From an uncultured Clostridiaceae bacterium (lineage in GTDB: Bacteria > Bacillota > Clostridia > TANB77 > CAG-508): a stretch of 64,000 nucleotides of DNA. The stretch's first letter is position 1, and each line of letters opens with the position of its first letter. Positions 1 to 64,000 of this stretch are shown in pieces. The position numbers and the translations under genes were made by a program. The notes under the pieces are model-generated. The model did no database searches. It had not been told where the DNA came from and saw only the letters and a list, made by a program, of their open reading frames with translations. The stretch spans positions 1 to 64,000 of the forward strand of contig CAMOWC010000008.1 in NCBI GenBank assembly GCA_946628065.1, given 5' to 3'.

Positions 1-53
1 GGCACGAGTCTGCAAAACTCTGATCCCCGGTTCAAATCCGGGTGTCGCCTCCA
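1..53 (+). tRNA. tRNA-Cys (GCA), 3' part only
   Basis: The window opens inside a tRNA. The anticodon loop is at 10-16 with GCA at 12-14, flanked by a GAGT/ACTC stem. The T-arm stem CCCGG/CCGGG follows at about 26-42, then the 3' acceptor strand at 43-49. U is at the discriminator position (50), as expected for tRNA-Cys, and CCA is encoded at 51-53. The 5' half lies outside the window. Confidence 0.93.
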
Positions 54-65
54 AAACACACATCC

Positions 66-106
66 AACTAAAAAGAAGTTGCAAAGCAACTTCTTTTTAG
101 TTTTTT
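66..106. terminator. Bidirectional terminator between tRNA-Cys and topA
   Basis: A 17-bp A/T-rich stem (66-82 with 86-102, loop AAA) is followed by a T run on the plus strand and preceded by A-rich sequence that gives U-rich RNA on the minus strand. It can end both the tRNA transcript and the convergent topA mRNA. Confidence 0.85.
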
Positions 107-108
107 AT

Positions 109-2178
109 TTATTTTTTCTTTTTTGTTGTTTTCTTCTTTGTAGTCTTCTTTTTTGCTTTTGGCTTTGTTTCAACTTCGGCCGCATCTTCTGGATTCCATA
201 CTTCTCCCGGTTTTGGTTTATTCCAAGAAATGTAATCACAAGATGTCGGATTATTTTCACAAATAAAATATTTTTTACCACGTTTTGTCTTCCTTATTTG
301 CACAGTTCCTCCACATTTTGGGCATGGCACATCAATTGTTTCTATAATTGGCTTTGCATTTTTACATTCTGGGTAACCTGGGCAAGCTAGGAATTTACCA
401 TATCTACCAAATTTGTAAACCATCATTCTACCACATTTTTCGCATTGTACATCTGAAACTTCGTCAACAAGTTCAACATGTTCTAGTTCTTTTTCTACTT
501 TTTCAATTTGAATTGCAAATGGTCCATAGAATTCCTTTATCATTTTTTTCCATTGCAATTTTCCTTCTGAAATTTCGTCAAATTCGCTTTCAACTTGTGC
601 TGTAAATTCAACATTTACTACATCTTCGAAATTTTCTGTAAGTAGCTTGTTTACAATCTTTCCAAGTTCTGTTGGAACCAATTGTTTTTGTTCTTTTTGA
701 ATATATCTTCTTTCCAAAATAGTTGTAATTGTTGGAGAATATGTAGAAGGTCTTCCAATTCCTTTTTCTTCCAATGTTTTTACAAGGCTTGCTTCTGTAT
801 ATCTCGCTGGTGGTTCTGTAAAACTTTGCTTAGGCTCTAATTTTACAAGTTTAACTTCTTGTTTTTCTTCTAATTCTGGCAAACTTCCTACTTCTTCTTG
901 TTCCTTAGCATCAGTTCCTTCAACATATAAAACCATAAATCCTTTAAATTTTAAATTTTGACCACTTGCTTTAAAGTCATAGTCATTTGCTTTTATATTT
1001 ACTTGCATTGTATCGTAAATTGCTTGGCTCATCTGACTTGCAATAAATCTGTTATAAATTAATTTATATAATTTGTATTGGTCTTTTGTTAAACTTTCTT
1101 TTATTGCCTCTGGTTCTAATTCTATATATGTAGGTCTTATAGCCTCATGCGCATCTTGTGCGTCTTTATTTGTTTTGTAATACCTATTTTCATAGTATTT
1201 TTCGCCGTAAGTGCTTTCAATATGAGTTTTTGCGGCGGCTCTAGCTACTTCTGAAATTCTTGTTGAGTCTGTTCTCATATAAGTAATCAAACCAACCGTT
1301 CCATGTTCTTCTACTTTTACACCTTCATACAAACCTTGTGCAACAGACATAGTTTTCTTTAAAGTAAATCCTAATTTTCTTGAAGCCTCTTGTTGCATTG
1401 TACTTGTTGTAAATGGTGGTGCAGGAGTTCTCTTCTTTTCTCCTTTTTTAATTTCATTCACAATATATTTTGCACCATCTATATCATTTAAGATTTTATC
1501 AACTTCTTCTTGTGAATGAACTTCCTGTTTTTTACCATCTTTTCCATAAAATTTTGCTTGAAATTCTTTTTTAGATTTTGTATCTTTAAAATCTGCATAT
1601 AAATTCCAATATTCTTCTGGAATAAATTGTTCTATTTCATTTTCTCTATCTACAATTAATTTTACTGCAACAGATTGCACACGACCTGCTGACAAACCTC
1701 TTTTAACCTTTTTCCAAAGGACAGGACTCATTTTGTAACCAACAATTCTATCAAGCACTCTTCTTGCTTGTTGAGCATCAACAGTGTTAATGTCAATTTC
1801 TCTAGGCTCCTTAATTGCTTGATTAACTGCTGGTTTTGTAATTTCGTTAAAAGTTACTCTACAAATTTTCTTTTCTTCATCTTTTAATATGTAGGCTAAA
1901 TGCCATGCAATCGCTTCTCCCTCACGGTCAGGGTCGGTTGCGATATAGATTTTTTTCGCAGCCTTTGCTTCTTTTTTTAGAGACTTTATTAAATCTCCTT
2001 TTCCACGTATATTTATATATTCTGGTTCAAAATCATGTTCAACATCAATGCCTAGCTTAGATTTAGGCAAGTCTCTAATGTGTCCCATAGATGCCATAAC
2101 CTTTGTGCTTCCACCTAGAAATTTTTTTATTGTATTCGCCTTTGCAGGTGATTCCACTATTACTAATTTATCTGCCAT
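109..2178 (-). CDS. topA: DNA topoisomerase I
   Basis: Type IA topoisomerase of 689 residues that relaxes negatively supercoiled DNA through a 5'-phosphotyrosine intermediate. The Toprim domain starts at residue 3 (VIVESPAKA with Glu9) and carries the DPDREGE metal site at 82-88. The catalytic Tyr is Y300 in TYMRTDS. Two C-terminal four-cysteine zinc ribbons (about 580-610 and 620-650) are followed by a Lys/Thr-rich basic tail that probably binds DNA. The ATG is fixed by an in-frame TAA immediately upstream. The only good Shine-Dalgarno (AAAGGAG, complement of 2214-2220) is about 36 nt away, which is unusual. The gene has its own promoter and terminators on both sides, so it is probably monocistronic. 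Confidence 0.97.
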   Translation of the reverse strand: MADKLVIVESPAKANTIKKFLGGSTKVMASMGHIRDLPKSKLGIDVEHDFEPEYINIRGKGDLIKSLKKEAKAAKKIYIATDPDREGEAIAWHLAYILKDEEKKICRVTFNEITKPAVNQAIKEPREIDINTVDAQQARRVLDRIVGYKMSPVLWKKVKRGLSAGRVQSVAVKLIVDRENEIEQFIPEEYWNLYADFKDTKSKKEFQAKFYGKDGKKQEVHSQEEVDKILNDIDGAKYIVNEIKKGEKKRTPAPPFTTSTMQQEASRKLGFTLKKTMSVAQGLYEGVKVEEHGTVGLITYMRTDSTRISEVARAAAKTHIESTYGEKYYENRYYKTNKDAQDAHEAIRPTYIELEPEAIKESLTKDQYKLYKLIYNRFIASQMSQAIYDTMQVNIKANDYDFKASGQNLKFKGFMVLYVEGTDAKEQEEVGSLPELEEKQEVKLVKLEPKQSFTEPPARYTEASLVKTLEEKGIGRPSTYSPTITTILERRYIQKEQKQLVPTELGKIVNKLLTENFEDVVNVEFTAQVESEFDEISEGKLQWKKMIKEFYGPFAIQIEKVEKELEHVELVDEVSDVQCEKCGRMMVYKFGRYGKFLACPGYPECKNAKPIIETIDVPCPKCGGTVQIRKTKRGKKYFICENNPTSCDYISWNKPKPGEVWNPEDAAEVETKPKAKKKTTKKKTTKKKK

Positions 2179-2197
2179 TTATTTCAAATACCTATTG

Positions 2198-2220
2198 CCG
2201 TAATAAAATACGGCTCCTTT
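2198..2220 (-). promoter_or_regulatory. topA leader: distant Shine-Dalgarno followed by a small hairpin
   Basis: On the minus strand AAAGGAG is directly followed by CCGTA-6 nt-TACGG, a 5-bp hairpin, and the topA AUG lies about 20 nt further on. Folding would shorten the distance between SD and AUG. A stop codon directly before the AUG excludes a longer protein. The effect on translation is inferred. Confidence 0.4.
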
Positions 2221-2255
2221 CTTAAATATTTTTGCTATTTAAGTTTGCATATAGT

Positions 2256-2284
2256 ATTTTAGACTAATTTTAATTATTTTGCAA
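2256..2284 (-). promoter_or_regulatory. Sigma-A-type promoter of topA
   Basis: TTGCAA (2279-2284), a 17-bp spacer and TAAAAT (2256-2261) on the minus strand, between the terminator of the upstream surface gene and topA. Confidence 0.6.
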
Positions 2285-2288
2285 TAGG

Positions 2289-2326
2289 TTTATAAAAAAA
2301 TCTCGGCAAAGCCGAGATTTTTATAA
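2289..2326 (-). terminator. Terminator of the Ig-like surface protein gene
   Basis: Long stem with the G+C core CTCGGC/GCCGAG around loop AAA, flanked by A/T pairs. It overlaps the stop codon at 2321-2323 and gives a U-rich 3' side on the minus strand. Confidence 0.85.
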
Positions 2327-5300
2327 ACTCTTATATTTCTTTATTGATATTATTGCACTTGTTACAAGTCCTATTATTGCTGGAGCTATGAAGTAAACTG
2401 CTCCTGCTTTGTTAATTTCGCCAACTTTTTTTGATGTTTCTTTTGCCATTTCGATTGCTGCTTCTTTTTCTTTTTGTTGTTTTTCTTTCTCAACTATTTT
2501 TTTGTCCAATTCTTCTATCATTTTTTCTTCTTCTTTGCTTTGTTCACCTTCTGTTCCATTGCTTGTTTCATTACCTTTTTGTCTTTCATTTCCACTCTTT
2601 GCATTTACTCCTTTATCATCTGATGAAGAATCAGGATCTGTATTAGTTTCATCTGTTTTTTCTTTATCTACTATATATGCATCAATTCTATCATTTCCTG
2701 CGTTATCACGTGTTGCTAAAAGTAATATATATGTTTTATCATCTTCAAGTATTGTGCTTGTTGATTTAGTTTCATCACCTAATTCTGATAAATAATAAAC
2801 AATAAATGCTGCCTCTTTAAATCCACTTTCTTCTTCATTATCGTCGTTACCATATGCAATAGAAACGTCTAAATCTTTATTTGTATTTGGTAATTTATAA
2901 ACCTTTGTAGCGATTATATTTAGATTGTAGTTTGAAATCGTTTGTGCATCTATTTCTTCAATATTATCACTATCAAACAACACATCGTCTGTTCCCGCTT
3001 CCTTAAATACAAGTTTTGCATTTTCATTTTCAGAAACTTTATTATCGAAATTGAATGGTCCAACCACTCCTGTTATTTTACCTTCTTGAGTACTGCATAC
3101 TACTTCATAAGTAAAAGAAAATTTTCCATTCAATCCAGATTTTCTAATTATTTCACCAAGTTGGGCATTTCCGTTTTCTACAACTTCATTAGTTTCAGCA
3201 TTTACCCATTTATATGTATAATATTGCTCAACATATTGTTCATCTTCACTATTCATTAAATCTAATTTGATAGAATGAGTTTTTTTCCATTCGTCTTTGT
3301 CATCAGTTTCTTCTGTAATTTCTATATCTTTATTAACAATTTGAATTTGTCTAATAAATTTTTGGCAATCATCTGAAAAGCTTAATCTATATGGTTTAAG
3401 CTGATTTCCGCTTGTGTCCCTTATTCCATTAGCATTAATATAAATATCATATTCGATTTTATTTTCTTCTGAAATATCAGCATCTGTAATATCAACTCTA
3501 GATGTAACCGTATAAGTACATGGATGTTTATCATCATCCATATCCCATACAGGATCGTCTATTTCAACTTTATTCTCATCTATTAAAATACGTCTATCCA
3601 AATTATAATTGTTTTTTAATACAATTATATCTGAATAATATGATAATTTTGGTGAATTTGCATCCATTTCCTTATTATCTGATATTGTAAAATTAGCTGT
3701 AACCTCTACATATTTTCCATCATCATCTTCTTTAAATTCCCTTGTAATGTTATTCATTGTTACAACTGGAGGAATTCTATCGTTTTCATCTTGATCGTCA
3801 GAATCATTTGTATGAGTTATTTTTTCGTTGTAGTCATTAATTAACTCTGATATATCAAACGAAGTTGAATAATTTTCTGTAGAATTTCCTGCAATATCTG
3901 TTACTTTGTCCCTATTGATATATTTTGGACTTAAGTTCATCTTTAAAGAATTGTTTAAAACACTATTTATATCATCAAATGTTATAGTTGCTTTATAAAC
4001 ATATTTTTCTCTTGTCTTTTCAAGGTTTACTAAAGTAAAGTCTTGTATACGTGTACTATTATCACTATCTTCAAGGTAAAATTGTAATTCTGCTTTTGTT
4101 GCTTCCAGAGCAGAAGCATCTACTATAGTATAATCGTCTTTATTTTCAGCCATTCCATAATTATCTTTAACAGTAAATTCAACATCAATTTGATTTCCAT
4201 TTTCTGAATTTATAGATGCTGTCACAGTATCTACCTTTGGTGCTTGTCTATCAACATTATATTTAAATATTTCGCTGTCATGTAATGTAACGTTTGAACC
4301 ATTAATGAACATTCCTGGAATGATAATGAATTGAACTTCTTCTCCAAATATCATATTATCTTTTAATTGTAGAATAACTTCGTATGTTGTATTGTTTAAC
4401 TTTTTAATCTCTTTTGTAGAATACGCTGCTGAACCTTTATACAAGTTTAATATATGACTATTTGTAAAATCATCTATCATTTGATTAAATTGAACTTTAA
4501 ATCTTACTTCTTTTGAATTTGTCCAATATTTATCATCTACTTTTTTTAAATTTAATGGTGTAATTGTTACAGTTAAAGGCTCATTTACCACAACATCCCA
4601 TGTTGCTTCTGCTGTTTTTCCCCAATTATCTGTTATTGTTGCTTTTATTTTTGTTTGACCTGCATTATTACCTGTAATTTTAATACCTGTTATGTTTCCA
4701 TTATCATCTTTAACATACCCGTCTGCTGTATTACTTGCACTTGCGCAAGATGCTTTTTCATTAGTTATCGTTATAGTTTTATAATTCTTAGGTTTAAAAG
4801 TATTTGTAACTGTTTTACCTTTTTCAACATAAACAGTACCTGCTGAATATGTTATTGTAGGCTTTTCTGTTACAGTAATATTGTATTCTTTTGTAGTATT
4901 ATATCCCCATTTTGTATTTCCATAATTATATACTTTAAAAGTTCCTGAACCTGCTTTTTCAGCTTTTATTGTTAGAGGATGAGATTGATAATTATTATCT
5001 AACTTTGAAGATATAGCACCAGATGTATTATTAACCATACTATAATTATCTCTATCTCCATTTTCCATTAATGTTAGTTCTTCACCAACATACATATGAA
5101 TATTATTATTTTTTTCAATTATTGGTTCTGCAAGGACAAATACTCTCCAATGATGATTTCCTCCGCTCCAATCAGCATTTCCATAATTTAATAAATGTAT
5201 ATCTGTCCATGTGTTATATTTAATATTTGAATTAGCATAAAAATTAATATGTGTGTAGTCATAAGGGTTAAAACTAAAGTTGCTGTTTTGTATTACATCT

Positions 5301-6265
5301 TGGTTATCTGAATATAAAGAGTCCCATCTGTCGACATTTAGTAAATGAATTTGATGATCTTCTCCCGGTTTAACATAAATGTCGCCTGTTGAATCTTGAT
5401 TTACAACAGCCTGTGGTAAAGGTGTATATGTATAGTTAACTTGTTGTTGCTGTTGTTGTGCTTGTTGTTGTGTTTGACCTTGTTGTGTTTGTCCTTGTTG
5501 TGGACCTTGTGGTGTTTGACCTTGTTGTTGTTCTTGTTGTGGTCCTTGTTGTTGTCCTGAACTACTAGATACTACTATAACTTTTATTGTGTCTGATGCG
5601 CCTTCACAAAAAAGTGTCAAATTAACAGTTGCAACTGATTTTCCTTCAACTACTACATTTTTATTACTTGTTGAATCTTGATTAATTTTTACACTAATTG
5701 CAGAGTTATTTCCTTCTATCGAATAATAAACTCTATCAGATGCATCAAAAGTAAAAGAAGCCTTTTTTCCAACTTGTACCTTCATATCTGTTTTAGGAAT
5801 ATTAACTGTATTAGAAACTTTTTCGTCCTTTACTGTAATTTGAATTGAATCGCACAATCCTACATGTGTCCCACTTCCTTGAGTGATGTTAACCGTTGTA
5901 GTACCTGCTTTTTTTAATCTTAATCTAACATAACCATTACCTTTTTCAACTTCTAATACGCTTTGGTCAGTACTATAAGCATCATAGCTTTTACTAACCA
6001 TTCTTCCAGTTGTCATGTTTAATTCTTCGTAATTTAACAAATCTAAATCAATTGTATTTTTACTTAATTCCACCTCAATTGGCCCATCATCTTTAAAACA
6101 TATTTCATCATTATTGCTTAAAGCATTCTTAACATCCGCAGCTTTAACTGTAGACATATTTTCAGCAACCATCAAAACATCATGTAAAATGTATGATATT
6201 AGAATAAGCACTGCTACCAAAAGCCATAAAATAAATTGTTTTTTCCTTCCCCTAAACCTTTCCAT
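2321..6265 (-). CDS. Large membrane-anchored surface protein with Ig-like domains and a Gln-rich linker
   Basis: Protein of 1314 residues with an N-terminal membrane segment (about 12-32) after basic residues and a second one at the very C-terminus (about 1288-1307) followed by Lys-rich residues. No LPxTG motif is seen, so it is probably held by its membrane spans. The bulk looks like repeated beta-sandwich modules (bacterial Ig-like, cadherin-like 'D-x-x-G-N' stretches) at about 40-230 and 290-1170. A low-complexity Gln/Gly/Pro linker lies at about 235-278. A charged coiled-coil stretch (about 1235-1285) precedes the last membrane span. The gene starts with ATG behind GAGGAGAGG. No function can be assigned beyond a surface or adhesin-like role. 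Confidence 0.8.
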   Translation of the reverse strand: MERFRGRKKQFILWLLVAVLILISYILHDVLMVAENMSTVKAADVKNALSNNDEICFKDDGPIEVELSKNTIDLDLLNYEELNMTTGRMVSKSYDAYSTDQSVLEVEKGNGYVRLRLKKAGTTTVNITQGSGTHVGLCDSIQITVKDEKVSNTVNIPKTDMKVQVGKKASFTFDASDRVYYSIEGNNSAISVKINQDSTSNKNVVVEGKSVATVNLTLFCEGASDTIKVIVVSSSSGQQQGPQQEQQQGQTPQGPQQGQTQQGQTQQQAQQQQQQVNYTYTPLPQAVVNQDSTGDIYVKPGEDHQIHLLNVDRWDSLYSDNQDVIQNSNFSFNPYDYTHINFYANSNIKYNTWTDIHLLNYGNADWSGGNHHWRVFVLAEPIIEKNNNIHMYVGEELTLMENGDRDNYSMVNNTSGAISSKLDNNYQSHPLTIKAEKAGSGTFKVYNYGNTKWGYNTTKEYNITVTEKPTITYSAGTVYVEKGKTVTNTFKPKNYKTITITNEKASCASASNTADGYVKDDNGNITGIKITGNNAGQTKIKATITDNWGKTAEATWDVVVNEPLTVTITPLNLKKVDDKYWTNSKEVRFKVQFNQMIDDFTNSHILNLYKGSAAYSTKEIKKLNNTTYEVILQLKDNMIFGEEVQFIIIPGMFINGSNVTLHDSEIFKYNVDRQAPKVDTVTASINSENGNQIDVEFTVKDNYGMAENKDDYTIVDASALEATKAELQFYLEDSDNSTRIQDFTLVNLEKTREKYVYKATITFDDINSVLNNSLKMNLSPKYINRDKVTDIAGNSTENYSTSFDISELINDYNEKITHTNDSDDQDENDRIPPVVTMNNITREFKEDDDGKYVEVTANFTISDNKEMDANSPKLSYYSDIIVLKNNYNLDRRILIDENKVEIDDPVWDMDDDKHPCTYTVTSRVDITDADISEENKIEYDIYINANGIRDTSGNQLKPYRLSFSDDCQKFIRQIQIVNKDIEITEETDDKDEWKKTHSIKLDLMNSEDEQYVEQYYTYKWVNAETNEVVENGNAQLGEIIRKSGLNGKFSFTYEVVCSTQEGKITGVVGPFNFDNKVSENENAKLVFKEAGTDDVLFDSDNIEEIDAQTISNYNLNIIATKVYKLPNTNKDLDVSIAYGNDDNEEESGFKEAAFIVYYLSELGDETKSTSTILEDDKTYILLLATRDNAGNDRIDAYIVDKEKTDETNTDPDSSSDDKGVNAKSGNERQKGNETSNGTEGEQSKEEEKMIEELDKKIVEKEKQQKEKEAAIEMAKETSKKVGEINKAGAVYFIAPAIIGLVTSAIISIKKYKSL

Positions 6266-6330
6266 AATTTCCTCTCCTCTTATATAAATAACTTCTTATA
6301 AAAATAGTATAAAATATTTATATAAAAGTA

Positions 6331-6367
6331 AATAGACGATTTTTACGTCAAATAAAAATCGTCTATT
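6331..6367 (-). terminator. Probable spoIIE terminator
   Basis: Perfect 15-bp inverted repeat (6331-6345 with 6353-6367), AATAGACGATTTTTA and its complement, about 90 nt past the spoIIE stop. The sequence after it on the minus strand is T-rich. It also lies close to the promoter of the next gene. Confidence 0.65.
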
Positions 6368-6374
6368 GTCTCAC

Positions 6375-6436
6375 TACGGAAGGCCTTTTTACCGCTTTTA
6401 CATTTCATTTTTTAAGTTTATATTACATTTATGTAA
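6375..6436 (-). promoter_or_regulatory. Composite upstream element of the Ig-like surface gene (copy A)
   Basis: Two blocks: TACGGAAGG...TTTTTACCG (6375-6395) and the palindrome TTACATTTATGTAA (6423-6436). Their starts are 48 bp apart, and 110 and 158 nt upstream of the start codon. The same arrangement recurs upstream of the surface genes starting at 19373, 48364 and 58814. Role as a regulator-binding module is inferred. Confidence 0.45.
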
Positions 6437-6459
6437 CAGGGCAGAAAGTTCCGAAAAAT

Positions 6460-8931
6460 TTATTCTTTTTCTCTAAATTTACAAACAAACACGCTCATGT
6501 CGTCTTTTGGAATACCAAAGTTGTTGTCTATTGCTTCATTTAGAACTAGGTCTGCCATTTTCTTTGTATTGTCTGTTTCCATGTCTTCAAGCAAGTATTT
6601 TATCCAAAGTTCTTTATTTTTGTATTCAACATTTGAATCTAATATTCCGTCTGTGCACATTAGCATTATTTCGCGACTTTCAATGTCTTTTTCAAATACG
6701 TCTAGCTGAATGTTTTCAATCATTCCGGCAGGTAATGATTTTGATTTTATCACTTGCACTTTTTTCTTGTTTTTAAAGTATGTTGGGCAAGCTCCATTTT
6801 TTATCATTTCTATAGTACCAGCATATAAGTCAACTATTGCAATATCAAGTGTTGCAAAGTTTTCTTCGCCATTATTTATTAGACTTGTATTTATTAGTTC
6901 CATTGAAGTATTTTTATCAAAACCTGTTAAAAGAAGACTCTCTAGCATATTCAATGCTTGTATACTACTTTGGTTAGCCTTTTCACCTGAACCCATGCCA
7001 TCACTTATAGCCACCAAATATTTACCATCCTTCAATTTTGTTGAAATCATATTATCGCCTGAAACTTCTTGCTTGTCCTTGTTTTTACTAGCTGTACCAA
7101 TCGCCATAACATATTTATCATCTGATAACATACTTACCTTGTTTGCCACACATTCATCTTGATTAACAACTATTTTTTCTTTTAAAATATCAGAAACAAT
7201 CTGTTCAATTTGGTTCTTGCAATCGCCATCTTGTAAGTAATAATCAATATCTCCAGCTTCCTGAATTTGTGAATTATCCAAAAAGATTTCCACAAAAAAT
7301 CTGCCATTTTTCTTTATTACCAATTCCTCAACAACAATACTTTTTAACTTCAATCTATCAATAATCTGACGTTTTTCCTCGCCATATTCAACCTCTTTTT
7401 TGATGTCATTTTCCATGTTATGAGCTATTCCAGAAATTGCATCAGAAACATTATTTAGCTGTGTCTCCATGTTTTGTTTAGTTTCTTCTAATTTTTTCAT
7501 CCATACATAGTTTGTTTTGCTAAGTTTAAATGCAGTGTTTATGCATCTAACCATTTGCTCAATATTTGTTTCAAGTTTTTTGCTCAAAGCTTCATCTTGA
7601 GGGCTAACTATGTAATTATTGTTGTCTGCAAAAATCCCCAATATGGCTTCTTTGCTCATTTCTTGCTTGTCCATAACATATTTAAAAACATCATCTACAA
7701 GTTTACTCTCTGTTTTAGCCAAATCATCATATAACATGTTTTCTTTATATGGCTCTAAACAATCCAATAATTCTGATATAAAGATTTTTTTATTATCATT
7801 CCATACATTATTTGTTATGTGTGTATCTTCTATTTTTTTATAAGTTTTTGCCATTTGCTTAATTGTCTGAGATACGTTATTTAGCTGTTCAGCGGCCTCT
7901 TTGCTTCTGTTTAATCCTCTATTGGGAAAATCAGGAAAAAGTTTTGAACCATTTTGCATAAAATCTTCTATATTTATATTGACTTTTTTAGGAATCGCAA
8001 GTAAACCAATTGATGCAATTAAAATTTCTTTAAAATGGATTAGTTCAATTGTGTAACCATTTGAAACATAAGCAAGAACAATATTTCCAAGGCAGAACCC
8101 TACTATTACACCAGGTTTTCCAAATCTATTTAATACACCTGCAACCATTCCAGAAATTGCATATGCTGCAATCATTATAGGTTCTGTATTTGCAATTATT
8201 CCAAGTGTTACGCCAATTGTAACACCAGAAGTTGTTCCAACTAAAATTCCATTTTTCCAACCTAAAAACATTACAATTAAAATACTTAAAATGTTTCTTA
8301 TTCCAAAACCAAATATTGCTAAATCTCCAAAACAGCTTACGGCAATAGCAAGTAGAAGACTTGTCCCCATTACTTCTTCTATCGAAAACGCCCTGCTTTC
8401 TTTGAAATCTTGTAAAACTGTTAGAGAATTTACAAATATTTTGTAAAAAACTACGCTAATTATTGAAAATGTAAAACTAACCAAAAAATCATATATTGTA
8501 AATCCAGCCATAAACATTTTAGCAAGCTGAACTATAATGCTAGCAATAAATACATGCTTTGCAACCTTCAGTTTTTCGTTTCTTTCATCTAAATTGTATT
8601 TTGGTTTTATTATAAAAAATGTTGCTATCATTACCAGTGCTGTAAGCATATATGTCAGCAAGCCTTCAATTCCAAAGCTTATCCCAGTTCCTATTAGGCT
8701 AACTACCACTACTCCCAGCAAAGGTATTTGCGTGGCAAAACACGCCGCAAAAATGCTGACCGCAAATGGTGAAATTGTATTTCCCATTCCGACCATTGAA
8801 ACCATTAGGCTTACAATGTATATTGCAATGTTTCGTAGTTCAAATACATTTGCAAGCATACCAAACTTTCTTACTTTTATTTTTGAGTAGTTTGCTCTCT
8901 CTTCCGCTACTCCTTCTATATTTTGAAACAT
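6460..8931 (-). CDS. spoIIE: Stage II sporulation protein E, sigma-F-activating phosphatase
   Basis: Membrane-bound PP2C-type serine phosphatase that dephosphorylates the anti-anti-sigma factor SpoIIAA at the polar septum and so turns on sigma-F in the forespore. The N-terminal half is strongly hydrophobic with about ten membrane segments (about 30-310). A central regulatory and oligomerisation region follows (about 320-590), then the phosphatase domain (about 600-820) with the metal motif AISDGMGSG near residue 644, MCTDGILD, and a final DDMS. Length (823 residues from the chosen start) fits the family. I chose the ATG at 8931 because GAGGG lies at the right distance; a GTG at 8940 overlaps that site. 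Its presence is good evidence that the organism makes endospores. Confidence 0.96.
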   Translation of the reverse strand: MFQNIEGVAEERANYSKIKVRKFGMLANVFELRNIAIYIVSLMVSMVGMGNTISPFAVSIFAACFATQIPLLGVVVVSLIGTGISFGIEGLLTYMLTALVMIATFFIIKPKYNLDERNEKLKVAKHVFIASIIVQLAKMFMAGFTIYDFLVSFTFSIISVVFYKIFVNSLTVLQDFKESRAFSIEEVMGTSLLLAIAVSCFGDLAIFGFGIRNILSILIVMFLGWKNGILVGTTSGVTIGVTLGIIANTEPIMIAAYAISGMVAGVLNRFGKPGVIVGFCLGNIVLAYVSNGYTIELIHFKEILIASIGLLAIPKKVNINIEDFMQNGSKLFPDFPNRGLNRSKEAAEQLNNVSQTIKQMAKTYKKIEDTHITNNVWNDNKKIFISELLDCLEPYKENMLYDDLAKTESKLVDDVFKYVMDKQEMSKEAILGIFADNNNYIVSPQDEALSKKLETNIEQMVRCINTAFKLSKTNYVWMKKLEETKQNMETQLNNVSDAISGIAHNMENDIKKEVEYGEEKRQIIDRLKLKSIVVEELVIKKNGRFFVEIFLDNSQIQEAGDIDYYLQDGDCKNQIEQIVSDILKEKIVVNQDECVANKVSMLSDDKYVMAIGTASKNKDKQEVSGDNMISTKLKDGKYLVAISDGMGSGEKANQSSIQALNMLESLLLTGFDKNTSMELINTSLINNGEENFATLDIAIVDLYAGTIEMIKNGACPTYFKNKKKVQVIKSKSLPAGMIENIQLDVFEKDIESREIMLMCTDGILDSNVEYKNKELWIKYLLEDMETDNTKKMADLVLNEAIDNNFGIPKDDMSVFVCKFREKE

Positions 8932-9141
8932 CCTTATCACCCTCTTTAACTTTTTATAGGCTTATTTTACTACTTGTCTTTTGTGTTTTTTGTCGCTTTA
9001 GGGAAGCTTAATATAAAAAGTTTTCTACTTTTTGTGATATATATTTTTATTATTTTATTTTTTATATCAAGATTTGTTCTTTATTTTATTATATAGTAAA
9101 AAAAAAAGCAATAATTTGTTGAATTTTTTTCATACAAACTA

Positions 9142-9170
9142 TTGTTTTTGTTATCTTTTTATTGTATAAT
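9142..9170 (+). promoter_or_regulatory. Sigma-A promoter of micro-ORF 1
   Basis: TTGTTT (9142-9147), a 17-bp spacer and a perfect TATAAT (9165-9170). Transcription should begin near 9177, about 44 nt before the micro-ORF. Confidence 0.75.
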
Positions 9171-9215
9171 AGCTTCAATCCTAATTATAGGAAATCTATA
9201 AGAAAGGAGGAAAAG

Positions 9216-9234
9216 CTATTATGACAAGCTTTGA
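9216..9234 (+). repeat. Direct repeat over the start codon of micro-ORF 1 (partner at 9401-9419)
   Basis: CTATTATGACAAGCTTTGA spans the AUG at 9221. The copy at 9401-9419 matches at 17 of 19 positions. That copy is transcribed on the minus strand, so the small RNA can pair with this part of the mRNA. Confidence 0.85.
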
Positions 9235-9310
9235 TTTAATATGGTTACTAATACAAGAAATATTAAAACAAGATGAAAAAGAAAGTAATCATACCGAAAA
9301 TGAGAAATAG
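9221..9310 (+). CDS. Micro-ORF 1, 29-residue peptide, possible type I toxin or regulator
   Basis: ATG at 9221 follows AAAGGAGG with 10 nt spacing, and the frame closes with TAG at 9308-9310. The peptide begins MTSFDLIWLLIQEILKQ, a short amphipathic to hydrophobic helix containing one Trp, and ends with a very polar tail (DEKESNHTENEK). It is too short for gene callers. A strong promoter, an ideal ribosome site and a terminator make it a real unit. The N-terminus aligns with the 42-residue peptide at 30130 (M-T-x-x-D-x-[IV]-x-x-L-[IV]). It resembles no toxin family I recognise, including Fst. A toxin role is inferred from the antisense architecture. Confidence 0.7.
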   Translation: MTSFDLIWLLIQEILKQDEKESNHTENEK

Positions 9311-9329
9311 AGTTCATAACCTATTTCGG

Positions 9330-9362
9330 GAGCAGTCTTGCCAACTGCTCTTTTCTTTATTT
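9330..9362 (+). terminator. Terminator of micro-ORF 1
   Basis: GAGCAGT (9330-9336), loop CTTGCCA, ACTGCTC (9344-9350), then TTTTCTTTATTT. The loop can pair with 6 of 8 bases of the loop in the facing small-RNA terminator. Confidence 0.88.
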
Positions 9363-9363
9363 G

Positions 9364-9442
9364 AAAAAGAAAAGAGATATGTAGCCACCATATCCCAGTT
9401 CTATTATGACTTGCTTTGACCGAGAATGTCTCTCGAGTTTCT
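9364..9442 (-). ncRNA. Convergent small RNA opposite micro-ORF 1, possible antitoxin
   Basis: Predicted RNA of about 78 nt starting near 9442. It has a 5' hairpin CGAGA/TCTCG (9421-9435), then the complement of 9401-9419, which can base-pair over the ribosome-site and AUG region of the micro-ORF mRNA. It ends in a hairpin (9374-9396) with a U-rich tail. Start and end are predicted, not measured. The mRNA and small RNA run toward each other and nearly meet tail to tail. Confidence 0.7.
9401..9419 (+). repeat. Second copy of the micro-ORF 1 direct repeat
   Basis: CTATTATGACTTGCTTTGA. It differs from 9216-9234 only at two adjacent bases (TT for AA). It lies within the predicted small RNA, so in RNA it is antisense to the mRNA start region. 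Confidence 0.85.
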
Positions 9443-9448
9443 ATACAT

Positions 9449-9477
9449 AGTATACTATATTTTTTATTATATGTCAA
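9449..9477 (-). promoter_or_regulatory. Sigma-A promoter of the small RNA opposite micro-ORF 1
   Basis: Consensus TTGACA (9472-9477), a 17-bp spacer and TATACT (9449-9454) on the minus strand. It is stronger than the mRNA promoter, as is usual for antisense antitoxin RNAs. Confidence 0.85.
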
Positions 9478-9500
9478 GAAAAATTTTCTATTCATCCTAA

Positions 9501-10331
9501 TTATAAATTTTCTCTTAAAAAATAGTAAGATTTTGATTGGTTAAGCATCTTCTTAAAAATATAACCATCATAAATACTTGAACTCTTCTCCTGCATTGGC
9601 AAATTCAAATCCATTGAATAAACAAAAGACTCTTCCAAGCTGTTTTTCAAATGAATTTGGAAACTAACCCTGTACGCAACATCCTTAATTGGAACATCGG
9701 CAAGTTTAAGCAATTTCCCATTAAAGTCAATTTTTTCCTTAGTAGTTGAAATCTCTGCATTTGTTTTAACATTTTTATTTAAATAACCCAAAGTAATAGG
9801 GTTTGAACAATCTGTAAAAAATGTAGGTTTTGAGAAATCGTTATTTTTATTATCCTCATTTGTGTGCAAAATATTAAAATCTATCCTATCAGTTTGCTCA
9901 ATTGAATCGCTATATTTTCCAAAAATAATTGGACTTTTGTAGTTCAATCTACTTTCACCTTGGTCTGTTTCCTTTGTAATCTTAATATTATCAATATAAA
10001 GTTCACTAACTGTATTTTTATTATTTAATTCTGAAATGTAAGATTTGTTATCTATTTTTATCGAAATATCAGTAAATTGAGAAATGTCCAAATCTTTTAA
10101 AATCTGTCCTTCACTTTTATCCTCCGCTGCCGCACTGCTGTAAAGGATTACTTCATCTATTTTAAAAATTGGATCATCGTTTTTTATAATAAATTTCGAA
10201 ACTTCATTAGCAAAACTTATATTATTTACAATTGGTGAAACAATAAAGTACCAGTATGCATATAATATTGCTGCTAAGGATATAAATGCAATTATTAATG
10301 CTTTGCTTTCATGTTTTACTCGAATTTTCAT
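9501..10331 (-). CDS. Membrane-anchored protein of unknown function
   Basis: Protein of 276 residues with one N-terminal membrane segment (about 11-33) after basic residues. The polar extracellular part is rich in Asn, Lys and Ile and shows no motif I recognise. ATG follows AAAGGAG with 6 nt spacing. A complete terminator hairpin lies in the 48-bp gap upstream, right behind the wall-hydrolase gene. This gene therefore has no room for its own promoter in the gap and probably relies on read-through or on a promoter inside the upstream gene. The context suggests a cell-envelope role, but nothing more can be said. Confidence 0.75.
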   Translation of the reverse strand: MKIRVKHESKALIIAFISLAAILYAYWYFIVSPIVNNISFANEVSKFIIKNDDPIFKIDEVILYSSAAAEDKSEGQILKDLDISQFTDISIKIDNKSYISELNNKNTVSELYIDNIKITKETDQGESRLNYKSPIIFGKYSDSIEQTDRIDFNILHTNEDNKNNDFSKPTFFTDCSNPITLGYLNKNVKTNAEISTTKEKIDFNGKLLKLADVPIKDVAYRVSFQIHLKNSLEESFVYSMDLNLPMQEKSSSIYDGYIFKKMLNQSKSYYFLRENL

Positions 10332-10349
10332 TATTAACTCCTTTGTAGA

Positions 10350-10376
10350 TTAAAAAGTGGCGAAGCCACTTTTTAA
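10350..10376 (-). terminator. Terminator between wall hydrolase and downstream unknown gene
   Basis: Stem TTAAAAAGTGGC (10350-10361) with its complement (10365-10376), loop GAA, followed by U-rich RNA on the minus strand. It ends only about 10 nt before the ribosome site of the next gene, so partial termination (attenuation) is possible. Confidence 0.85.
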
Positions 10377-10379
10377 ATC

Positions 10380-11855
10380 CTATAATCTATTATACAAATA
10401 ATCCATATATTTGAAAATTTTTGTGCACCACTCTTTGTCTGTGCAATATCTAGTATTAACTCCAGCTATTGTCGGTTCATTAAAATATGTACCAGTTGCT
10501 GTTAAGTCTTCTGCTATTTGTGTGCCTGCTTTGTTTAAATAGTTTATAGCCAAATATTTTGCGACTGTATCAATTCCATTTGAATAATCTTCAAACGTAT
10601 TGGCAGATTCGTAAGGGCTTCTATCATAAGCACCAAATCCGAATAAATTATGCTTATCTTTTGCAATGTAAGATGTTCCCCAAGCGCTCTCGTGAATAGC
10701 AATTGACGCCAAGAAAATTCCATTTACCTTATATTTTTGCTCAGCATTGTAAAATGCCTCTGCATTGTTTTCAATGATTCCAAGAATGTCAGATGGATTT
10801 CCGCTCAATACCTTTTTAAAGTCATCTAAAGTCAATCCGCTTGGTTTTGTTAAATCCATATTTGCATCAAGTGTTTCATACAATTTTTGTTTTCTATTTA
10901 ATTCGCCAATACCAGGGGTTATAGCCTCAGAAGTTAAGCATTCAGTTTTCAAATATCCTTCATAATTACCATATTTAACCTTGCACCATGTTTCATCTTC
11001 ATTTAGTTCTTGTAAATCTACATCCAAAGATGCTAAAATAATACATAAGTTTTCAGCTGTATCTTCTGCTTTTTCCTTCAAGCTCACATTACTTGTAACA
11101 TACATCTTATCCCCAAGGTGAACTTTGTAATATGCTAAAAATTCAGATGTTCCAACCTTTATAATTTGTGGAACTGGTTCTTCCGCAACCTCTTCATCTA
11201 AAATTGTTTCTTCTATATATGTATCATCCTCATAACTTTTAATACAGTCAACAAGTTTTTTACCTTGAACACCTTCTTGTGAAGTTACTTCCTCACCCTT
11301 TGGTAAAGTTGGATCGTCTTCTTTTTTTATCTCAAACTCAATTGGTCTTTCCTCGTCTTCTACAATTGTTTTAGATTTAGTAATTCCAACGTTTTCTATA
11401 ATTATTTTTTCAAGATTAAGTGAAGAATGATTTGTTTCAAACACATTTGTTGCAATCTTTTTCTTAATTTCTTCCTCTTTTTGGTATTCAGCAAAAATGC
11501 TATTTGTTGAAATTACTGCAATACAAACAGCAAACGCCCCTGTAGTAACTAATGCTAACTTCTTAATCTGATTTTTATCATATCTAAATTTATTAATTCT
11601 ATACCTAAACCATTCCTTAAAAGAAAGCTTGTCCTGGTTTATGGCCTTATTTTTCTTAGTTTTTATAGACCCGGTATAATAAACGTCATATATTTTATTC
11701 TTGTTTTTGTGAGATTTATTTTTATTTATATTTCTATTATTTTCAAATTCGTATTCCATACGAGCTTGCTGTAATTCTGCAAATGCTTGAGTTAAAGTTT
11801 TAGCTTTATCTTCATGATTTACAAAATATTCTGAATCTCTTCTGTTTGTTACCAA
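10380..11855 (-). CDS. Membrane-anchored SH3-domain glucosaminidase (peptidoglycan hydrolase)
   Basis: Start set at TTG 11855, which has AAGGAGG about 8 nt upstream; the reading frame stays open farther up but without a ribosome site. This gives 491 residues. A cytoplasmic basic N-terminus of about 95 residues is followed by one membrane segment near 102-122. An acidic linker comes next, then an SH3-like stretch (about 240-310). The C-terminal catalytic domain (about 350-490) has the mannosyl-glycoprotein endo-beta-N-acetylglucosaminidase signature: FLASIAIHESAWGTS with Glu, NLFGFGAYDRSPY, and a repeat-visit region ending in MDYLYNRL. It probably cuts the glycan backbone of peptidoglycan outside the membrane. 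Its own promoter lies at 11892-11920. The long cytoplasmic N-terminus is unusual for such enzymes. Confidence 0.88.
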   Translation of the reverse strand: MVTNRRDSEYFVNHEDKAKTLTQAFAELQQARMEYEFENNRNINKNKSHKNKNKIYDVYYTGSIKTKKNKAINQDKLSFKEWFRYRINKFRYDKNQIKKLALVTTGAFAVCIAVISTNSIFAEYQKEEEIKKKIATNVFETNHSSLNLEKIIIENVGITKSKTIVEDEERPIEFEIKKEDDPTLPKGEEVTSQEGVQGKKLVDCIKSYEDDTYIEETILDEEVAEEPVPQIIKVGTSEFLAYYKVHLGDKMYVTSNVSLKEKAEDTAENLCIILASLDVDLQELNEDETWCKVKYGNYEGYLKTECLTSEAITPGIGELNRKQKLYETLDANMDLTKPSGLTLDDFKKVLSGNPSDILGIIENNAEAFYNAEQKYKVNGIFLASIAIHESAWGTSYIAKDKHNLFGFGAYDRSPYESANTFEDYSNGIDTVAKYLAINYLNKAGTQIAEDLTATGTYFNEPTIAGVNTRYCTDKEWCTKIFKYMDYLYNRL

Positions 11856-11891
11856 GACCGCTCCTCCTTTTTTACATTTTTCTACATATCT

Positions 11892-11920
11892 ATTATAACA
11901 AAACACAAAAAAATTGTCTA
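11892..11920 (-). promoter_or_regulatory. Promoter of the glucosaminidase gene
   Basis: TAGACA (11915-11920), a 17-bp spacer and TATAAT (11892-11897) on the minus strand, about 37 nt before the TTG start. Confidence 0.75.
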
Positions 11921-11943
11921 TAGAAAATAATAGAAAAAATATA

Positions 11944-11984
11944 AAAACCTTGTTTCGGTAAGATGTCCCCAAAAACAAGGTTTT
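11944..11984 (-). terminator. Terminator of the InlB-repeat giant gene
   Basis: AAAACCTTGTTT (11944-11955) pairs with AAACAAGGTTTT (11973-11984), followed by U-rich sequence on the minus strand. The loop contains GGGGACA, part of a short dispersed repeat also found near 31620 and 59110. Confidence 0.8.
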
Positions 11985-11987
11985 CTT

Positions 11988-14900
11988 TTATTCAATTGAT
12001 AGTAAGCGCACTAACCATGTTGGTAGTTCTGTATCAATTATTACATTTAATTCGCCTAGCAATAAGCCAGATCCTCTATCTTTAATAATAATTTTTGTTG
12101 TATCTCCTGTTTGTGCTCCTCCAGCTGTTGTAATTGCAGCTTGCGTATTGTCAGCATTTACTTGCACAGTTGCTACATTTGTATTCTCGCTCTCAAATGT
12201 CAATTCTCCAATGTTATTTCCAGTATATGTTACTGTAGCTCCTGATGTTCCTTCGGGCGCTATTAGTGCAATACTTGTTGTAGTTTTATTCATGTATATT
12301 GGATTTTTGCTTAAAGTAAAGTTAGTCCATAGTGCATAAATAGTATGGTCAGAATCTGTTGTAACTTGTGTAGATGTTTCAACTCTATTTACAAATGTAT
12401 TTTCTTTATACCATCCTAAGAATGTATAACCATCTCTTGTTGGTGTTGGTAATGTACCATATTGACTATCAAATGTTACGCTCTTTGTTGATGTTGCACC
12501 TGTACCTGTCCATCCATCTGTTGATGGTATTGTACCACCATTTGCATTTGCTGTTACTGTGTATGGGTTTGCTTCCCATATTGCAGTGATGTTGTGATTT
12601 GATGCTGTTGTTACAGGTGTTTCAGCTGTAATGTAATATGGTTCGTATGGTGTTGATTCTGTGCCTTCTTCTATTTGAATATCTGTGTTAACCCAAATAG
12701 TATTCATTTGTTTTTGAGTCATTTCATTATAATATCCTATATATAGTAAACCATCATTATTTGTTGTATATTTCTCAACAGTCTTATTGGGTTCACTGTC
12801 ATGCGCTATTGAAGTCCAATTATACCCTTTTTGAGTTTTCATTGAATTAATAATTAAAGTGCTATAACCTTTTCCATCAAATCCGTTATACCTTTTTACT
12901 GTAACTTTATAGTCAGTATTTGGTTTCAATTTAATTGCTTTCCAATTATAGTAAGTAGCTATTTCAGTATAATCATCTAGTTTTGTATATTTACTCTTAT
13001 CAAATTTATTCTTCCCATTCCATCCCTTAAATGTATAACCTGTTCTTGTTGGAGTTGGTAATGTGCCATAAGTACTATCATAAGTTACAGATTTTGTTGC
13101 TGTTGCTCCAGAACCCGTCCAACCTTCCGTTGTGTTAATTGAACCACTATTTGCATCTGCTGTAACTGTGTAAGTATTCGCTGTATAGTTTGCTGTATAT
13201 TTTCTATTTCCTATACTTCCTTGTTGGATTACTACTGTTGACATCGGTGAACTTGTTAATTTTGTACCGCTTCTTTGCTCAGCTGTTGGATTAGCATGGA
13301 ACATAATTCTTACATAACAATCTTTTTCAGCTGTATATGTATTTGAATTTGGTCCATTCTTATAATAACTTCCATCTGTATTATATAATCTCCATCTAAT
13401 ATTGCTTACTGCATAAAATCCATATCCACTTAGTGTATATTTTACACCTTGTTTCAACTTAATTGTATTTGTATAATATGAATTTGGATATTGTGAACTT
13501 ATTTCATGAACTCCTGTACTTAAATTCAAGAATCCTTTTGTCCATGTTAAGTCACTTACTTCTTCAGACCAACCCGCAAATGTATATCCTATTTTTGTTG
13601 GATTATTTAATGTAATATCAGCAGTTTCAATATTATAAGTTGTTGTGTTTTCTGTTGCAACTGTTCCACCATTTAATTCATAAGAAATTGTATATGGTGT
13701 TGGTACCCAATTTACATATAATGTAATTACTTGGTCACCTGTACTTAAGTCTTTGCCACATGCAGCTGCCATGTCTATTGCAGAATATGAACCACTAAAC
13801 TGATCATATGCTGTTCCTGTTCCATCCGCTTTTGTATTCCATTCTAAACTTTGCTTTGCTGTATATCCTGTTTTTATAACATTAATACCATTTGGATTAT
13901 TATAATCATTAAGTCCATATGTAGATAATGAATATGTATTAATATCTGTAACACCATTTACATTGCTTCCATAAAATCCTGAAATAACATTAGTAGTGTT
14001 ATTAACTAGCAATAAATTATCAGAAACGCCTACAATGTTTCCATGTATTTCAGACAAACTACCACCATTCATATCATATTGTACATATAAATAGTTAGGT
14101 CTGTAATACAAGTTTATTACTCTGCTTCCGTCAGCCGCAATTGTTGTAGTTGCAACTGCTCCAGAAACTGGTTTCGTTGTATCACCTGTTATAAATCCTT
14201 CTTCATAAGTATAACCTGCTATTGTCTTTTTCAAGTCAGCAAGAGTTACACTTGCATCTGAAGTTCCCTGTAAATTATCTGTTGAGTTTAAGGTATATGT
14301 TGCTGCACCTAAATTATGTGTATAATGATTTACTGTATATGCAGTATCTGTACGAGGTGTCCAATGTGCATAAATAGTATGCGCGCTATCTGTTTGCATT
14401 ATTGTTGCATCTGTTACCAATATTCCATTTGTTGCGTCTGTGTACCATCCAGCAAAGTCATAACCAACTCTTGTTGGTGTTGGTAATGTACCATATTGAC
14501 TATCGAATGTTACGCTCTTTGTTGATGTTGCGCCTGTATCTGTCCAACCTTCTGTTGATGGTATTGTACCACCATTTGCATCGGCTGTAACAGTGTATGG
14601 ATTTGCTTCCCATATTGCTGTTAAAGTGTGATTGCTTGGTGTTGTTACTTTTGTGTCAGCTGCTATGCTGTCGCCTTCACCATTAATTTTCCATCCTTTG
14701 AATGTGTAGCCTGTTCTTGATACATCACTTGCTGTTGGTAGTGTACCATAAGCACTATCAAATGTTACTGTTTTGTCTGCTGGCGTTGGTGTACCACCAT
14801 TTGAGTCGAAGTGAACTGTGTATTGTTTTGGAGTCCAGTTTGCATGAATTGTGTGGTCTGCAGCACTACTTACAGTTGTGTTTGCATTTACTACTCTGTA

Positions 14901-17900
14901 TGGTTCAAAGTTTGTAGCTGTTGAGGCCTCTTCCAATTGTGGGTTTTTATATTGTAATCCAGTAGCACTTGAACCACGATTAATTAATCCAACTACACAG
15001 CTTGTAGTTCCTTCTGGAATAACAAATGAATATGATAGTCTATCACCTACATTACATCCCAATTCAGTATTTCTTGTATATCTTCTTCCATTTACCATCA
15101 TATCGCAACCCATCCATACAGTATTTACTCCTTCAGTCTTTGATACAATTTCAACACTAAATGTATATCTTTTTCCTATTTCTATTTTTTTCATTACATC
15201 ATGACCATATAAAACATCATAATAAGTTTTTGAATTCACAGTATATATTCCAGTTTCCTCATTATATACAACCATATTTGTTCTTACTATTCCATTATAT
15301 GCTTTTGAATATTCTTCACTTGAATCTATCAAGTTCTTTCCTGTCCAGTTTTGGAAGTCATATCCATCTCTTGTTGGCATTGGCAATGTACCATATTGAT
15401 TATCGTATGTTACACTCTTAGTTGCTGTTGTACCTGTTCCTGTCCAACCTTCTGTTGCTGGTATTGAACCGCTATTAGCATCTGCTGTTACGGTGTAGTT
15501 GTTTGCTTCCCATATTGCTGTGATTGTGTGGTCATTAGGTGTTTTTACTATTGTGTCGGCTGCTATATTGTCGCCTTCACCATTTATTTTCCATCCCTTA
15601 AAAGTATAGCCTGTTTTTGTTAGTGTAGGCAATGTGCCGTATGTGCTGTCGTAAGTTACAGATTTTGTTGCCGCTGCTCCAGAGCCCGTCCAACCTTCTG
15701 TTGCTGGTATTGAACCACCATTTGCATCTGCTGTTACTATGTAATTATTTGCTTCCCATATTGCTGTAATTGTGTGATTGCTTGGCGTTGTTACTAGTGT
15801 ATCTGCTACTATGTTGTCTCCTTCACCATTTATTTTCCATCCCCTGAAAGCATAACCTGTTTTTGTTGGTGTAGGTAATGTGCCGTATGTACTGTCATAA
15901 GTTACAGATTTTGTTGCTGATGCCCCAGAACCTGTCCAGCCTTCTGTTGATGGTATTGAACCACCATTTGCATCTGCTGTAACGGTATAATTATTTGCTT
16001 CCCATACTGCATATAGGTTGGCTGTTCCATTGTTTTCAGTTGTTAAGTTACTAACTACTTGTTCGTCTGTGTAATCTGGGATTATATATAAACGTACATT
16101 TTTAACTCTTGGTTTGTTGCCTGTTCCATATACCCCATAGAATGATAATATTGCATTTGATGTTGCTTGATTTGTTTTAACGACTCTAAAATCAAACACA
16201 TCATGTGTCCATTCTGTTGAAGATACAGTTATTGTTCTTATATTACTACTTATAACATTTCCATCTTCTGTATTGTTTTGAAATGAATATTTTGAATTAC
16301 TTCCATTTGAGAAGTAAATTTTAATTTTATTATTATTTGTTGTATCATCTGATTTTATATCAAACTCAAATCTATATTTAGCATTTGTTCCATATTTATT
16401 AAAATATGATGCAAAACTTGCATATGACATAAATTCATTTGTTGAATTTTGATTTGCTGTATGTCCTGAATACATTTCATAATCACTACTATATATTAGA
16501 TTTTTTTCAAATTCATCATTTGCTTGTGACCATCCTGCAAATGTGTATCCTGTTTTTGTGAATGTATTTGTTGTTAAAGCTTGTGGTGTGTCATATGTGA
16601 AGTTCTGGTCTGACATTTCGCCAGTTCCACCATTTGCATCAAAGTGAACTGTGTAACTATTTGCTTCCCATATTGCTTTTAGTTCGTGGTCTTGGTCTTG
16701 CACTACTTTTGTATCGTCTGTAATCCAATATGGTTCGTATGTTGTGGCTGTTGGACCTTCTTCGAGTTGAACATAAAATTCAAAATTATCAAATACTTGA
16801 CCGTTTGTATGATAATATATTGAAAAATATACTTCAGTATCTACATTTAATGTAAATGTTTTACTTGTTTCACCATTTTGTAATAAAATTTTCGCTACTT
16901 CACTTCCATCAGAATATCTATTTATTCCTACTGCACAATGTTCTGTAGGAGTATTGCCTGATACATTATTAATAGAATATGTATATGTTCCTGCTTTTAG
17001 TATCTTTGTAACAGTATTTTCATTATATGATGAGTTTAGATAATTTGGATAATTAGCTCTATTATCAAAATTATATAAATCATAAGTTCTTCCATTTGAT
17101 TGCAATTCTTGTGATACACCATTTAAAGTATATTTTCCATCCTGTACTGTACATGCTACATTTAATTGATTCATTTGCTGATTATTTGGTATGCTAAACA
17201 AATTCTTTCCATTCCATCCTTTGAATGTATACCCTGATCTTGTTGGTGTTGGAAGGCTTGCGATCTCTGCTGTTTCTGCTTTTTCTTTGTATTCTACATT
17301 TGTTAATACATCTCTTGAACTTTCTGCTACTGTTGCACCTTCGCCGTTTGGGTTGAAGGTTACATTTAATTGTTTTTCTAAGACTGTTTCGAATTTGTTT
17401 GTTTCTGTATTTTGTCTTGTGTATGGTTTGTATCCTTCTCTGAAGTTTACTGTTGTTCCTTCGCTTTCTTCTGTTGGTGCTACTGTAGCAAATGCTACTT
17501 CTCTTCCATAGAATGTTCTCTTTCCATCTGCTGCAGTTGCTTTTGATGAACTAATTATTTTTCCATCATAGAAGTTGAATGTTGATGTTGAATTAGTTAT
17601 ATTTACACCATATCCATTTGTTCCTTGGATTACAGGTGATGTTCTGTCTATGGCTGTTGAGCTGTCGCCGATTGTAATATTATCATTTGCATTTGTAGTT
17701 CTGACACCATTAATACCACCTGTTACAGTTCCTCCTTTAATTGTTACTATATTATTAGGACATGTCAAAGATATTCCATATTGTCCTCCTGTGGTTGTCC
17801 CTCCTGTTATATTTATATTACCTCTATTAGTTTCATTTCCTCCTCCATAAATAGCTGCCGTACCTCCTGTAATTGTACCTCCAGAAATATTTATTGTTGG

Positions 17901-19373
17901 TCTATGACTCGCTCCACCAAACGCTATTCCATAAGTTCCTCCATTAATAATTGGATTTCCACTTATATTTACTGTACAATAGTTTATGCCAAGGCATGTT
18001 GGAGATGAAAAATTTCCTCCCGTTATATTCATTGTCCTATATGCTGAAAGACAATATCTAACATTTGCTAAAACATTTCCTCCATTTACAGTGATATTAA
18101 TTCCATAAATTGCTTGCCATCCACTATTTCCTGTAGATTTTATTGTACCATCATTAACAGTAACATTTGCTCCGTTTATTACTGTTGTATTAGCTTCCAT
18201 TGTCGCGCCATTTACTATTACATTTCCACTATTTGTTACCAAATCTCCTGTTGTTCTTTCCAATTTACCTTTTGTTTCTGCTGTGTCTACAAATGTTGCT
18301 GTTTTACCGTTTGCTACTGTTATTTTTTCTGCCATTATCAATGTCTTTCCATTTGTGTCTAATGTTACGTTTTGTCTTATCGTTGCTGCTACTTCGTCTG
18401 TAAATGTTCTTAGCACTTGTATTACTGTTGCCCCTTCTATTCCTGCAGCTTCTTCCAATGTTGCTGCATATCTTGTTCCATTTGTTGTTGTTACTTTATA
18501 GTTTGCTTGTTTTACATGGTATGGTTCTGAGGTTGTTATGTCGCTTATGTTTCCTGCATTGTCTATTGCTCTTACATGTATATAATATTCACCATTTTCT
18601 TGTGTATTGCTTATTGTTGGTTTTGAATTTTCGTTATATGTTTGCCATTCTGCATCCGCTGCTGGTGTTTCACTTGAATTATTTATAATATATTGTATTT
18701 CTTTTACTCCACTTACGTTATCGCTTGCTGTTAATGTTATTACATTGCTTGCATCTTGTGCTTGTATTGTTTCTTCTTCTGTTCCTTTCCATACAGTTCC
18801 ACCATTTGGTGTAATTGACGCTGTTGGTGCTGTTAAGTCTATGTATACATAGATTACTGTATCCGGAACATTATCTACTTTTGCTGTTATTTGGAATTGT
18901 CCTTCTCTTTCTGGTGTATTTTCTTTACCAAATGCAATATCTTCTAAGGCTTTTTCACTATTTACTCTAATACCTGTTCCAGTATGGTCTACAATTTCTA
19001 CGCTTGCCACACCTGCTGGCCAGTTTGCGTCTATTGTAAGAGGCAATCTGTCAGCATTAGAGCCATTTATCCATTCACCACTATTATAGATTTCCTTGTA
19101 GCTATCAATTACTTTTATCACAAACTTTCCTAATTGACGTTGTTTAGCTTCTTGATACATTGTATCGAGGTATGTGTCGTTTGTATTTGAACGATATTCA
19201 CTTTTAATCTTCTCCACATCTCTTTTTTGCGATGTTTCCGCATTCATGTTGATGATAAAAATCATCATTCCTATGATTAAAAAAAATAGCATCGCAATAA
19301 GAACGAATAAAGTAACACTACCTTTTTCGCCTTTGTGCTTTTGATTTAATTTAATTCTACTTGGCAAATTCAT
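11988..19373 (-). CDS. Giant InlB-repeat (Listeria-Bacteroides repeat) surface protein
   Basis: Protein of 2461 residues. The N-terminus (GEKGSVTLFVLIAMLFF, about 16-42) is a pilin-like or Tad-like membrane segment, and no C-terminal anchor is visible. Order of parts: Ig/chitobiase-like modules with DNAGNIS (about 150-290); a right-handed beta-helix with Gly/Asn-rich 'INISGG' rungs (about 310-620); then about ten InlB_B repeats marked by GYxFxGW and ending in xAIWEAN (about 680-2330). Several repeats are interrupted after GW by jelly-roll-like inserts ending in 'QLEEG...EPY', a pattern known from carbohydrate-binding and phage tail-fibre proteins. The C-terminus looks like a Big2-type Ig fold. 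It is probably a filamentous adhesin. ATG follows AAAGGAG. Confidence 0.88.
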   Translation of the reverse strand: MNLPSRIKLNQKHKGEKGSVTLFVLIAMLFFLIIGMMIFIINMNAETSQKRDVEKIKSEYRSNTNDTYLDTMYQEAKQRQLGKFVIKVIDSYKEIYNSGEWINGSNADRLPLTIDANWPAGVASVEIVDHTGTGIRVNSEKALEDIAFGKENTPEREGQFQITAKVDNVPDTVIYVYIDLTAPTASITPNGGTVWKGTEEETIQAQDASNVITLTASDNVSGVKEIQYIINNSSETPAADAEWQTYNENSKPTISNTQENGEYYIHVRAIDNAGNISDITTSEPYHVKQANYKVTTTNGTRYAATLEEAAGIEGATVIQVLRTFTDEVAATIRQNVTLDTNGKTLIMAEKITVANGKTATFVDTAETKGKLERTTGDLVTNSGNVIVNGATMEANTTVINGANVTVNDGTIKSTGNSGWQAIYGINITVNGGNVLANVRYCLSAYRTMNITGGNFSSPTCLGINYCTVNISGNPIINGGTYGIAFGGASHRPTINISGGTITGGTAAIYGGGNETNRGNINITGGTTTGGQYGISLTCPNNIVTIKGGTVTGGINGVRTTNANDNITIGDSSTAIDRTSPVIQGTNGYGVNITNSTSTFNFYDGKIISSSKATAADGKRTFYGREVAFATVAPTEESEGTTVNFREGYKPYTRQNTETNKFETVLEKQLNVTFNPNGEGATVAESSRDVLTNVEYKEKAETAEIASLPTPTRSGYTFKGWNGKNLFSIPNNQQMNQLNVACTVQDGKYTLNGVSQELQSNGRTYDLYNFDNRANYPNYLNSSYNENTVTKILKAGTYTYSINNVSGNTPTEHCAVGINRYSDGSEVAKILLQNGETSKTFTLNVDTEVYFSIYYHTNGQVFDNFEFYVQLEEGPTATTYEPYWITDDTKVVQDQDHELKAIWEANSYTVHFDANGGTGEMSDQNFTYDTPQALTTNTFTKTGYTFAGWSQANDEFEKNLIYSSDYEMYSGHTANQNSTNEFMSYASFASYFNKYGTNAKYRFEFDIKSDDTTNNNKIKIYFSNGSNSKYSFQNNTEDGNVISSNIRTITVSSTEWTHDVFDFRVVKTNQATSNAILSFYGVYGTGNKPRVKNVRLYIIPDYTDEQVVSNLTTENNGTANLYAVWEANNYTVTADANGGSIPSTEGWTGSGASATKSVTYDSTYGTLPTPTKTGYAFRGWKINGEGDNIVADTLVTTPSNHTITAIWEANNYIVTADANGGSIPATEGWTGSGAAATKSVTYDSTYGTLPTLTKTGYTFKGWKINGEGDNIAADTIVKTPNDHTITAIWEANNYTVTADANSGSIPATEGWTGTGTTATKSVTYDNQYGTLPMPTRDGYDFQNWTGKNLIDSSEEYSKAYNGIVRTNMVVYNEETGIYTVNSKTYYDVLYGHDVMKKIEIGKRYTFSVEIVSKTEGVNTVWMGCDMMVNGRRYTRNTELGCNVGDRLSYSFVIPEGTTSCVVGLINRGSSATGLQYKNPQLEEASTATNFEPYRVVNANTTVSSAADHTIHANWTPKQYTVHFDSNGGTPTPADKTVTFDSAYGTLPTASDVSRTGYTFKGWKINGEGDSIAADTKVTTPSNHTLTAIWEANPYTVTADANGGTIPSTEGWTDTGATSTKSVTFDSQYGTLPTPTRVGYDFAGWYTDATNGILVTDATIMQTDSAHTIYAHWTPRTDTAYTVNHYTHNLGAATYTLNSTDNLQGTSDASVTLADLKKTIAGYTYEEGFITGDTTKPVSGAVATTTIAADGSRVINLYYRPNYLYVQYDMNGGSLSEIHGNIVGVSDNLLLVNNTTNVISGFYGSNVNGVTDINTYSLSTYGLNDYNNPNGINVIKTGYTAKQSLEWNTKADGTGTAYDQFSGSYSAIDMAAACGKDLSTGDQVITLYVNWVPTPYTISYELNGGTVATENTTTYNIETADITLNNPTKIGYTFAGWSEEVSDLTWTKGFLNLSTGVHEISSQYPNSYYTNTIKLKQGVKYTLSGYGFYAVSNIRWRLYNTDGSYYKNGPNSNTYTAEKDCYVRIMFHANPTAEQRSGTKLTSSPMSTVVIQQGSIGNRKYTANYTANTYTVTADANSGSINTTEGWTGSGATATKSVTYDSTYGTLPTPTRTGYTFKGWNGKNKFDKSKYTKLDDYTEIATYYNWKAIKLKPNTDYKVTVKRYNGFDGKGYSTLIINSMKTQKGYNWTSIAHDSEPNKTVEKYTTNNDGLLYIGYYNEMTQKQMNTIWVNTDIQIEEGTESTPYEPYYITAETPVTTASNHNITAIWEANPYTVTANANGGTIPSTDGWTGTGATSTKSVTFDSQYGTLPTPTRDGYTFLGWYKENTFVNRVETSTQVTTDSDHTIYALWTNFTLSKNPIYMNKTTTSIALIAPEGTSGATVTYTGNNIGELTFESENTNVATVQVNADNTQAAITTAGGAQTGDTTKIIIKDRGSGLLLGELNVIIDTELPTWLVRLLSIE
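15505..15996 (-). repeat. Two tandem 246-bp copies within the InlB-repeat gene
   Basis: The same landmark (GCTTCCCAT) recurs at 15505, 15751 and 15997, giving an exact 246-bp period. This equals 82 codons or one InlB repeat, with near-identical sequence between copies. More diverged single copies lie near 12430-12600, 13030-13190 and 14440-14610. Confidence 0.85.
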
Positions 19374-19412
19374 AACTGGCTTCTCCTTTGTACAAAGTAT
19401 AATTCTAGAATT

Positions 19413-19441
19413 ATTTTACTTTCTTATATATATTATTTCAA
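19413..19441 (-). promoter_or_regulatory. Promoter of the InlB-repeat gene
   Basis: TTGAAA (19436-19441), a 17-bp spacer and TAAAAT (19413-19418) on the minus strand. Confidence 0.65.
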
Positions 19442-19482
19442 TACCGGTTTTTGCCAGTTTTTTTGAGTACCTTGTATATCAC

Positions 19483-19544
19483 TAGGGATGCTGTTTTTTG
19501 TCGTTTTTTTCAATATAATTATTTTTATTTTACATTTGTGTAAC
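19483..19544 (-). promoter_or_regulatory. Composite upstream element of the InlB-repeat gene (copy B)
   Basis: A weak first block TAGGGATGCTGTTTTTTG starts at 19483. A strong second block TTACATTTGTGTAA starts 47 bp on, at 19530. The second block is 157 nt upstream of the start codon, against 158 and 155 nt in copies A and C. Confidence 0.4.
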
Positions 19545-19585
19545 AGTTCTTTGGTAATAACCTCAAAGACCAGATTTTAGGTAAC

Positions 19586-19622
19586 AAAAAAGCCACGCAA
19601 GTCAACCTTGCGTAGCTTTTTT
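19586..19622 (-). terminator. rpoBC operon terminator
   Basis: AAAAAAGC-x-ACGCAAG pairs with CTTGCGT-x-GCTTTTTT around a 6-nt loop, with TTTTTT on the minus-strand 3' side, just past the rpoC stop. Confidence 0.9.
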
Positions 19623-19627
19623 AGTAT

Positions 19628-22600
19628 TTATTCTTCAACTGTTTCTGCAGTTTCTGTTTCTTCTGCTTGTTCTACTGGTTCAGTTGTTTCAACTGTCTCA
19701 GCACTTTCTTCTTGTTCTTGTTCTAATTCTGTGTCTATTTTTGTTGCTTGGTATACTTGCATTCCTGTTCCTGCTGGGATTAATTTACCAATGATAACAT
19801 TTTCTTTTAATCCTAGTAAGTCGTCTTCTTTTCCTTTTATTGCTGCATCTGTTAAAACTCTTGTTGTTTCTTGGAATGATGCTGCTGATAGGAAGCTGTC
19901 TGTTGCAAGTGATGCTTTTGTTATTCCTAGTAGTACACGTTTTCCTTCTGCTTTTCTTACACCTAATTCTTCTGCTTTTTTGTTTTCTTCTTCGAAATCG
20001 TACATGTCTACTAATGAACCAGCTGGTAAGTTTGTATCTCCGTTATCTCCAACTTTTACTTTCTTAAGCATTTGTCTACCAATTACTTCGATGTGCTTAT
20101 CGTTTATATCAACACCTTGGTTTCTATAAACTTTTTGTACTTCTGAGATTAGGTATTCGTAAACTCCTTCGGCTCCTTTGATTTCAAGGATGTCGTTTGG
20201 ATTTATTGATCCTTCGATTAATGGATCTCCCGCTTCTACCATATCTCCATTTTTAACTTTCATTTTTGAACCGAATGGTATTGTATAAGTTCTAGAATCG
20301 TCATTTGAAGTTACAACAACTTCTTTTTTCTTCTTAGTTTCTTTAATTTTAACTTTACCATCTATTTCAGAAATTATTGCTAATCCCTTTGGTTTTCTAG
20401 CTTCGAATAATTCTTCAACTCTAGGAAGACCTTGTGTGATATCTGCTACACCTGCAACACCACCAGAGTGGATAGTTCTCATTGTAAGCTGTGTACCTGG
20501 CTCTCCAATTGATTGAGCTGCAATTATTCCGACTGCTTCTCCTATTGAAACTAGGCTTCTTCTAGCTAAGCCCATACCATAGCATTTTTGGCAAACACCA
20601 TGTTTTGTTCTACATCCTAATGCTGAACGAACTTTTAATTTTTCAATTCCAGATTCAATTATTTTATCTGCAATTTCATCATTAATCATTGTGTTATTAT
20701 CCACAATTAATTCACCAGTTGTTGGATTAATTACATCTTCAACTGCGAATCTTCCGATTAATCTTTCATGCATTTTTTCAATTACTTGATTTCCATCTTT
20801 TATATCGTAGATTACAATTCCATCATCTGTTCCACAGTCATATTCTCTTACAATTATGTCTTGTGAAACGTCTACAAGTCTTCTTGTTAGGTATCCTGAA
20901 TCGGCTGTTCTTAAGGCTGTATCTGAAAGTCCTTTTCTAGCACCGTGTGTAGAAATGAAGTATTCTAGAGCATCTAGACCTTCAGCAAATGATGATTTGA
21001 TTGGTATTTCTACTGCTTTACCTGTTGTACTAGCCATAAGTCCACGCATACCTGCGATTTGACGTAATTGGTTCATGTTACCACGGGCACCTGATTTAAC
21101 CATCATATAAACTGGGTTTAAGTCTTCGAAGTTATCTTCCATGGCTTTAGAAACTTCTTTTGTTGTTTGTTCCCAAACATTGATTGTTGCAATATATCTT
21201 TCATTGTCTGTAATAAGACCTCTTGCATATTGCTTACGGATTGTTTCGATTTTCTTATCTGCTTCTGCTAATAATTCTTTCTTTTTAGCTGGCACTTTTA
21301 CGTCGTCCATTGAGTATGTAATACCTGCAACTGTAGAATATTTATAACCTAAAGCTTTGATGTAATCGATTACTTCTGCTGATTCTGTTAATCCATGTGT
21401 TCTAATTACTCTTTCAATAATGTCTCCCATTGATTTTTTCATAACTGGGAAGTTGATTTCGTATTGGAATGGATCTTCTTCTCTATTGATGTACCCTAAG
21501 TCTTGTGGAATTCCTTGGTTGAAAATGATTCTTCCTACACTTGTTTCAATTTTTCCGTGTTTTATTTCACCATTTATTTCTTTTTCTATTCTTACAAAGA
21601 TTTTAGCATGTGTTGATACTTCATGGTTTTCGTGTGCCATTATTGCTTCGTCTGGATCTTTGAAGTACATTCCTTCACCTTTTTCACCATCTAGTACCAT
21701 TGTTAAATAATAACTTCCTAAAATCATGTCAAGTCTTGGTGTTGCAACTGGTTTACCATCTTGTGGTTTTAGTAAGTTGTTTGTTGCAAGCATTAAGTAT
21801 CTTGCTTCCGCTTGTGCTTCTGGAGATAGTGGTAAATGAACCGCCATTTGGTCTCCGTCGAAGTCGGCATTGAAGGCTTCACAAACTAATGGGTGAAGTT
21901 TTATTGCTCTACCTTCTACTAATACTGGTTCAAAAGCTTGAATACCTAGTCTATGTAGTGTTGGAGCACGGTTTAACATTACTGGGTGGTCTTTTATAAC
22001 TTCCTCTAATATTCCCCATACTTCTGGTCTTAGTCTTTCTACCATTCTTTTTGCGTTTTTAATGTTTTGTGCAATTCCTCTTCCTACTAATTCTCTCATT
22101 ACAAATGGTTTAAATAATTCAACTGCCATTTCTTTTGGAAGTCCGCATTGATATAATTTTAGTTCTGGTCCAACTACGATAACAGAACGTCCAGAGTAGT
22201 CAACACGTTTTCCTAGTAAGTTTTGACGGAATCTACCTTGTTTTCCTTTTAACATGTCTGATAATGATTTTAAAGGTCTGTTTCCAGCTCCTGTTACTGG
22301 TTTTCCTCTTCTTCCATTATCTATTAGGGCATCTACAGATTCTTGTAACATTCTTTTTTCGTTTCTTACAATTATTTCTGGTGCTCCTAGTTCTAGTAAT
22401 CTTTTTAATCTGTTATTTCTGTTTATAACTCTTCTGTATAAATCATTTAGGTCTGATGTTGCAAATCTACCACCATCTAATTGTACCATTGGTCTTAAAT
22501 CTGGTGGGATTACTGGAATAACATTCATTACCATCCATTCTGGTCTGTTTCCAGATGCTCTAAATGCTTCTACAGTGTCTAATCTTTTTACTAGTTTTAA

Positions 22601-23212
22601 TCTTTTTTGTTCTGATGATTTTTCTATTTCTTTTCTTAATTCTTGATATAGTTTTTCTATATCAATTTTTTCTAGCATTTCTCTTAAAGCTTCTGCACCC
22701 ATTCTTGCTTTAAATGAACCTCTACCATATTTTTCAACTGCTTCATGATATTCTTTTTCTGTTAAGATTTGGCAATTTTCTAATCCTGATGTTCCTTTGT
22801 CTGTAACTATATAAGATGCAAAGTAAATTACTTTTTCCAAATCTCTTGGTGAGATGTCAAGCATAAGTGCTATTCTGCTTGGTATTCCTTTAAAATACCA
22901 GATGTGAGCTACTGGAGCAGCTAATTCGATGTGCCCCATTCTTTCTCTTCTTACTTTTGATTTTGTAACTTCTACACCACATCTATCGCAAACTATTCCT
23001 TTATATCTTACTCTTTTATATTTACCACAATGGCATTCCCAGTCTTTTGTTGGTCCAAATATTTTTTCACAAAATAGACCATCTTTTTCTGGTTTAAGAG
23101 TTCTATAATTGATTGTCTCTGGCTTTTTAACTTCACCTTTTGACCATTCTCTTATTTGCTCATCTGATGCAATTCCTATTTTTAATTTATCAAATAATTC
23201 GTTTTCGTCCAA
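19628..23212 (-). CDS. rpoC: RNA polymerase beta' subunit
   Basis: Beta' subunit of 1194 residues that carries the active-site magnesium and binds sigma and DNA. The N-terminal zinc finger ([13 protein letters not shown]...CDRCG) lies near 60-80, and the catalytic [12 protein letters not shown] near 447-458. A second zinc site ([13 protein letters not shown]) and the trigger-loop region TIHSGGVAG follow. The length is typical of Clostridia, without the large inserts of other phyla. The last 30 residues are an acidic Glu/Thr/Val-rich tail. Start is TTG behind GGGGGAAG. It lies 113 bp downstream of rpoB and is probably co-transcribed with it. Confidence 0.98.
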
Positions 23213-23243
23213 TTTTCTTCCCCCTATAATATTTTTTTGGGTT

Positions 23244-23314
23244 ATTCCATTTTCATAAATGATTTAGCCCCCGCTCCTGCAAACTTTTCCGTCAATCATT
23301 TATAAAAATGGAAT
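23244..23314 (-). promoter_or_regulatory. Long hairpin in the rpoB-rpoC intergenic region
   Basis: ATTCCATTTT-c-ATAAATGATT (23244-23264) pairs with 23294-23314 over 21 positions with one mismatch. The loop is 29 nt and rich in C on the plus strand. There is no T run, so it is not an ordinary terminator. It could be an RNase III processing or mRNA-stability element. Confidence 0.6.
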
Positions 23315-23325
23315 ATATTTAATTA

Positions 23326-26300
23326 TTAATCTTCAATATTATCTTCAGCTAAATCATTATCAAAGATTTCTTCTTCGCCTTCGTCGTCTAGGTCTTCAAA
23401 TAGTTCATCACTATCATCGTCGTCATCGTCATTTAAAAGCATTTCGCCTTCTTCGCTATATCCATCTGGTAATTCTTCTCCTCCAATTGCCTCTTCTTCT
23501 AAAAGTTTTTTATCTCTTTCTGGATCGTATTCGATTCCATCTTCGATGTTTTCTTTTATTTCAAGCTCTTTGTTATCATTTGAATATAGTCTGATATCTA
23601 ATCCTAATGATTGAAGTTCTTTTACTAATACCTTGAATCCTTCTGGAATTCCTGGTTCTGGGATGTTTTCGCCTTTTACTATTGCTTCATAAGTTTTTAC
23701 TCTTCCTACTACATCGTCTGATTTAACTGTTAACATTTCTTGTAGTGTATATGCTGCACCATATGCCTCTAATGCCCAAACTTCCATCTCTCCAAAACGT
23801 TGTCCACCGAATTGTGCTTTACCTCCAAGTGGTTGTTGAGTAACTAATGAGTATGGTCCAGTTGAACGAGCGTGGATTTTGTCGTCTACTAAGTGGTGAA
23901 GTTTTAACATGTACATTATACCTACTGTGATTGGCTTGTCGAATGGTTCTCCTGTTCTACCATCATATAGAATTGTTTTACCATCTTCGCTCATTCCTGC
24001 TTGTTTTAATACTTCTCTTACATCTTCCTCTGTTGCACCATCGAAAACTGGTGTTGAAATTTTCCAGCCTAGTGCTTTTGCAGCTCCACCTAAGTGAACT
24101 TCCAAAATTTGTCCAAGGTTCATACGAGAAGGTACTCCAAGTGGGTTTAATAGGATGTCTACTGGTGTTCCATCTGGCATGAATGGCATATCTTCTTCTG
24201 GTAAAACTCTTGAAATAACACCTTTGTTACCATGACGTCCTGCCATTTTATCTCCAACTGAGATTTTTCTTTTTGTTGCTATATAGCATCTAATTACTTG
24301 GTTTACTCCTGGTGCTAGTTCATCTGAATTGTCTCTTGTAAAGATTTTTACATCTACTATTGTTCCTGCTTCTCCGTGTGGTACTCTAAGTGATGTATCC
24401 CTTACTTCTCTAGCTTTTTCACCAAAGATAGCTCTTAATAATCTTTCTTCAGCTGTTAGTTCTGTTTCTCCTTTTGGAGTAACTTTTCCAACTAAGATAT
24501 CTCCAGGTCTTACTTCTGCACCTATTCTGATTATTCCGTTTTCGTCTAAGTCTTTTAATTGGTCATCTCCAACATTTGGGATGTCTCTTGTTATTTCTTC
24601 TGGTCCAAGTTTTGTATCACGGCATTCGCAATCGTATTCTTCAATGTGGATTGATGTGAATACGTCTTCTTTTACTAATTTTTCGTTGATTAAGATAGCG
24701 TCCTCGTAGTTGTAACCTTCCCATGTTGAGAATGCTACTAATACGTTTTTACCTAAAGCCATTTCTCCGTTTTTTGTTGCTGGTCCGTCAGCTATTGTTT
24801 GACCTTTTTTAACTTTTTCACCTTTAGCAACTATTGGTCTTTGGTTGATACATGTTCCACCATTTGTTCTCTTGAATTTACGTAGTTTGTGTGTAATTGT
24901 TTTTCCGTTTTTATATTTTACTTTTATTTCGTCTGCTGATACTTTTACGATTTCTCCATCATCTTCAGCTAGAACTAAGATTCCAGAGTCTTTTGCAGCT
25001 CTGTATTCAATTCCTGTTCCAACTATTGGGCTTTCAGACATCATTAGTGGAACTGCTTGACGTTGCATGTTTGATCCCATTAGGGCTCTCTTTGCGTCAT
25101 CGTGCTCTAAGAATGGTATCATGGCTGCGGCTACTGATACAAGTTGTTTTGGAGATACGTCTATATATTGAACTTTTTCTTTGTCAACTTCTATTACTTC
25201 GTTTTTGTATCTAACTCTTATTCTTGGATTAATGAATTCTCCGTTTTTATCCATTGGCTCTGATGCTTGAGCTATTATGTAATTGTCTTCTACATCTGCA
25301 CTCATGTATTCTACAATATCTGTTGCTCTATGTGTTTCTGGATCTATTTTTCTATATGGTGTTTCAATAAATCCATATTCATTTATGTTTGCAAATGATG
25401 AAAGTGCTGATATTAACCCAATGTTAGGTCCTTCTGGTGATTCTATTGGGCATAATCTACCATAGTGTGTATAGTGAACGTCACGAACCTCGAAACCAGC
25501 TCTTTCTCTTGTTAATCCTCCAGGTCCTAATGCAGAAATTCTTCTTTTATGTGTTAATTCTGAAAGTGGGTTTGTTTGATCCATGAATTGTGAAAGTTGT
25601 GAACTTCCAAAGAATTCTCTTATTGCTGATGTTATAGGTTTTGTATTGATTAATGTTTGTGGTGTTATAACATCTAAGTCTTGGATTGTCATTCTTTCTC
25701 TTACAACTCTTTCAAGTCTTGCTAAACCAATTCTGAATTGATTTTGTAAAAGTTCTCCAACACAACGAATTCTACGGTTTGATAAGTGGTCGATATCATC
25801 TGGTTTTCCTAATCCATGTGATAAGTTTAGTAGGAAGTTTACAGATGCTATGATGTCTTCTGTTGTTATTGTTTTTGGCACTAATTCGTCATATCTTTCT
25901 TGTAATGTTTTTACTAAATCTTTTTCAGATGTGTTGTCTATTATATTTTTTAATGCTGAATAGTTAACTAATTCTTTGAAATGAAGTTTGCTTAAATCCA
26001 CATTTGGTAATACTTTGTGGATGTTTACAGTTCCATTTCCTATTACTCTTACTGTTCTGTCATTTAATGTAATGTCAACAATGTTTATACCAGCATTTTG
26101 TATATTTTCTGCAACTTCTTCTGAAATTGTTTCTCCAGCTGTTACGAATACTTCACCTGTTTCTGGATCTACAATGTCTTTTGCAGCAACTCTATCTTTT
26201 ATTCTTTCAGCTAATGCTAATTTTTGGTTGAATTTGAATCTTCCAACTTTTGCTAGGTCGTATCTTCTATTATCGAAGAATAGTCCATTGAATAATGTTC

Positions 26301-27057
26301 TTGCAGCTTCAGCTGTTGGTAATTCTCCTGGTCTTAATTTTTTGTAGATTTCTATTAGGGCTTCATCTTGATCTTTTATTGTATCTTTTGCTATTGTAGC
26401 ATTTAATAACTCTTCATCTCCAAATAGGTCTCTTATTTGGTCATCTGAGATTATTCCAATTGCTCTTAATAGTAATGTTACAGGAATTTTTCTTGTTCTG
26501 TCTACACGAACGTAGAAGATGTCATTTCCATCTGTTTCATATTCTAGCCATGCTCCTCTAAGTGGCATTACTGTTGATGTGTATGTTCTTTTTCCTGTTT
26601 TTGTATCAAATTCTTCTGAATAATAGCAACTTGGTGAACGAACTAATTGGCTTACTACAACTCTTTCAGCTCCATTGATTACGAATGTTCCACTATCTGT
26701 CATTAGTGGGAAATCTCCTAAATAGATTTCTTGTTCTTTGATTTCGCCTGTTTCACGATTAATTAACCTTACTTTTACATGTAGTCTTGTTGCGTAAGTA
26801 GCATCTCTTTCTTTTGATTCTTCTAGAGTGTACTTAGTCTTGTCCTCCATGTAGTAGTCAAAAAACTCTAAAACAAGGTTTCCAGAATAGTCTTCTATTG
26901 GTGAAATATCTCTTAATACTTCTCCTAAGCCTTCTTCTACAAACCAGTCATATGAATCTTTTTGTACTTTGATGAGGTTTGGCATTTCGATGTAATCGCC
27001 AACTTTTGCGAAATTCTTTCTTGTTGTCTTTTCAAAATTGATGTCTTTTAGTTTCAA
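23326..27057 (-). CDS. rpoB: RNA polymerase beta subunit
   Basis: Beta subunit of 1243 residues. The rifampicin-pocket cluster ([15 protein letters not shown] ... [13 protein letters not shown]) is of the sensitive type. The C-terminus carries the conserved [20 protein letters not shown] segment. It ends in a very acidic extension of about 60 residues (runs of Asp and Glu). I chose TTG at 27057 ([10 protein letters not shown]) because AAGGAG lies 8 nt upstream; a GTG at 27066 overlaps that site. rplJ/rplL do not precede it, unlike in many bacteria. The gene has its own promoter and a leader of about 225 nt. Confidence 0.97.
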
Positions 27058-27290
27058 AAAAATCACTCCTTAAAAATAATTTAAGCAGATTTTGATGGTG
27101 CCCTTTCGAGCAATGATACTTTAAAAAGTCCTTCTTATTTTGCAGTTCTTTTAGTTACTTTTAAATGACTGCTCTGACATTTAATTTCTGCTATAGTTTC
27201 CCACAAATAATTCCTCTTTTTAAAATATAAAAATTGAATTTAATAAACTGAAATGGTTGTTCCAAAATTTCACAACCGCAAATCTTATAA

Positions 27291-27319
27291 ATTATATCAT
27301 TTTTCCTTACGGAAGTCAA
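27291..27319 (-). promoter_or_regulatory. rpoB promoter
   Basis: TTGACT (27314-27319), a 17-bp spacer and TATAAT (27291-27296) on the minus strand. The transcript would have a 5' leader of about 225 nt (27058-27284) with a GGTTGT/ACAACC hairpin near its start and no ORF I trust. Confidence 0.85.
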
Positions 27320-27334
27320 TGGTTTAGAGCAAAA

Positions 27335-27371
27335 AAAATAATAAAAATAGCATATCTATTTTTATTATTTT
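27335..27371 (-). terminator. Terminator of the radical SAM gene
   Basis: AAAATAATAAAAATAG (27335-27350), loop CATAT, and its complement (27356-27371), followed by an eight-base T run on the minus strand. Confidence 0.8.
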
Positions 27372-27377
27372 AATTTT

Positions 27378-28433
27378 TTATTCTTCTCTAAAATCAGCAA
27401 ATGTTTTTACTATTTCTATTTTTGATTTTCCTTGTTTAATTTCATCATTTGCCTTTACAATTAAGTCTACATCGTAAATTTCTTTTAATTTTTTTACATT
27501 TTCCTTTTTATGCCCTATTACATTATTCACATCTATTGAATTCACTTCAACTAGAACTTCTTTGACTTTTACATTTAATTTTTTTATTTTATTTACAACT
27601 GCGTCATACCACAAGCTAGATTCTACAAGTTGCCTGAATGCTGGATGATAAGGTCCCGCAAGTACTTCACTATTTTCTTGTTCTGGACTTGTTATTTCAT
27701 CTGTGTTTTGCAATCCAATTCTTATTATATCTATATTTTTACTATTGAACATTGAAACTAATTCCTTGCAAACCTCAACAGCTTGTACAACTGTGAGTGG
27801 CTTATATGTACCCTCTTCATATTCTTTTGCAAGTTTTGTTCCTTTAATTACCAAAACAGGATAAATTCTTACCATCTTTGGTTTTAATTTTATCAATGCT
27901 TTTGCAGTGTTTATTTCATCTATTTTTGTTGAATCTGGTAAACCAACCATCATTTGATGTCCAAGTGTGAAACCATACCTTCTAATTAGTTTTGAAGCTT
28001 GCTTTACATCAGCAAATGTATGACCTCTTTCTGCTTTTTTTAGTATATAGTCATTTGCTGATTGAACGCCTAATTCTATTGTTTTTACTTTGTATTTTTT
28101 TAATCTTTTTAAAATATTTTTATTTATATAATCTGGTCTTGTAGAAATTCGAATACTGCTAATTTTCCCTGCTTTAATATAGTTGTATGCAGCTTCCAAC
28201 AATTCATTTTGTTTATCTTCGTCTATCCCTGTAAAACTCCCGCCAAAAAACGCCACCTCAACATTTCCATCATGTTTTTGGATATGATCTAAATAATAAT
28301 CTATTGTTTTTTTAACATCTTCTTTTGTAACTTGATTTTTCTCGCCACTTATTTTGTTTTGATTGCAAAATGAGCAATCATGCGGACAACCCAAGTGCGG
28401 TACAAATATAGGGATAACGTATTTCTTAGTCAT
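27378..28433 (-). CDS. Elp3-like radical SAM protein
   Basis: Protein of 351 residues with the radical SAM cluster motif C16-x3-C20-x2-C23 (GCPHDCSFCNQ). FFGGSFTG (about 62-70), ISTRPDYI and ELGVQSAND match the Elp3/oxygen-independent coproporphyrinogen-oxidase-like group often found beside rnc in Clostridia. There is no acetyltransferase domain, so it is not full Elp3. The substrate is unknown. ATG with an AAAGGAA site; its own promoter lies at 28484-28511. Confidence 0.88.
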   Translation of the reverse strand: MTKKYVIPIFVPHLGCPHDCSFCNQNKISGEKNQVTKEDVKKTIDYYLDHIQKHDGNVEVAFFGGSFTGIDEDKQNELLEAAYNYIKAGKISSIRISTRPDYINKNILKRLKKYKVKTIELGVQSANDYILKKAERGHTFADVKQASKLIRRYGFTLGHQMMVGLPDSTKIDEINTAKALIKLKPKMVRIYPVLVIKGTKLAKEYEEGTYKPLTVVQAVEVCKELVSMFNSKNIDIIRIGLQNTDEITSPEQENSEVLAGPYHPAFRQLVESSLWYDAVVNKIKKLNVKVKEVLVEVNSIDVNNVIGHKKENVKKLKEIYDVDLIVKANDEIKQGKSKIEIVKTFADFREE

Positions 28434-28483
28434 TCTACTTCATTCCTTTCTCAAGTTTTCACTTCGACATTTTCATTATTCTT

Positions 28484-28511
28484 ATTATACACTATTTGTT
28501 AAAATTTTCAA
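28484..28511 (-). promoter_or_regulatory. Promoter of the radical SAM gene
   Basis: TTGAAA (28506-28511), a 16-bp spacer and TATAAT (28484-28489). The AATAGTG before the -10 is shared with the rnc promoter. Confidence 0.7.
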
Positions 28512-28552
28512 GTGTTTTCACTGCAAAAATTTTTTTGCTTTTTTATAAAAAT

Positions 28553-28584
28553 AACTTGCTTTTTTCATTATAGCAAGTTATAAT
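28553..28584 (+). promoter_or_regulatory. Promoter with overlapping inverted repeat, BECR-like gene
   Basis: TTGCTT (28556-28561), a 17-bp spacer and TATAAT (28579-28584). A perfect inverted repeat AACTTGCT (28553-28560) / AGCAAGTT (28572-28579) covers the -35 and touches the -10, which is the expected placement for a repressor site. The operator role is inferred. Confidence 0.7.
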
Positions 28585-28615
28585 TAGTTTCAAATTCTTA
28601 TAAAGGAGCACGTAA

Positions 28616-29035
28616 TTGGATATATTAGATATAAATAAAATTAATAAAGCAAAAAGTAAAAATATAAAAATAGGAGAATTAACTCAAGATGTTATTGACG
28701 CATTGAATTTAGATCTTAAACCTCAAAACATAAACATTTGGGCCACTAGAATACAAGAGCATTGTGAAAAACATAAGGATGAGTATTCATCTCCTAACGC
28801 GTATAATCAAGCGGTTAAATTTATACCGACTATAATTAAAGAACCTGATTACATCGGATTACACAATAATGGAAATATTCAGTATGTAAAAAGGTTAGAC
28901 GACATTTCTATGGTTGGAATTCAAATTCTACATGGTAGTGGTAACTTGCTTTTTCGAACTATCTTTCCGATTACAGAAAGTAAGTTAAATAATTCTATAA
29001 AGAGCGGGAAACTTATTCCAATGGATAAAAAATAG
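28616..29035 (+). CDS. Small protein resembling the PBECR (BECR-fold nuclease) family
   Basis: Protein of 139 residues starting at TTG 28616, 7 nt after AAGGAG. The C-terminal 75 residues follow a pattern I associate with phage Barnase-EndoU-ColicinE5/D-RelE-like domains: FIPTIIKEPDYIGLHNNG, then a strand YVKRLD, a hydrophobic strand, and a closing ESKLNNSIKSGKL. The N-terminal 50 residues are a mixed polar region of unknown type. In phage and polymorphic-toxin proteins this domain is usually part of a longer chain; here it stands alone. If active it would be an RNase, but no catalytic residues can be confirmed by eye. No immunity gene is obvious next to it. Confidence 0.55.
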   Translation: MDILDINKINKAKSKNIKIGELTQDVIDALNLDLKPQNINIWATRIQEHCEKHKDEYSSPNAYNQAVKFIPTIIKEPDYIGLHNNGNIQYVKRLDDISMVGIQILHGSGNLLFRTIFPITESKLNNSIKSGKLIPMDKK

Positions 29036-29237
29036 GAGATACTGCAGTATCTCCATTTTTGTTTGGTTAATTGGTGGGACGGCGTACCCCAACATCTCTT
29101 TTAAGACCATCTCTGGCGTGATAGCTGCCAATTTCTATCCTCAACTAACCTTATTATTATATGCATGCTATGTAATTGTTATACATGGCTGTATATCTAA
29201 TTTAGTAAAGGAATTTTATCACTAATTCCTTTATTTG
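29030..29237 (-). ncRNA. Unassigned structured RNA gene of about 200 nt
   Basis: Two tandem sigma-A promoters on the minus strand (29243-29271 and 29213-29241) lead into about 200 nt without a credible ORF, ending at a perfect terminator (29035-29054) with TATTTTTT. Visible pairings: GGTTAGTTG with CAATTAACC (about 29142-29150 with 29064-29072), GATAG/CTATC, and GGG/CCC with AC/GT around 29074-29090. I could not match it to 6S RNA, T-box, c-di-GMP or another class I know. Confidence 0.5.
29035..29059. terminator. Shared terminator of the BECR-like gene and the facing RNA
   Basis: Perfect 20-base palindrome GGAGATACTGCAGTATCTCC (29035-29054) with TTTTT on the plus side and a T-rich flank on the minus side. 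It overlaps the stop codon of the BECR-like gene. Confidence 0.85.
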
Positions 29238-29271
29238 TCAATATTATAGCACATTTTTTTGTAAAAATCAA
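29213..29271 (-). promoter_or_regulatory. Tandem promoters for the structured RNA
   Basis: P1: TTGATT (29266-29271), 17 bp, TATAAT (29243-29248). P2: TTGACA (29236-29241), 17 bp, TAAAAT (29213-29218). P1 starts just past the rnc stop codon. A 10-bp inverted repeat (29206-29233) overlaps P2. Confidence 0.65.
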
Positions 29272-29272
29272 A

Positions 29273-29944
29273 TTACAAAACTTCTATTGCTTTTTTTGCC
29301 GCGTCCATTTCTGCAAGTTTTTTACTTTTTCCTGTTCCATTTGCCAATAATTTGTTATTGCATCTAACTTCAACTTCAAATTGTTTTGCATGGTCTGGAC
29401 CAAATTCTCTTAAAACATTGTATTCTATTTTTACATTTCCATGCACTTGTAACATTTCTTGTAGCACAGTTTTATAATCTTTTTCTCCAACATGATGAAC
29501 TGCAATTTCTATATCGTCTTTTAAATTTTCTATTATGAACTTTTCTGCATATTGTAAGCCACCATCTATGTACATTGCAGCTATTACAGCTTCCACACTA
29601 TCTGCTAATATAGCTGGTCTTCCTCCTTTGCAGGTTGTTCTTTCAGATTTCCCCAAGTTTAAGAAATCACTAAAATTATGCTTTTTTGCTACTTTATGTA
29701 GGCTTGTTTCGCACACTACGCTAGCTCTAACTTTAGTCATTTCTCCTTCTTTAAGGTTTGGGTATGTTGTATAAATGTAGTTGCTTGATATAAATTCTAA
29801 TATGCTATCTCCTAAGAATTCCAGTTTTTCGTTGCTTTCTATTCCATTTTCATATGCATATGATGTATGCGTTAATGCCTGGTTTAGAAGTTCCTTGTTT
29901 TTAAATGTATATCCTATGTTTTTTTCTAGTTCTTCTTTGTTCAT
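29273..29944 (-). CDS. rnc: Ribonuclease III
   Basis: Double-stranded RNA endonuclease of 223 residues that processes rRNA and structured mRNAs. The signature NEKLEFLGDS lies at 38-47. The second acidic set is in LADSVEAVIAAMYID (about 113-127). A dsRNA-binding domain (about 153-223) ends with GKSKKLAEMDAAKKAIEVL. ATG follows GGGGTG. Enzymes of this family also degrade mRNA/antisense duplexes, so it is relevant to the antisense loci nearby. Confidence 0.96.
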   Translation of the reverse strand: MNKEELEKNIGYTFKNKELLNQALTHTSYAYENGIESNEKLEFLGDSILEFISSNYIYTTYPNLKEGEMTKVRASVVCETSLHKVAKKHNFSDFLNLGKSERTTCKGGRPAILADSVEAVIAAMYIDGGLQYAEKFIIENLKDDIEIAVHHVGEKDYKTVLQEMLQVHGNVKIEYNVLREFGPDHAKQFEVEVRCNNKLLANGTGKSKKLAEMDAAKKAIEVL

Positions 29945-29967
29945 TTTCTCACCCCTTTTCTTTTTCT

Positions 29968-29995
29968 ATTATACACTATTTTCCAGTTTTTTCAA
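29968..29995 (-). promoter_or_regulatory. rnc promoter
   Basis: TTGAAA (29990-29995), a 16-bp spacer and TATAAT (29968-29973) on the minus strand, divergent from the micro-ORF 2 promoter at 30040. Confidence 0.75.
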
Positions 29996-30039
29996 GTATT
30001 TTTTTGCAAATGTTTTTTTGGTTAATTTTGAGTGTTCGC

Positions 30040-30068
30040 TTGTTTTTGATTTTATTATGTGATATTAT
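30040..30068 (+). promoter_or_regulatory. Sigma-A promoter of micro-ORF 2
   Basis: TTGTTT (30040-30045), a 17-bp spacer and TATTAT (30063-30068). The leader begins near 30075. CCTTTC near its 5' end can pair with the GGAAAGG of the ribosome site (30113-30119), which could delay translation as described for the Fst mRNA. Confidence 0.7.
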
Positions 30069-30124
30069 AAGTTCAACCTTTCTTAGTCAGAAGGTAGTCT
30101 TTATCAGAAGACGGAAAGGAGGTA

Positions 30125-30145
30125 TCTTTATGACTATTAGCGATA
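30125..30145 (+). repeat. Direct repeat over the start codon of micro-ORF 2 (partner at 30352-30371)
   Basis: TCTTTATGACTATTAGCGAT and one further base. It spans the AUG at 30130. The partner is identical except for one missing T, so the facing small RNA can form about 20 base pairs over the start site. Confidence 0.88.
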
Positions 30146-30258
30146 CAGTACTTAATCTTGTTGACAAACTAATTGCAGAAAAAGAAAAGAACTTTATGCT
30201 ACAGTTACAATTGCAACAACTTCAACAAGAACTACAAAAGACAATTTCAAGCAAATAG
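30130..30258 (+). CDS. Micro-ORF 2, 42-residue peptide, possible type I toxin or regulator
   Basis: ATG 30130 follows GGAAAGGAGG. The peptide begins MTISDTVLNLVDKLIAEKEK and continues into a Gln/Leu-rich segment with heptad spacing that should form an amphipathic coiled coil. No membrane span is evident, unlike in Fst. The first 20 residues align with micro-ORF 1 (shared M-T, D at position 5, hydrophobic positions, then E-K). Strong promoter, ideal ribosome site and a strong terminator. Toxin function is inferred only from the antisense layout; a regulatory leader peptide is an alternative. Confidence 0.78.
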   Translation: MTISDTVLNLVDKLIAEKEKNFMLQLQLQQLQQELQKTISSK

Positions 30259-30271
30259 TTTTACATAATAA

Positions 30272-30302
30272 AAAAAGAGTAGATTCGCAGTCTACTCTTT
30301 TT
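30272..30302 (+). terminator. Terminator of micro-ORF 2
   Basis: Stem AAAAAGAGTAGA (30272-30283) with TCTACTCTTTTT (30291-30302), loop TTCGCAG. The loop region ATTCGCAGT is repeated in the facing terminator, so the two RNAs carry complementary loops. Confidence 0.92.
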
Positions 30303-30310
30303 GATAAAAA

Positions 30311-30345
30311 AATAATATGTGCAAATTCGCAGTACACATATTATT
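30311..30345 (-). terminator. Terminator of the small RNA opposite micro-ORF 2
   Basis: AATAATATGTG (30311-30321) pairs with CACATATTATT (30335-30345). The T run TTTTTTTATC follows on the minus strand. It may also end transcripts from the AI-2E-type gene. Confidence 0.85.
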
Positions 30346-30351
30346 TATTAG

Positions 30352-30371
30352 TCTTTATGACTATAGCGATA
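30352..30371 (+). repeat. Second copy of the micro-ORF 2 direct repeat
   Basis: TCTTTATGACTATAGCGATA, equal to 30125-30145 minus one T. It is transcribed only on the minus strand. Confidence 0.88.
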
Positions 30372-30391
30372 ATTTTTTACTTTGTATCTAA

Positions 30392-30420
30392 ATAATACCA
30401 TAAAAATTATAATTTGTCAA
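30392..30420 (-). promoter_or_regulatory. Sigma-A promoter of the small RNA opposite micro-ORF 2
   Basis: TTGACA (30415-30420), a 17-bp spacer and TATTAT (30392-30397) on the minus strand, between the AI-2E-type gene stop and the small RNA. Confidence 0.82.
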
Positions 30421-30434
30421 ATAAATTTGATAAA

Positions 30435-31580
30435 TTATTCTGTTTTGTTTTTTGTCTCATTTTTATATTTTATAAAATCCTCGATTAGAATCTTTAATAC
30501 TGCTGAGATTGGAACTGATAAGAAAATTCCCCACATTCCAAAATATGCTCCACCAATTGTTATTGCTAAAATCACAACTAATGGGCTAATTTTTAAGTTA
30601 TCGCCAACAATTTTAGGATTAATTACATTTGCATCTATTTGTTGTAAAATTATTATTACAACAAGCATCCAAATTGCTTGAGAAATTCCTCCTGTTATTA
30701 GTGTGATTATTCCAGCAATTATTACTGCGATAATCGCTCCAACGTAGGGAATTATATTGAATAATCCAATTATAAATCCTAGCAATGGTGCATATTTTAT
30801 ACCCATTATGCTCATTGCAATTGTTGTTAAAACACCAACAACTACTGCATCTATTAGCTGACTGCTTAAAAATCTAAAAAAGATTTCGTTTGTATCATTA
30901 AAGTATTTTGAAAGATTCTGATATGTTTTTTCTTTAAACACAGCTTTAAAGAATCTCTCCATAAACGCCATTATTCTTGTTCTTCCTGACAATAGGTATA
31001 CAGATACTATGAATGCTACAAAAATGTCTATAATGCTATTTACAAAGCTCATAGCGCCTTTTGCATACTGACCTATTGTATCCATATTAATATATTGTTT
31101 AAAGTCAATATTTTTAGCGTTTTGCAATACATCATTTATTGTATTTGTTACTGCATCGCTTTTTAATATTGAATCTTGTGGCAATTCATTATATTTTTGA
31201 ATTGTTCCTTCAATATAGCCTTGTAAGTTGGTCACAAGTTCTGTTACACTTTGAACTAGTACCGGGAATATCCAGTTAAAAATTATTATCAGAATAAGAG
31301 CAAATATTATGTAGCTAATTAGTATACTTATCCCTCTCGCTCTGTTTTTTACTAATTTTATTTTTGATTTTTTTAGCATTTTTTCAATGCTTTTACTTGG
31401 CATATAAAGGATATATGCTATTAAAATACCTATAAAAAATGGTTTTAGTATTTTCAAAAAATCTCCTATGCCTTGCATTATTTGTGGAAAATTATCTAAC
31501 AATTTGTAGAATGCAATTATTGCCACACCTAGCATAAACCAATAAATCCACTTTTTGCCATTTTTCTTAATCTCGTTCAT
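30435..31580 (-). CDS. AI-2E family (PerM/YtvI-like) membrane transporter
   Basis: Integral membrane protein of 381 residues with about seven to eight membrane segments. It has the usual family layout: two early spans, a long soluble loop (about 110-180), then a cluster of spans including IIGLFNIIPYVGAIIAVIIAGI, typical of AI-2E transporters. Members export small molecules or act in cation transport; the substrate here is unknown. The start is set at ATG 31580 because AAGGAGG lies 8 nt upstream; upstream in-frame codons run into the hairpin after xth and lack such a site. Confidence 0.88.
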   Translation of the reverse strand: MNEIKKNGKKWIYWFMLGVAIIAFYKLLDNFPQIMQGIGDFLKILKPFFIGILIAYILYMPSKSIEKMLKKSKIKLVKNRARGISILISYIIFALILIIIFNWIFPVLVQSVTELVTNLQGYIEGTIQKYNELPQDSILKSDAVTNTINDVLQNAKNIDFKQYINMDTIGQYAKGAMSFVNSIIDIFVAFIVSVYLLSGRTRIMAFMERFFKAVFKEKTYQNLSKYFNDTNEIFFRFLSSQLIDAVVVGVLTTIAMSIMGIKYAPLLGFIIGLFNIIPYVGAIIAVIIAGIITLITGGISQAIWMLVVIIILQQIDANVINPKIVGDNLKISPLVVILAITIGGAYFGMWGIFLSVPISAVLKILIEDFIKYKNETKNKTE

Positions 31581-31617
31581 TGTTTTTACCTCCTTCGAAT
31601 TTCGGGATACTACCTGG

Positions 31618-31658
31618 TTTTTGGGGACACTCCCTAAAAGCAAGGTGGTGTTCCCAAA
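31618..31658. terminator. Hairpin between xth and the AI-2E-type gene, contains a dispersed repeat
   Basis: TTTTGGGGACAC pairs with GTGTTCCCAAAA over 12 positions with one wobble. The left arm plus TCCCTAAAA repeats the palindromic sequence at 59106-59127. It may act as the xth terminator although the T run is short. Confidence 0.55.
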
Positions 31659-31660
31659 AT

Positions 31661-32416
31661 TTAAATTTTAATTTCTAATCCAACAGGGCAGTGATCACTA
31701 CCATATATTTCCGGAAATATGTATGCATCATTTATATTGCTTTGTATGTCGTTTGAAACTATGAAATAATCTATTCTCCAGCCCACGTTTTTTTCACGAG
31801 CATGCCCCATGTATGACCACCATGTGTATTGATTTTCTTTTTCAGGATATAAATATCTAAAACTATCTGTAAATCCAGCATCTAAAAGTTCTGTCATTTT
31901 GTTTCTTTCTTCATCTGTAAATCCAGCATTGTGATGATTTGTTTTAGGATTTTTAAGGTCTATTTCTTTGTGAGCAACATTTAAATCGCCACACATTATA
32001 ACTGGCTTATTCTTATTTAGTTTCAATAGGTATTTTCTAATTTCGTCTTCCCAAATGCACCTGTAATCTAAACGTTCAAGTTCTCTTTTAGAATTCGGGG
32101 TATAGATGTTTACTATATAATATTTTTCAAATTCTAAAGTTATTACCCTGCCTTCTTTGTCATGTTCGTCTATTCCTATGCCATATTTAATAGAAAGTGG
32201 CTTTTGTTTCGTAAATATTGCTGTTCCTGAATACCCTTTTTTCTCCGCACTATTCCAATAGCTTGTGTAACCTTCAAATTCTAGTTCTATCTGACCTTCC
32301 TGGCATTTTGTTTCTTGTATGCAAAAAACATCTGCATCTATTGTTTTGAAAAAATCCTCAAATCCTTTGTTTACACATGCTCTTATTCCATTTACATTCC
32401 ACGAAATTAGTTTCAT
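31661..32416 (-). CDS. xth: Exodeoxyribonuclease III (AP endonuclease)
   Basis: Protein of 251 residues of the Exo III/ExoA family that nicks DNA at abasic sites and trims 3' ends in base-excision repair. Motifs: SWNVNGIRA at 5-13, CIQETK with the metal-binding Glu35, YTPNSKRELERLDYR, CGDLNVAHKEIDL with the catalytic Asp and Asn, a WWSYMGHAR substrate loop, WRIDYF, and the closing SDHCPV. The length is normal. ATG with AAAAGGGGA upstream. Family members may be named xth or exoA. Confidence 0.96.
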   Translation of the reverse strand: MKLISWNVNGIRACVNKGFEDFFKTIDADVFCIQETKCQEGQIELEFEGYTSYWNSAEKKGYSGTAIFTKQKPLSIKYGIGIDEHDKEGRVITLEFEKYYIVNIYTPNSKRELERLDYRCIWEDEIRKYLLKLNKNKPVIMCGDLNVAHKEIDLKNPKTNHHNAGFTDEERNKMTELLDAGFTDSFRYLYPEKENQYTWWSYMGHAREKNVGWRIDYFIVSNDIQSNINDAYIFPEIYGSDHCPVGLEIKI

Positions 32417-32435
32417 ATTTTTCCCCTTTTAAAAA

Positions 32436-32463
32436 AAGTTGCTAAACTAATGTCTAGCAACTT
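32436..32463 (-). terminator. Terminator of the G5/transglycosylase gene
   Basis: AAGTTGCTA (32436-32444) pairs with TAGCAACTT (32455-32463), followed by TTTTTTT on the minus strand. Confidence 0.85.
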
Positions 32464-32483
32464 CGATTTAATAATATTTTATT

Positions 32484-33440
32484 TTAATACCATCCTTTTG
32501 ATTGTGAATGATTCCATGCTGAAGCTGGTGAACCATATCTACCTTTAATGTAACCTAATCCCCAGTTAATTTGAGTCATATAGTTTGTTTGATATTCTGG
32601 TCCAGCTGATGCCATTTTGTTTCCAGGTAAAGCTTGTGGGATTCCGTATGCACCAGATGATCTGTTGTATGCGTTTACTCTCCATCCACTTTCTCTATTC
32701 CATAATTTTACTAAACAGCTGAAATCGTAATCTGACCATCCATAATCATAACATCTTTGTTTTGCATAAGCTTGATAGTCTGCTACTGTTCCTGATACTG
32801 CTGCAGGTATTTCTCTTTCTACTGCTGCTCTTGAAGTAACTTTTTGTACTTGAACAATTTTATTTACTGGTTCTTTTACAACAACCTCAGATAAAACTGT
32901 TCTTTCTATTTCAACTTCTTTTTGATATTTGATTTTGTATGTTATTTCTTTTAATCCGTCTTTACCTTGTTGAATTACTCTATTTTTTGTTTCGTCGCCT
33001 GTTCCTGTTGCTTCTTTTGTTATTGTTTCAAATGGTATTGCCACTTGCTCAACTACTATTTTCTCTGTAATTGGTGCATATGTTTCTAATAAATCTTCTA
33101 AAGATGTTTCAACTGTTTCTTCTGATACTTTTGATATTTGAATTTCTCTTTCAGATTTATCTTTTATTTCTATTGTTTGACCATCTTCAACTTCTTCATC
33201 TGTTCCAGGTAGTACTTTTTCGTTATCTTCTATTAAAATATTATTTTCTTCTAGTATTTCTGATACTTTCGTTTTTGCAGTTAAAACTGTCATTTCATAA
33301 CCATTGTGAAGTACAATTTTTACGCTGTTTAATTTTTTATTTACAGCTAGTACTCCTATTCCTGATATTAGTACTAGAATTATGCTTATGCATATTATCT
33401 TCATTATTGATAATGAAGCTTTTTCCTTACTATTTTTCAT
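32484..33440 (-). CDS. Secreted DUF348/G5-domain protein with transglycosylase-like domain
   Basis: Protein of 318 residues with an N-terminal membrane or signal segment (about 12-33). A DUF348 ubiquitin-like module follows (about 38-95, VKIVLHNGYEMTVLTAK), then a G5 domain (about 125-205, TKEATGTGDETKNRVIQQGKDG). The C-terminal lysozyme-like domain (about 225-318) contains LWNRESGW with the catalytic Glu, SGAYGIPQALPG and AWNHSQSKGWY. This resembles Rpf/YabE and aggregation-promoting-factor proteins that cut peptidoglycan glycan strands. ATG about 12 nt after AGGAGG, own promoter. Confidence 0.9.
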   Translation of the reverse strand: MKNSKEKASLSIMKIICISIILVLISGIGVLAVNKKLNSVKIVLHNGYEMTVLTAKTKVSEILEENNILIEDNEKVLPGTDEEVEDGQTIEIKDKSEREIQISKVSEETVETSLEDLLETYAPITEKIVVEQVAIPFETITKEATGTGDETKNRVIQQGKDGLKEITYKIKYQKEVEIERTVLSEVVVKEPVNKIVQVQKVTSRAAVEREIPAAVSGTVADYQAYAKQRCYDYGWSDYDFSCLVKLWNRESGWRVNAYNRSSGAYGIPQALPGNKMASAGPEYQTNYMTQINWGLGYIKGRYGSPASAWNHSQSKGWY

Positions 33441-33473
33441 ATAATTTTATTACCTCCTTCTGGCAACATCTTT

Positions 33474-33502
33474 ATTATACTATATTTTTTCAATTTTGTC
33501 AA
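33474..33502 (-). promoter_or_regulatory. Promoter of the G5/transglycosylase gene
   Basis: TTGACA (33497-33502), a 17-bp spacer and TATAAT (33474-33479), fully consensus. The 180 bp between it and the tatD stop contain CTTACGGAAAC (33525-33535) but no ORF or clear terminator. Confidence 0.9.
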
Positions 33503-33682
33503 ATTTTGGTACATTTTATACAAGCTTACGGAAACAAGCATTGTCCATTTTTGCATTATGTAATTAGTATTTGAACATCTTCTTAAATAGAGCTTTAATA
33601 ATATTATATGATAAAAATTTTTTTTTATGACTTTTTGTTGTATATAATTTCTATCCTTTTTAAGACTATTTTATTTTGGTTA

Positions 33683-34459
33683 TTATAGCAATCCAAATAG
33701 TTCGCAAGCATTGTTATAAGTAGCTTCGGCGATTTCTTCTATTAGCATATTTCTTGCTTGCGCTATTTTTGCAGCTACTAGTTTTACATTTATTGGTGTA
33801 TTTCGTGTTCCGCGAACTGGCTCTGGCGCCAAATATGGGCTGTCTGTTTCTATTAGCATTTTTTCTAATGGCACCATATTAATTATTTCTTCTGCATTTT
33901 TTGCATTTTTAAATGTTATTACGCCTGAAAATGATATATAAAAGTCAAGTTTTAAAGCTTCTTTTACTAGTTCTCTATTTAATGGGCAACAATGGAATAC
34001 GCCCTTATTTACCACATTATTTTCTTTTAGAACTTGCAAAGTGTCCATTACAGCATCTCTTGTATGAATTACTATTGGTAAATTTAGTTTGTTTGCAATT
34101 TCTATTTGTTTTTTAAATGCTTTTAGTTGAAGTTCTCTATTTTCTTTATTCCAATAATAGTCTAATCCAATTTCTCCAATTGCAACTACTTTTTTATTTT
34201 GCGCTAATTGTTCGATTTCATCAATCTCTTTCCACAATTCTTCTTCATTTTGTGGAATGTCGTTCGGAGAAATGCCTGCTGTTGCATAAGTAAAATCACA
34301 ATTTTGAGCTATTTCTATTGCTTTCTGTGAGCCTTCTAAATTATAACCGCATGTTAAAAATTTTGTAATGTTTTCTTTTTTTATTTTTTCTATCAATTCA
34401 TCTCTATCTTCTTCAAATTTTTCATCATTTAAATGTGAATGTGAATCAAAAAACTCCAT
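33683..34459 (-). CDS. tatD: TatD-family metal-dependent DNase
   Basis: Protein of 258 residues with a TIM-barrel hydrolase fold. Motifs: DSHSHLND near the start (two metal His), AIGEIGLDYYW, VIHTRDA, VFHCC, and ETDSPYLAPEPVRGTRN near 200-218. Family members are 3'-5' DNases involved in repair and DNA fragmentation; some are called YcfH/YabD. I chose ATG 34459 with GGAGG close upstream; the frame is open above but without a ribosome site. Confidence 0.93.
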   Translation of the reverse strand: MEFFDSHSHLNDEKFEEDRDELIEKIKKENITKFLTCGYNLEGSQKAIEIAQNCDFTYATAGISPNDIPQNEEELWKEIDEIEQLAQNKKVVAIGEIGLDYYWNKENRELQLKAFKKQIEIANKLNLPIVIHTRDAVMDTLQVLKENNVVNKGVFHCCPLNRELVKEALKLDFYISFSGVITFKNAKNAEEIINMVPLEKMLIETDSPYLAPEPVRGTRNTPINVKLVAAKIAQARNMLIEEIAEATYNNACELFGLL

Positions 34460-34479
34460 GTTTACCTCCATCTGATTAG

Positions 34480-34504
34480 AAAAAGCTGCCATCGGCAGCT
34501 TTTT
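34480..34504 (-). terminator. Terminator of the WG-repeat gene
   Basis: AAAAAGCTGCC (34480-34490), loop ATC, GGCAGCTTTTT (34494-34504), U-rich on the minus strand. It lies between the WG gene stop and tatD, so tatD may need read-through. Confidence 0.9.
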
Positions 34505-34507
34505 GCT

Positions 34508-36028
34508 CTATTGTATGTAATAATTTAAGTTTATATCTTGGCCTAAGTGCCATTTTCCTATAAAATCTATGTATAGGTTGTTGTCTAGGTTGTATGTTGG
34601 TTCTACTGCTACGTTTCCTTTATTGTCTATTGCTCCCCATTTTCCGTCTTTTTTTACTGCTGCATATCCGCATGAATTTTGCTCTTTTGCATCATCATAT
34701 TTGTAATCTACTACTACTTTTCCTTCTTTATCTACAAATCCGTATTTTCCATCTTTTTTGCTTAGGAATAAGTTATTTGCTACTAATACATCACTTGCAT
34801 TTTTTTCTTCAAATTTGAAGTTGTAGTATTTGTATTCTTCACCAACTCTAATTTTTATATATCCTTTGTCTTCGTTTACTTCGTTTACTATTCCTGTTAG
34901 TTTTACTTCGAAGTTGCTATCTAATATCTTTGCTGATGCATTTTCATCTTCTAATATGTAGATATCAGCGCTTTCGATATATTTTATTGTTTTATTTTCA
35001 AATCCTATTTTTGCTTCATTGGCTATATTTATTATTCCATATTTGTCGTCTTTTTTTGCTATGAATATTCCGTCTTTTGCTTCGTGTAAGTCTTGATATT
35101 CTGGATTTATTTTCACTTCGCCTTGAAGGTTCATTATACCTGATTTACCTTCTTTTTCAAATATTATGCCATTTTCTTTGTTTTTAAGTATTTCTTTTAT
35201 TTTGTCATATCCTTCGCCTAACACTATGTTCCCATCTTTATCTACTATTTTTTGTGCTGTTCCTTCAACTATAACATAAAGATCGTTTCCGTATATTTTA
35301 TCAACTTTTTCAAATTTAGGTTCTAACACTTGTATCCCTAGGTAATTTACTACTCCAAATTTGTCATCGTCGCCTTTTATTATAAAGCCTGATTTGTCAT
35401 CGTTTCCAAGTGTTTCTATATCTTTGTATTTGTTTTCAATTATAACTTTTCCTTCTGCATTCGCAATTCCGATTTTTTCGTCTTTCTTTGTTTTTAACGA
35501 ATTTTTTATTCCTTTTATTGCTGTTATTTCATCATATTGACATGCTAGTATTTCTCTTCCGTCAAGATTTATTAGTCCATATTTTCCGTCTTTTTCAACT
35601 CTTAATACGTTTTGCTCATACCATAAATTGTTGTTTTCGTCACTATTTTGAATTGCTTCTATTTGAGTATAGTTTTTGAAAATTTGCTCATTTTTGCTGT
35701 TTAGGGCTTTTGTTTTGTAATCGCCTGTTTCATAATTCACATCATATGTACAGATAAATACGTCTTTTTTGTTGTCTGGAATTATTATCATTTCAGCATA
35801 TGATGGGTCAATTATTGTTTCTCCTTTTGAATTTATTACTCCCCATTTGTTGTCTTTAAACATTGTGTAGTAGCTTTCTCCAGTAATTTTTCCTTTATCT
35901 GTTCCCTTTTTTAATATTCCTTTTATTATAAATACAAACATTATTACTACCGCAATTGCTATTAGCACTGCAAATACTTTTTTCATGTTTAGCTTTGGTT
36001 CTGTATCATATCTTCTTCCTCTTGACAT
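34508..36028 (-). CDS. Membrane-anchored WG-repeat protein
   Basis: Protein of 506 residues with a short basic cytoplasmic N-terminus, one membrane segment (about 16-38) and an extracellular part made of about eight WG-type beta repeats. Each shows K-[WYFIS]-G-x-[IVA]-[ND] followed by G-x-x-[IV] and x-Y-x-x-[IV] (for example KWGVINSKGE, KYGLINLDGRE, KWGAIDNKGN). WG-repeat proteins are widespread in Firmicutes and have no fixed function. ATG with AAAGGAA upstream and its own promoter. Confidence 0.85.
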   Translation of the reverse strand: MSRGRRYDTEPKLNMKKVFAVLIAIAVVIMFVFIIKGILKKGTDKGKITGESYYTMFKDNKWGVINSKGETIIDPSYAEMIIIPDNKKDVFICTYDVNYETGDYKTKALNSKNEQIFKNYTQIEAIQNSDENNNLWYEQNVLRVEKDGKYGLINLDGREILACQYDEITAIKGIKNSLKTKKDEKIGIANAEGKVIIENKYKDIETLGNDDKSGFIIKGDDDKFGVVNYLGIQVLEPKFEKVDKIYGNDLYVIVEGTAQKIVDKDGNIVLGEGYDKIKEILKNKENGIIFEKEGKSGIMNLQGEVKINPEYQDLHEAKDGIFIAKKDDKYGIINIANEAKIGFENKTIKYIESADIYILEDENASAKILDSNFEVKLTGIVNEVNEDKGYIKIRVGEEYKYYNFKFEEKNASDVLVANNLFLSKKDGKYGFVDKEGKVVVDYKYDDAKEQNSCGYAAVKKDGKWGAIDNKGNVAVEPTYNLDNNLYIDFIGKWHLGQDINLNYYIQ

Positions 36029-36067
36029 TTTTTATCATTCCTTTCCAAAGTTCATTTTTCTGCCACA

Positions 36068-36096
36068 ACTATATCACATTTTTTTCAATCTTGCAA
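36068..36096 (-). promoter_or_regulatory. Promoter of the WG-repeat gene
   Basis: TTGCAA (36091-36096), a 17-bp spacer and TATAGT (36068-36073) on the minus strand. The -35 abuts the 35-bp direct repeat that starts at 36097 and carries a divergent promoter. Confidence 0.65.
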
Positions 36097-36131
36097 GTTT
36101 TTTGTCAAAATCCTTGACATCATTAATAAAA
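36097..36131 (+). repeat. 35-bp direct repeat, left copy
   Basis: Begins GTTTTTTGTCAAAATCCTTG and ends with CATTAATAAAA. It is identical to 36526-36560, and each copy supplies the TTGACA and most of the spacer of a plus-strand promoter. The two copies bracket the small antisense locus. Confidence 0.95.
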
Positions 36132-36142
36132 TATACTATAAT
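36114..36142 (+). promoter_or_regulatory. Promoter of the antisense RNA at 36149
   Basis: TTGACA (36114-36119), 17 bp, TATAAT (36137-36142): full consensus on the plus strand. Confidence 0.9.
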
Positions 36143-36183
36143 TTAAATAGTAAAAGATAAATATTTACTATTTAAATAAATAA

Positions 36184-36206
36184 GAGACTAGGCAAAGCCT
36201 AATCTC
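36184..36206 (-). terminator. Terminator of the 52-residue membrane protein gene
   Basis: GAGACTAGGC / GCCTAATCTC with one mismatch and loop AAA on the plus strand. On the minus strand TTATTTATTTAAATAG follows. It overlaps the stop codon at 36199-36201. Confidence 0.8.
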
Positions 36207-36357
36207 CGTTCCTGTTGGGACTTGATGTAGTTTTTGAAGGGGTTACATCAAGTCTTTTCTTTGTCAATTTAAAAGAATAACCTACAATACCACATACAAA
36301 GATTAAGACCGAAATGCTCAATAATATCAAGCTAATCCCTATGTACACTTCCATCAT
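36199..36357 (-). CDS. 52-residue single-span membrane protein, putative type I toxin
   Basis: ATG 36357 (a second ATG follows at 36354) lies behind a perfect AAGGAGGTGAT. After MMEVY comes one hydrophobic span (about 6-29, ISLILLSISVLIFVCGIVG), then KLTKKR and a Thr/Ser/Pro-rich polar tail ending in NRNGD. Size, single span and positively charged exit fit small membrane toxins such as TxpA and BsrG, although I see no close sequence match. It has its own promoter, an 85-nt leader and a terminator, and is overlapped at its 3' end by an antisense RNA. The toxin role is inferred. Confidence 0.78.
   Translation of the reverse strand: MMEVYIGISLILLSISVLIFVCGIVGYSFKLTKKRLDVTPSKTTSSPNRNGD
36219..36262 (+). 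terminator. Terminator of the antisense RNA, inside the membrane-protein ORF
   Basis: 11-bp stem (36219-36229 with 36244-36254), 14-nt loop, tail TTTTCTTT. The hairpin is encoded within codons of the opposite-strand ORF. Confidence 0.85.
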
Positions 36358-36382
36358 ATCACCTCCTTAAATTGCATTTATA

Positions 36383-36400
36383 ATAGTACCTATAGTACTA
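36383..36400. repeat. Inverted repeat in the leader of the 52-residue protein gene
   Basis: TAGTAC and GTACTA separated by a few bases within the 85-nt leader, just upstream of the ribosome site. It could form a leader hairpin. Confidence 0.4.
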
Positions 36401-36448
36401 CTAACAGATACAATTCAAGTTCCTTTGTGATCCCTTTACAGTGATACC

Positions 36449-36477
36449 AATATATCATATTGAACCTATGAAGTCAA
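36449..36477 (-). promoter_or_regulatory. Promoter of the 52-residue membrane protein gene
   Basis: TTGACT (36472-36477), a 17-bp spacer and TATATT (36449-36454) on the minus strand. Start near 36442. Confidence 0.8.
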
Positions 36478-36525
36478 TATGATAATATCAAAATATTAAC
36501 TTTTGCTTTTTAAAGAATATTGACT

Positions 36526-36560
36526 GTTTTTTGTCAAAATCCTTGACATCATTAATAAAA
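36526..36560 (+). repeat. 35-bp direct repeat, right copy
   Basis: Identical to 36097-36131, 429 bp downstream. Here it forms the upstream part of the tmk promoter. Confidence 0.95.
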
Positions 36561-36571
36561 AGGGTTATAAA
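36543..36571 (+). promoter_or_regulatory. tmk promoter
   Basis: TTGACA (36543-36548), 17 bp, TATAAA (36566-36571). The predicted start (about 36578) falls at the AAGGAGG ribosome site (36577-36583), so the leader would be only about 15 nt. Confidence 0.75.
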
Positions 36572-36592
36572 AAAATAAGGAGGTAATGAAAA

Positions 36593-37354
36593 ATGTTTAA
36601 TTTGGTTAAGGATGAATTTGATGCGAATGCTGACGATATTTTAAAATCTATAAATAATATGCTTAATAAAAATGAAGCTAAAGGAAAGCTTTTTGTAATT
36701 GATGGAACTGACGGAAGTGGTAAACAGACTCAATTTCAGAAATTACAAGAGCGTTTAGATAAAGAAGGTATTGAATATAAAACTGTAAGTTTTCCAAACT
36801 ATGATAGCCCTAGTTCTAGCTTAGTTAAGATGTATCTTTCTGGCGAGTTTGGAAAAAATGCTAAAGAGGTAAGCCCTTATATTGCTTCAACTTTTTATGC
36901 AGCTGATAGATATGCTACTTTCCAAAAGGAATACAAGGAATTTTACGAAAATGGTGGAATTATTTTAGCAGACAGATATACTACTGCAAACATGGTTCAC
37001 CAAGCTGGAAAAATCGAAGATAAGGAAGAATTGGAAAAATTCTTGGACTGGCTTTGGGATTTTGAATTTAATCTTTATGGTTTGCCTGTTCCAACTGAGG
37101 TGTTTTTCTTGAATATGCCTGTTGAAAAGTCTTTGGAATTGATGAAAGATAGAGATAATAAGTTTACAAATGATTCTAAGAAAGATATTCATGAAAGTGA
37201 TGTTAACCACTTAAAAGATGCTCATAAGGCAGCTTGCTATGTTGCTAAGAAGTATGACTGGTTTGAGATTAATTGCGTTGATGCAAATGATAATATTAGA
37301 ACTATTGATGATATTCATGAAGAAATTTTCCATGAAATTAAATATCATATTTAA
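36593..37354 (+). CDS. tmk: Thymidylate kinase family protein
   Basis: Protein of 253 residues that should phosphorylate dTMP to dTDP with ATP. The P-loop GTDGSGKQTQ is at about 38-47, preceded by an N-terminal extension of about 30 residues that ordinary Tmk lacks. Further motifs: the DRY-type ADRYAT and LADRYTTANM segments and a lid region with DRDNKFTND. The length is above the usual 205-215. ATG with AAGGAGG. It is alone on the plus strand with its own promoter and terminator. Another nucleoside-monophosphate kinase of the same superfamily remains possible. Confidence 0.85.
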   Translation: MFNLVKDEFDANADDILKSINNMLNKNEAKGKLFVIDGTDGSGKQTQFQKLQERLDKEGIEYKTVSFPNYDSPSSSLVKMYLSGEFGKNAKEVSPYIASTFYAADRYATFQKEYKEFYENGGIILADRYTTANMVHQAGKIEDKEELEKFLDWLWDFEFNLYGLPVPTEVFFLNMPVEKSLELMKDRDNKFTNDSKKDIHESDVNHLKDAHKAACYVAKKYDWFEINCVDANDNIRTIDDIHEEIFHEIKYHI

Positions 37355-37357
37355 TGA

Positions 37358-37393
37358 AAAATAAAATCACGGCTTTGCCGTGATTTTATTTTA
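37358..37393. terminator. Bidirectional terminator between tmk and the giant surface gene
   Basis: AAAATAAAATCACGGC with its complement, loop TTT, with T-rich flanks on both strands. It overlaps the stop codon of the giant gene. Confidence 0.92.
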
Positions 37394-40300
37394 TTTGTTT
37401 ATAAAGCGTTTGACTAATATAATTCCAGAAGCTAGTACTGTTAGAATTCCTATTCCAACTATTGCTTTTCCTATGTAATCTTTGTCTTCACCTTGTGCTG
37501 GAGTTACTGTTACGTATTCTGCACTATCGTATAATGGTGCATATGTTGGGTCTGCGTTTGCTCCTGTTTTTTGGTCTGTGTCTACTGCTACTGAAGCAAT
37601 TTCTACGTCGTTGTCTATTTTTATTTCGTCACCATTTGCAATTATTTTTGATGTTTTTATTGTTCCAACACGGCTTTCGCCTGCATTGTAAGGATCTTTT
37701 ACTAATGTGTTGTCTGGATTACATTGTACTATTTCTTTGTTTTCTAGTTTTATTGCTCTTATAACTTTTGTTGATAACGCATTATTTTTATACTTGCTTT
37801 TTTCCCATTCCTGAATAAATTCTTTATATATTTTAGCTATACATTTTCTTGCTTCTTTTGAACTTAGTGCATTTCCAAAAGCTTCATAGTTGCTAAATAA
37901 GTTCATTTCTTCAAGAGCTGCCACAATCTCCTCTTCATTTTTATTGTTTCCAACTTTTTCATATATGCTCATTATCAATTTTTCTGTAGCTGTTTCTTGT
38001 TCAAGGTCTCCATCAGGAACTTTTAAGTACTTATCTCCTGTAGTAGCTGCTTGCCAGTTATCTTCAGCTGCGCTATCTGATGTTATTGTTGCTCCACCTG
38101 AGTAATCATATAGATTTGTTGCTTTCAATTTCAATTGTTTTCCTTCTTCAGCTAGGCCGAATAAATAGTAACGTAAACTATCATAATCTAGTTCGCTTAG
38201 TGCGGATACTGTGATGTCATATTCTGTTTCAACTTTCATAGCTTGCTCTATGTCTTTGTCGATTTGTGCATATAAGTATCCTAAATTATATCCACCTGAT
38301 ATGAATCTTTCTCCGGCTATTGCGTTTACTTTTCCGTCTATTCCTATTGTTGCTATTATTATTGGTCTTCCTTCTGGTGTTGTTACTTTGATTGATTTTA
38401 TACGTTTTTGAACGCTCATTGCACGTTTTGGTCTTTCTATGATACCGAAGTCAACTTTTTGAATGTTAAAATCAAATCCATTAAAAGAATTATCTTTTAA
38501 TTTTTTACTATCTTCATCTGTTGTTTGACCAGTTTTTTCTCCATTTTTTTCTACACCAACAACAAATTGCGGTGTTTTAGAATGCATATAATTACTTCCG
38601 TCTTCGCCAGTTTTACCATTAAAGAAATTAGATACTGTATTATATAATTCATCTTGTCCTTGATATGCATCACTTCCAACGTTTAATGTTTTCATATCTA
38701 TTGCAAGTCTTCTTATATAGTCATCCTTAGCATCTGAGTATTGTATTTCCTCTTCTAACCATTTATAACCATCTTCGTACTCAATTTCATCATTATATAA
38801 AGCTGTATTTTTATTGGTAATTTTTGGATTTGAAAGTATTGTACATTTATAACGAGATACATCCTTTCCTCCTAAGTTTTCGCCCCATACAAATTCTACT
38901 CTATATTCACCTGGAATAAATCCTGTCATATCGAATTTACCATCGCTTCGACTTGAAAATGTTTTTTCTGTTTGCCATTTTGTTCCATCCCAGAATTGTG
39001 CTGACTTTCCATTCGTATCAACAAGTTTAACTTTTACATTTGAAACTGGGGTATCATTTCCCATATTTCCACCTGTTGGTCCATTATAAATACCATCACC
39101 AATTCTTTCTTCTCCTGGATCAATTTTTCCATTGTTATTTATATCATATAGTTTTTCTTCAGAATCGCGGTTATTATTACCATTTTTGTCTTCCCATTTT
39201 ACTGGTGCATCTTCGAACACATATCCAGTAATCTGTCTTTGACTTGGTTCTATTACTGCTAAGCCTGGCGCTCTGTCTTCGTCATCCTCTTTTTGGTCAG
39301 CCGCATATCCAGCTCTAGATTTTAGAGTATTAGCAAGTGTATTTGGTATTGATGTACTATCTACATGTGCATATCTATTTGTATAACCGCCTTCATATAC
39401 AGAGTAACTTGCTATTTCTGAATAATTTTCGAAATCACTTATTCCATCAGCTACATATGTACTATAGTTATTTTTCAATGCTTCCTTATCTATTTCAAAT
39501 GTGATATAAAGGAATTTTGTATTTGTACCGTCAGATGATGTTAATGGTTTCAATTGGGCTTTATCAGCTAAATTTATTTTATAAGCTTGATAATTCTTTC
39601 CGCTACCTGCTCTTATTGCTGGTATTTTTGTTGCTGTTACGCCCTTATTGTATAAATTGTTTCTACTATTTGCAAAATAGTTATTATCAGGTTGTATATT
39701 GTCTGTTATGTAGATTCCTTTTATTGTATACCCTTCTGAGAAATACTCGTATAAAGAATTAACTCTAGTATATAGGTTTGTTGAAGCATTTTGAAGTTTA
39801 ATTTTATATGTTATTGTTGCGTTTAATTCTTTTCCATTAGCATCTTCAGAACCTTTTTCTATATCGCCATAGTATACGTCTGCTTCATATAATGGTAATC
39901 TATAATCTTCATCAAAATCTACTGCTGTTGATACTTGTTGAGCTTCTAATGTTTTAAGTTTTTGATTATACATGTATGTATATTTTATATCATTTATAGA
40001 TATATCTGCTTTATATATATCCTTTTGCAGTGTTAAATTTGGTTGTTCTCTTAAATATAAACCTAAGTTTAAGTTTGGAATTTCCTTTAATAATTTTACA
40101 GCATTAGTCTCGTAACCATCAAATACTGATGGTGTTTGGTTATATGCCATTAAGTCATAATAATATTTTAATATACTTTTTTCAGTATCACCATCATCAA
40201 ACTTATCAATTGAAGCTTTTACTAAATAATTATAAGTTTTACCCTTTGGGGAGTTAAATTGTACAGTTGGATTATCATCATCAACCTGTTCTAGATATGG

Positions 40301-43300
40301 TTTATATGTATTATCTAAGAATACTTGGCCATCCTTTTTAATATAATGCAAGTTTTTATTTCCTTTGTATGTTATTGTTTGTCCTTCTCCTGTTAATTCT
40401 TTAAAAGCATTATTTAAATCTGTTCTATCTGTTGTTTCAGTTGCTTTTGATGTTTTTGAATCTGGATGTTGCACATCATTTCTTGTTTTTTTATCATTTA
40501 TTTTCAAAGGAGCATTTTCTGATGTATATTCTGGTACTACAGCTTCGTATGTTATACCGCAGTAATCAAATTCAATATAATAGTTCTCTAAATCTTTTAT
40601 TTTTACTTTGCTGAATTTATAGTTTCCATCTCCATTACATCCTGCTTTTTTGTCTCCTGTTTGTACTCTAGCCATTTCTATTGTGTGTGGTGTGCCTTTT
40701 TTATCTGTAATTCTTTTCATTAGTCTTACTGTGATATTATTTATGTTTTTGTCATTTTCGCCTGTTACTCCAACCATTTTTTGGTTGTCTCGGTTTATTT
40801 TATCTTTACCGCCAGGCATATCTTGCCATACATTACCGCTAATATCGATAAATGTTTGCTCGTTTTTATATGTTTCATTTGTAACTACTGGTTTGGTTAT
40901 ATCTGTTTTATCGATGTTTTCCTCAACTTCTACTTTGCCTAGTAATTTTGCGCAATCACTCAACTTTAAATTTAAACCATTTGAGCTATTTATCGCATTT
41001 ATACCAGCTGTGCTTGCATCGTAAACTGCTATTGTATCATATTTTTTCAAATCTGCATCTGTATTTGTTGGACTTTTTTCCAAGTAATCTGCATTCAATG
41101 CAAAGTAGTCTTGATACTCTTCAGGAATGTATGTTTCATATGCCCAATATGGCATTTTTACATTCTCGCTATGCCAAATTGGAATTTTCCACACAGTTGG
41201 AGTATAACCCTCTGCATCTGTTTCTAATGCTGTAGCTTCATCATACGTTGCATGTAAGTCTGTAACTACGTATTTACCATCGGTATTTTCTTCAACTTTT
41301 AACCATCCCATTCCCTGATTTGACATACATCTTATTTTTATTTTTACGCCTTTTAATGGTGTTCGTGTTAATTGGTCTATTTTCCTAAATTTAACCGCCC
41401 CATACCATTGGTTGTTTGTATATGTTACTAAACAGGTATTGTATATTTTCTTGTTATTTACATCATATCCATGATATTTATATTCTTGCGATAAGTTTTC
41501 CTTAAATGCATCATCGACTTTTATTGTTTCTATACGTTTTCCTGTTTTCACTTCGCCATTATAAGTGAATGTTCCAACATTATATAAATATTCGTATCCA
41601 GATGCATCGATTTCGAATATTGAATAATTTTTTTCTGCTGCTCCTATTACTGGTAAAGGTATTCGTTTTATTAACCTTGTATAACCTTCTTTTCCATTTT
41701 CGCCAGTTACGAATACAGCTGTATTTGTAGCTCCTTCAGAAGCTCTCATTGATTCATAAGTTGTTTTTACACTTCTATATATTCCATTTGCATCTGCTGT
41801 TAACCAGCTTCCTTTTTTGTTTGAATCAGTGCTATTTGTGTCTTCTGCAAGTATTGCGAATTTTATATCATTTAAATGGTCTCCATCTTTATTTTTCTTC
41901 TCAATTTGAATTGAAAAATAATCTCTAGCATTGTATCCTGTCCAAGTATATTTTCCATTAGTTGATTGAACTACATTTGTAGTACTGCTTCCAGAAGGCC
42001 TTTTAGCATAAATAGTTAATGGTTCTAGTAATGTAAATTCCTTTGTTGTCTTTGATAATACTTTAATCTTTTTAGTTGTATCTATATTATATGGCGTAAA
42101 AAATTTAGCTTTATATGTTGTTCCATTATATGATGCGCCTGAAGGTCTTAGAGTATAATAATCCTCTACTCCTGTTGGAAGTGCTGTTTCTACAAACCAG
42201 TATTTTGCACCGCTTTCCAAACGTCTTATTATTTCTGTTTTACCATCTGCTTTTGTTGTTAGTTCGGTAGCATCATTGAAACTACCATATACTACATCAC
42301 TATGTTCATCGTTTGGATTTACTTTGCGTACCCACTTGTATGTTCCATTTGCTTCTTGTTTGCATACTTTGAATTTGAAACCAGCGTAGTTGTTGTCAAA
42401 TGTTCCGTTGTAATGGTCTCTTTTCTGGATTTGAAGTGAGACGTAGTCACGGGTGTTAATAATAGTCTCTGGAGAGAATTTTCCATAAGTATTATTGATA
42501 TCAGAATAATACATACTATTATATCTATCTAACTCGGCTACTTTCTTTAATGCATAAGTACATCCGAATGTGTTTGTATATGGATCTGCTTTATACAAGT
42601 CTCTCAATTCAATAGGCATTTCCGATTTACCCATTCTTGCTAAATCTCCATGACTATCAATTATCTCGTATATAGCATATTGCCCTGGTGCCAATCCAAC
42701 TATTTCTCCAGTATTTCCATTAGAATCTGTTGTAAGAATAATTGCAGTACTACTATCAAAGTAGCCATCTTGATATTGTATTTTTCCACTTGAATTTTTA
42801 GCTACCCATCCATCTCCTACTTTATTTACTAGAAAACTGATTCCAGATAAATTCAATGGGTTTCCATTTTCATCTACACCTAGTTCATCTTCTTTATGAA
42901 TAGATAGGTTTCCTTGCAAATGATAGAAATGATATGTCTTTTTAATGCTCTCCTTCTTAGGTGCAGGACTATATTCATAAGTTGTCTTACTTACATCAGC
43001 TGGTACTTGATAAATATCAGGAAGAACTTGTGATGTATTATAATCATCTACTCTGTGGTATTTCTTTTGGCCATTAAAATAATAGTATTCCTCTTTTGTA
43101 TATTCAAGCTTTTCATATACGCATACATCATAAATATATTGATAATTCTTCAAGTCGTTTTCTGTTACTTTTAAATAGAAAGTAGCATTTTGTTTATTTT
43201 TCAAATCTAATTCGCCACCTGTAGAATTATATGCCTTGGTTATTGTTCCAGAATTTTTTCCTGTTCCTTTAATTTCAAAAGTATATGAAATATTGAAATT

Positions 43301-46300
43301 ATTGTCTGTTGTTCTTGATGTTATAATTCCATTTTCTTTTTTTACTCTTTCAACAGAGCTATTAATATTAAATGGTCCCATTAAATAACTACCATTACTT
43401 AATTTCTTTATTGGAACAACACTGCCTTCGTTTGATGAAGTATTTTTAAATGCATCATATTCAGTATATGTACAATATTCTGGGTCTAAAAAATTATATC
43501 CAACATCATCTCCAGCAGCAGTGAATCTATATTTATGTGCTGGGTATCTGTTAACTTCACCATTGAATCTATCGTCATAAAATTGATTTCTCCAGTTCCT
43601 AATATCTGTATGAGTATTTAAATATTCTTCAACCAATTCTGGATCTTTAAAAGCATATTCTATATTATAATTAAATTCATATCCCCCATTTGGATTTGCG
43701 GGCTTATCATAATTAGTACATTCTGCTTTAAAAAGATTATCAAATGAGCCATCTTCATTTAAAGATCCAAAGCTTTTCCAATCATCATCAATCCAAAAGA
43801 ATTGTGGATACCAACCAAAAAGTAACTCTTTTACAGTTCCATAATAATTTGATAGCTCATGATCTTCAATATCACTTAATTGATTTCTTAAATAATTCCA
43901 ATTTCCATCATATTTATTATATAAATATAATGTTCCTCCACCATAACTTCTATTTGTATTATGTTCAAATGCAAAATCAATGTCATCAATGTCATCTATC
44001 GTAAGCTCACGTCCTTTTGTGTATACAATTCTATTCTGATCCAAGAAAACATAAAAACGATTTGGGATTTGTAAATATTTACCAGTTTTTATTGGTTTGG
44101 AACTATCAAATACATATATATTTTTTTCTATCCCCGCTTGATCTCCGAGATCAAATCTCCATCTATGTTTAACATCATTCCACAAGAAAAGTGTTTGAAT
44201 TTCCACCGGAGCATTTATTCCTGGTATTTCTGATATTGCATTATCTGCATGGCTTAGAATATTCATATATCCTGCAGATATCATAAACATTACTAATATA
44301 ACACAAAATATTTTTATTTTCATATTTTTAAAAATGTTATGTTTTTGGTTTAATACAATTATTATTCCAATTATAATAAGTACAATAAGACTAATTATAA
44401 TATCCAATCCCGTACTGATTGATAATATTATTTCAGAACCTGATATGTTGTTATTAGTGTTGATTTCCTCAATTTTTAGTTCGTTAGATATTCCTTCAAT
44501 TATTACTTTATTTGTCAATGTACCTGTTGAATCTTCTGTCATTGTTCTTGTTGCTACCAATGTCAATTCAACACTATTTCCAGCTTCAATTATTTGATTT
44601 GCTAAACTTGTATTTATAAATGTTCCATCAATATTACTATTCCATAATGATGTTGATTCTGGTGCAACATTTAATCCTTTAGGTAAATAATCTACAACTC
44701 TTTCAACTTTTCCTGGTAATTCTCCATTATTTGTTACAATTATTTTATATTCTACTGTAACAACTGCCCCTTCTATTTCTTTGGCTCTTATTTCTGCTTT
44801 TGCTAAGTTAATTTTAGAGTATGGAGTTTCTGTTGTTCCACTTTTTGTTTTTACAGTTATTTTAGAAATATAATTTTCAACTTTAAAGTCAAACTTTTTG
44901 TTTTCAATTAAACCTAAGTTTATATTTTCTATGTTTTTATTTAGAGTTATTTGTTCTGTTACACCAACTGTGTTTTTTTCTCCATTTATTACAACATTTT
45001 GTTTTGTTACATTTGAATTTGTTATTCTATATTGATTTGTGTTATATTTAAATACTACATTATATTCGCCAATATCTATATCTGTAAAATTATATTTACC
45101 ATTATTATCTGTTTTTGTTTCTTTTACAATTTCTCCGTTTCCATTTAATAAAAATGTTTGTATTTCAGATAATAGTTGTTCATCATCTTGTTTTTCTCCA
45201 TCCTCATTTTTATCATTCCATACATAACCATTTAAACTATATTTATTAACTCCTGGTTGGTCTGGTTCTTCAGGTTGATCTGGCTCATCTGGTACATCCG
45301 GTTGATCTGGCTCATCTGGTTCGTCTGGTGTATCTGGTTCTGTTGGTTCTACATAGTTTGCAGGTATAATTGTATGTGTAATTACATTTGATGTTTTAGA
45401 TTCAAATGTAGCATTATATACATATTGTGTTTCATTATCTCCTAGTATAACTACATTTTCTGATACTGTTGCTCTATTTTCTATTTGTGTTTTTTCACTT
45501 ACAGTTTTTGCTCTAGTTCTTACTTTAATTGTTATAGTTTCATTATATGGAATTTTTAAAGGTAGTTCGAATTTTGCAGATGAATTTTCATCTCCTAATT
45601 CATCATTATAATATATAGGTTCTGTAATCTCTTCTTCGCCTGGTGTATATGTTTTTTCTTGTTCATTAACTTCAAAATAATTGTATGTTATATCTATTGG
45701 TTCTAAATTATTTGGTAGAAAGTCTGAAATTTTAACATTTACACAAGAAAATCCTGTATTATAATTAACTTTTCCTATATTTTTTACCTTTATTTCGTAG
45801 TCAATTTCATCATTAACATTAACCATTTCTCCAGCATTTGGAGATGTCATTGATATTGTAACTGCCTCATATTGTAATAGAATTCTATTTTCATTTGATT
45901 TATATTCTTTATTTCCATCATTTAACTCTGCAATAGCTTTAATTTCAATGCTTGATTTACCATCTTCTTTATCTATCTTACTATTTATAACTTTTGTATA
46001 TATGTTATAAATACCTGGTTTTGCATTAAACGAAATACTATTTTCATCATTATTGTTTTTTTCATATTCAACGCTCACTCCCGCAAAGCCCGAATTGTCT
46101 CTTACAGTTGTTACTTCCATACATTTAGGTAGTTTAACAATAACTGGCATCATGTTTTCGTCATCTTCTATATCACTTTCAACATATAATCTATAATGAA
46201 ATTGATTTTTCAAATATATAGAAGATGAAAGAAATAAATTATAATTAGCTTTTTCAACTTGATGTGTTATTTCTTTTTCATTTCTTAAACCATCTCCAAC

Positions 46301-48364
46301 AAATGCTTTTATATTTGTTGTAATTTGTTTTTGTGTTTCTCCTTCAGCTAAATCATTTACTTTAACTTCAAAATAAGTTGTTGCATTTTTCCCTGCTTTT
46401 ATTGTTCCAAGTTCTATTGGTTGTAATTGTTTTTCAAAATCATAGTAGCTTTCTACATATGGTTCGTTATCTTCTCTTACTAATTCACCATAAGTTACAC
46501 CATCAGGCAATGTTGCAACTATTTTTACATTGTCTATATCTTGTTCTGTAGTATTTGTTGCAGTAATTTCATATTTTATGAATTCTCCTTCATAAACTGT
46601 ATCTCTTGTTACATCACCTATTACAGGATTTACAGAAATAGAAATACCTTGTGCTGTTGCTTCTACACTACGTGTTGGTCCAACAGATGTTAATCTTCTT
46701 GTCATTGTTTGCATTGTGTCATTTTGTGTCAAAGATTGGTTAAAGTTTTCTATTATTATTTTATTATTTATTACTTCTGTTTCAGTTTGTCCTGTATATT
46801 TATTGTCATTTTGATATGCAGATTTTAAGTTGAATTCTTTGCTTTCAATATTGTTTGAAAGTATTATTATTGCTGGTATTTTTATTATTGTTCCGTCTTC
46901 TAGAGCTGGAGATAAGTATTTTGTTTGTTCTCCCTCTAGTTCAACTTTAATTATTCTTTTTTCTTGGTTATATTCTGTATTTTTTATTTTTAATCCATTA
47001 GCATTTGTTAATATTGTTTTTTCATTAAACAATACTTTTTCTGTTTCTTCTGGTAATCGTATTGCAATTACTGGATTTTTAAATAAATTGTATTTATTGC
47101 TATTGTTGTGTAAGCTTATTTTAAACTCTATTTCGTTTTGTTTTTCGTTTGTCCATGTTGTTTGACTTGGCTCTACTGTTACTTCTGTTTTAGAGTCTTG
47201 TATTTCTATATCTGTTACTTCATCTTGGTTGTATGTTTCTTTTATTTTTGCTAGTTCAAAGTTCTTTTCTTGTGCTGTTATTGCTTTTTCGTTTTGTATT
47301 GTTATATTTCCTGTTTTTGTTGCATTACTTAGTTCTAATGAGATTTTAGTTGTTCCTTCTAGGTAGTCTATTTTTATTGTTCCATCTTCATTGTTTTGAG
47401 TGTCTTTATTAATATCTGCTAATACATTTTCTTGATCATCTAATATTTTTAATGATCCTTCTTCTCCTAAAATGTCTAATATGTTTTGTTTTTCTAATTT
47501 GCTTGATTTAAATACTATATTTTCGCTTTCTATTTCTACATTCTCTTTGTTTACAAATTTTTGTGTTAAATCTATTGTTTGTGTACCTAAATTTTCTTTG
47601 CTTATGTTTATTTGCACATTTTCTTTGTATGTTGTTTCATAATCTGTTCCATTTATTGCATTTGATTTTATATATCCATTGTAAACTTTTGTGTTTTCTA
47701 CTTTTGTTGATATTAGTTTTGAAACATTTTCTTTTACTGTTTGTTTGTTTTCAAAATCGTTTTGTATTCTTATTTTTTCTTCTGTGTTTAGCGCTTCTAT
47801 TACTTTACCTGATACTCCTAAGTTTCTTTCTTTGTTTTCACTATTATAAGCATTTTCTCCATAATTTAGTATTATGCTAAAGCTATCTTTTGCATTTTGT
47901 TTGTAACCTTCGTATATTTTGCCTTCTTCGTTTTTGTTGTTTGAAGTTACTATTGCTATTTCTCCTGTCTCTTGTTTGTATACAAATTTATAATCTTTTC
48001 CTTTATTTGAGCCATTTGTAAGGAGTGTTGATTTTGCAATTATATTTACACTTGTTGGGTATTCTTCTTCTATTTTTGGGGCATTGAATAAAATACCTGT
48101 TGCAGCTAATGGCACATAGTTTTCATTGTTTTTATATTCAATTCCAGCATCTACACCATATTGCACAAGTAGACCTTTTTCAGTTTCGTTTTCGTAGTTT
48201 ATGTATTTTTCTAAAACTGCGTCTGCTGTTGCTACTATGTTTTCTGTGTTTATGCTTTTCTCACTTTCACCTGCTACTGACACTAAGAATTTACTATTTG
48301 CTGATAGTACCATCAATAACAATAATAAAATTAATCCCCTTATTTTGTTTAGCTTGCTTTTCAT
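37391..48364 (-). CDS. Giant adhesin-like surface protein, fusion of two paralogous genes
   Basis: Protein of 3657 residues. Part 1 (1-1347): signal peptide (about 8-30), DUF11-like and other beta-sandwich modules, an acidic Pro linker (about 1010-1040), an SdrD-B-like module (about 1040-1150), another DUF11-like module and a membrane span (about 1315-1340). Part 2 (1348-3657) opens with a second signal-like segment beginning MKIKIF. It has a unique N-terminal region, four SpaA/Cna-B-like modules starting near 1816, 1971, 2148 and 2321, SdrD-B-like modules near 2505 and 3041 (with Asp/Asn-rich calcium-type loops), and a C-terminal span behind TPAQGED. Parts 1 and 2 correspond to the gene pair at 58814 and 54319. 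Probably a long stalked surface adhesin. Confidence 0.88.
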   Translation of the reverse strand: MKSKLNKIRGLILLLLLMVLSANSKFLVSVAGESEKSINTENIVATADAVLEKYINYENETEKGLLVQYGVDAGIEYKNNENYVPLAATGILFNAPKIEEEYPTSVNIIAKSTLLTNGSNKGKDYKFVYKQETGEIAIVTSNNKNEEGKIYEGYKQNAKDSFSIILNYGENAYNSENKERNLGVSGKVIEALNTEEKIRIQNDFENKQTVKENVSKLISTKVENTKVYNGYIKSNAINGTDYETTYKENVQINISKENLGTQTIDLTQKFVNKENVEIESENIVFKSSKLEKQNILDILGEEGSLKILDDQENVLADINKDTQNNEDGTIKIDYLEGTTKISLELSNATKTGNITIQNEKAITAQEKNFELAKIKETYNQDEVTDIEIQDSKTEVTVEPSQTTWTNEKQNEIEFKISLHNNSNKYNLFKNPVIAIRLPEETEKVLFNEKTILTNANGLKIKNTEYNQEKRIIKVELEGEQTKYLSPALEDGTIIKIPAIIILSNNIESKEFNLKSAYQNDNKYTGQTETEVINNKIIIENFNQSLTQNDTMQTMTRRLTSVGPTRSVEATAQGISISVNPVIGDVTRDTVYEGEFIKYEITATNTTEQDIDNVKIVATLPDGVTYGELVREDNEPYVESYYDFEKQLQPIELGTIKAGKNATTYFEVKVNDLAEGETQKQITTNIKAFVGDGLRNEKEITHQVEKANYNLFLSSSIYLKNQFHYRLYVESDIEDDENMMPVIVKLPKCMEVTTVRDNSGFAGVSVEYEKNNNDENSISFNAKPGIYNIYTKVINSKIDKEDGKSSIEIKAIAELNDGNKEYKSNENRILLQYEAVTISMTSPNAGEMVNVNDEIDYEIKVKNIGKVNYNTGFSCVNVKISDFLPNNLEPIDITYNYFEVNEQEKTYTPGEEEITEPIYYNDELGDENSSAKFELPLKIPYNETITIKVRTRAKTVSEKTQIENRATVSENVVILGDNETQYVYNATFESKTSNVITHTIIPANYVEPTEPDTPDEPDEPDQPDVPDEPDQPEEPDQPGVNKYSLNGYVWNDKNEDGEKQDDEQLLSEIQTFLLNGNGEIVKETKTDNNGKYNFTDIDIGEYNVVFKYNTNQYRITNSNVTKQNVVINGEKNTVGVTEQITLNKNIENINLGLIENKKFDFKVENYISKITVKTKSGTTETPYSKINLAKAEIRAKEIEGAVVTVEYKIIVTNNGELPGKVERVVDYLPKGLNVAPESTSLWNSNIDGTFINTSLANQIIEAGNSVELTLVATRTMTEDSTGTLTNKVIIEGISNELKIEEINTNNNISGSEIILSISTGLDIIISLIVLIIIGIIIVLNQKHNIFKNMKIKIFCVILVMFMISAGYMNILSHADNAISEIPGINAPVEIQTLFLWNDVKHRWRFDLGDQAGIEKNIYVFDSSKPIKTGKYLQIPNRFYVFLDQNRIVYTKGRELTIDDIDDIDFAFEHNTNRSYGGGTLYLYNKYDGNWNYLRNQLSDIEDHELSNYYGTVKELLFGWYPQFFWIDDDWKSFGSLNEDGSFDNLFKAECTNYDKPANPNGGYEFNYNIEYAFKDPELVEEYLNTHTDIRNWRNQFYDDRFNGEVNRYPAHKYRFTAAGDDVGYNFLDPEYCTYTEYDAFKNTSSNEGSVVPIKKLSNGSYLMGPFNINSSVERVKKENGIITSRTTDNNFNISYTFEIKGTGKNSGTITKAYNSTGGELDLKNKQNATFYLKVTENDLKNYQYIYDVCVYEKLEYTKEEYYYFNGQKKYHRVDDYNTSQVLPDIYQVPADVSKTTYEYSPAPKKESIKKTYHFYHLQGNLSIHKEDELGVDENGNPLNLSGISFLVNKVGDGWVAKNSSGKIQYQDGYFDSSTAIILTTDSNGNTGEIVGLAPGQYAIYEIIDSHGDLARMGKSEMPIELRDLYKADPYTNTFGCTYALKKVAELDRYNSMYYSDINNTYGKFSPETIINTRDYVSLQIQKRDHYNGTFDNNYAGFKFKVCKQEANGTYKWVRKVNPNDEHSDVVYGSFNDATELTTKADGKTEIIRRLESGAKYWFVETALPTGVEDYYTLRPSGASYNGTTYKAKFFTPYNIDTTKKIKVLSKTTKEFTLLEPLTIYAKRPSGSSTTNVVQSTNGKYTWTGYNARDYFSIQIEKKNKDGDHLNDIKFAILAEDTNSTDSNKKGSWLTADANGIYRSVKTTYESMRASEGATNTAVFVTGENGKEGYTRLIKRIPLPVIGAAEKNYSIFEIDASGYEYLYNVGTFTYNGEVKTGKRIETIKVDDAFKENLSQEYKYHGYDVNNKKIYNTCLVTYTNNQWYGAVKFRKIDQLTRTPLKGVKIKIRCMSNQGMGWLKVEENTDGKYVVTDLHATYDEATALETDAEGYTPTVWKIPIWHSENVKMPYWAYETYIPEEYQDYFALNADYLEKSPTNTDADLKKYDTIAVYDASTAGINAINSSNGLNLKLSDCAKLLGKVEVEENIDKTDITKPVVTNETYKNEQTFIDISGNVWQDMPGGKDKINRDNQKMVGVTGENDKNINNITVRLMKRITDKKGTPHTIEMARVQTGDKKAGCNGDGNYKFSKVKIKDLENYYIEFDYCGITYEAVVPEYTSENAPLKINDKKTRNDVQHPDSKTSKATETTDRTDLNNAFKELTGEGQTITYKGNKNLHYIKKDGQVFLDNTYKPYLEQVDDDNPTVQFNSPKGKTYNYLVKASIDKFDDGDTEKSILKYYYDLMAYNQTPSVFDGYETNAVKLLKEIPNLNLGLYLREQPNLTLQKDIYKADISINDIKYTYMYNQKLKTLEAQQVSTAVDFDEDYRLPLYEADVYYGDIEKGSEDANGKELNATITYKIKLQNASTNLYTRVNSLYEYFSEGYTIKGIYITDNIQPDNNYFANSRNNLYNKGVTATKIPAIRAGSGKNYQAYKINLADKAQLKPLTSSDGTNTKFLYITFEIDKEALKNNYSTYVADGISDFENYSEIASYSVYEGGYTNRYAHVDSTSIPNTLANTLKSRAGYAADQKEDDEDRAPGLAVIEPSQRQITGYVFEDAPVKWEDKNGNNNRDSEEKLYDINNNGKIDPGEERIGDGIYNGPTGGNMGNDTPVSNVKVKLVDTNGKSAQFWDGTKWQTEKTFSSRSDGKFDMTGFIPGEYRVEFVWGENLGGKDVSRYKCTILSNPKITNKNTALYNDEIEYEDGYKWLEEEIQYSDAKDDYIRRLAIDMKTLNVGSDAYQGQDELYNTVSNFFNGKTGEDGSNYMHSKTPQFVVGVEKNGEKTGQTTDEDSKKLKDNSFNGFDFNIQKVDFGIIERPKRAMSVQKRIKSIKVTTPEGRPIIIATIGIDGKVNAIAGERFISGGYNLGYLYAQIDKDIEQAMKVETEYDITVSALSELDYDSLRYYLFGLAEEGKQLKLKATNLYDYSGGATITSDSAAEDNWQAATTGDKYLKVPDGDLEQETATEKLIMSIYEKVGNNKNEEEIVAALEEMNLFSNYEAFGNALSSKEARKCIAKIYKEFIQEWEKSKYKNNALSTKVIRAIKLENKEIVQCNPDNTLVKDPYNAGESRVGTIKTSKIIANGDEIKIDNDVEIASVAVDTDQKTGANADPTYAPLYDSAEYVTVTPAQGEDKDYIGKAIVGIGILTVLASGIILVKRFINK

Positions 48365-48418
48365 TGCTTTCCTCCTTGGCTTTAAGAAAATGTTTTTTTC
48401 TAATATTTATTTATATAT

Positions 48419-48447
48419 AATATATTATTTTTCTTAAAGTTAGGCAA
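48419..48447 (-). promoter_or_regulatory. Promoter of the giant fused surface gene
   Basis: TTGCCT (48442-48447), a 17-bp spacer and TATATT (48419-48424) on the minus strand. Confidence 0.6.
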
Positions 48448-48490
48448 TGGCAAGGATTAGCAGTTTTTTCGATTATTACAATATTTTCTT

Positions 48491-48566
48491 TGTAAACCCT
48501 TACGGAAGCTATTTTTACACTTTTTAGTCGCTTTTTGTTTAAATTTGTATTACTTTTTTATGACAT
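48491..48566 (-). promoter_or_regulatory. Composite upstream element of the giant fused gene (copy D)
   Basis: TGTAAACCCTTACGGAAGCT then ATTTTTACAC (48491-48520). A weaker second block TTACTTTTTTATGACA starts at 48550, 50 bp after the first. The left part is shared with the sequence upstream of the lipoprotein gene (49419-49449). The rest of the gap 48567-48666 holds two copies of TAATTTTGAAACAAA and no gene. Confidence 0.45.
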
Positions 48567-48666
48567 AAATCATTGGTTATTTTCTATAACCTTGATTTCC
48601 CTAGATTGTTTAATAATTTTGAAACAAAAAATGCAGTTATATTTTTCTATAATTTTGAAACAAATA

Positions 48667-48699
48667 AAGAGGCAGAAAACTTAAAGTTTTCTGCCTCTT
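48667..48699 (-). terminator. Terminator of the lipoprotein gene
   Basis: AAGAGGCAGAAAAC (48667-48680) pairs with GTTTTCTGCCTCTT (48686-48699), followed by TATTTGTTT on the minus strand. Confidence 0.88.
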
Positions 48700-48733
48700 C
48701 TGACTGAAGACCTCAGTATACCACTAAAACAAG

Positions 48734-49270
48734 TTAGCCCCAATAAAGAATGAAATAATCATAAAATGTATCTTTATCAATCTCATAATTATCTAAGCTT
48801 GTTTTATCACCTGCAACGTAATGAGAAGCTACATTTGTGGTACCAATTTCCATACCATTGTCGAGATATATAATCATATCACCCTCAATTTCGTTACACT
48901 CAATATTGGTTATTGTAACCTCTTCTCCCACATTCTCAGCAATGAGCTTTTTTAGACATTCTTCAACAGGAAGCAGTTCGCTATTTTCAGGCATAGTTTC
49001 TACCGGAGTAGTTGCTATTTCATGCTTGGTTTCATCTGTTGGTGTAGTCTCAGGTTCAGAAGTTGTTATAGCCTCTGTGGTTGTAGTTGTTTTGGCCTCA
49101 GTCTGTGCCGCAGTGGTGGTAACCACTGCTTTTGTTGCAACGACTTCCTTAGGCTGAACAGCCCCGTCGTTGTCGCCTGTGCTTGCGCAAGCAGTGAAAA
49201 CTGCCATTGCAAATGCTGTTGCCGCGATAGTCATCGCGAACCGTACTTTTCTCATCATGTTGTTTGTCAT
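48734..49270 (-). CDS. Small Thr-rich lipoprotein of foreign composition
   Basis: Start set at ATG 49270, 8 nt after AGGAGG, giving 178 residues. The signal peptide ends in a lipobox-like VFTAC, with lipidation expected on that Cys. A Thr/Glu/Ala-rich linker follows (runs of Thr, about 45-90), then a compact C-terminal domain of about 80 residues with VTITNIECNEIEGDMIIYLD, of unknown function. Codons are visibly richer in G and C (for example many GCC, GCG, ACC) than in all neighbours, which suggests recent transfer. It has its own strong promoter and terminator. Confidence 0.8.
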   Translation of the reverse strand: MTNNMMRKVRFAMTIAATAFAMAVFTACASTGDNDGAVQPKEVVATKAVVTTTAAQTEAKTTTTTEAITTSEPETTPTDETKHEIATTPVETMPENSELLPVEECLKKLIAENVGEEVTITNIECNEIEGDMIIYLDNGMEIGTTNVASHYVAGDKTSLDNYEIDKDTFYDYFILYWG

Positions 49271-49364
49271 AGTAGTAACCTCCTTTTGGGCCATTAGGCC
49301 TGGTTTAAAATTTATATTTGAGTCGCGTGTTATCCTAAAGGATTTCTACGTTTATCATACTTTA

Positions 49365-49393
49365 ATTATACCACATTTTTCCAGAAAAGTCAA
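49365..49393 (-). promoter_or_regulatory. Promoter of the lipoprotein gene
   Basis: TTGACT (49388-49393), a 17-bp spacer and TATAAT (49365-49370) on the minus strand. Confidence 0.88.
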
Positions 49394-49418
49394 CACTTTT
49401 CAGTACTTTTGTTCGTTA

Positions 49419-49449
49419 TGTAAACCCTTTCTTGTTGCTATTTTTATAC
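49419..49449 (-). promoter_or_regulatory. Upstream element of the lipoprotein gene (copy E)
   Basis: TGTAAACCCTT, 7 variable bases, GCTATTTTTATAC. It matches the sequence at 48491-48520 outside the central ACGGAA, and lies about 25 bp upstream of the -35. Confidence 0.4.
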
Positions 49450-49523
49450 TTTCTTGGACATTGTACTTTTAATTGTATTTTTACTATATACTTTAATATG
49501 ACTTATTAATAATAGAATATCAA

Positions 49524-49552
49524 AACCGCCTAGGCTTTATGCCTAGGCGGTT
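49524..49552 (-). terminator. Terminator of the SpaA-domain surface gene
   Basis: AACCGCCTAGGC (49524-49535) pairs perfectly with GCCTAGGCGGTT (49541-49552), followed by TTTTGATATTC on the minus strand. Confidence 0.88.
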
Positions 49553-49567
49553 GGTTTATGTGTTATT

Positions 49568-52500
49568 TTATTTTAACACTTTTTTCTTTATGATTATTAT
49601 TCCTACTCCAAGTACTGCTATTGCAGATACTGCTGTTATTATTATCCATGTGTAATCTCTATCTTCACCTGTTGCAGGTGTTACTGTTGTCCATGCAGCT
49701 CTTGTGTATGCTTTTGATGTGTATGCACTTGGTTTGCTTCCTGTTCTTGCAGCTGTTTCAAATGTGATGTTTGTTATTTCTGCATCGTTATCAAATCTTA
49801 TGTCGTTACCATTTGCTAATTCTTTTGATAATTTAATTTCAGCTGTTTCGCTTTCACCCGGTGCCATTGCTCTTGTTAGTTTTGTTCCATTGTATTTTAG
49901 GATTTCTCTACCATCTAGTTTTACTTTTCTTATATCAGTTGTTCTTGTTGTTGCCATTTGTTCTAACCATTCTGTGTAAATTTCTTTAGTTTCAGAATGT
50001 GAGCTTTCCCATGAATATGATTCATTTATAGTTCCATCTTCATTAACTTTTCTTGCGAATTGTTCTTTGAAGTTTTCTTCTGTTATTGTATCTCCTGTTG
50101 TTGTATCTATTCTGTAATCTCCAGGTTTTACTGTTTCCCATTCTGTTGTATTTTCTGATGATAATAATGCACCTTTACAATAATCATAAATTGCTTCTGC
50201 TCTTAGGTTCATTGTGATTTGGTCACCATTTTTTACACCATATTTGTAGTAATCTTCATTATCATAGTCTATTTCGCTAACATTGCTTACTGTAATGTTA
50301 TAGCCCATTTCTGCATTCAATCCTTGTGTTATACTTTTATCTACTTGTACCCATAGATAATCTTTTCCACCTGTAACCCATTTTTCTCCAGTTTTAACAT
50401 CTAATGTTCCGTCTTCTTTTATTGATGCATTTACTATTTGTGCTCCATCATTAGTTGTTAAAAGTATTGATTTTAGGTTTTTGTTGATTTCCATTGCTTG
50501 TCTTGGTCTTTCTATTATACCGAAGTCTACATTTGATACATTATATGTGTATCCGTTTTCTCCTGGTGCTTCTGTATATTCTTCTTTTTCAATTCCTATT
50601 GCAAAGTCTGGTGTTTCAGAAATCATTTTGCTTAAATCGTCATATCCAGCTGTGTCTCTATTATATAAAGCTTTTTGATCTATTGCTACTCTTAAGTTGT
50701 AATCATCCATTGCATCTGAATATCTTGGATTTTCTTCTTTAATCCAGTTTGGATCATTTGCTCTATCTTTATTTACAAAGATTGTTCCTTTGTAGTTTTC
50801 TACTTTATATTTGTCATTTCCCCATTTATATTGTACTTTGTATGTTCCAGCCATGAATCCTTTAAAGCTGAAGTTTCCGCTTGCATCTGTTGTTGTTGTA
50901 CCTACAATTTTCCATTCGCTTCCATTATATTGTAATAGGCTTACTTCTACACCTGCAATTTTTGTTTCGTCATCTTCAAATTTTCCATCACCAATTCTCT
51001 CTTTTCCAGCTCCAAATGATATTGCTCCATCTTCGAATACTGTTCCTGAGATTGTTCTTTCTGCAGCTTCTACTAAGTGTAATCCAGGTGCATTATCTGA
51101 ATCGTCTTCATCTGTTTCGGCGAATCTATCTGCAATCATACTTCCTGGAATTGAGTTTGTATCTATTGCTGCATATAAGTTTTTGAATTCTTTGTCTGAA
51201 TATGTTGTATATTCATTTATTTCAACAAAGTTTTCAAGATTAATATTTTTGTTGTAAATATTTGCAACTTCATTAACATTTAATTTAATGTATACATATT
51301 TTGTATTTCCTTCTTGGTCTGGTGTTAATTTGATTGGTTCTGCAAATTCTATTGGTGTTCTGTTATATTCTGAATTTTGATCTGGATTTGTTGTTTTAGG
51401 TTCTCTCTTTAATTGTAGTCTATTATTATCATCAAATGTTTTTTCTGCTGGATCATTGCTTAAGTAAATCTCATATTTTTCATTTGAATCTTTTGCTATA
51501 GAATAATCTTTTGAATACCATTCATTTAAACCATTAACTGTTGTATAAAGGTTTGTTGAAGAATTTTGTAATTTAATTTTATATGTTACAGTTGCATTTA
51601 GTGCATTTGCCCCCTCTGATTTTTCAGCATCTGCTCTGTATATTGGTAATCTATAGTCGTTATCGAAGTCTACTCCAGTTGTTGTCTCTATCGCATCATT
51701 TCCAACTATTTTTTGATTATACATATATGTGTATTTATATCCATTTACGCTTACTTCTGCATTATATACGTCTTTTTCTAAGCTTAGGTTTGGCATTTCT
51801 CTACGATAAACTCCTAAGTCGATGTGTGATATTTCTGTTACTACATCTTGTGTTTCTTTTAGTTTATCATAGTATGCTTGTAATAGGTTACCTAAAACAG
51901 TTGCATTTACTTCAAAGTCTGTTTTTCCTTCAACTTTTATTCCTGTATTTGTTTCTACTAGTTTTGAAGTATTTTCTAATGTTACAATATCATTTGATTT
52001 ATTGTATTTTAGTTCTACTCCATTACTTAATTTTTGACCTTTTCCTGTAACCTCTTTGAATTGATTATTAACATTTCCTCTTGTTGTTTCTGTTTCAAAT
52101 GCTTTTGAAGTTGTTGTATTTATTGTTCCATCATCATTAAATTTCTTAACTTCATTTTTAGATGGTGCTGTACTTTGATAAATGAATCCATCATATTTAA
52201 ATTTTACGTAATAACGATTTAAGTAATCTGCTTTTTCTGAATTGTCTGATTCTCTTATTCTTACTTTATCAAATGTGTATTCACCTTTTGCATTTGTAAA
52301 TGTGCTTATTTCTTGTTTTGTTATTCTATCAACAAGTGTTACTTCGATTCCTTCAATTAATTTATCGTCTTCAGAGTTATATTCGCCATCTCTTGATTGC
52401 TTGTTCTTTCCTTGTAATGTATCTTCAAATACTTTACCAGTTATTTTAATAAATACTTGTCTATTTTTTTCTTCGAATGGGAATACACCTGTTGTATTTG

Positions 52501-54319
52501 CTTTTACTTCTTGTGTATCCACTAGTTTACCATCGTATTCTTTATTATCTTTTTTGAATTTTCCAAGATCGTAAGCTTCACCATTTTCACCAAGTTTTGT
52601 TTCGTATAACTCGTATTTTCCAACTGGTAAACCTTTTAATGTTGGTGTTATACCATTTACTGTTACTAGTTTTGCAACTTTTGCATCGTTAAAGTCTTTT
52701 GTATATGTGTCTTTTTCTAATACAGTATTGTTTTCTGCTCTTACCCAACCTTGTTCGTTTCCATCTATTCTGTATAGTCTGAATTCATAACCATTTAGGG
52801 GTTTTCCTGTATCTCCATCTATTTTATGAACATATACATCTGTACGAGATCTATTGTTTACAGCTGTTACTGTTGCTGGTTGGCTAGGTGTTACTTTATA
52901 TGTTCCACTTGTACGATTTCCATTGCTATCTACTTGCCATACACGTTGTGCTTTTACTTTTCCAGTTTTTCCTGGCACTGTTGTTTCTTCTAATTGATAA
53001 ATATCTTGTAGTCCTGTTGGTAAACCTGTTTCATAGATTCTGTATTGCTCTGTTGATGGTAAGTTTTCTATTGTTATTTTTCCTTTTGCGTCTGTTTTGA
53101 ATTTTTCTGCATCATCATAATTTGGTACAAAATTAATTTTTTGTCCGTCTTTTTTTACCCATCCTTTATTTTCAGCATATACTTTGAATTCTATGTCTTT
53201 TAGGCTTATTGTTGAGTCATTAAATTGGTCAACTTTTTGGATTTCAAGTTTTCCAGTTTTTGGTAGTGGTAATGTTTTTTCTACTTCAGTATTTGTTTTT
53301 TCTCCATTATATATAATGAAGTTTTGTGATGCACCACCACTAACTATAACTATTCTTGCTTTTGTTGATACTAATGCTGTTTTTGATTTTATTTTTATAC
53401 TTTCTATTTTTGTTGTGCTGTTGTTTATAACAACATAAAATGGTTTGTGATGTTTTACTGAATCTACACTTTTTATAGCATTTGTATCTATTTTTTCTGC
53501 TATTCCAACTGCTTTTTCAGAATTATTTATAGTGATTTCTCCAATTTTAGCTCCACCTGTAAGGTTAACTCTATATGGTCCTATAAATGTTTTTCCGTTT
53601 ACTGTTGTTGCTGTTATTTTATTTTTTTCTGATTCTTCCATAGATACTTCTAATGCTTGTGTTTCTATCGCTCCTTGTTTTTGAGCTTGAGTTGCAAATG
53701 CTTCAGCCTCATTTATATATTTGTTGTATCCTGTGTAACCATATCCTTGTCCTTGAATATAGTTTGATAAGCCAACTTTTCTCATTTGATTAACATATGT
53801 TGTTTCCCACATTATTCTTGTCATAGCATCTTTAGCTGTAGCATTTGTTGTAGCCCATGTTTCTCCCTTTTCTTCTGCTACTCTAGCTAGATATGCTAGC
53901 ATTAATATAGGTTTTACATTTTTATTTGATACGCTGTATTCTACACCATTTTTATTTTTTTCGCTGTATACTTTTACTACATTGCTTTTAGTGTCGTTAT
54001 TGATATCAAAAATGTTTACTACTTTATATGTAGTTCCTGTAAAATAGTGGCCATTTGGATGTATACACATACCTCCAACTTGGTTAACTGGAGCATCTTG
54101 TCCTGATTTTACTTTGGCTCCAATTGATTTAGGAGCTTCCAAGGCATACCATTCTTCTTTGTTTTGTGAAAGTTTTATTAATTCACCTACAGTTTCGCCA
54201 TTTTTAATCTTTGCAGCATTTGATGTATTTCCAATAAATCCGAATACTATTGAAATGGCAATAAGTAAGCTTGTTACTATAGATATATTTTTATAAATAT
54301 GACTTTTAGTATTACTCAT
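49568..54319 (-). CDS. SpaA/Cna-B and SdrD-B domain surface protein with LPxTG-like end
   Basis: Protein of 1583 residues with a signal peptide (about 10-36). An N-terminal domain contains Cys85 (GGMCIHPNGHYF) and later MTRIMW at 166-171, which recalls thioester adhesin domains, but the Gln of the usual Q-x-x-I-W motif is absent. Two SpaA-like modules follow (from about 356 and 496), then SdrD-B-like modules (from about 620 and 1086) with DUF11-like stretches between. The C-terminus reads VTPATGED, a membrane span (about 1556-1578) and KKK, like a sortase signal with Thr in place of Leu. No sortase gene is in the window. The start ATG overlaps the upstream gene by 8 bp behind AAAGGGGG, so translation is probably coupled. 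Confidence 0.88.
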   Translation of the reverse strand: MSNTKSHIYKNISIVTSLLIAISIVFGFIGNTSNAAKIKNGETVGELIKLSQNKEEWYALEAPKSIGAKVKSGQDAPVNQVGGMCIHPNGHYFTGTTYKVVNIFDINNDTKSNVVKVYSEKNKNGVEYSVSNKNVKPILMLAYLARVAEEKGETWATTNATAKDAMTRIMWETTYVNQMRKVGLSNYIQGQGYGYTGYNKYINEAEAFATQAQKQGAIETQALEVSMEESEKNKITATTVNGKTFIGPYRVNLTGGAKIGEITINNSEKAVGIAEKIDTNAIKSVDSVKHHKPFYVVINNSTTKIESIKIKSKTALVSTKARIVIVSGGASQNFIIYNGEKTNTEVEKTLPLPKTGKLEIQKVDQFNDSTISLKDIEFKVYAENKGWVKKDGQKINFVPNYDDAEKFKTDAKGKITIENLPSTEQYRIYETGLPTGLQDIYQLEETTVPGKTGKVKAQRVWQVDSNGNRTSGTYKVTPSQPATVTAVNNRSRTDVYVHKIDGDTGKPLNGYEFRLYRIDGNEQGWVRAENNTVLEKDTYTKDFNDAKVAKLVTVNGITPTLKGLPVGKYELYETKLGENGEAYDLGKFKKDNKEYDGKLVDTQEVKANTTGVFPFEEKNRQVFIKITGKVFEDTLQGKNKQSRDGEYNSEDDKLIEGIEVTLVDRITKQEISTFTNAKGEYTFDKVRIRESDNSEKADYLNRYYVKFKYDGFIYQSTAPSKNEVKKFNDDGTINTTTSKAFETETTRGNVNNQFKEVTGKGQKLSNGVELKYNKSNDIVTLENTSKLVETNTGIKVEGKTDFEVNATVLGNLLQAYYDKLKETQDVVTEISHIDLGVYRREMPNLSLEKDVYNAEVSVNGYKYTYMYNQKIVGNDAIETTTGVDFDNDYRLPIYRADAEKSEGANALNATVTYKIKLQNSSTNLYTTVNGLNEWYSKDYSIAKDSNEKYEIYLSNDPAEKTFDDNNRLQLKREPKTTNPDQNSEYNRTPIEFAEPIKLTPDQEGNTKYVYIKLNVNEVANIYNKNINLENFVEINEYTTYSDKEFKNLYAAIDTNSIPGSMIADRFAETDEDDSDNAPGLHLVEAAERTISGTVFEDGAISFGAGKERIGDGKFEDDETKIAGVEVSLLQYNGSEWKIVGTTTTDASGNFSFKGFMAGTYKVQYKWGNDKYKVENYKGTIFVNKDRANDPNWIKEENPRYSDAMDDYNLRVAIDQKALYNRDTAGYDDLSKMISETPDFAIGIEKEEYTEAPGENGYTYNVSNVDFGIIERPRQAMEINKNLKSILLTTNDGAQIVNASIKEDGTLDVKTGEKWVTGGKDYLWVQVDKSITQGLNAEMGYNITVSNVSEIDYDNEDYYKYGVKNGDQITMNLRAEAIYDYCKGALLSSENTTEWETVKPGDYRIDTTTGDTITEENFKEQFARKVNEDGTINESYSWESSHSETKEIYTEWLEQMATTRTTDIRKVKLDGREILKYNGTKLTRAMAPGESETAEIKLSKELANGNDIRFDNDAEITNITFETAARTGSKPSAYTSKAYTRAAWTTVTPATGEDRDYTWIIITAVSAIAVLGVGIIIIKKKVLK

Positions 54320-57300
54320 GATTTGCCCCCTTTCTTTTCTTTGTGTAAACTATTATTCCTGTTGTAGTCAATACAATTATTGCTATTATTATTCCTATTG
54401 ATACTTCAACACCTGTTCTAATTGATACGATTAATTCTGCTGAGCTTGTGTTGTCTGCTGTATCTTTGTCTGGTATTGATAATTCGTTGCTTGTTCTTGC
54501 AATTTCTGCTTTGTTTGTTGTTACACCTGTGTTATTTTCTGTCATTGCTTTTGTTAATGTTAATACAACTTGTTTTGTTTCTCCTGGTTGTATTATTTCT
54601 TTTGAAAGTGCTGTTGTATGTACGTTTCCGTCTGTAGATTTATACCAGTTTTTATTTATTTCTGAGTTGAAGCTCATGTCTTTTGGCATGTAGTCTACTA
54701 TTTCGTTTGCGTATCCAGCAAGTTCACCTTCGTTTGTTATTTCTAATGTGTATTCTACTAATACTGTTGATGATGCTAATAATTTTGCATCTATTTCAAC
54801 TTTAGCTAATTGTTGTTTGTTGTATTGTTTTACTACTGTTCCAGCAGTATTTTGAATTGTTACTTTGCTTATGTATTTGTTTATTTTTAAATCAAATACT
54901 TCATTTTCGATAAATCCAGCATCGATATTTTGTATACTTTTATCTTTTAATACTAATTTATCTGTCATTGCATATATTTTTGAATTTCCATCTGTTGATA
55001 TTGTTCCTGTAATTATGTCTGAGTTTGTTGCTTCTGAAGCTGATGCTACTTGGTATTCTGTATTTCTGTATTTTAAGTTATCGAATGTAAATACTACCAT
55101 GTAACTTCCTTCTTCGATATTTTCGAATGTGTACATTCCATTTTTATCTGTTTTTACACTTAGTCTGTTTCCATTTTCGTCTGTTACGAATTTGTTTGTT
55201 TTTGTATTTACTAACATTGCTGTAATTCCTACAAATGGTTTTTCTGAACTTTCTCTAACACCATTTTTGTTTGCATCAATCCATGCCATACCTGAAATTG
55301 TGTTTTTGATTGTTACTATACCAGGGATTGTTGGCCCATCTGTTGGTTGTGGCTCTGGATCTTGGTTTCCAGGTTCTTCAGTATTGTTGTTTCTAGCATT
55401 TGTTTCTAATGTATGTGTAATTTCTTTAGTAATGTCTTCTTCCATTAGGTTACCCATAACAGTTACTGTATTTGTTATTGTATCTTTTCCTGTTCTTGTT
55501 TCATCAACTTCTGTTTCTATTGTTACAATAGCTTGTTGTTCAGGATCTAATACTATTTTTTGATAAATTGAATTATCATCTTTTACAGTAATATCACTTG
55601 TTTCTTTTCCAATTGTGTAATATGCTTTTTTGATTTGTGCAGCACTTGGAACTGAATCTGTTATTGTTACACCATCTGTGTTTTTACCTACATTTTTTAT
55701 TGCTATTTTATAAACTAAACTATCTCCTGTTTTTATTGCTCCATTTTTATTTGATGTCATAGCAACGTTCATTTGAGATACTTTTTTCTCAATTAAGCTT
55801 GTTTCAACATAGTTTGAATAGTATTTTGTACCATCAACTGTTGCTGTAAAGCTTATTTTTTGTTTTTTGTTTTCGTTATATTTAACAACTTTTATTGGAA
55901 CTATCATTTCTTTTGTTGCTCCAGATGCTAATGAGTTTACTTCAAATGATAATGAGTTGTCTTGTTGTTTTGTTATTGTGTAGTTTTTGTCATCACTTGT
56001 ATCATCTTCTTCTATATCCATAGAATATGCTTCTATAATTTGATATTCTTCTGGTACTGTGATGTTTACTGGTATTTTTGTTAATTGTGCATCTGATGTA
56101 TTTTTTATTCTTAATGTTAATCCTACTATGCTTCCTAATTGGTTAGGATATTCTTTTGATTCGTTAGATTCTAGGCTTAGTTTTAATGCTGCATTTTTTA
56201 CTGTGTTTGAAGTTTTTAATTCAATTTTTTCAATGTTTTCGCCTGTTATTTCTGCTGTTGATTCTAATTTTTGAGCATCTTCTTTTACTCTTACTTGATA
56301 TGTTAATACTATTGTTGCTTTTTTTGGAAGTGTAAAGTCAGATACTTTATATTCTGAATCTCCAACTTGTTCTCTAACAAATGTGTAGTTTGCATATTGT
56401 TCTGTACCTTCTAGATATATTGGTACTTCTCTTTCTACTTTTGTGCTTGCATATACGTTTGCACCTTCATGAACTGCTTTAAAGTTTACTTTTTCAATAT
56501 CATTATTTGTTTGGTTTGTTATTTTATATGTATATGTAACGGCTTGACCTGCATTTACTTGGTCTCCATCTTTTAATGTTACTCCAGCTGATACTGCTGT
56601 CATTGCAACTTTTATTTTATCTGTTGATTCTTCTACTGCTGGTCCCAACTCTTTTGGTGTCTCTTCTTCTAATGTTGGATCTTGGTTAGTTGGTTCTTGT
56701 GTTGGATTTTGTTGTGTTGGCTCTGTTGTTTGAGCTTGTTTTTGTATATCTATTATTACATCTGTTGAAACAGGTTCTGGTTGTGTTGCAGCATTTTCGT
56801 TTGTATATGACATTGTTACTTTTGCTGCTTTTGCTACTGGTAGTTCTGTTCCTTCTGGTACATTAGCTTTTACCGCTACTTTTGCATTTACTGTTACTAC
56901 AATTCCTCCAACTGTTTGGTTATCAAATACTGTTTGTTCCCCTTCAATTTTGATTATTATTTTGTTTCCATCTACTGTTATTTTTGATTGGTCAACCTTG
57001 AAGTTTTCATCTTGTTTTTCTGCGAACACTACGTTTGCAGATACATTTGATATTTCTGCTACATCTTCTGGTAATTCTAATGTAATTGTTGGCTCTTTAA
57101 ATAAGTATGTATCTGGTGTTCCTGTTGGTAATTTAACTTGGAATTCTACATCATTTACATTTTTTGTTGAGAATACATATCCAGTTGGCATTGTTAATTG
57201 TGCAGGTTTTGTTGTTGGTTCGTTTAGTTTTGTATATACTATTGCTGTTGAACCATTTGTATCTTTATTTGTTGTTACTTTTATTGCTGTTTTTATTGCA

Positions 57301-58814
57301 TTTATCTCTTGAATTGCTTCTTTGCTTAATCCTGCATTTCCAATTATTGCTTTTTGTGCAATTATTTCTATTGTTCCTTCATTTATTGGTTGGCTTGTTG
57401 TTATTGTTACATTATGTGTATTTAATGTTAATTCTTTTTCTGATGAACTATTTATTTCTTTTACGTTTCCATCATCATCTCTTATTGTTATTGTTCCATC
57501 TCCGCCTAATACGTTTTCTACATTTTTCCAATCAAATTTTATTTTTGTATATTTTGTTTGATTATTTGTTTCTTGGATGTTTGTTTCTTTGATTTTATCT
57601 TCTACTACTTCTACATGTTCAAATTTATCTTCTTCTAATTTAAGTTCTACATTGTTTACACCTGTTTTATCTGATATTTCTATGTTGTATTTTTCTGTAT
57701 ATGGTGTTGGGTTAGTTGTATCTGCATACATGAATCCTTTATATACTTCTTTAGATACACTTGTAGCTTCTGCACTAACAATATTTCCTGAATTGAATTT
57801 TACTGTCATACTATCTTTTGGAAGAGTCATTGGTTTTTCTGCTTCATTATATCCCAAACATGTTGTGTATAATTTAAATTCTCCTACATTTCTAGTATAG
57901 TTCTTTAATTCATCTTGATTTTCAATATCATCAAATATATATATAAATTTATAAGTATCTGTTCCTGTACCATAATTAATTTTATTATCTTTTAATAATG
58001 AATTTGTAAATTTTAATGTTCCAGATGGTATATCATAGTATTTTGTTTTTACATTTTCTTCAACTTTTTTTCCATTTATTATAATATCTATAGTATCTGG
58101 TTCATTACCATTTATTTTTGGTACATTAATATCAAATCTATCGTTTATTCTTGGTATACTTTTAGCTGATACAACAATACCTTCTTGAATAAGAACTTTA
58201 TTTCCATCTTTTATTGCTTTTTCTACTGAATAATTAGTACCTTTTGATCCGACTTTCTCTTTATTTTCTGTCCATATCAATTTAGTATTTATTGTTGCTG
58301 TAACGTTTTCAGTTGATTCAGAGGTATAGTCTCCTGAAAGGGTTATTTGATTTTCCATGTTAAAATAATCTACATCGATTGTAGATTTCATCTCAAATGT
58401 TACTGGAATTTCTAGTACTATATCATCTTTTACATAGCTACCTTCAAGTTTTACTAATTTTATTTCTTTTGTTGCATTGTTTACTCCTGCAACATATTGG
58501 CTGTTAATTGTTTCTGGTAATTTAAAGTTTGCTTTGTCGTTTATTGTGATTTTTGCATTGCTTAAATCACCACTTTGTAGCTTGATTTTAGCATATAAAG
58601 TAGCCCCTTCTGATATATTTGCTTCTTTTGTGTAAATTTTGTTTCCATTAGCATCTTTAAAATAAGCGTCAAATGTTATTTTCCCGCCTTTAATGCTTTC
58701 TTCTCTGTCGCTTACCGCATATACTATGTTTGTGGCAACAAATAAAAAGTTTACCATTGTCATGCATAGTACTAGCATAAGTGCTGTTGTTTTTTGTAAT
58801 AGTTTTCCTTTCAT
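54312..58814 (-). CDS. DUF11-like/SdrD-B surface protein, first gene of a coupled pair
   Basis: Protein of 1500 residues with a signal peptide (about 10-34). Beta-sandwich modules with cohesin- or DUF11-like character run from about 40 to 690. A Thr/Pro/Gln/Glu linker lies at about 690-720. DUF11-like repeats follow (about 730-1150), then an SdrD-B module (about 1175-1290, SGMAWIDANKNGVRESSE) and a further DUF11-like module (TLEITNEGELAGYANEIVDY). A C-terminal span (about 1465-1488) ends in KKRKG. No LPxTG. It overlaps the next gene and resembles residues 1-1347 of the giant protein at 48364. ATG with AAGGAGG. Confidence 0.87.
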   Translation of the reverse strand: MKGKLLQKTTALMLVLCMTMVNFLFVATNIVYAVSDREESIKGGKITFDAYFKDANGNKIYTKEANISEGATLYAKIKLQSGDLSNAKITINDKANFKLPETINSQYVAGVNNATKEIKLVKLEGSYVKDDIVLEIPVTFEMKSTIDVDYFNMENQITLSGDYTSESTENVTATINTKLIWTENKEKVGSKGTNYSVEKAIKDGNKVLIQEGIVVSAKSIPRINDRFDINVPKINGNEPDTIDIIINGKKVEENVKTKYYDIPSGTLKFTNSLLKDNKINYGTGTDTYKFIYIFDDIENQDELKNYTRNVGEFKLYTTCLGYNEAEKPMTLPKDSMTVKFNSGNIVSAEATSVSKEVYKGFMYADTTNPTPYTEKYNIEISDKTGVNNVELKLEEDKFEHVEVVEDKIKETNIQETNNQTKYTKIKFDWKNVENVLGGDGTITIRDDDGNVKEINSSSEKELTLNTHNVTITTSQPINEGTIEIIAQKAIIGNAGLSKEAIQEINAIKTAIKVTTNKDTNGSTAIVYTKLNEPTTKPAQLTMPTGYVFSTKNVNDVEFQVKLPTGTPDTYLFKEPTITLELPEDVAEISNVSANVVFAEKQDENFKVDQSKITVDGNKIIIKIEGEQTVFDNQTVGGIVVTVNAKVAVKANVPEGTELPVAKAAKVTMSYTNENAATQPEPVSTDVIIDIQKQAQTTEPTQQNPTQEPTNQDPTLEEETPKELGPAVEESTDKIKVAMTAVSAGVTLKDGDQVNAGQAVTYTYKITNQTNNDIEKVNFKAVHEGANVYASTKVEREVPIYLEGTEQYANYTFVREQVGDSEYKVSDFTLPKKATIVLTYQVRVKEDAQKLESTAEITGENIEKIELKTSNTVKNAALKLSLESNESKEYPNQLGSIVGLTLRIKNTSDAQLTKIPVNITVPEEYQIIEAYSMDIEEDDTSDDKNYTITKQQDNSLSFEVNSLASGATKEMIVPIKVVKYNENKKQKISFTATVDGTKYYSNYVETSLIEKKVSQMNVAMTSNKNGAIKTGDSLVYKIAIKNVGKNTDGVTITDSVPSAAQIKKAYYTIGKETSDITVKDDNSIYQKIVLDPEQQAIVTIETEVDETRTGKDTITNTVTVMGNLMEEDITKEITHTLETNARNNNTEEPGNQDPEPQPTDGPTIPGIVTIKNTISGMAWIDANKNGVRESSEKPFVGITAMLVNTKTNKFVTDENGNRLSVKTDKNGMYTFENIEEGSYMVVFTFDNLKYRNTEYQVASASEATNSDIITGTISTDGNSKIYAMTDKLVLKDKSIQNIDAGFIENEVFDLKINKYISKVTIQNTAGTVVKQYNKQQLAKVEIDAKLLASSTVLVEYTLEITNEGELAGYANEIVDYMPKDMSFNSEINKNWYKSTDGNVHTTALSKEIIQPGETKQVVLTLTKAMTENNTGVTTNKAEIARTSNELSIPDKDTADNTSSAELIVSIRTGVEVSIGIIIAIIVLTTTGIIVYTKKRKGANHE

Positions 58815-58850
58815 ATTTTTTCCTCCTTAAAAACTTTATTACTTAATTTT

Positions 58851-58880
58851 ATAATAGCTTTTTTATATTATAGAAGTCAA
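58851..58880 (-). promoter_or_regulatory. Promoter of the coupled surface gene pair
   Basis: TTGACT (58875-58880), an 18-bp spacer and TATTAT (58851-58856) on the minus strand. Confidence 0.75.
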
Positions 58881-58920
58881 TATATTATTTTTTATCGTTT
58901 TTTTTACATTGTTTTTATAT

Positions 58921-58984
58921 TTACGGAAGTATTTTTACCGTGAATATTACAGGAATGTTAAGTTTTTATTACATTTCTGTTACA
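58921..58984 (-). promoter_or_regulatory. Composite upstream element of the surface gene pair (copy C)
   Basis: TTACGGAAGTATTTTTACCG (58921-58940) and TTACATTTCTGTTACA (58969-58984). Their starts are 48 bp apart, 107 and 155 nt upstream of the start codon. The rest of the gap to 59105 is A/T-rich with no gene. Confidence 0.5.
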
Positions 58985-59105
58985 AATAAAAAATAACACA
59001 CAACTCTACCTTATATTATACATTGTTTTTTCTCATTTTTCAACCTTTTTCGTGAAATTTTATTAACTTTTTATGTAACTTTCAAAATAGAAATTTTAGG
59101 AGTAA

Positions 59106-59127
59106 TTTTGGGGACCCGTCCCTAAAA
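59106..59127. repeat. Short palindromic dispersed repeat
   Basis: TTTTGGGGAC, CC, GTCCCTAAAA: a 10-bp stem with one wobble. A related sequence is at 31619-31639 and a half copy at about 11960-11975. It looks like the small REP-type palindromes seen in many genomes. Confidence 0.6.
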
Positions 59128-59134
59128 ATTTGGT

Positions 59135-59163
59135 GTAACAAAATGATAGTTGGTACATATAAT
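59135..59163 (+). promoter_or_regulatory. Possible promoter of the plus-strand clostridial pair
   Basis: GTAACA (59135-59140), a 17-bp spacer and TATAAT (59158-59163). The -35 is a weak match. Confidence 0.45.
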
Positions 59164-59180
59164 TAAATGAGGTGGTTTAT

Positions 59181-59624
59181 ATGGCAAATAATTTTGATGA
59201 AAGTACTATGAATAATATTAAAAATATGGTGGATAGCGGTAATCTTCAAGGCGCTATTTCTCAAATTTCTCCTGAGATGATTGAGAATTTTTCTAAGATG
59301 ATGAATGGTCAATCTGCGCCAAATCCAGGACATTCAGGCAATTCTACATATGAGTCCAATTTCAATAGTGCCAATAGCAATCAAAGTACCGTAAATTCTG
59401 GCAATTCTAGTTTTGACTTTAGTAAGATTGATATGAATACTATGATGAAAATAAAGTCTATTATGGAGAATATGAATAATAAGAATGATCCTAGTTATAA
59501 TTTGTTAAACTCTTTAAAGCCGTATTTAAGAGAGTCTAGACAAGAAAAAGTCGATCAATATGCTAATTTATTGAATTTTTCTAAGATTGCAGAAGCTTTT
59601 AATAATTCTAACAATAATCAATAG
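59181..59624 (+). CDS. Conserved clostridial hypothetical protein
   Basis: Protein of 147 residues. ATG 59181 is chosen over GTG 59172 because AGGTGG fits the later start. The N-terminal helical part (MVDSGNLQGAISQISPEMIENF) is followed by an Asn/Ser/Gly-rich low-complexity middle (about 50-85) and a helical C-terminus with SLKPYLRESRQEKVDQYANLL. I recall similar C-termini in a two-gene clostridial arrangement of unknown function, always beside a tiny Leu-rich membrane protein, as here. Function unknown. Confidence 0.75.
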   Translation: MANNFDESTMNNIKNMVDSGNLQGAISQISPEMIENFSKMMNGQSAPNPGHSGNSTYESNFNSANSNQSTVNSGNSSFDFSKIDMNTMMKIKSIMENMNNKNDPSYNLLNSLKPYLRESRQEKVDQYANLLNFSKIAEAFNNSNNNQ

Positions 59625-59694
59625 ATTATTGTTTTTTGCAACTTAAAAACTGAACCTAGTATTCAACAGATTCTGTATAACAGGAGGTGAAAAC

Positions 59695-59898
59695 ATGGAA
59701 AAATCAGAAGAAAAAAACGCTTCTGCCGATGAGAAACGTTCATTTAATTTATTTAACCAAGCCCCTTTTTTCAGTATTTTGGGCTTTGATTTATATTCGG
59801 ATGATATTTTAATTTTGTGTATTCTTTTTTCCATGTATATGGAAGGAATTAAAGATCAAATGCTGTTTTTGCTATTGTTGTTACTACTTTTTTCTTAA
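59695..59898 (+). CDS. Small membrane protein, partner of the preceding gene
   Basis: Protein of 67 residues. ATG 59695 lies 7 nt after AGGAGGTGA. The N-terminal half is polar (MEKSEEKNASADEKRS). The C-terminal half has a Leu-rich stretch (FSMYMEGIKDQMLFLLLLLL) and a preceding hydrophobic region, so one or two spans. It ends one base before the minC stop on the opposite strand, with no terminator between the converging genes. Confidence 0.72.
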   Translation: MEKSEEKNASADEKRSFNLFNQAPFFSILGFDLYSDDILILCILFSMYMEGIKDQMLFLLLLLLLFS

Positions 59899-60510
59899 TT
59901 ATTCTATTATTATTTTGTCATTTTCTACGTATAAATAGCTATTTTTGTGTAGTGGTTCTTCGTCTCTATTTATTTCTTTTACTATGTTTGCAATTCTTAC
60001 TTGAACAGCATCAAATGTTCCAGCTGCTATAATTGCGCTTTTGTTTCCTTTTGCGCCTGCATGTGCTAATCCCCTAAGGTTTCCTAGCACAACTATATTG
60101 TCTGATGCAACAATTTCTGCTCCTGAATTTACATCTCCTAATATTACAAGGCTTCCTTCAGTTTCCATTCTTTGGCCTGACCTTAATGATCCTCTATGAA
60201 ATTTTGTCTCTGATGTTGCAATTTTTTGGTCAAATGTTTTTCTAATACTTGATAGCCCTAAACTTTTAGGCGTATCGAATTCTATCTTTACATCTATTTC
60301 GTCTTTTATTATTTCTTGTATTTCATCTATTTCTTTGTTTTTTAGTAGTTTTCCTGTTATTCTTATTGGGGTTGTGTCATCTTGATATAGTTTTTTTAGT
60401 TCTGGTATTTTTCTTTTGAAACTTTCTATTATGTCTTCATATTTTGCTTCTTCTTTGATTCTTATTACTAATTCGTTTCTTTTTAGGTTTATGTTTAAGC
60501 AATTTTTCAT
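59899..60510 (-). CDS. minC: Septum site-determining protein MinC
   Basis: Division inhibitor of 203 residues that blocks FtsZ polymerisation away from midcell. The N-terminal domain (about 1-95) is followed by the right-handed beta-helix domain with HRGSLRSGQRMETEGSLVILGDVNSGAEIVA (cited in part) and VLGNLRGLAHAGAKGN (about 105-203). It is the last gene of the mreC-mreD-mrdA-minC operon. minD, which normally follows and which MinC needs, is not here: the operon meets two convergent genes instead. ATG with GAGGT. Confidence 0.93.
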   Translation of the reverse strand: MKNCLNINLKRNELVIRIKEEAKYEDIIESFKRKIPELKKLYQDDTTPIRITGKLLKNKEIDEIQEIIKDEIDVKIEFDTPKSLGLSSIRKTFDQKIATSETKFHRGSLRSGQRMETEGSLVILGDVNSGAEIVASDNIVVLGNLRGLAHAGAKGNKSAIIAAGTFDAVQVRIANIVKEINRDEEPLHKNSYLYVENDKIIIE

Positions 60511-60528
60511 TTTTTCTTTACCTCTTTC

Positions 60529-62637
60529 TTATAATTCTATTTGTGTCATTACTTTAGCTGAAATGTCTTCATTGATATCCTTGGTGTTCATTCCAAAATA
60601 TTCTGACATTACATCTCTTACTACTTCTGCTGTATAGTTTCCGTGGCCTCCATTTTCTACCATTACTACTATTGCTATTTCTGGGTCATCAAATGGTGCA
60701 AATCCAACGAACCATGCATTTACTTTGTTTCCAGGTGCTTCCGCTGATCCTGTTTTTCCACCAACTTTTATTGGGAAATCTCTAAATATATTGTATGCTG
60801 TTCCTCCAGCTTCTTGTGTAACTGATTGCATTCCATCAAGTACTAACCTTAAATAGTCTTGGTTTAATGTTATTCCATCATCTTGTTCTGGTTCTAAGTT
60901 TAGCCTTGCGTTTGCATATTCATTTATTTTTTCCCTTGGCACTTCCGTTCCATCTGGATTTATTATTGATTTTACTATTGATACATCAACTTTTTTTCCA
61001 CCATTTGCTAATGTGCTTATGTATTTTGCCATTTGTATTGGTGTAAATTCATTTAGCCCTTGTCCTATTACCGCATTTAGCATATCTCCTGGTACCCATT
61101 GTTGTTTTATTCTTTCTTTTGCTTCTTTACTTGCTAGTACTCCTTTTGTTTCATCCCTAAGCTCTATTCCTGTTTTGTTTCCTAATCCGAAGTATTTAGC
61201 ATATTTTACTAAGTTGTCTATGCCCATTCTGTTTCCAACTTCGTAGAAGTAATAGTTGCATGAATGTTTTATGGCTCCTGTAACATTTAGTGGTCCATGT
61301 CCAACATGGTAATCTGTATAATACCAACAATTCCATGTTCTATTTCCTAATTGGTATACTCCTGTATCGTTTATTTGTTCTGTTGGCGAAACCACTCCGC
61401 TTTCTAGCGCTGCTATAGCTGATATCATTTTGAATGTTGAACCTGGTGAATATGATACTTGCATTGCTTTATTTACTAATGGATGGTTTGGATTATTGTT
61501 ATATTCGTTCCAATCTTTTACACTAATTCCATTAACAAATTTGCTTGGATCGTAATCCGGGTAGCTTGCCATTGCTAGTACTTCACCTGTTTTTACATTC
61601 ATTACTACTACCGAACCCGCTTGAGCGTCATATACTTTGCCAAATCCCCCACTTTGTATTTTTTGTATATTTGCTGCCAATGTGTTTTCTACAATTTTTT
61701 GAAGATTTGCATCTATTGTTAATACTACATTTGAGCCTGCTATTGCATCTTGTACAACATATTCTCCAGATGCCGTTCCATCTACTCCCATGTCTATTTG
61801 TTTTATTCCATTTTTTCCTTTTAGGTAACCTTCGAATGAATATTCTATCCCTGTTTTTCCAACGACATCGTTTATGTCATATATTTCTTTGTTTTTTTCA
61901 TATTCTTCTTGTGTTATTTTTCCTGAATATCCCAATATATGTGATGCTACCGTACCAGATGTGTATTGTCTTTTAGGTTCTACTATAACGTTTACTCCTG
62001 GAAATTTACTACTTTTTTCTGATATTTCAGCTACCGCTTCTCTTGAGACATTATCTGCTAATCTAAACGCTCTTGTACTACTATAACCTTTTTTATCTAT
62101 TTCATATCTTAATCCTATTATTTTTCTTGCATCTTCTAGGCTATTGTTTGATATTACATATTTTTCTTTGAATTCTGTAAAGACTTGCTCTGGCGTTTTT
62201 CCAACTGTTATTCCATTGGCAATTTGCCATTTTTGTAAGTTTTCTCCTTCTAGTGTATATCTATATGGATTTACCTCAATTGGAAATGTGTCTGGCACTT
62301 TTATTTGATATTTGTTAAATGTGTTTACTATTTCTAACATGCAGTCATTTAATACTTGTGTTTCTACTTTACTTTTATATAGTTCCAATGCAAAAGTTGT
62401 TTCTGAAGTAACGAGTACTGAACCTGTTCTATCTAGTATTTTACCTCTTGCTGCTTCTAATGAGGTTTCACGTGTTAGACGTGTATTTGATTGTTCCCTA
62501 TATTCTTTTCCGTGTACTATTTGAAGGTTAAATAATTGCCCTATTAGGATTATTCCAATAAAATATGTTAAAACTGTTGATAAATTATATCTTAAATTTA
62601 TATTATTTTTGTTAATACGTTTCTTTCCTGAACGCAA
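60529..62637 (-). CDS. mrdA: Penicillin-binding protein 2 (elongation transpeptidase)
   Basis: Class B PBP of 702 residues that cross-links peptidoglycan in the Rod elongation complex. One N-terminal span (about 18-38) is followed by the dimerisation/pedestal region. The transpeptidase domain carries all three motifs: S400-TFK, S459-C-N461 and K628-T-G630. Start is TTG 62637, 8 nt behind GGAGG. It lies between mreD and minC with an 18-nt gap to minC, typical of the mre operon. The name pbpA/mrdA fits by position. Confidence 0.95.
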   Translation of the reverse strand: MRSGKKRINKNNINLRYNLSTVLTYFIGIILIGQLFNLQIVHGKEYREQSNTRLTRETSLEAARGKILDRTGSVLVTSETTFALELYKSKVETQVLNDCMLEIVNTFNKYQIKVPDTFPIEVNPYRYTLEGENLQKWQIANGITVGKTPEQVFTEFKEKYVISNNSLEDARKIIGLRYEIDKKGYSSTRAFRLADNVSREAVAEISEKSSKFPGVNVIVEPKRQYTSGTVASHILGYSGKITQEEYEKNKEIYDINDVVGKTGIEYSFEGYLKGKNGIKQIDMGVDGTASGEYVVQDAIAGSNVVLTIDANLQKIVENTLAANIQKIQSGGFGKVYDAQAGSVVVMNVKTGEVLAMASYPDYDPSKFVNGISVKDWNEYNNNPNHPLVNKAMQVSYSPGSTFKMISAIAALESGVVSPTEQINDTGVYQLGNRTWNCWYYTDYHVGHGPLNVTGAIKHSCNYYFYEVGNRMGIDNLVKYAKYFGLGNKTGIELRDETKGVLASKEAKERIKQQWVPGDMLNAVIGQGLNEFTPIQMAKYISTLANGGKKVDVSIVKSIINPDGTEVPREKINEYANARLNLEPEQDDGITLNQDYLRLVLDGMQSVTQEAGGTAYNIFRDFPIKVGGKTGSAEAPGNKVNAWFVGFAPFDDPEIAIVVMVENGGHGNYTAEVVRDVMSEYFGMNTKDINEDISAKVMTQIEL

Positions 62638-62658
62638 TTATTTCACCTCCATTTAAAA

Positions 62659-62699
62659 TCTGCAAAAAGAAGTGTCCTTAAAAAGGACAGGTTTGCAGA
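62659..62699 (-). promoter_or_regulatory. Nested hairpin between mreD and mrdA
   Basis: Outer stem TCTGCAAA/TTTGCAGA (62659-62666 with 62692-62699) and inner stem TGTCCTT/AAGGACA (62673-62679 with 62683-62689). On the minus strand it is followed by TTTTAAAT and the mrdA ribosome site. It may be a weak terminator or processing site that sets the mreCD to mrdA ratio. Confidence 0.55.
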
Positions 62700-62704
62700 A
62701 AATA

Positions 62705-63238
62705 TTAAAAATATCTTGTTAGTATTTGATCACCTTTGTATTCGTGTTCGATGAAATATCCAAATTTTTTGAATAATGGATAAATAATTATTGTTAATAC
62801 TACGTTATATACTATTTCTACTATTAAAATTCTTAAGAATATGAATATTTCAATATTTGTGTCTAATATTAAATAATTTAGTATATATGTTACTATTTCA
62901 AATGCAGCTGTTAATCCTGCAACCATAACCATTATTGTTAGCCTGCTATCTTTTGAGAAGTTTTTAGCAAAAATCCCGGCTACTAATCCTACGCATGCCA
63001 GCGTTACAGCATATATACCTAATTTATTTCCAACAGCAATATCTAAAATTAAACCTAATGTTAGTCCATATATTATTCCCTTGTTTCTCCCCGAGAACAA
63101 ACCTATAAATAATGCAAATATTACAAATAGGTTTGGCATTACTCCCGCTATTGTAAACCAACTAAAGAAGTTTTCTTGCAGGAAGTATACTAATAATGCT
63201 ATGAAAATTAATGAAATGTTTATCCAAAATTTTCTCAC
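62705..63238 (-). CDS. mreD: Rod shape-determining protein MreD
   Basis: Integral membrane protein of 177 residues with about five spans and few charged residues (LFVIFALFIGLFSGRNKGIIYG and similar, cited in part). It is part of the Rod complex linking MreB to wall synthesis. Position between mreC and mrdA supports the call because MreD is weakly conserved. Start is GTG 63238 behind AGAGGAAAG. Confidence 0.9.
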   Translation of the reverse strand: MRKFWINISLIFIALLVYFLQENFFSWFTIAGVMPNLFVIFALFIGLFSGRNKGIIYGLTLGLILDIAVGNKLGIYAVTLACVGLVAGIFAKNFSKDSRLTIMVMVAGLTAAFEIVTYILNYLILDTNIEIFIFLRILIVEIVYNVVLTIIIYPLFKKFGYFIEHEYKGDQILTRYF

Positions 63239-63293
63239 TTTTATTTCTTTCCTCTCTTATACCCCAAAACCATATTTCAGAAATTTTTTAAAA

Positions 63294-64000
63294 TTATTGG
63301 TTTATAACAAGTACACTGTTAAGCTTATTAAAATCTACAGCTACATCTACAAGTGCATATCTATCTGTTAGATTTTCTGTATCTATTACTTTTCTTATTG
63401 TTCCAACATGTATTCCTTTTGGATATACTCCACCCAAGCCTGATGTTTGTATACCATCCCCTTGTATAACGCTTGCTTCTGTTGGTATGTATACTGCTTT
63501 AAGTGTTTGTTTATTTTCCAAAGTTCCTTTGCTTACTATTGCTTCTTTTGTTGTACTTAGCATTGTGCTTACTGAGCTTGCTGGATCTATTATTGTTTGA
63601 ACTTTTGCTGTATTATCTGTTACTGATATTACATGTCCTACTAGCCCTTCTTCTGCTATTACTGTCATGTCTTTTTTTACTCCATCTTTTGCCCCAATGT
63701 TTATTGTTATAGTTCTTGAGTAATTACTTATGTCTTTATTTATAACATCTCCCGGAATTGTTTTGTAGTTTTTGTATTTTTCAGTTAGTCCTAAGTATTC
63801 CTTTAATGTTTCATTTTCTGTTTTTATACTTTCTATTTCTTTTAATGTTTTTTCTAATTCTTTGTTTCTGTTTGCTAGTTTTTCATTTTCCTCTTTCAAT
63901 TTATCCATATCAGCAAAATAGGCTTCGTTTCCACCTATTTTATTTGCCAAGAATGTGAATCCATTTTGAATTGGCATTATAATTTTTGAACCAAAATTTT
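63294..64000 (-). CDS. mreC: Rod shape-determining protein MreC (5' end outside window)
   Basis: At least 235 residues are present. The frame is open through the window edge (codons upstream of the internal ATG at 63977 encode a plausible FGSKII), so the N-terminal membrane anchor lies outside. A coiled coil (about 24-65 counted from that ATG, MDKLKEENEKLANRNKELEK) is followed by the MreC beta-barrel core with INIGAKDGVKKDMTV, GLVGHV and QTSGLGGVYPKGI. It scaffolds the elongation machinery on the outer face of the membrane. Confidence 0.93.
   Translation of the reverse strand, partial: NFGSKIIMPIQNGFTFLANKIGGNEAYFADMDKLKEENEKLANRNKELEKTLKEIESIKTENETLKEYLGLTEKYKNYKTIPGDVINKDISNYSRTITINIGAKDGVKKDMTVIAEEGLVGHVISVTDNTAKVQTIIDPASSVSTMLSTTKEAIVSKGTLENKQTLKAVYIPTEASVIQGDGIQTSGLGGVYPKGIHVGTIRKVIDTENLTDRYALVDVAVDFNKLNSVLVINQ

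Follow-up and report, generated by a model that had tools for sequence, protein, structure and literature searches.

Gene F lies at 37391–48364 on the reverse strand of the window, the 64,000-nucleotide stretch of DNA analysed here, which comes from a ruminant-gut Clostridia bacterium, and resembles two surface proteins placed end to end. It raises two linked questions: how one reading frame came to hold two such proteins, and whether it yields one product or two.

Composition of the fused gene and its neighbours

F is a single, stop-free open frame of 3,657 codons (frame check) that contains both an A-type and a B-type C-terminal module (profile scan), the two types being represented separately by a pair of neighbouring genes (Table 1). 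In BLASTP comparisons, residues 205–1321 of F match residues 333–1470 of the neighbouring A protein (26%, E = 2e-62), and residues 2311–3657 match residues 482–1583 of the neighbouring B protein (32%, E = 1e-148); the A and B proteins gave no match to each other. These matches of both parts within one open frame confirm the preliminary description of F as an A–B fusion. Read-through of an inner stop codon was rejected as an explanation, as F has no inner stop.

Hydropathy peaks in F at residues 10–28, 1320–1338, 1352–1370 and 3633–3651. The two middle spans flank a Lys/Asn-rich loop (residues 1339–1351, NQKHNIFKNMKIK), so that hydropathy and sequence bear out the span, the loop and the signal-peptide-like segment previously noticed at the join. 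The second inner span ends LSHA-DNAIS. The C-terminus of F reads TPAQG–span–KR, in which Q takes the place of T in a TPxTG pattern; the neighbouring B protein ends TPATG–span–KKK.

Table 1. Features of the fused gene and of the neighbouring A–B pair
Feature	Position	Strand	Basis and remarks
F, fused A–B surface protein gene	37391..48364	-	3657 aa; intact orthologues G480, G293, G403
F N-terminal signal peptide, residues 1–31	48272..48364	-	Hydropathy; AGGAGG upstream, SD energy −11.2
F A-type arm, residues 32–1317, DUF11 + SdrD_B	44414..48271	-	Pfam, BLASTP to A, A-clade tree
SISTG sorting-signal-like motif, residues 1315–1319, invariant TG before inner span 1	44408..44422	-	Alignment
F inner span 1, residues 1320–1338, former C-terminal anchor of A	44351..44407	-	Hydropathy 3.36
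F positive loop, residues 1339–1351, holds Met1348 without ribosome site	44312..44350	-	
F inner span 2, residues 1352–1370, former signal peptide of B	44255..44311	-	Hydropathy 2.29, alignment
SHA signal-peptidase-I-like site, residues 1371–1373, predicted cut before Asp1374	44246..44254	-	Motif count
F B-type arm, residues 1374–3632, unclassified head, then B-homologous stretch	37469..44245	-	BLASTP to B
F C-terminal sorting-signal-like end, TPAQGED + span + KR, residues 3621–3657	37394..37504	-	
Separate A-type gene, 1500 aa, DUF11 + SdrD_B	54312..58814	-	Pfam, trees; not parent of F
Separate B-type gene, 1583 aa, SpaA domains, TPATG anchor	49568..54319	-	Pfam; overlaps A

The separate A and B genes share 8 bp (54312–54319), the overlap reported for them earlier. 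With a profile of the A C-terminus, A-type genes were found in 287 of 292 genomes of the family, and in the relatives' loci that were read, A is followed by an adjoining B gene on the same strand, the B frame opening between 32 bases before and about 180 bases after the stop codon of A. The A-then-B tandem pair is the normal, family-wide state, and is suggested to work as a two-component surface system; a literature search found no description of the pair or of such fused surface proteins. Unfused pairs usually carry a strong ribosome site that adjoins or overlaps the stop codon of A (for example tagGAGGTGGTAAAATG and taaGGAGGTGTTAATATG), so that a small change can delete stop codon and ribosome site together. 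The B gene already lies in the frame of A behind one stop codon in 5 of 26 unfused pairs, roughly the level expected by chance, and the frame-restoring change that had been proposed for F therefore need not be invoked. Relatives with both loci separate, along with a stop in this sequence, had been named in the preliminary description as a possible refutation of the fusion; unfused pairs proved abundant, and the fusion withstood this comparison well.

Fused relatives and the history of the two parts

The N-terminal portion of the B part of F, used as a query, recovered fused orthologues in two other genomes, G293 (a 3,757-codon open frame; metagenome-assembled genome (MAG) from water buffalo rumen) and G403 (a 3,738-codon open frame, 3,726 aa; MAG from goat omasum), where the surrounding gene order is the same as around F (thymidylate kinase, WG-repeat protein and others). 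The contig of a further genome, G480 (‘uncultured Clostridium sp. isolate SRR873610_bin.36’), is identical to the window, with 0 differences in 31,601 bases, and was not counted as independent because the identity may reflect shared reads. Many further long frames came from 118 genomes of the fused-gene genus. Scans with A and B profiles defined 33 distinct fused A–B frames and 6 broken ones. The 33 are spread over 26 genomes of one genus, the one to which the window's contig really belongs, and all genomes compared are MAGs; the sharing of this arrangement by 33 genes takes it far beyond chance. Among the matches listed from 390 genomes sampled across the family, all clearly fused frames were from this one genus, with two exceptions: the window's own MAG, in which the contig is misbinned, and a contig (G262) from a different genus. 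Comparison of the whole frame of F with that of G293 gives a dN/dS of 0.32, and with that of G403 a dN/dS of 0.41, values that denote purifying selection.

A 72-row tree of A C-terminal modules places all fused and broken genes in one clade (support 95/93), which recurs in a reduced tree of 22 rows (100/98, 100% of bootstraps); the lone ‘separate’ row within it, L163_10421, is a fused gene whose frame is broken twice. The A part of F sits within this clade, apart from the separate A genes, and forcing the lineage of F together with that of the A gene at 54312 was rejected (AU test on the 22-row A tree, P = 8e-5). Because the fused A parts form a clade of their own, F does not derive from the neighbouring A gene, and a recent fusion of the tandem pair at 58814 and 54319 is rejected for the A part. 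The single clade of fused A parts indicates that the fusion is old and common to genes from 26 genomes.

The B module gives a different picture. In its tree (73 rows) fused and separate genes are intermixed. The B part of F is sister to those separate B genes that lie at the same locus as F (98/96). A single fused clade is rejected (AU test on 20 rows, P = 3e-85). Such intermixing suggests that the B part recombines. The two trees are most simply read as a single ancient fusion, after which tandem neighbours exchanged B segments; repeated fusion of one A lineage to different B genes could also account for the mixed B tree. F and G293 are nearly identical over a tract of about 275 codons around the join and clearly more different in the flanks of this tract, and F and G403 are strongly divergent around the join (27–49% identity). 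The join and the head seem, on these alignments, to be exchanged as a unit.

The sequence behind the second inner span is very variable among fused genes. A Pfam search of 37 fused or broken-fused genes found SpaA domains in 32; two genes have ricin-type lectin domains and two have a dockerin. The head of F gave no Pfam match and has no thioester-domain signature ([YFL]C paired with QxAIW; Pfam TED). Separate B genes often carry [YF]C...QxAIW, one of them with a TED match above Pfam's cut-off (E = 1e-5), and these thioester signatures make an adhesive role probable for B-type proteins. The AlphaFold models had too low a confidence for use (pLDDT 33 for the N-terminus of B and 34 for the head of F).

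The join and its likely products

The second span is present in every fused gene, and across 38 joins the loop before it carries 3–7 Lys/Arg and 0–1 Asp/Glu residues. Directly before span 1, a [SG][IV]xTG motif occurs in 37 of 37 non-redundant fused joins, its T and G being invariant and the residue before T varying freely; the TG pair is also invariant in a 15-row A-type alignment that includes F and in 23 fused rows. This motif resembles a sorting motif, though not the canonical LPxTG, and its use by a sortase would be a guess. Sortase genes were found in all eight genomes of the genus that were checked, with 2–11 in each. Behind span 2, a signal-peptidase-I-like [AVSTIG]xA motif is present at 32 of the 38 joins, compared with 12.7 ± 2.8 of 38 (maximum 23) in 2,000 shuffles and 5–13 in windows further downstream; the motif is short and weak, its strict form is absent from 6 of the 38, and these short-motif statistics come from joins that share ancestry and are not 38 independent cases. 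A looser form of the motif is found at genuine N-terminal signal peptides of 24 of 25 B proteins and at 44 of 49 A or fused N-termini.

The retention of these buried export and anchor signals suggests that the giant protein is probably cut in two at the cell surface. F is thus best regarded, with somewhat better than even confidence, as encoding a surface polyprotein, a single chain that signal peptidase I, probably together with a sortase, would cut into two adhesin arms. Homology, the one frame, the conserved hairpin and motifs, the loss of the ribosome site and the old A lineage are the basis of this reading, and from them we infer its topology, both cuts, the use of sortase and the adhesive function.

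The ancestral state would have been a tandem pair of secreted, membrane- or wall-anchored adhesins, A with a DUF11/SdrD_B stalk and B with a variable head on a SpaA stalk. With the intervening stop codon and ribosome site lost, most simply in a single event in the genus, the two would have become one gene, translated from a single start into one chain. The first signal would export arm A, the old C-terminal anchor of A (span 1) would act as a stop-transfer sequence, keeping the lysine-rich loop inside, and the old signal peptide of B (span 2) would restart export, carrying arm B outwards as far as its own C-terminal anchor. This predicted topology rests on the established rules of stop-transfer, positive-inside orientation and signal peptidase specificity. 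Signal peptidase I would cut after span 2, between SHA and DN, and a sortase would probably act at the internal SISTG, in which case arm A would be held by the wall, and otherwise by span 1. The outcome would be two anchored arms, close together and in a fixed 1:1 ratio; the advantage would lie in making two partner surface proteins in equal amounts and exporting them at one site. Extended to the fused genes as a protein family, the proposal of polyproteins with signal-peptidase and sortase-type cuts, two wall-linked arms at 1:1 and a head that serves as a strain-exchanged cassette has about an even chance of being correct.

The main rival is an uncut membrane hairpin, a single chain held in the membrane by spans 1 and 2, its two extracellular arms tethered at one point, as first pictured for F. 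The one open frame, the two spans and the positive-inside loop all accord with it, and the cutting is itself predicted, from sequence motifs. An uncut hairpin, however, needs neither of the cutting-type motifs, yet the signal-peptidase-like site is kept at most joins and the TG before span 1 is invariant; the persistence of these two motifs is the sole counter-evidence. The hairpin-like architecture of the join stands, but the retained signal-peptidase-like site makes two products at least as likely as a hairpin that stays whole, which we regard as unlikely though a serious contender.

F might also be a large multidomain adhesin of the ordinary kind, in which the inner hydrophobic segments persist as functionless, drifting relics. 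Very large adhesins are common, and the divergence of the join region between F and G403 is high; the spans, the loop charge, the TG pair and the cleavage-like site have nevertheless been kept while other residues there changed, and drift is an improbable account of them.

Internal initiation, in which the frame is continuous and B is also started at Met1348 or by coupling, would fit the Met with which the inner hydrophobic segment begins in the window and in G293, and the Met often found in or near the loop of other joins. Against it, Met1348 (codon at 44323) was rightly described as lacking a ribosome site: its anti-Shine–Dalgarno pairing energy is +1.3, compared with −15.4 for B, −11.2 for the start of F itself and −11.1 for A. 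Of 35 separate B genes, 27 are preceded by a site of −7 kcal/mol or below, as are 29 of 31 N-terminal starts of fused genes, but only 1 of 38 inner starts. Five of the 38 joins have no in-frame inner start codon, the position of Met1348 is occupied by Phe in G403, and there is no nearby in-frame stop for re-initiation. Internal initiation is very improbable on these grounds. One fused gene, L133, retains an AGGAGG in its loop, which reads as a fossil. An Rfam search found no RNA element.

An artificial join produced by faulty assembly, as envisaged in the preliminary description, or by faulty base calling is conceivable for a metagenome-assembled source whose identical counterpart in G480 may share its reads. 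It is refuted by G293 and G403, where the fused orthologues are intact and occupy the corresponding position, with 30 further fused genes besides, and has practically no remaining probability.

Comparison with known systems

A fused family that retains a buried signal peptide together with a sorting-like motif would demonstrate that secretion signals can double as sites of processing within a giant protein, and the separate pairs that exist beside fused genes in the same genus offer a natural test of whether 1:1 adhesin output is selected. To our knowledge, bacterial polyproteins are rare. Bradyrhizobium FbcH, the cytochrome b/c1 precursor, is cut by signal peptidase at an internal signal sequence into two products at 1:1. 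Like F, FbcH joins what are two adjacent genes in relatives, and places an internal signal sequence behind a membrane protein; unlike F, it belongs to a respiratory complex, its cut is established where that of F is predicted, and the two have no homology.

Staphylococcus aureus LtaS, in which the signal peptidase I SpsB cuts an internal site after a span (PMC10865820), provides a Gram-positive precedent for the kind of internal cut predicted in F (PMC10865820), although LtaS is one gene for one polytopic enzyme and not a fusion of two secreted proteins. The B-type genes of the family resemble TIE/thioester adhesins such as SfbI in having an N-terminal Cys-containing head, a SpaA stalk and an xPxTG anchor (PMC4450167). 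Adhesins of the SfbI type differ in being single genes. No thioester domain is detectable in the head of F, and the QxAIW-type helix motif is missing from the fused genes. The A-type arm of F shares its SdrD_B and DUF11 domains with SdrD-like and DUF11-repeat surface proteins; it differs from SdrD-like proteins in that A ends in [SG][IV]xTG instead of LPxTG and that, in F, a second arm, predicted to be exported, follows.

The join and its relatives

Around the join, the segment of two membrane spans and an intervening Lys/Asn-rich loop that links the A-type and B-type arms of the fused surface protein, the gene is nearly identical to its orthologue in G293 over codons ~1275–1550, with clearly diverged flanks, a pattern that looks like recent exchange of a join-plus-head cassette. 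In the fused relatives L136 and L138, the domain that follows the internal signal is either a lectin of the ricin type (E 4e-32) or a dockerin of type I (E 9e-11).

Coordinates of features at the fused gene and in relatives
Feature	Sequence	Coordinates
Tract shared with G293	Window	43715–44542
AGGAGG in loop codons	L133	near 7060–7120
Fused relative	L136	7474–10173
Fused relative	L138	4307–7006
Fused-looking frame	G262, C9	1336–2385
MYG1-like and GNAT genes	L101 (G293)	15835–17537

Unfused pairs and a possible fossil ribosome site

In five unfused tandem pairs (L048, L147, L151, L167 and L046), a single stop codon separates B from A in the same reading frame; these pairs are candidates for stop read-through. 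The fused gene of L133 retains AGGAGG with no start codon downstream, possibly a fossil ribosome site.

Genus placement and gene content

The rpoB gene on the window contig is 97% identical to those of two genomes of genus g8 (G403 and G293) and only 79% identical to those of the assigned genus (G001 and G002), and 31.6 kb of the contig is identical to G480, also of g8. Contamination of the source genome is given as 6.2%. On these sequence comparisons, the contig seems to have been misbinned. A fused-looking frame of 2,342 residues in a different genus (G262) would reflect either transfer or another misbinned contig. The window lacks the genes for a MYG1-like UPF0160 protein and a GNAT acetyltransferase that in G293 lie between the A–B pair and a lipoprotein-like gene.
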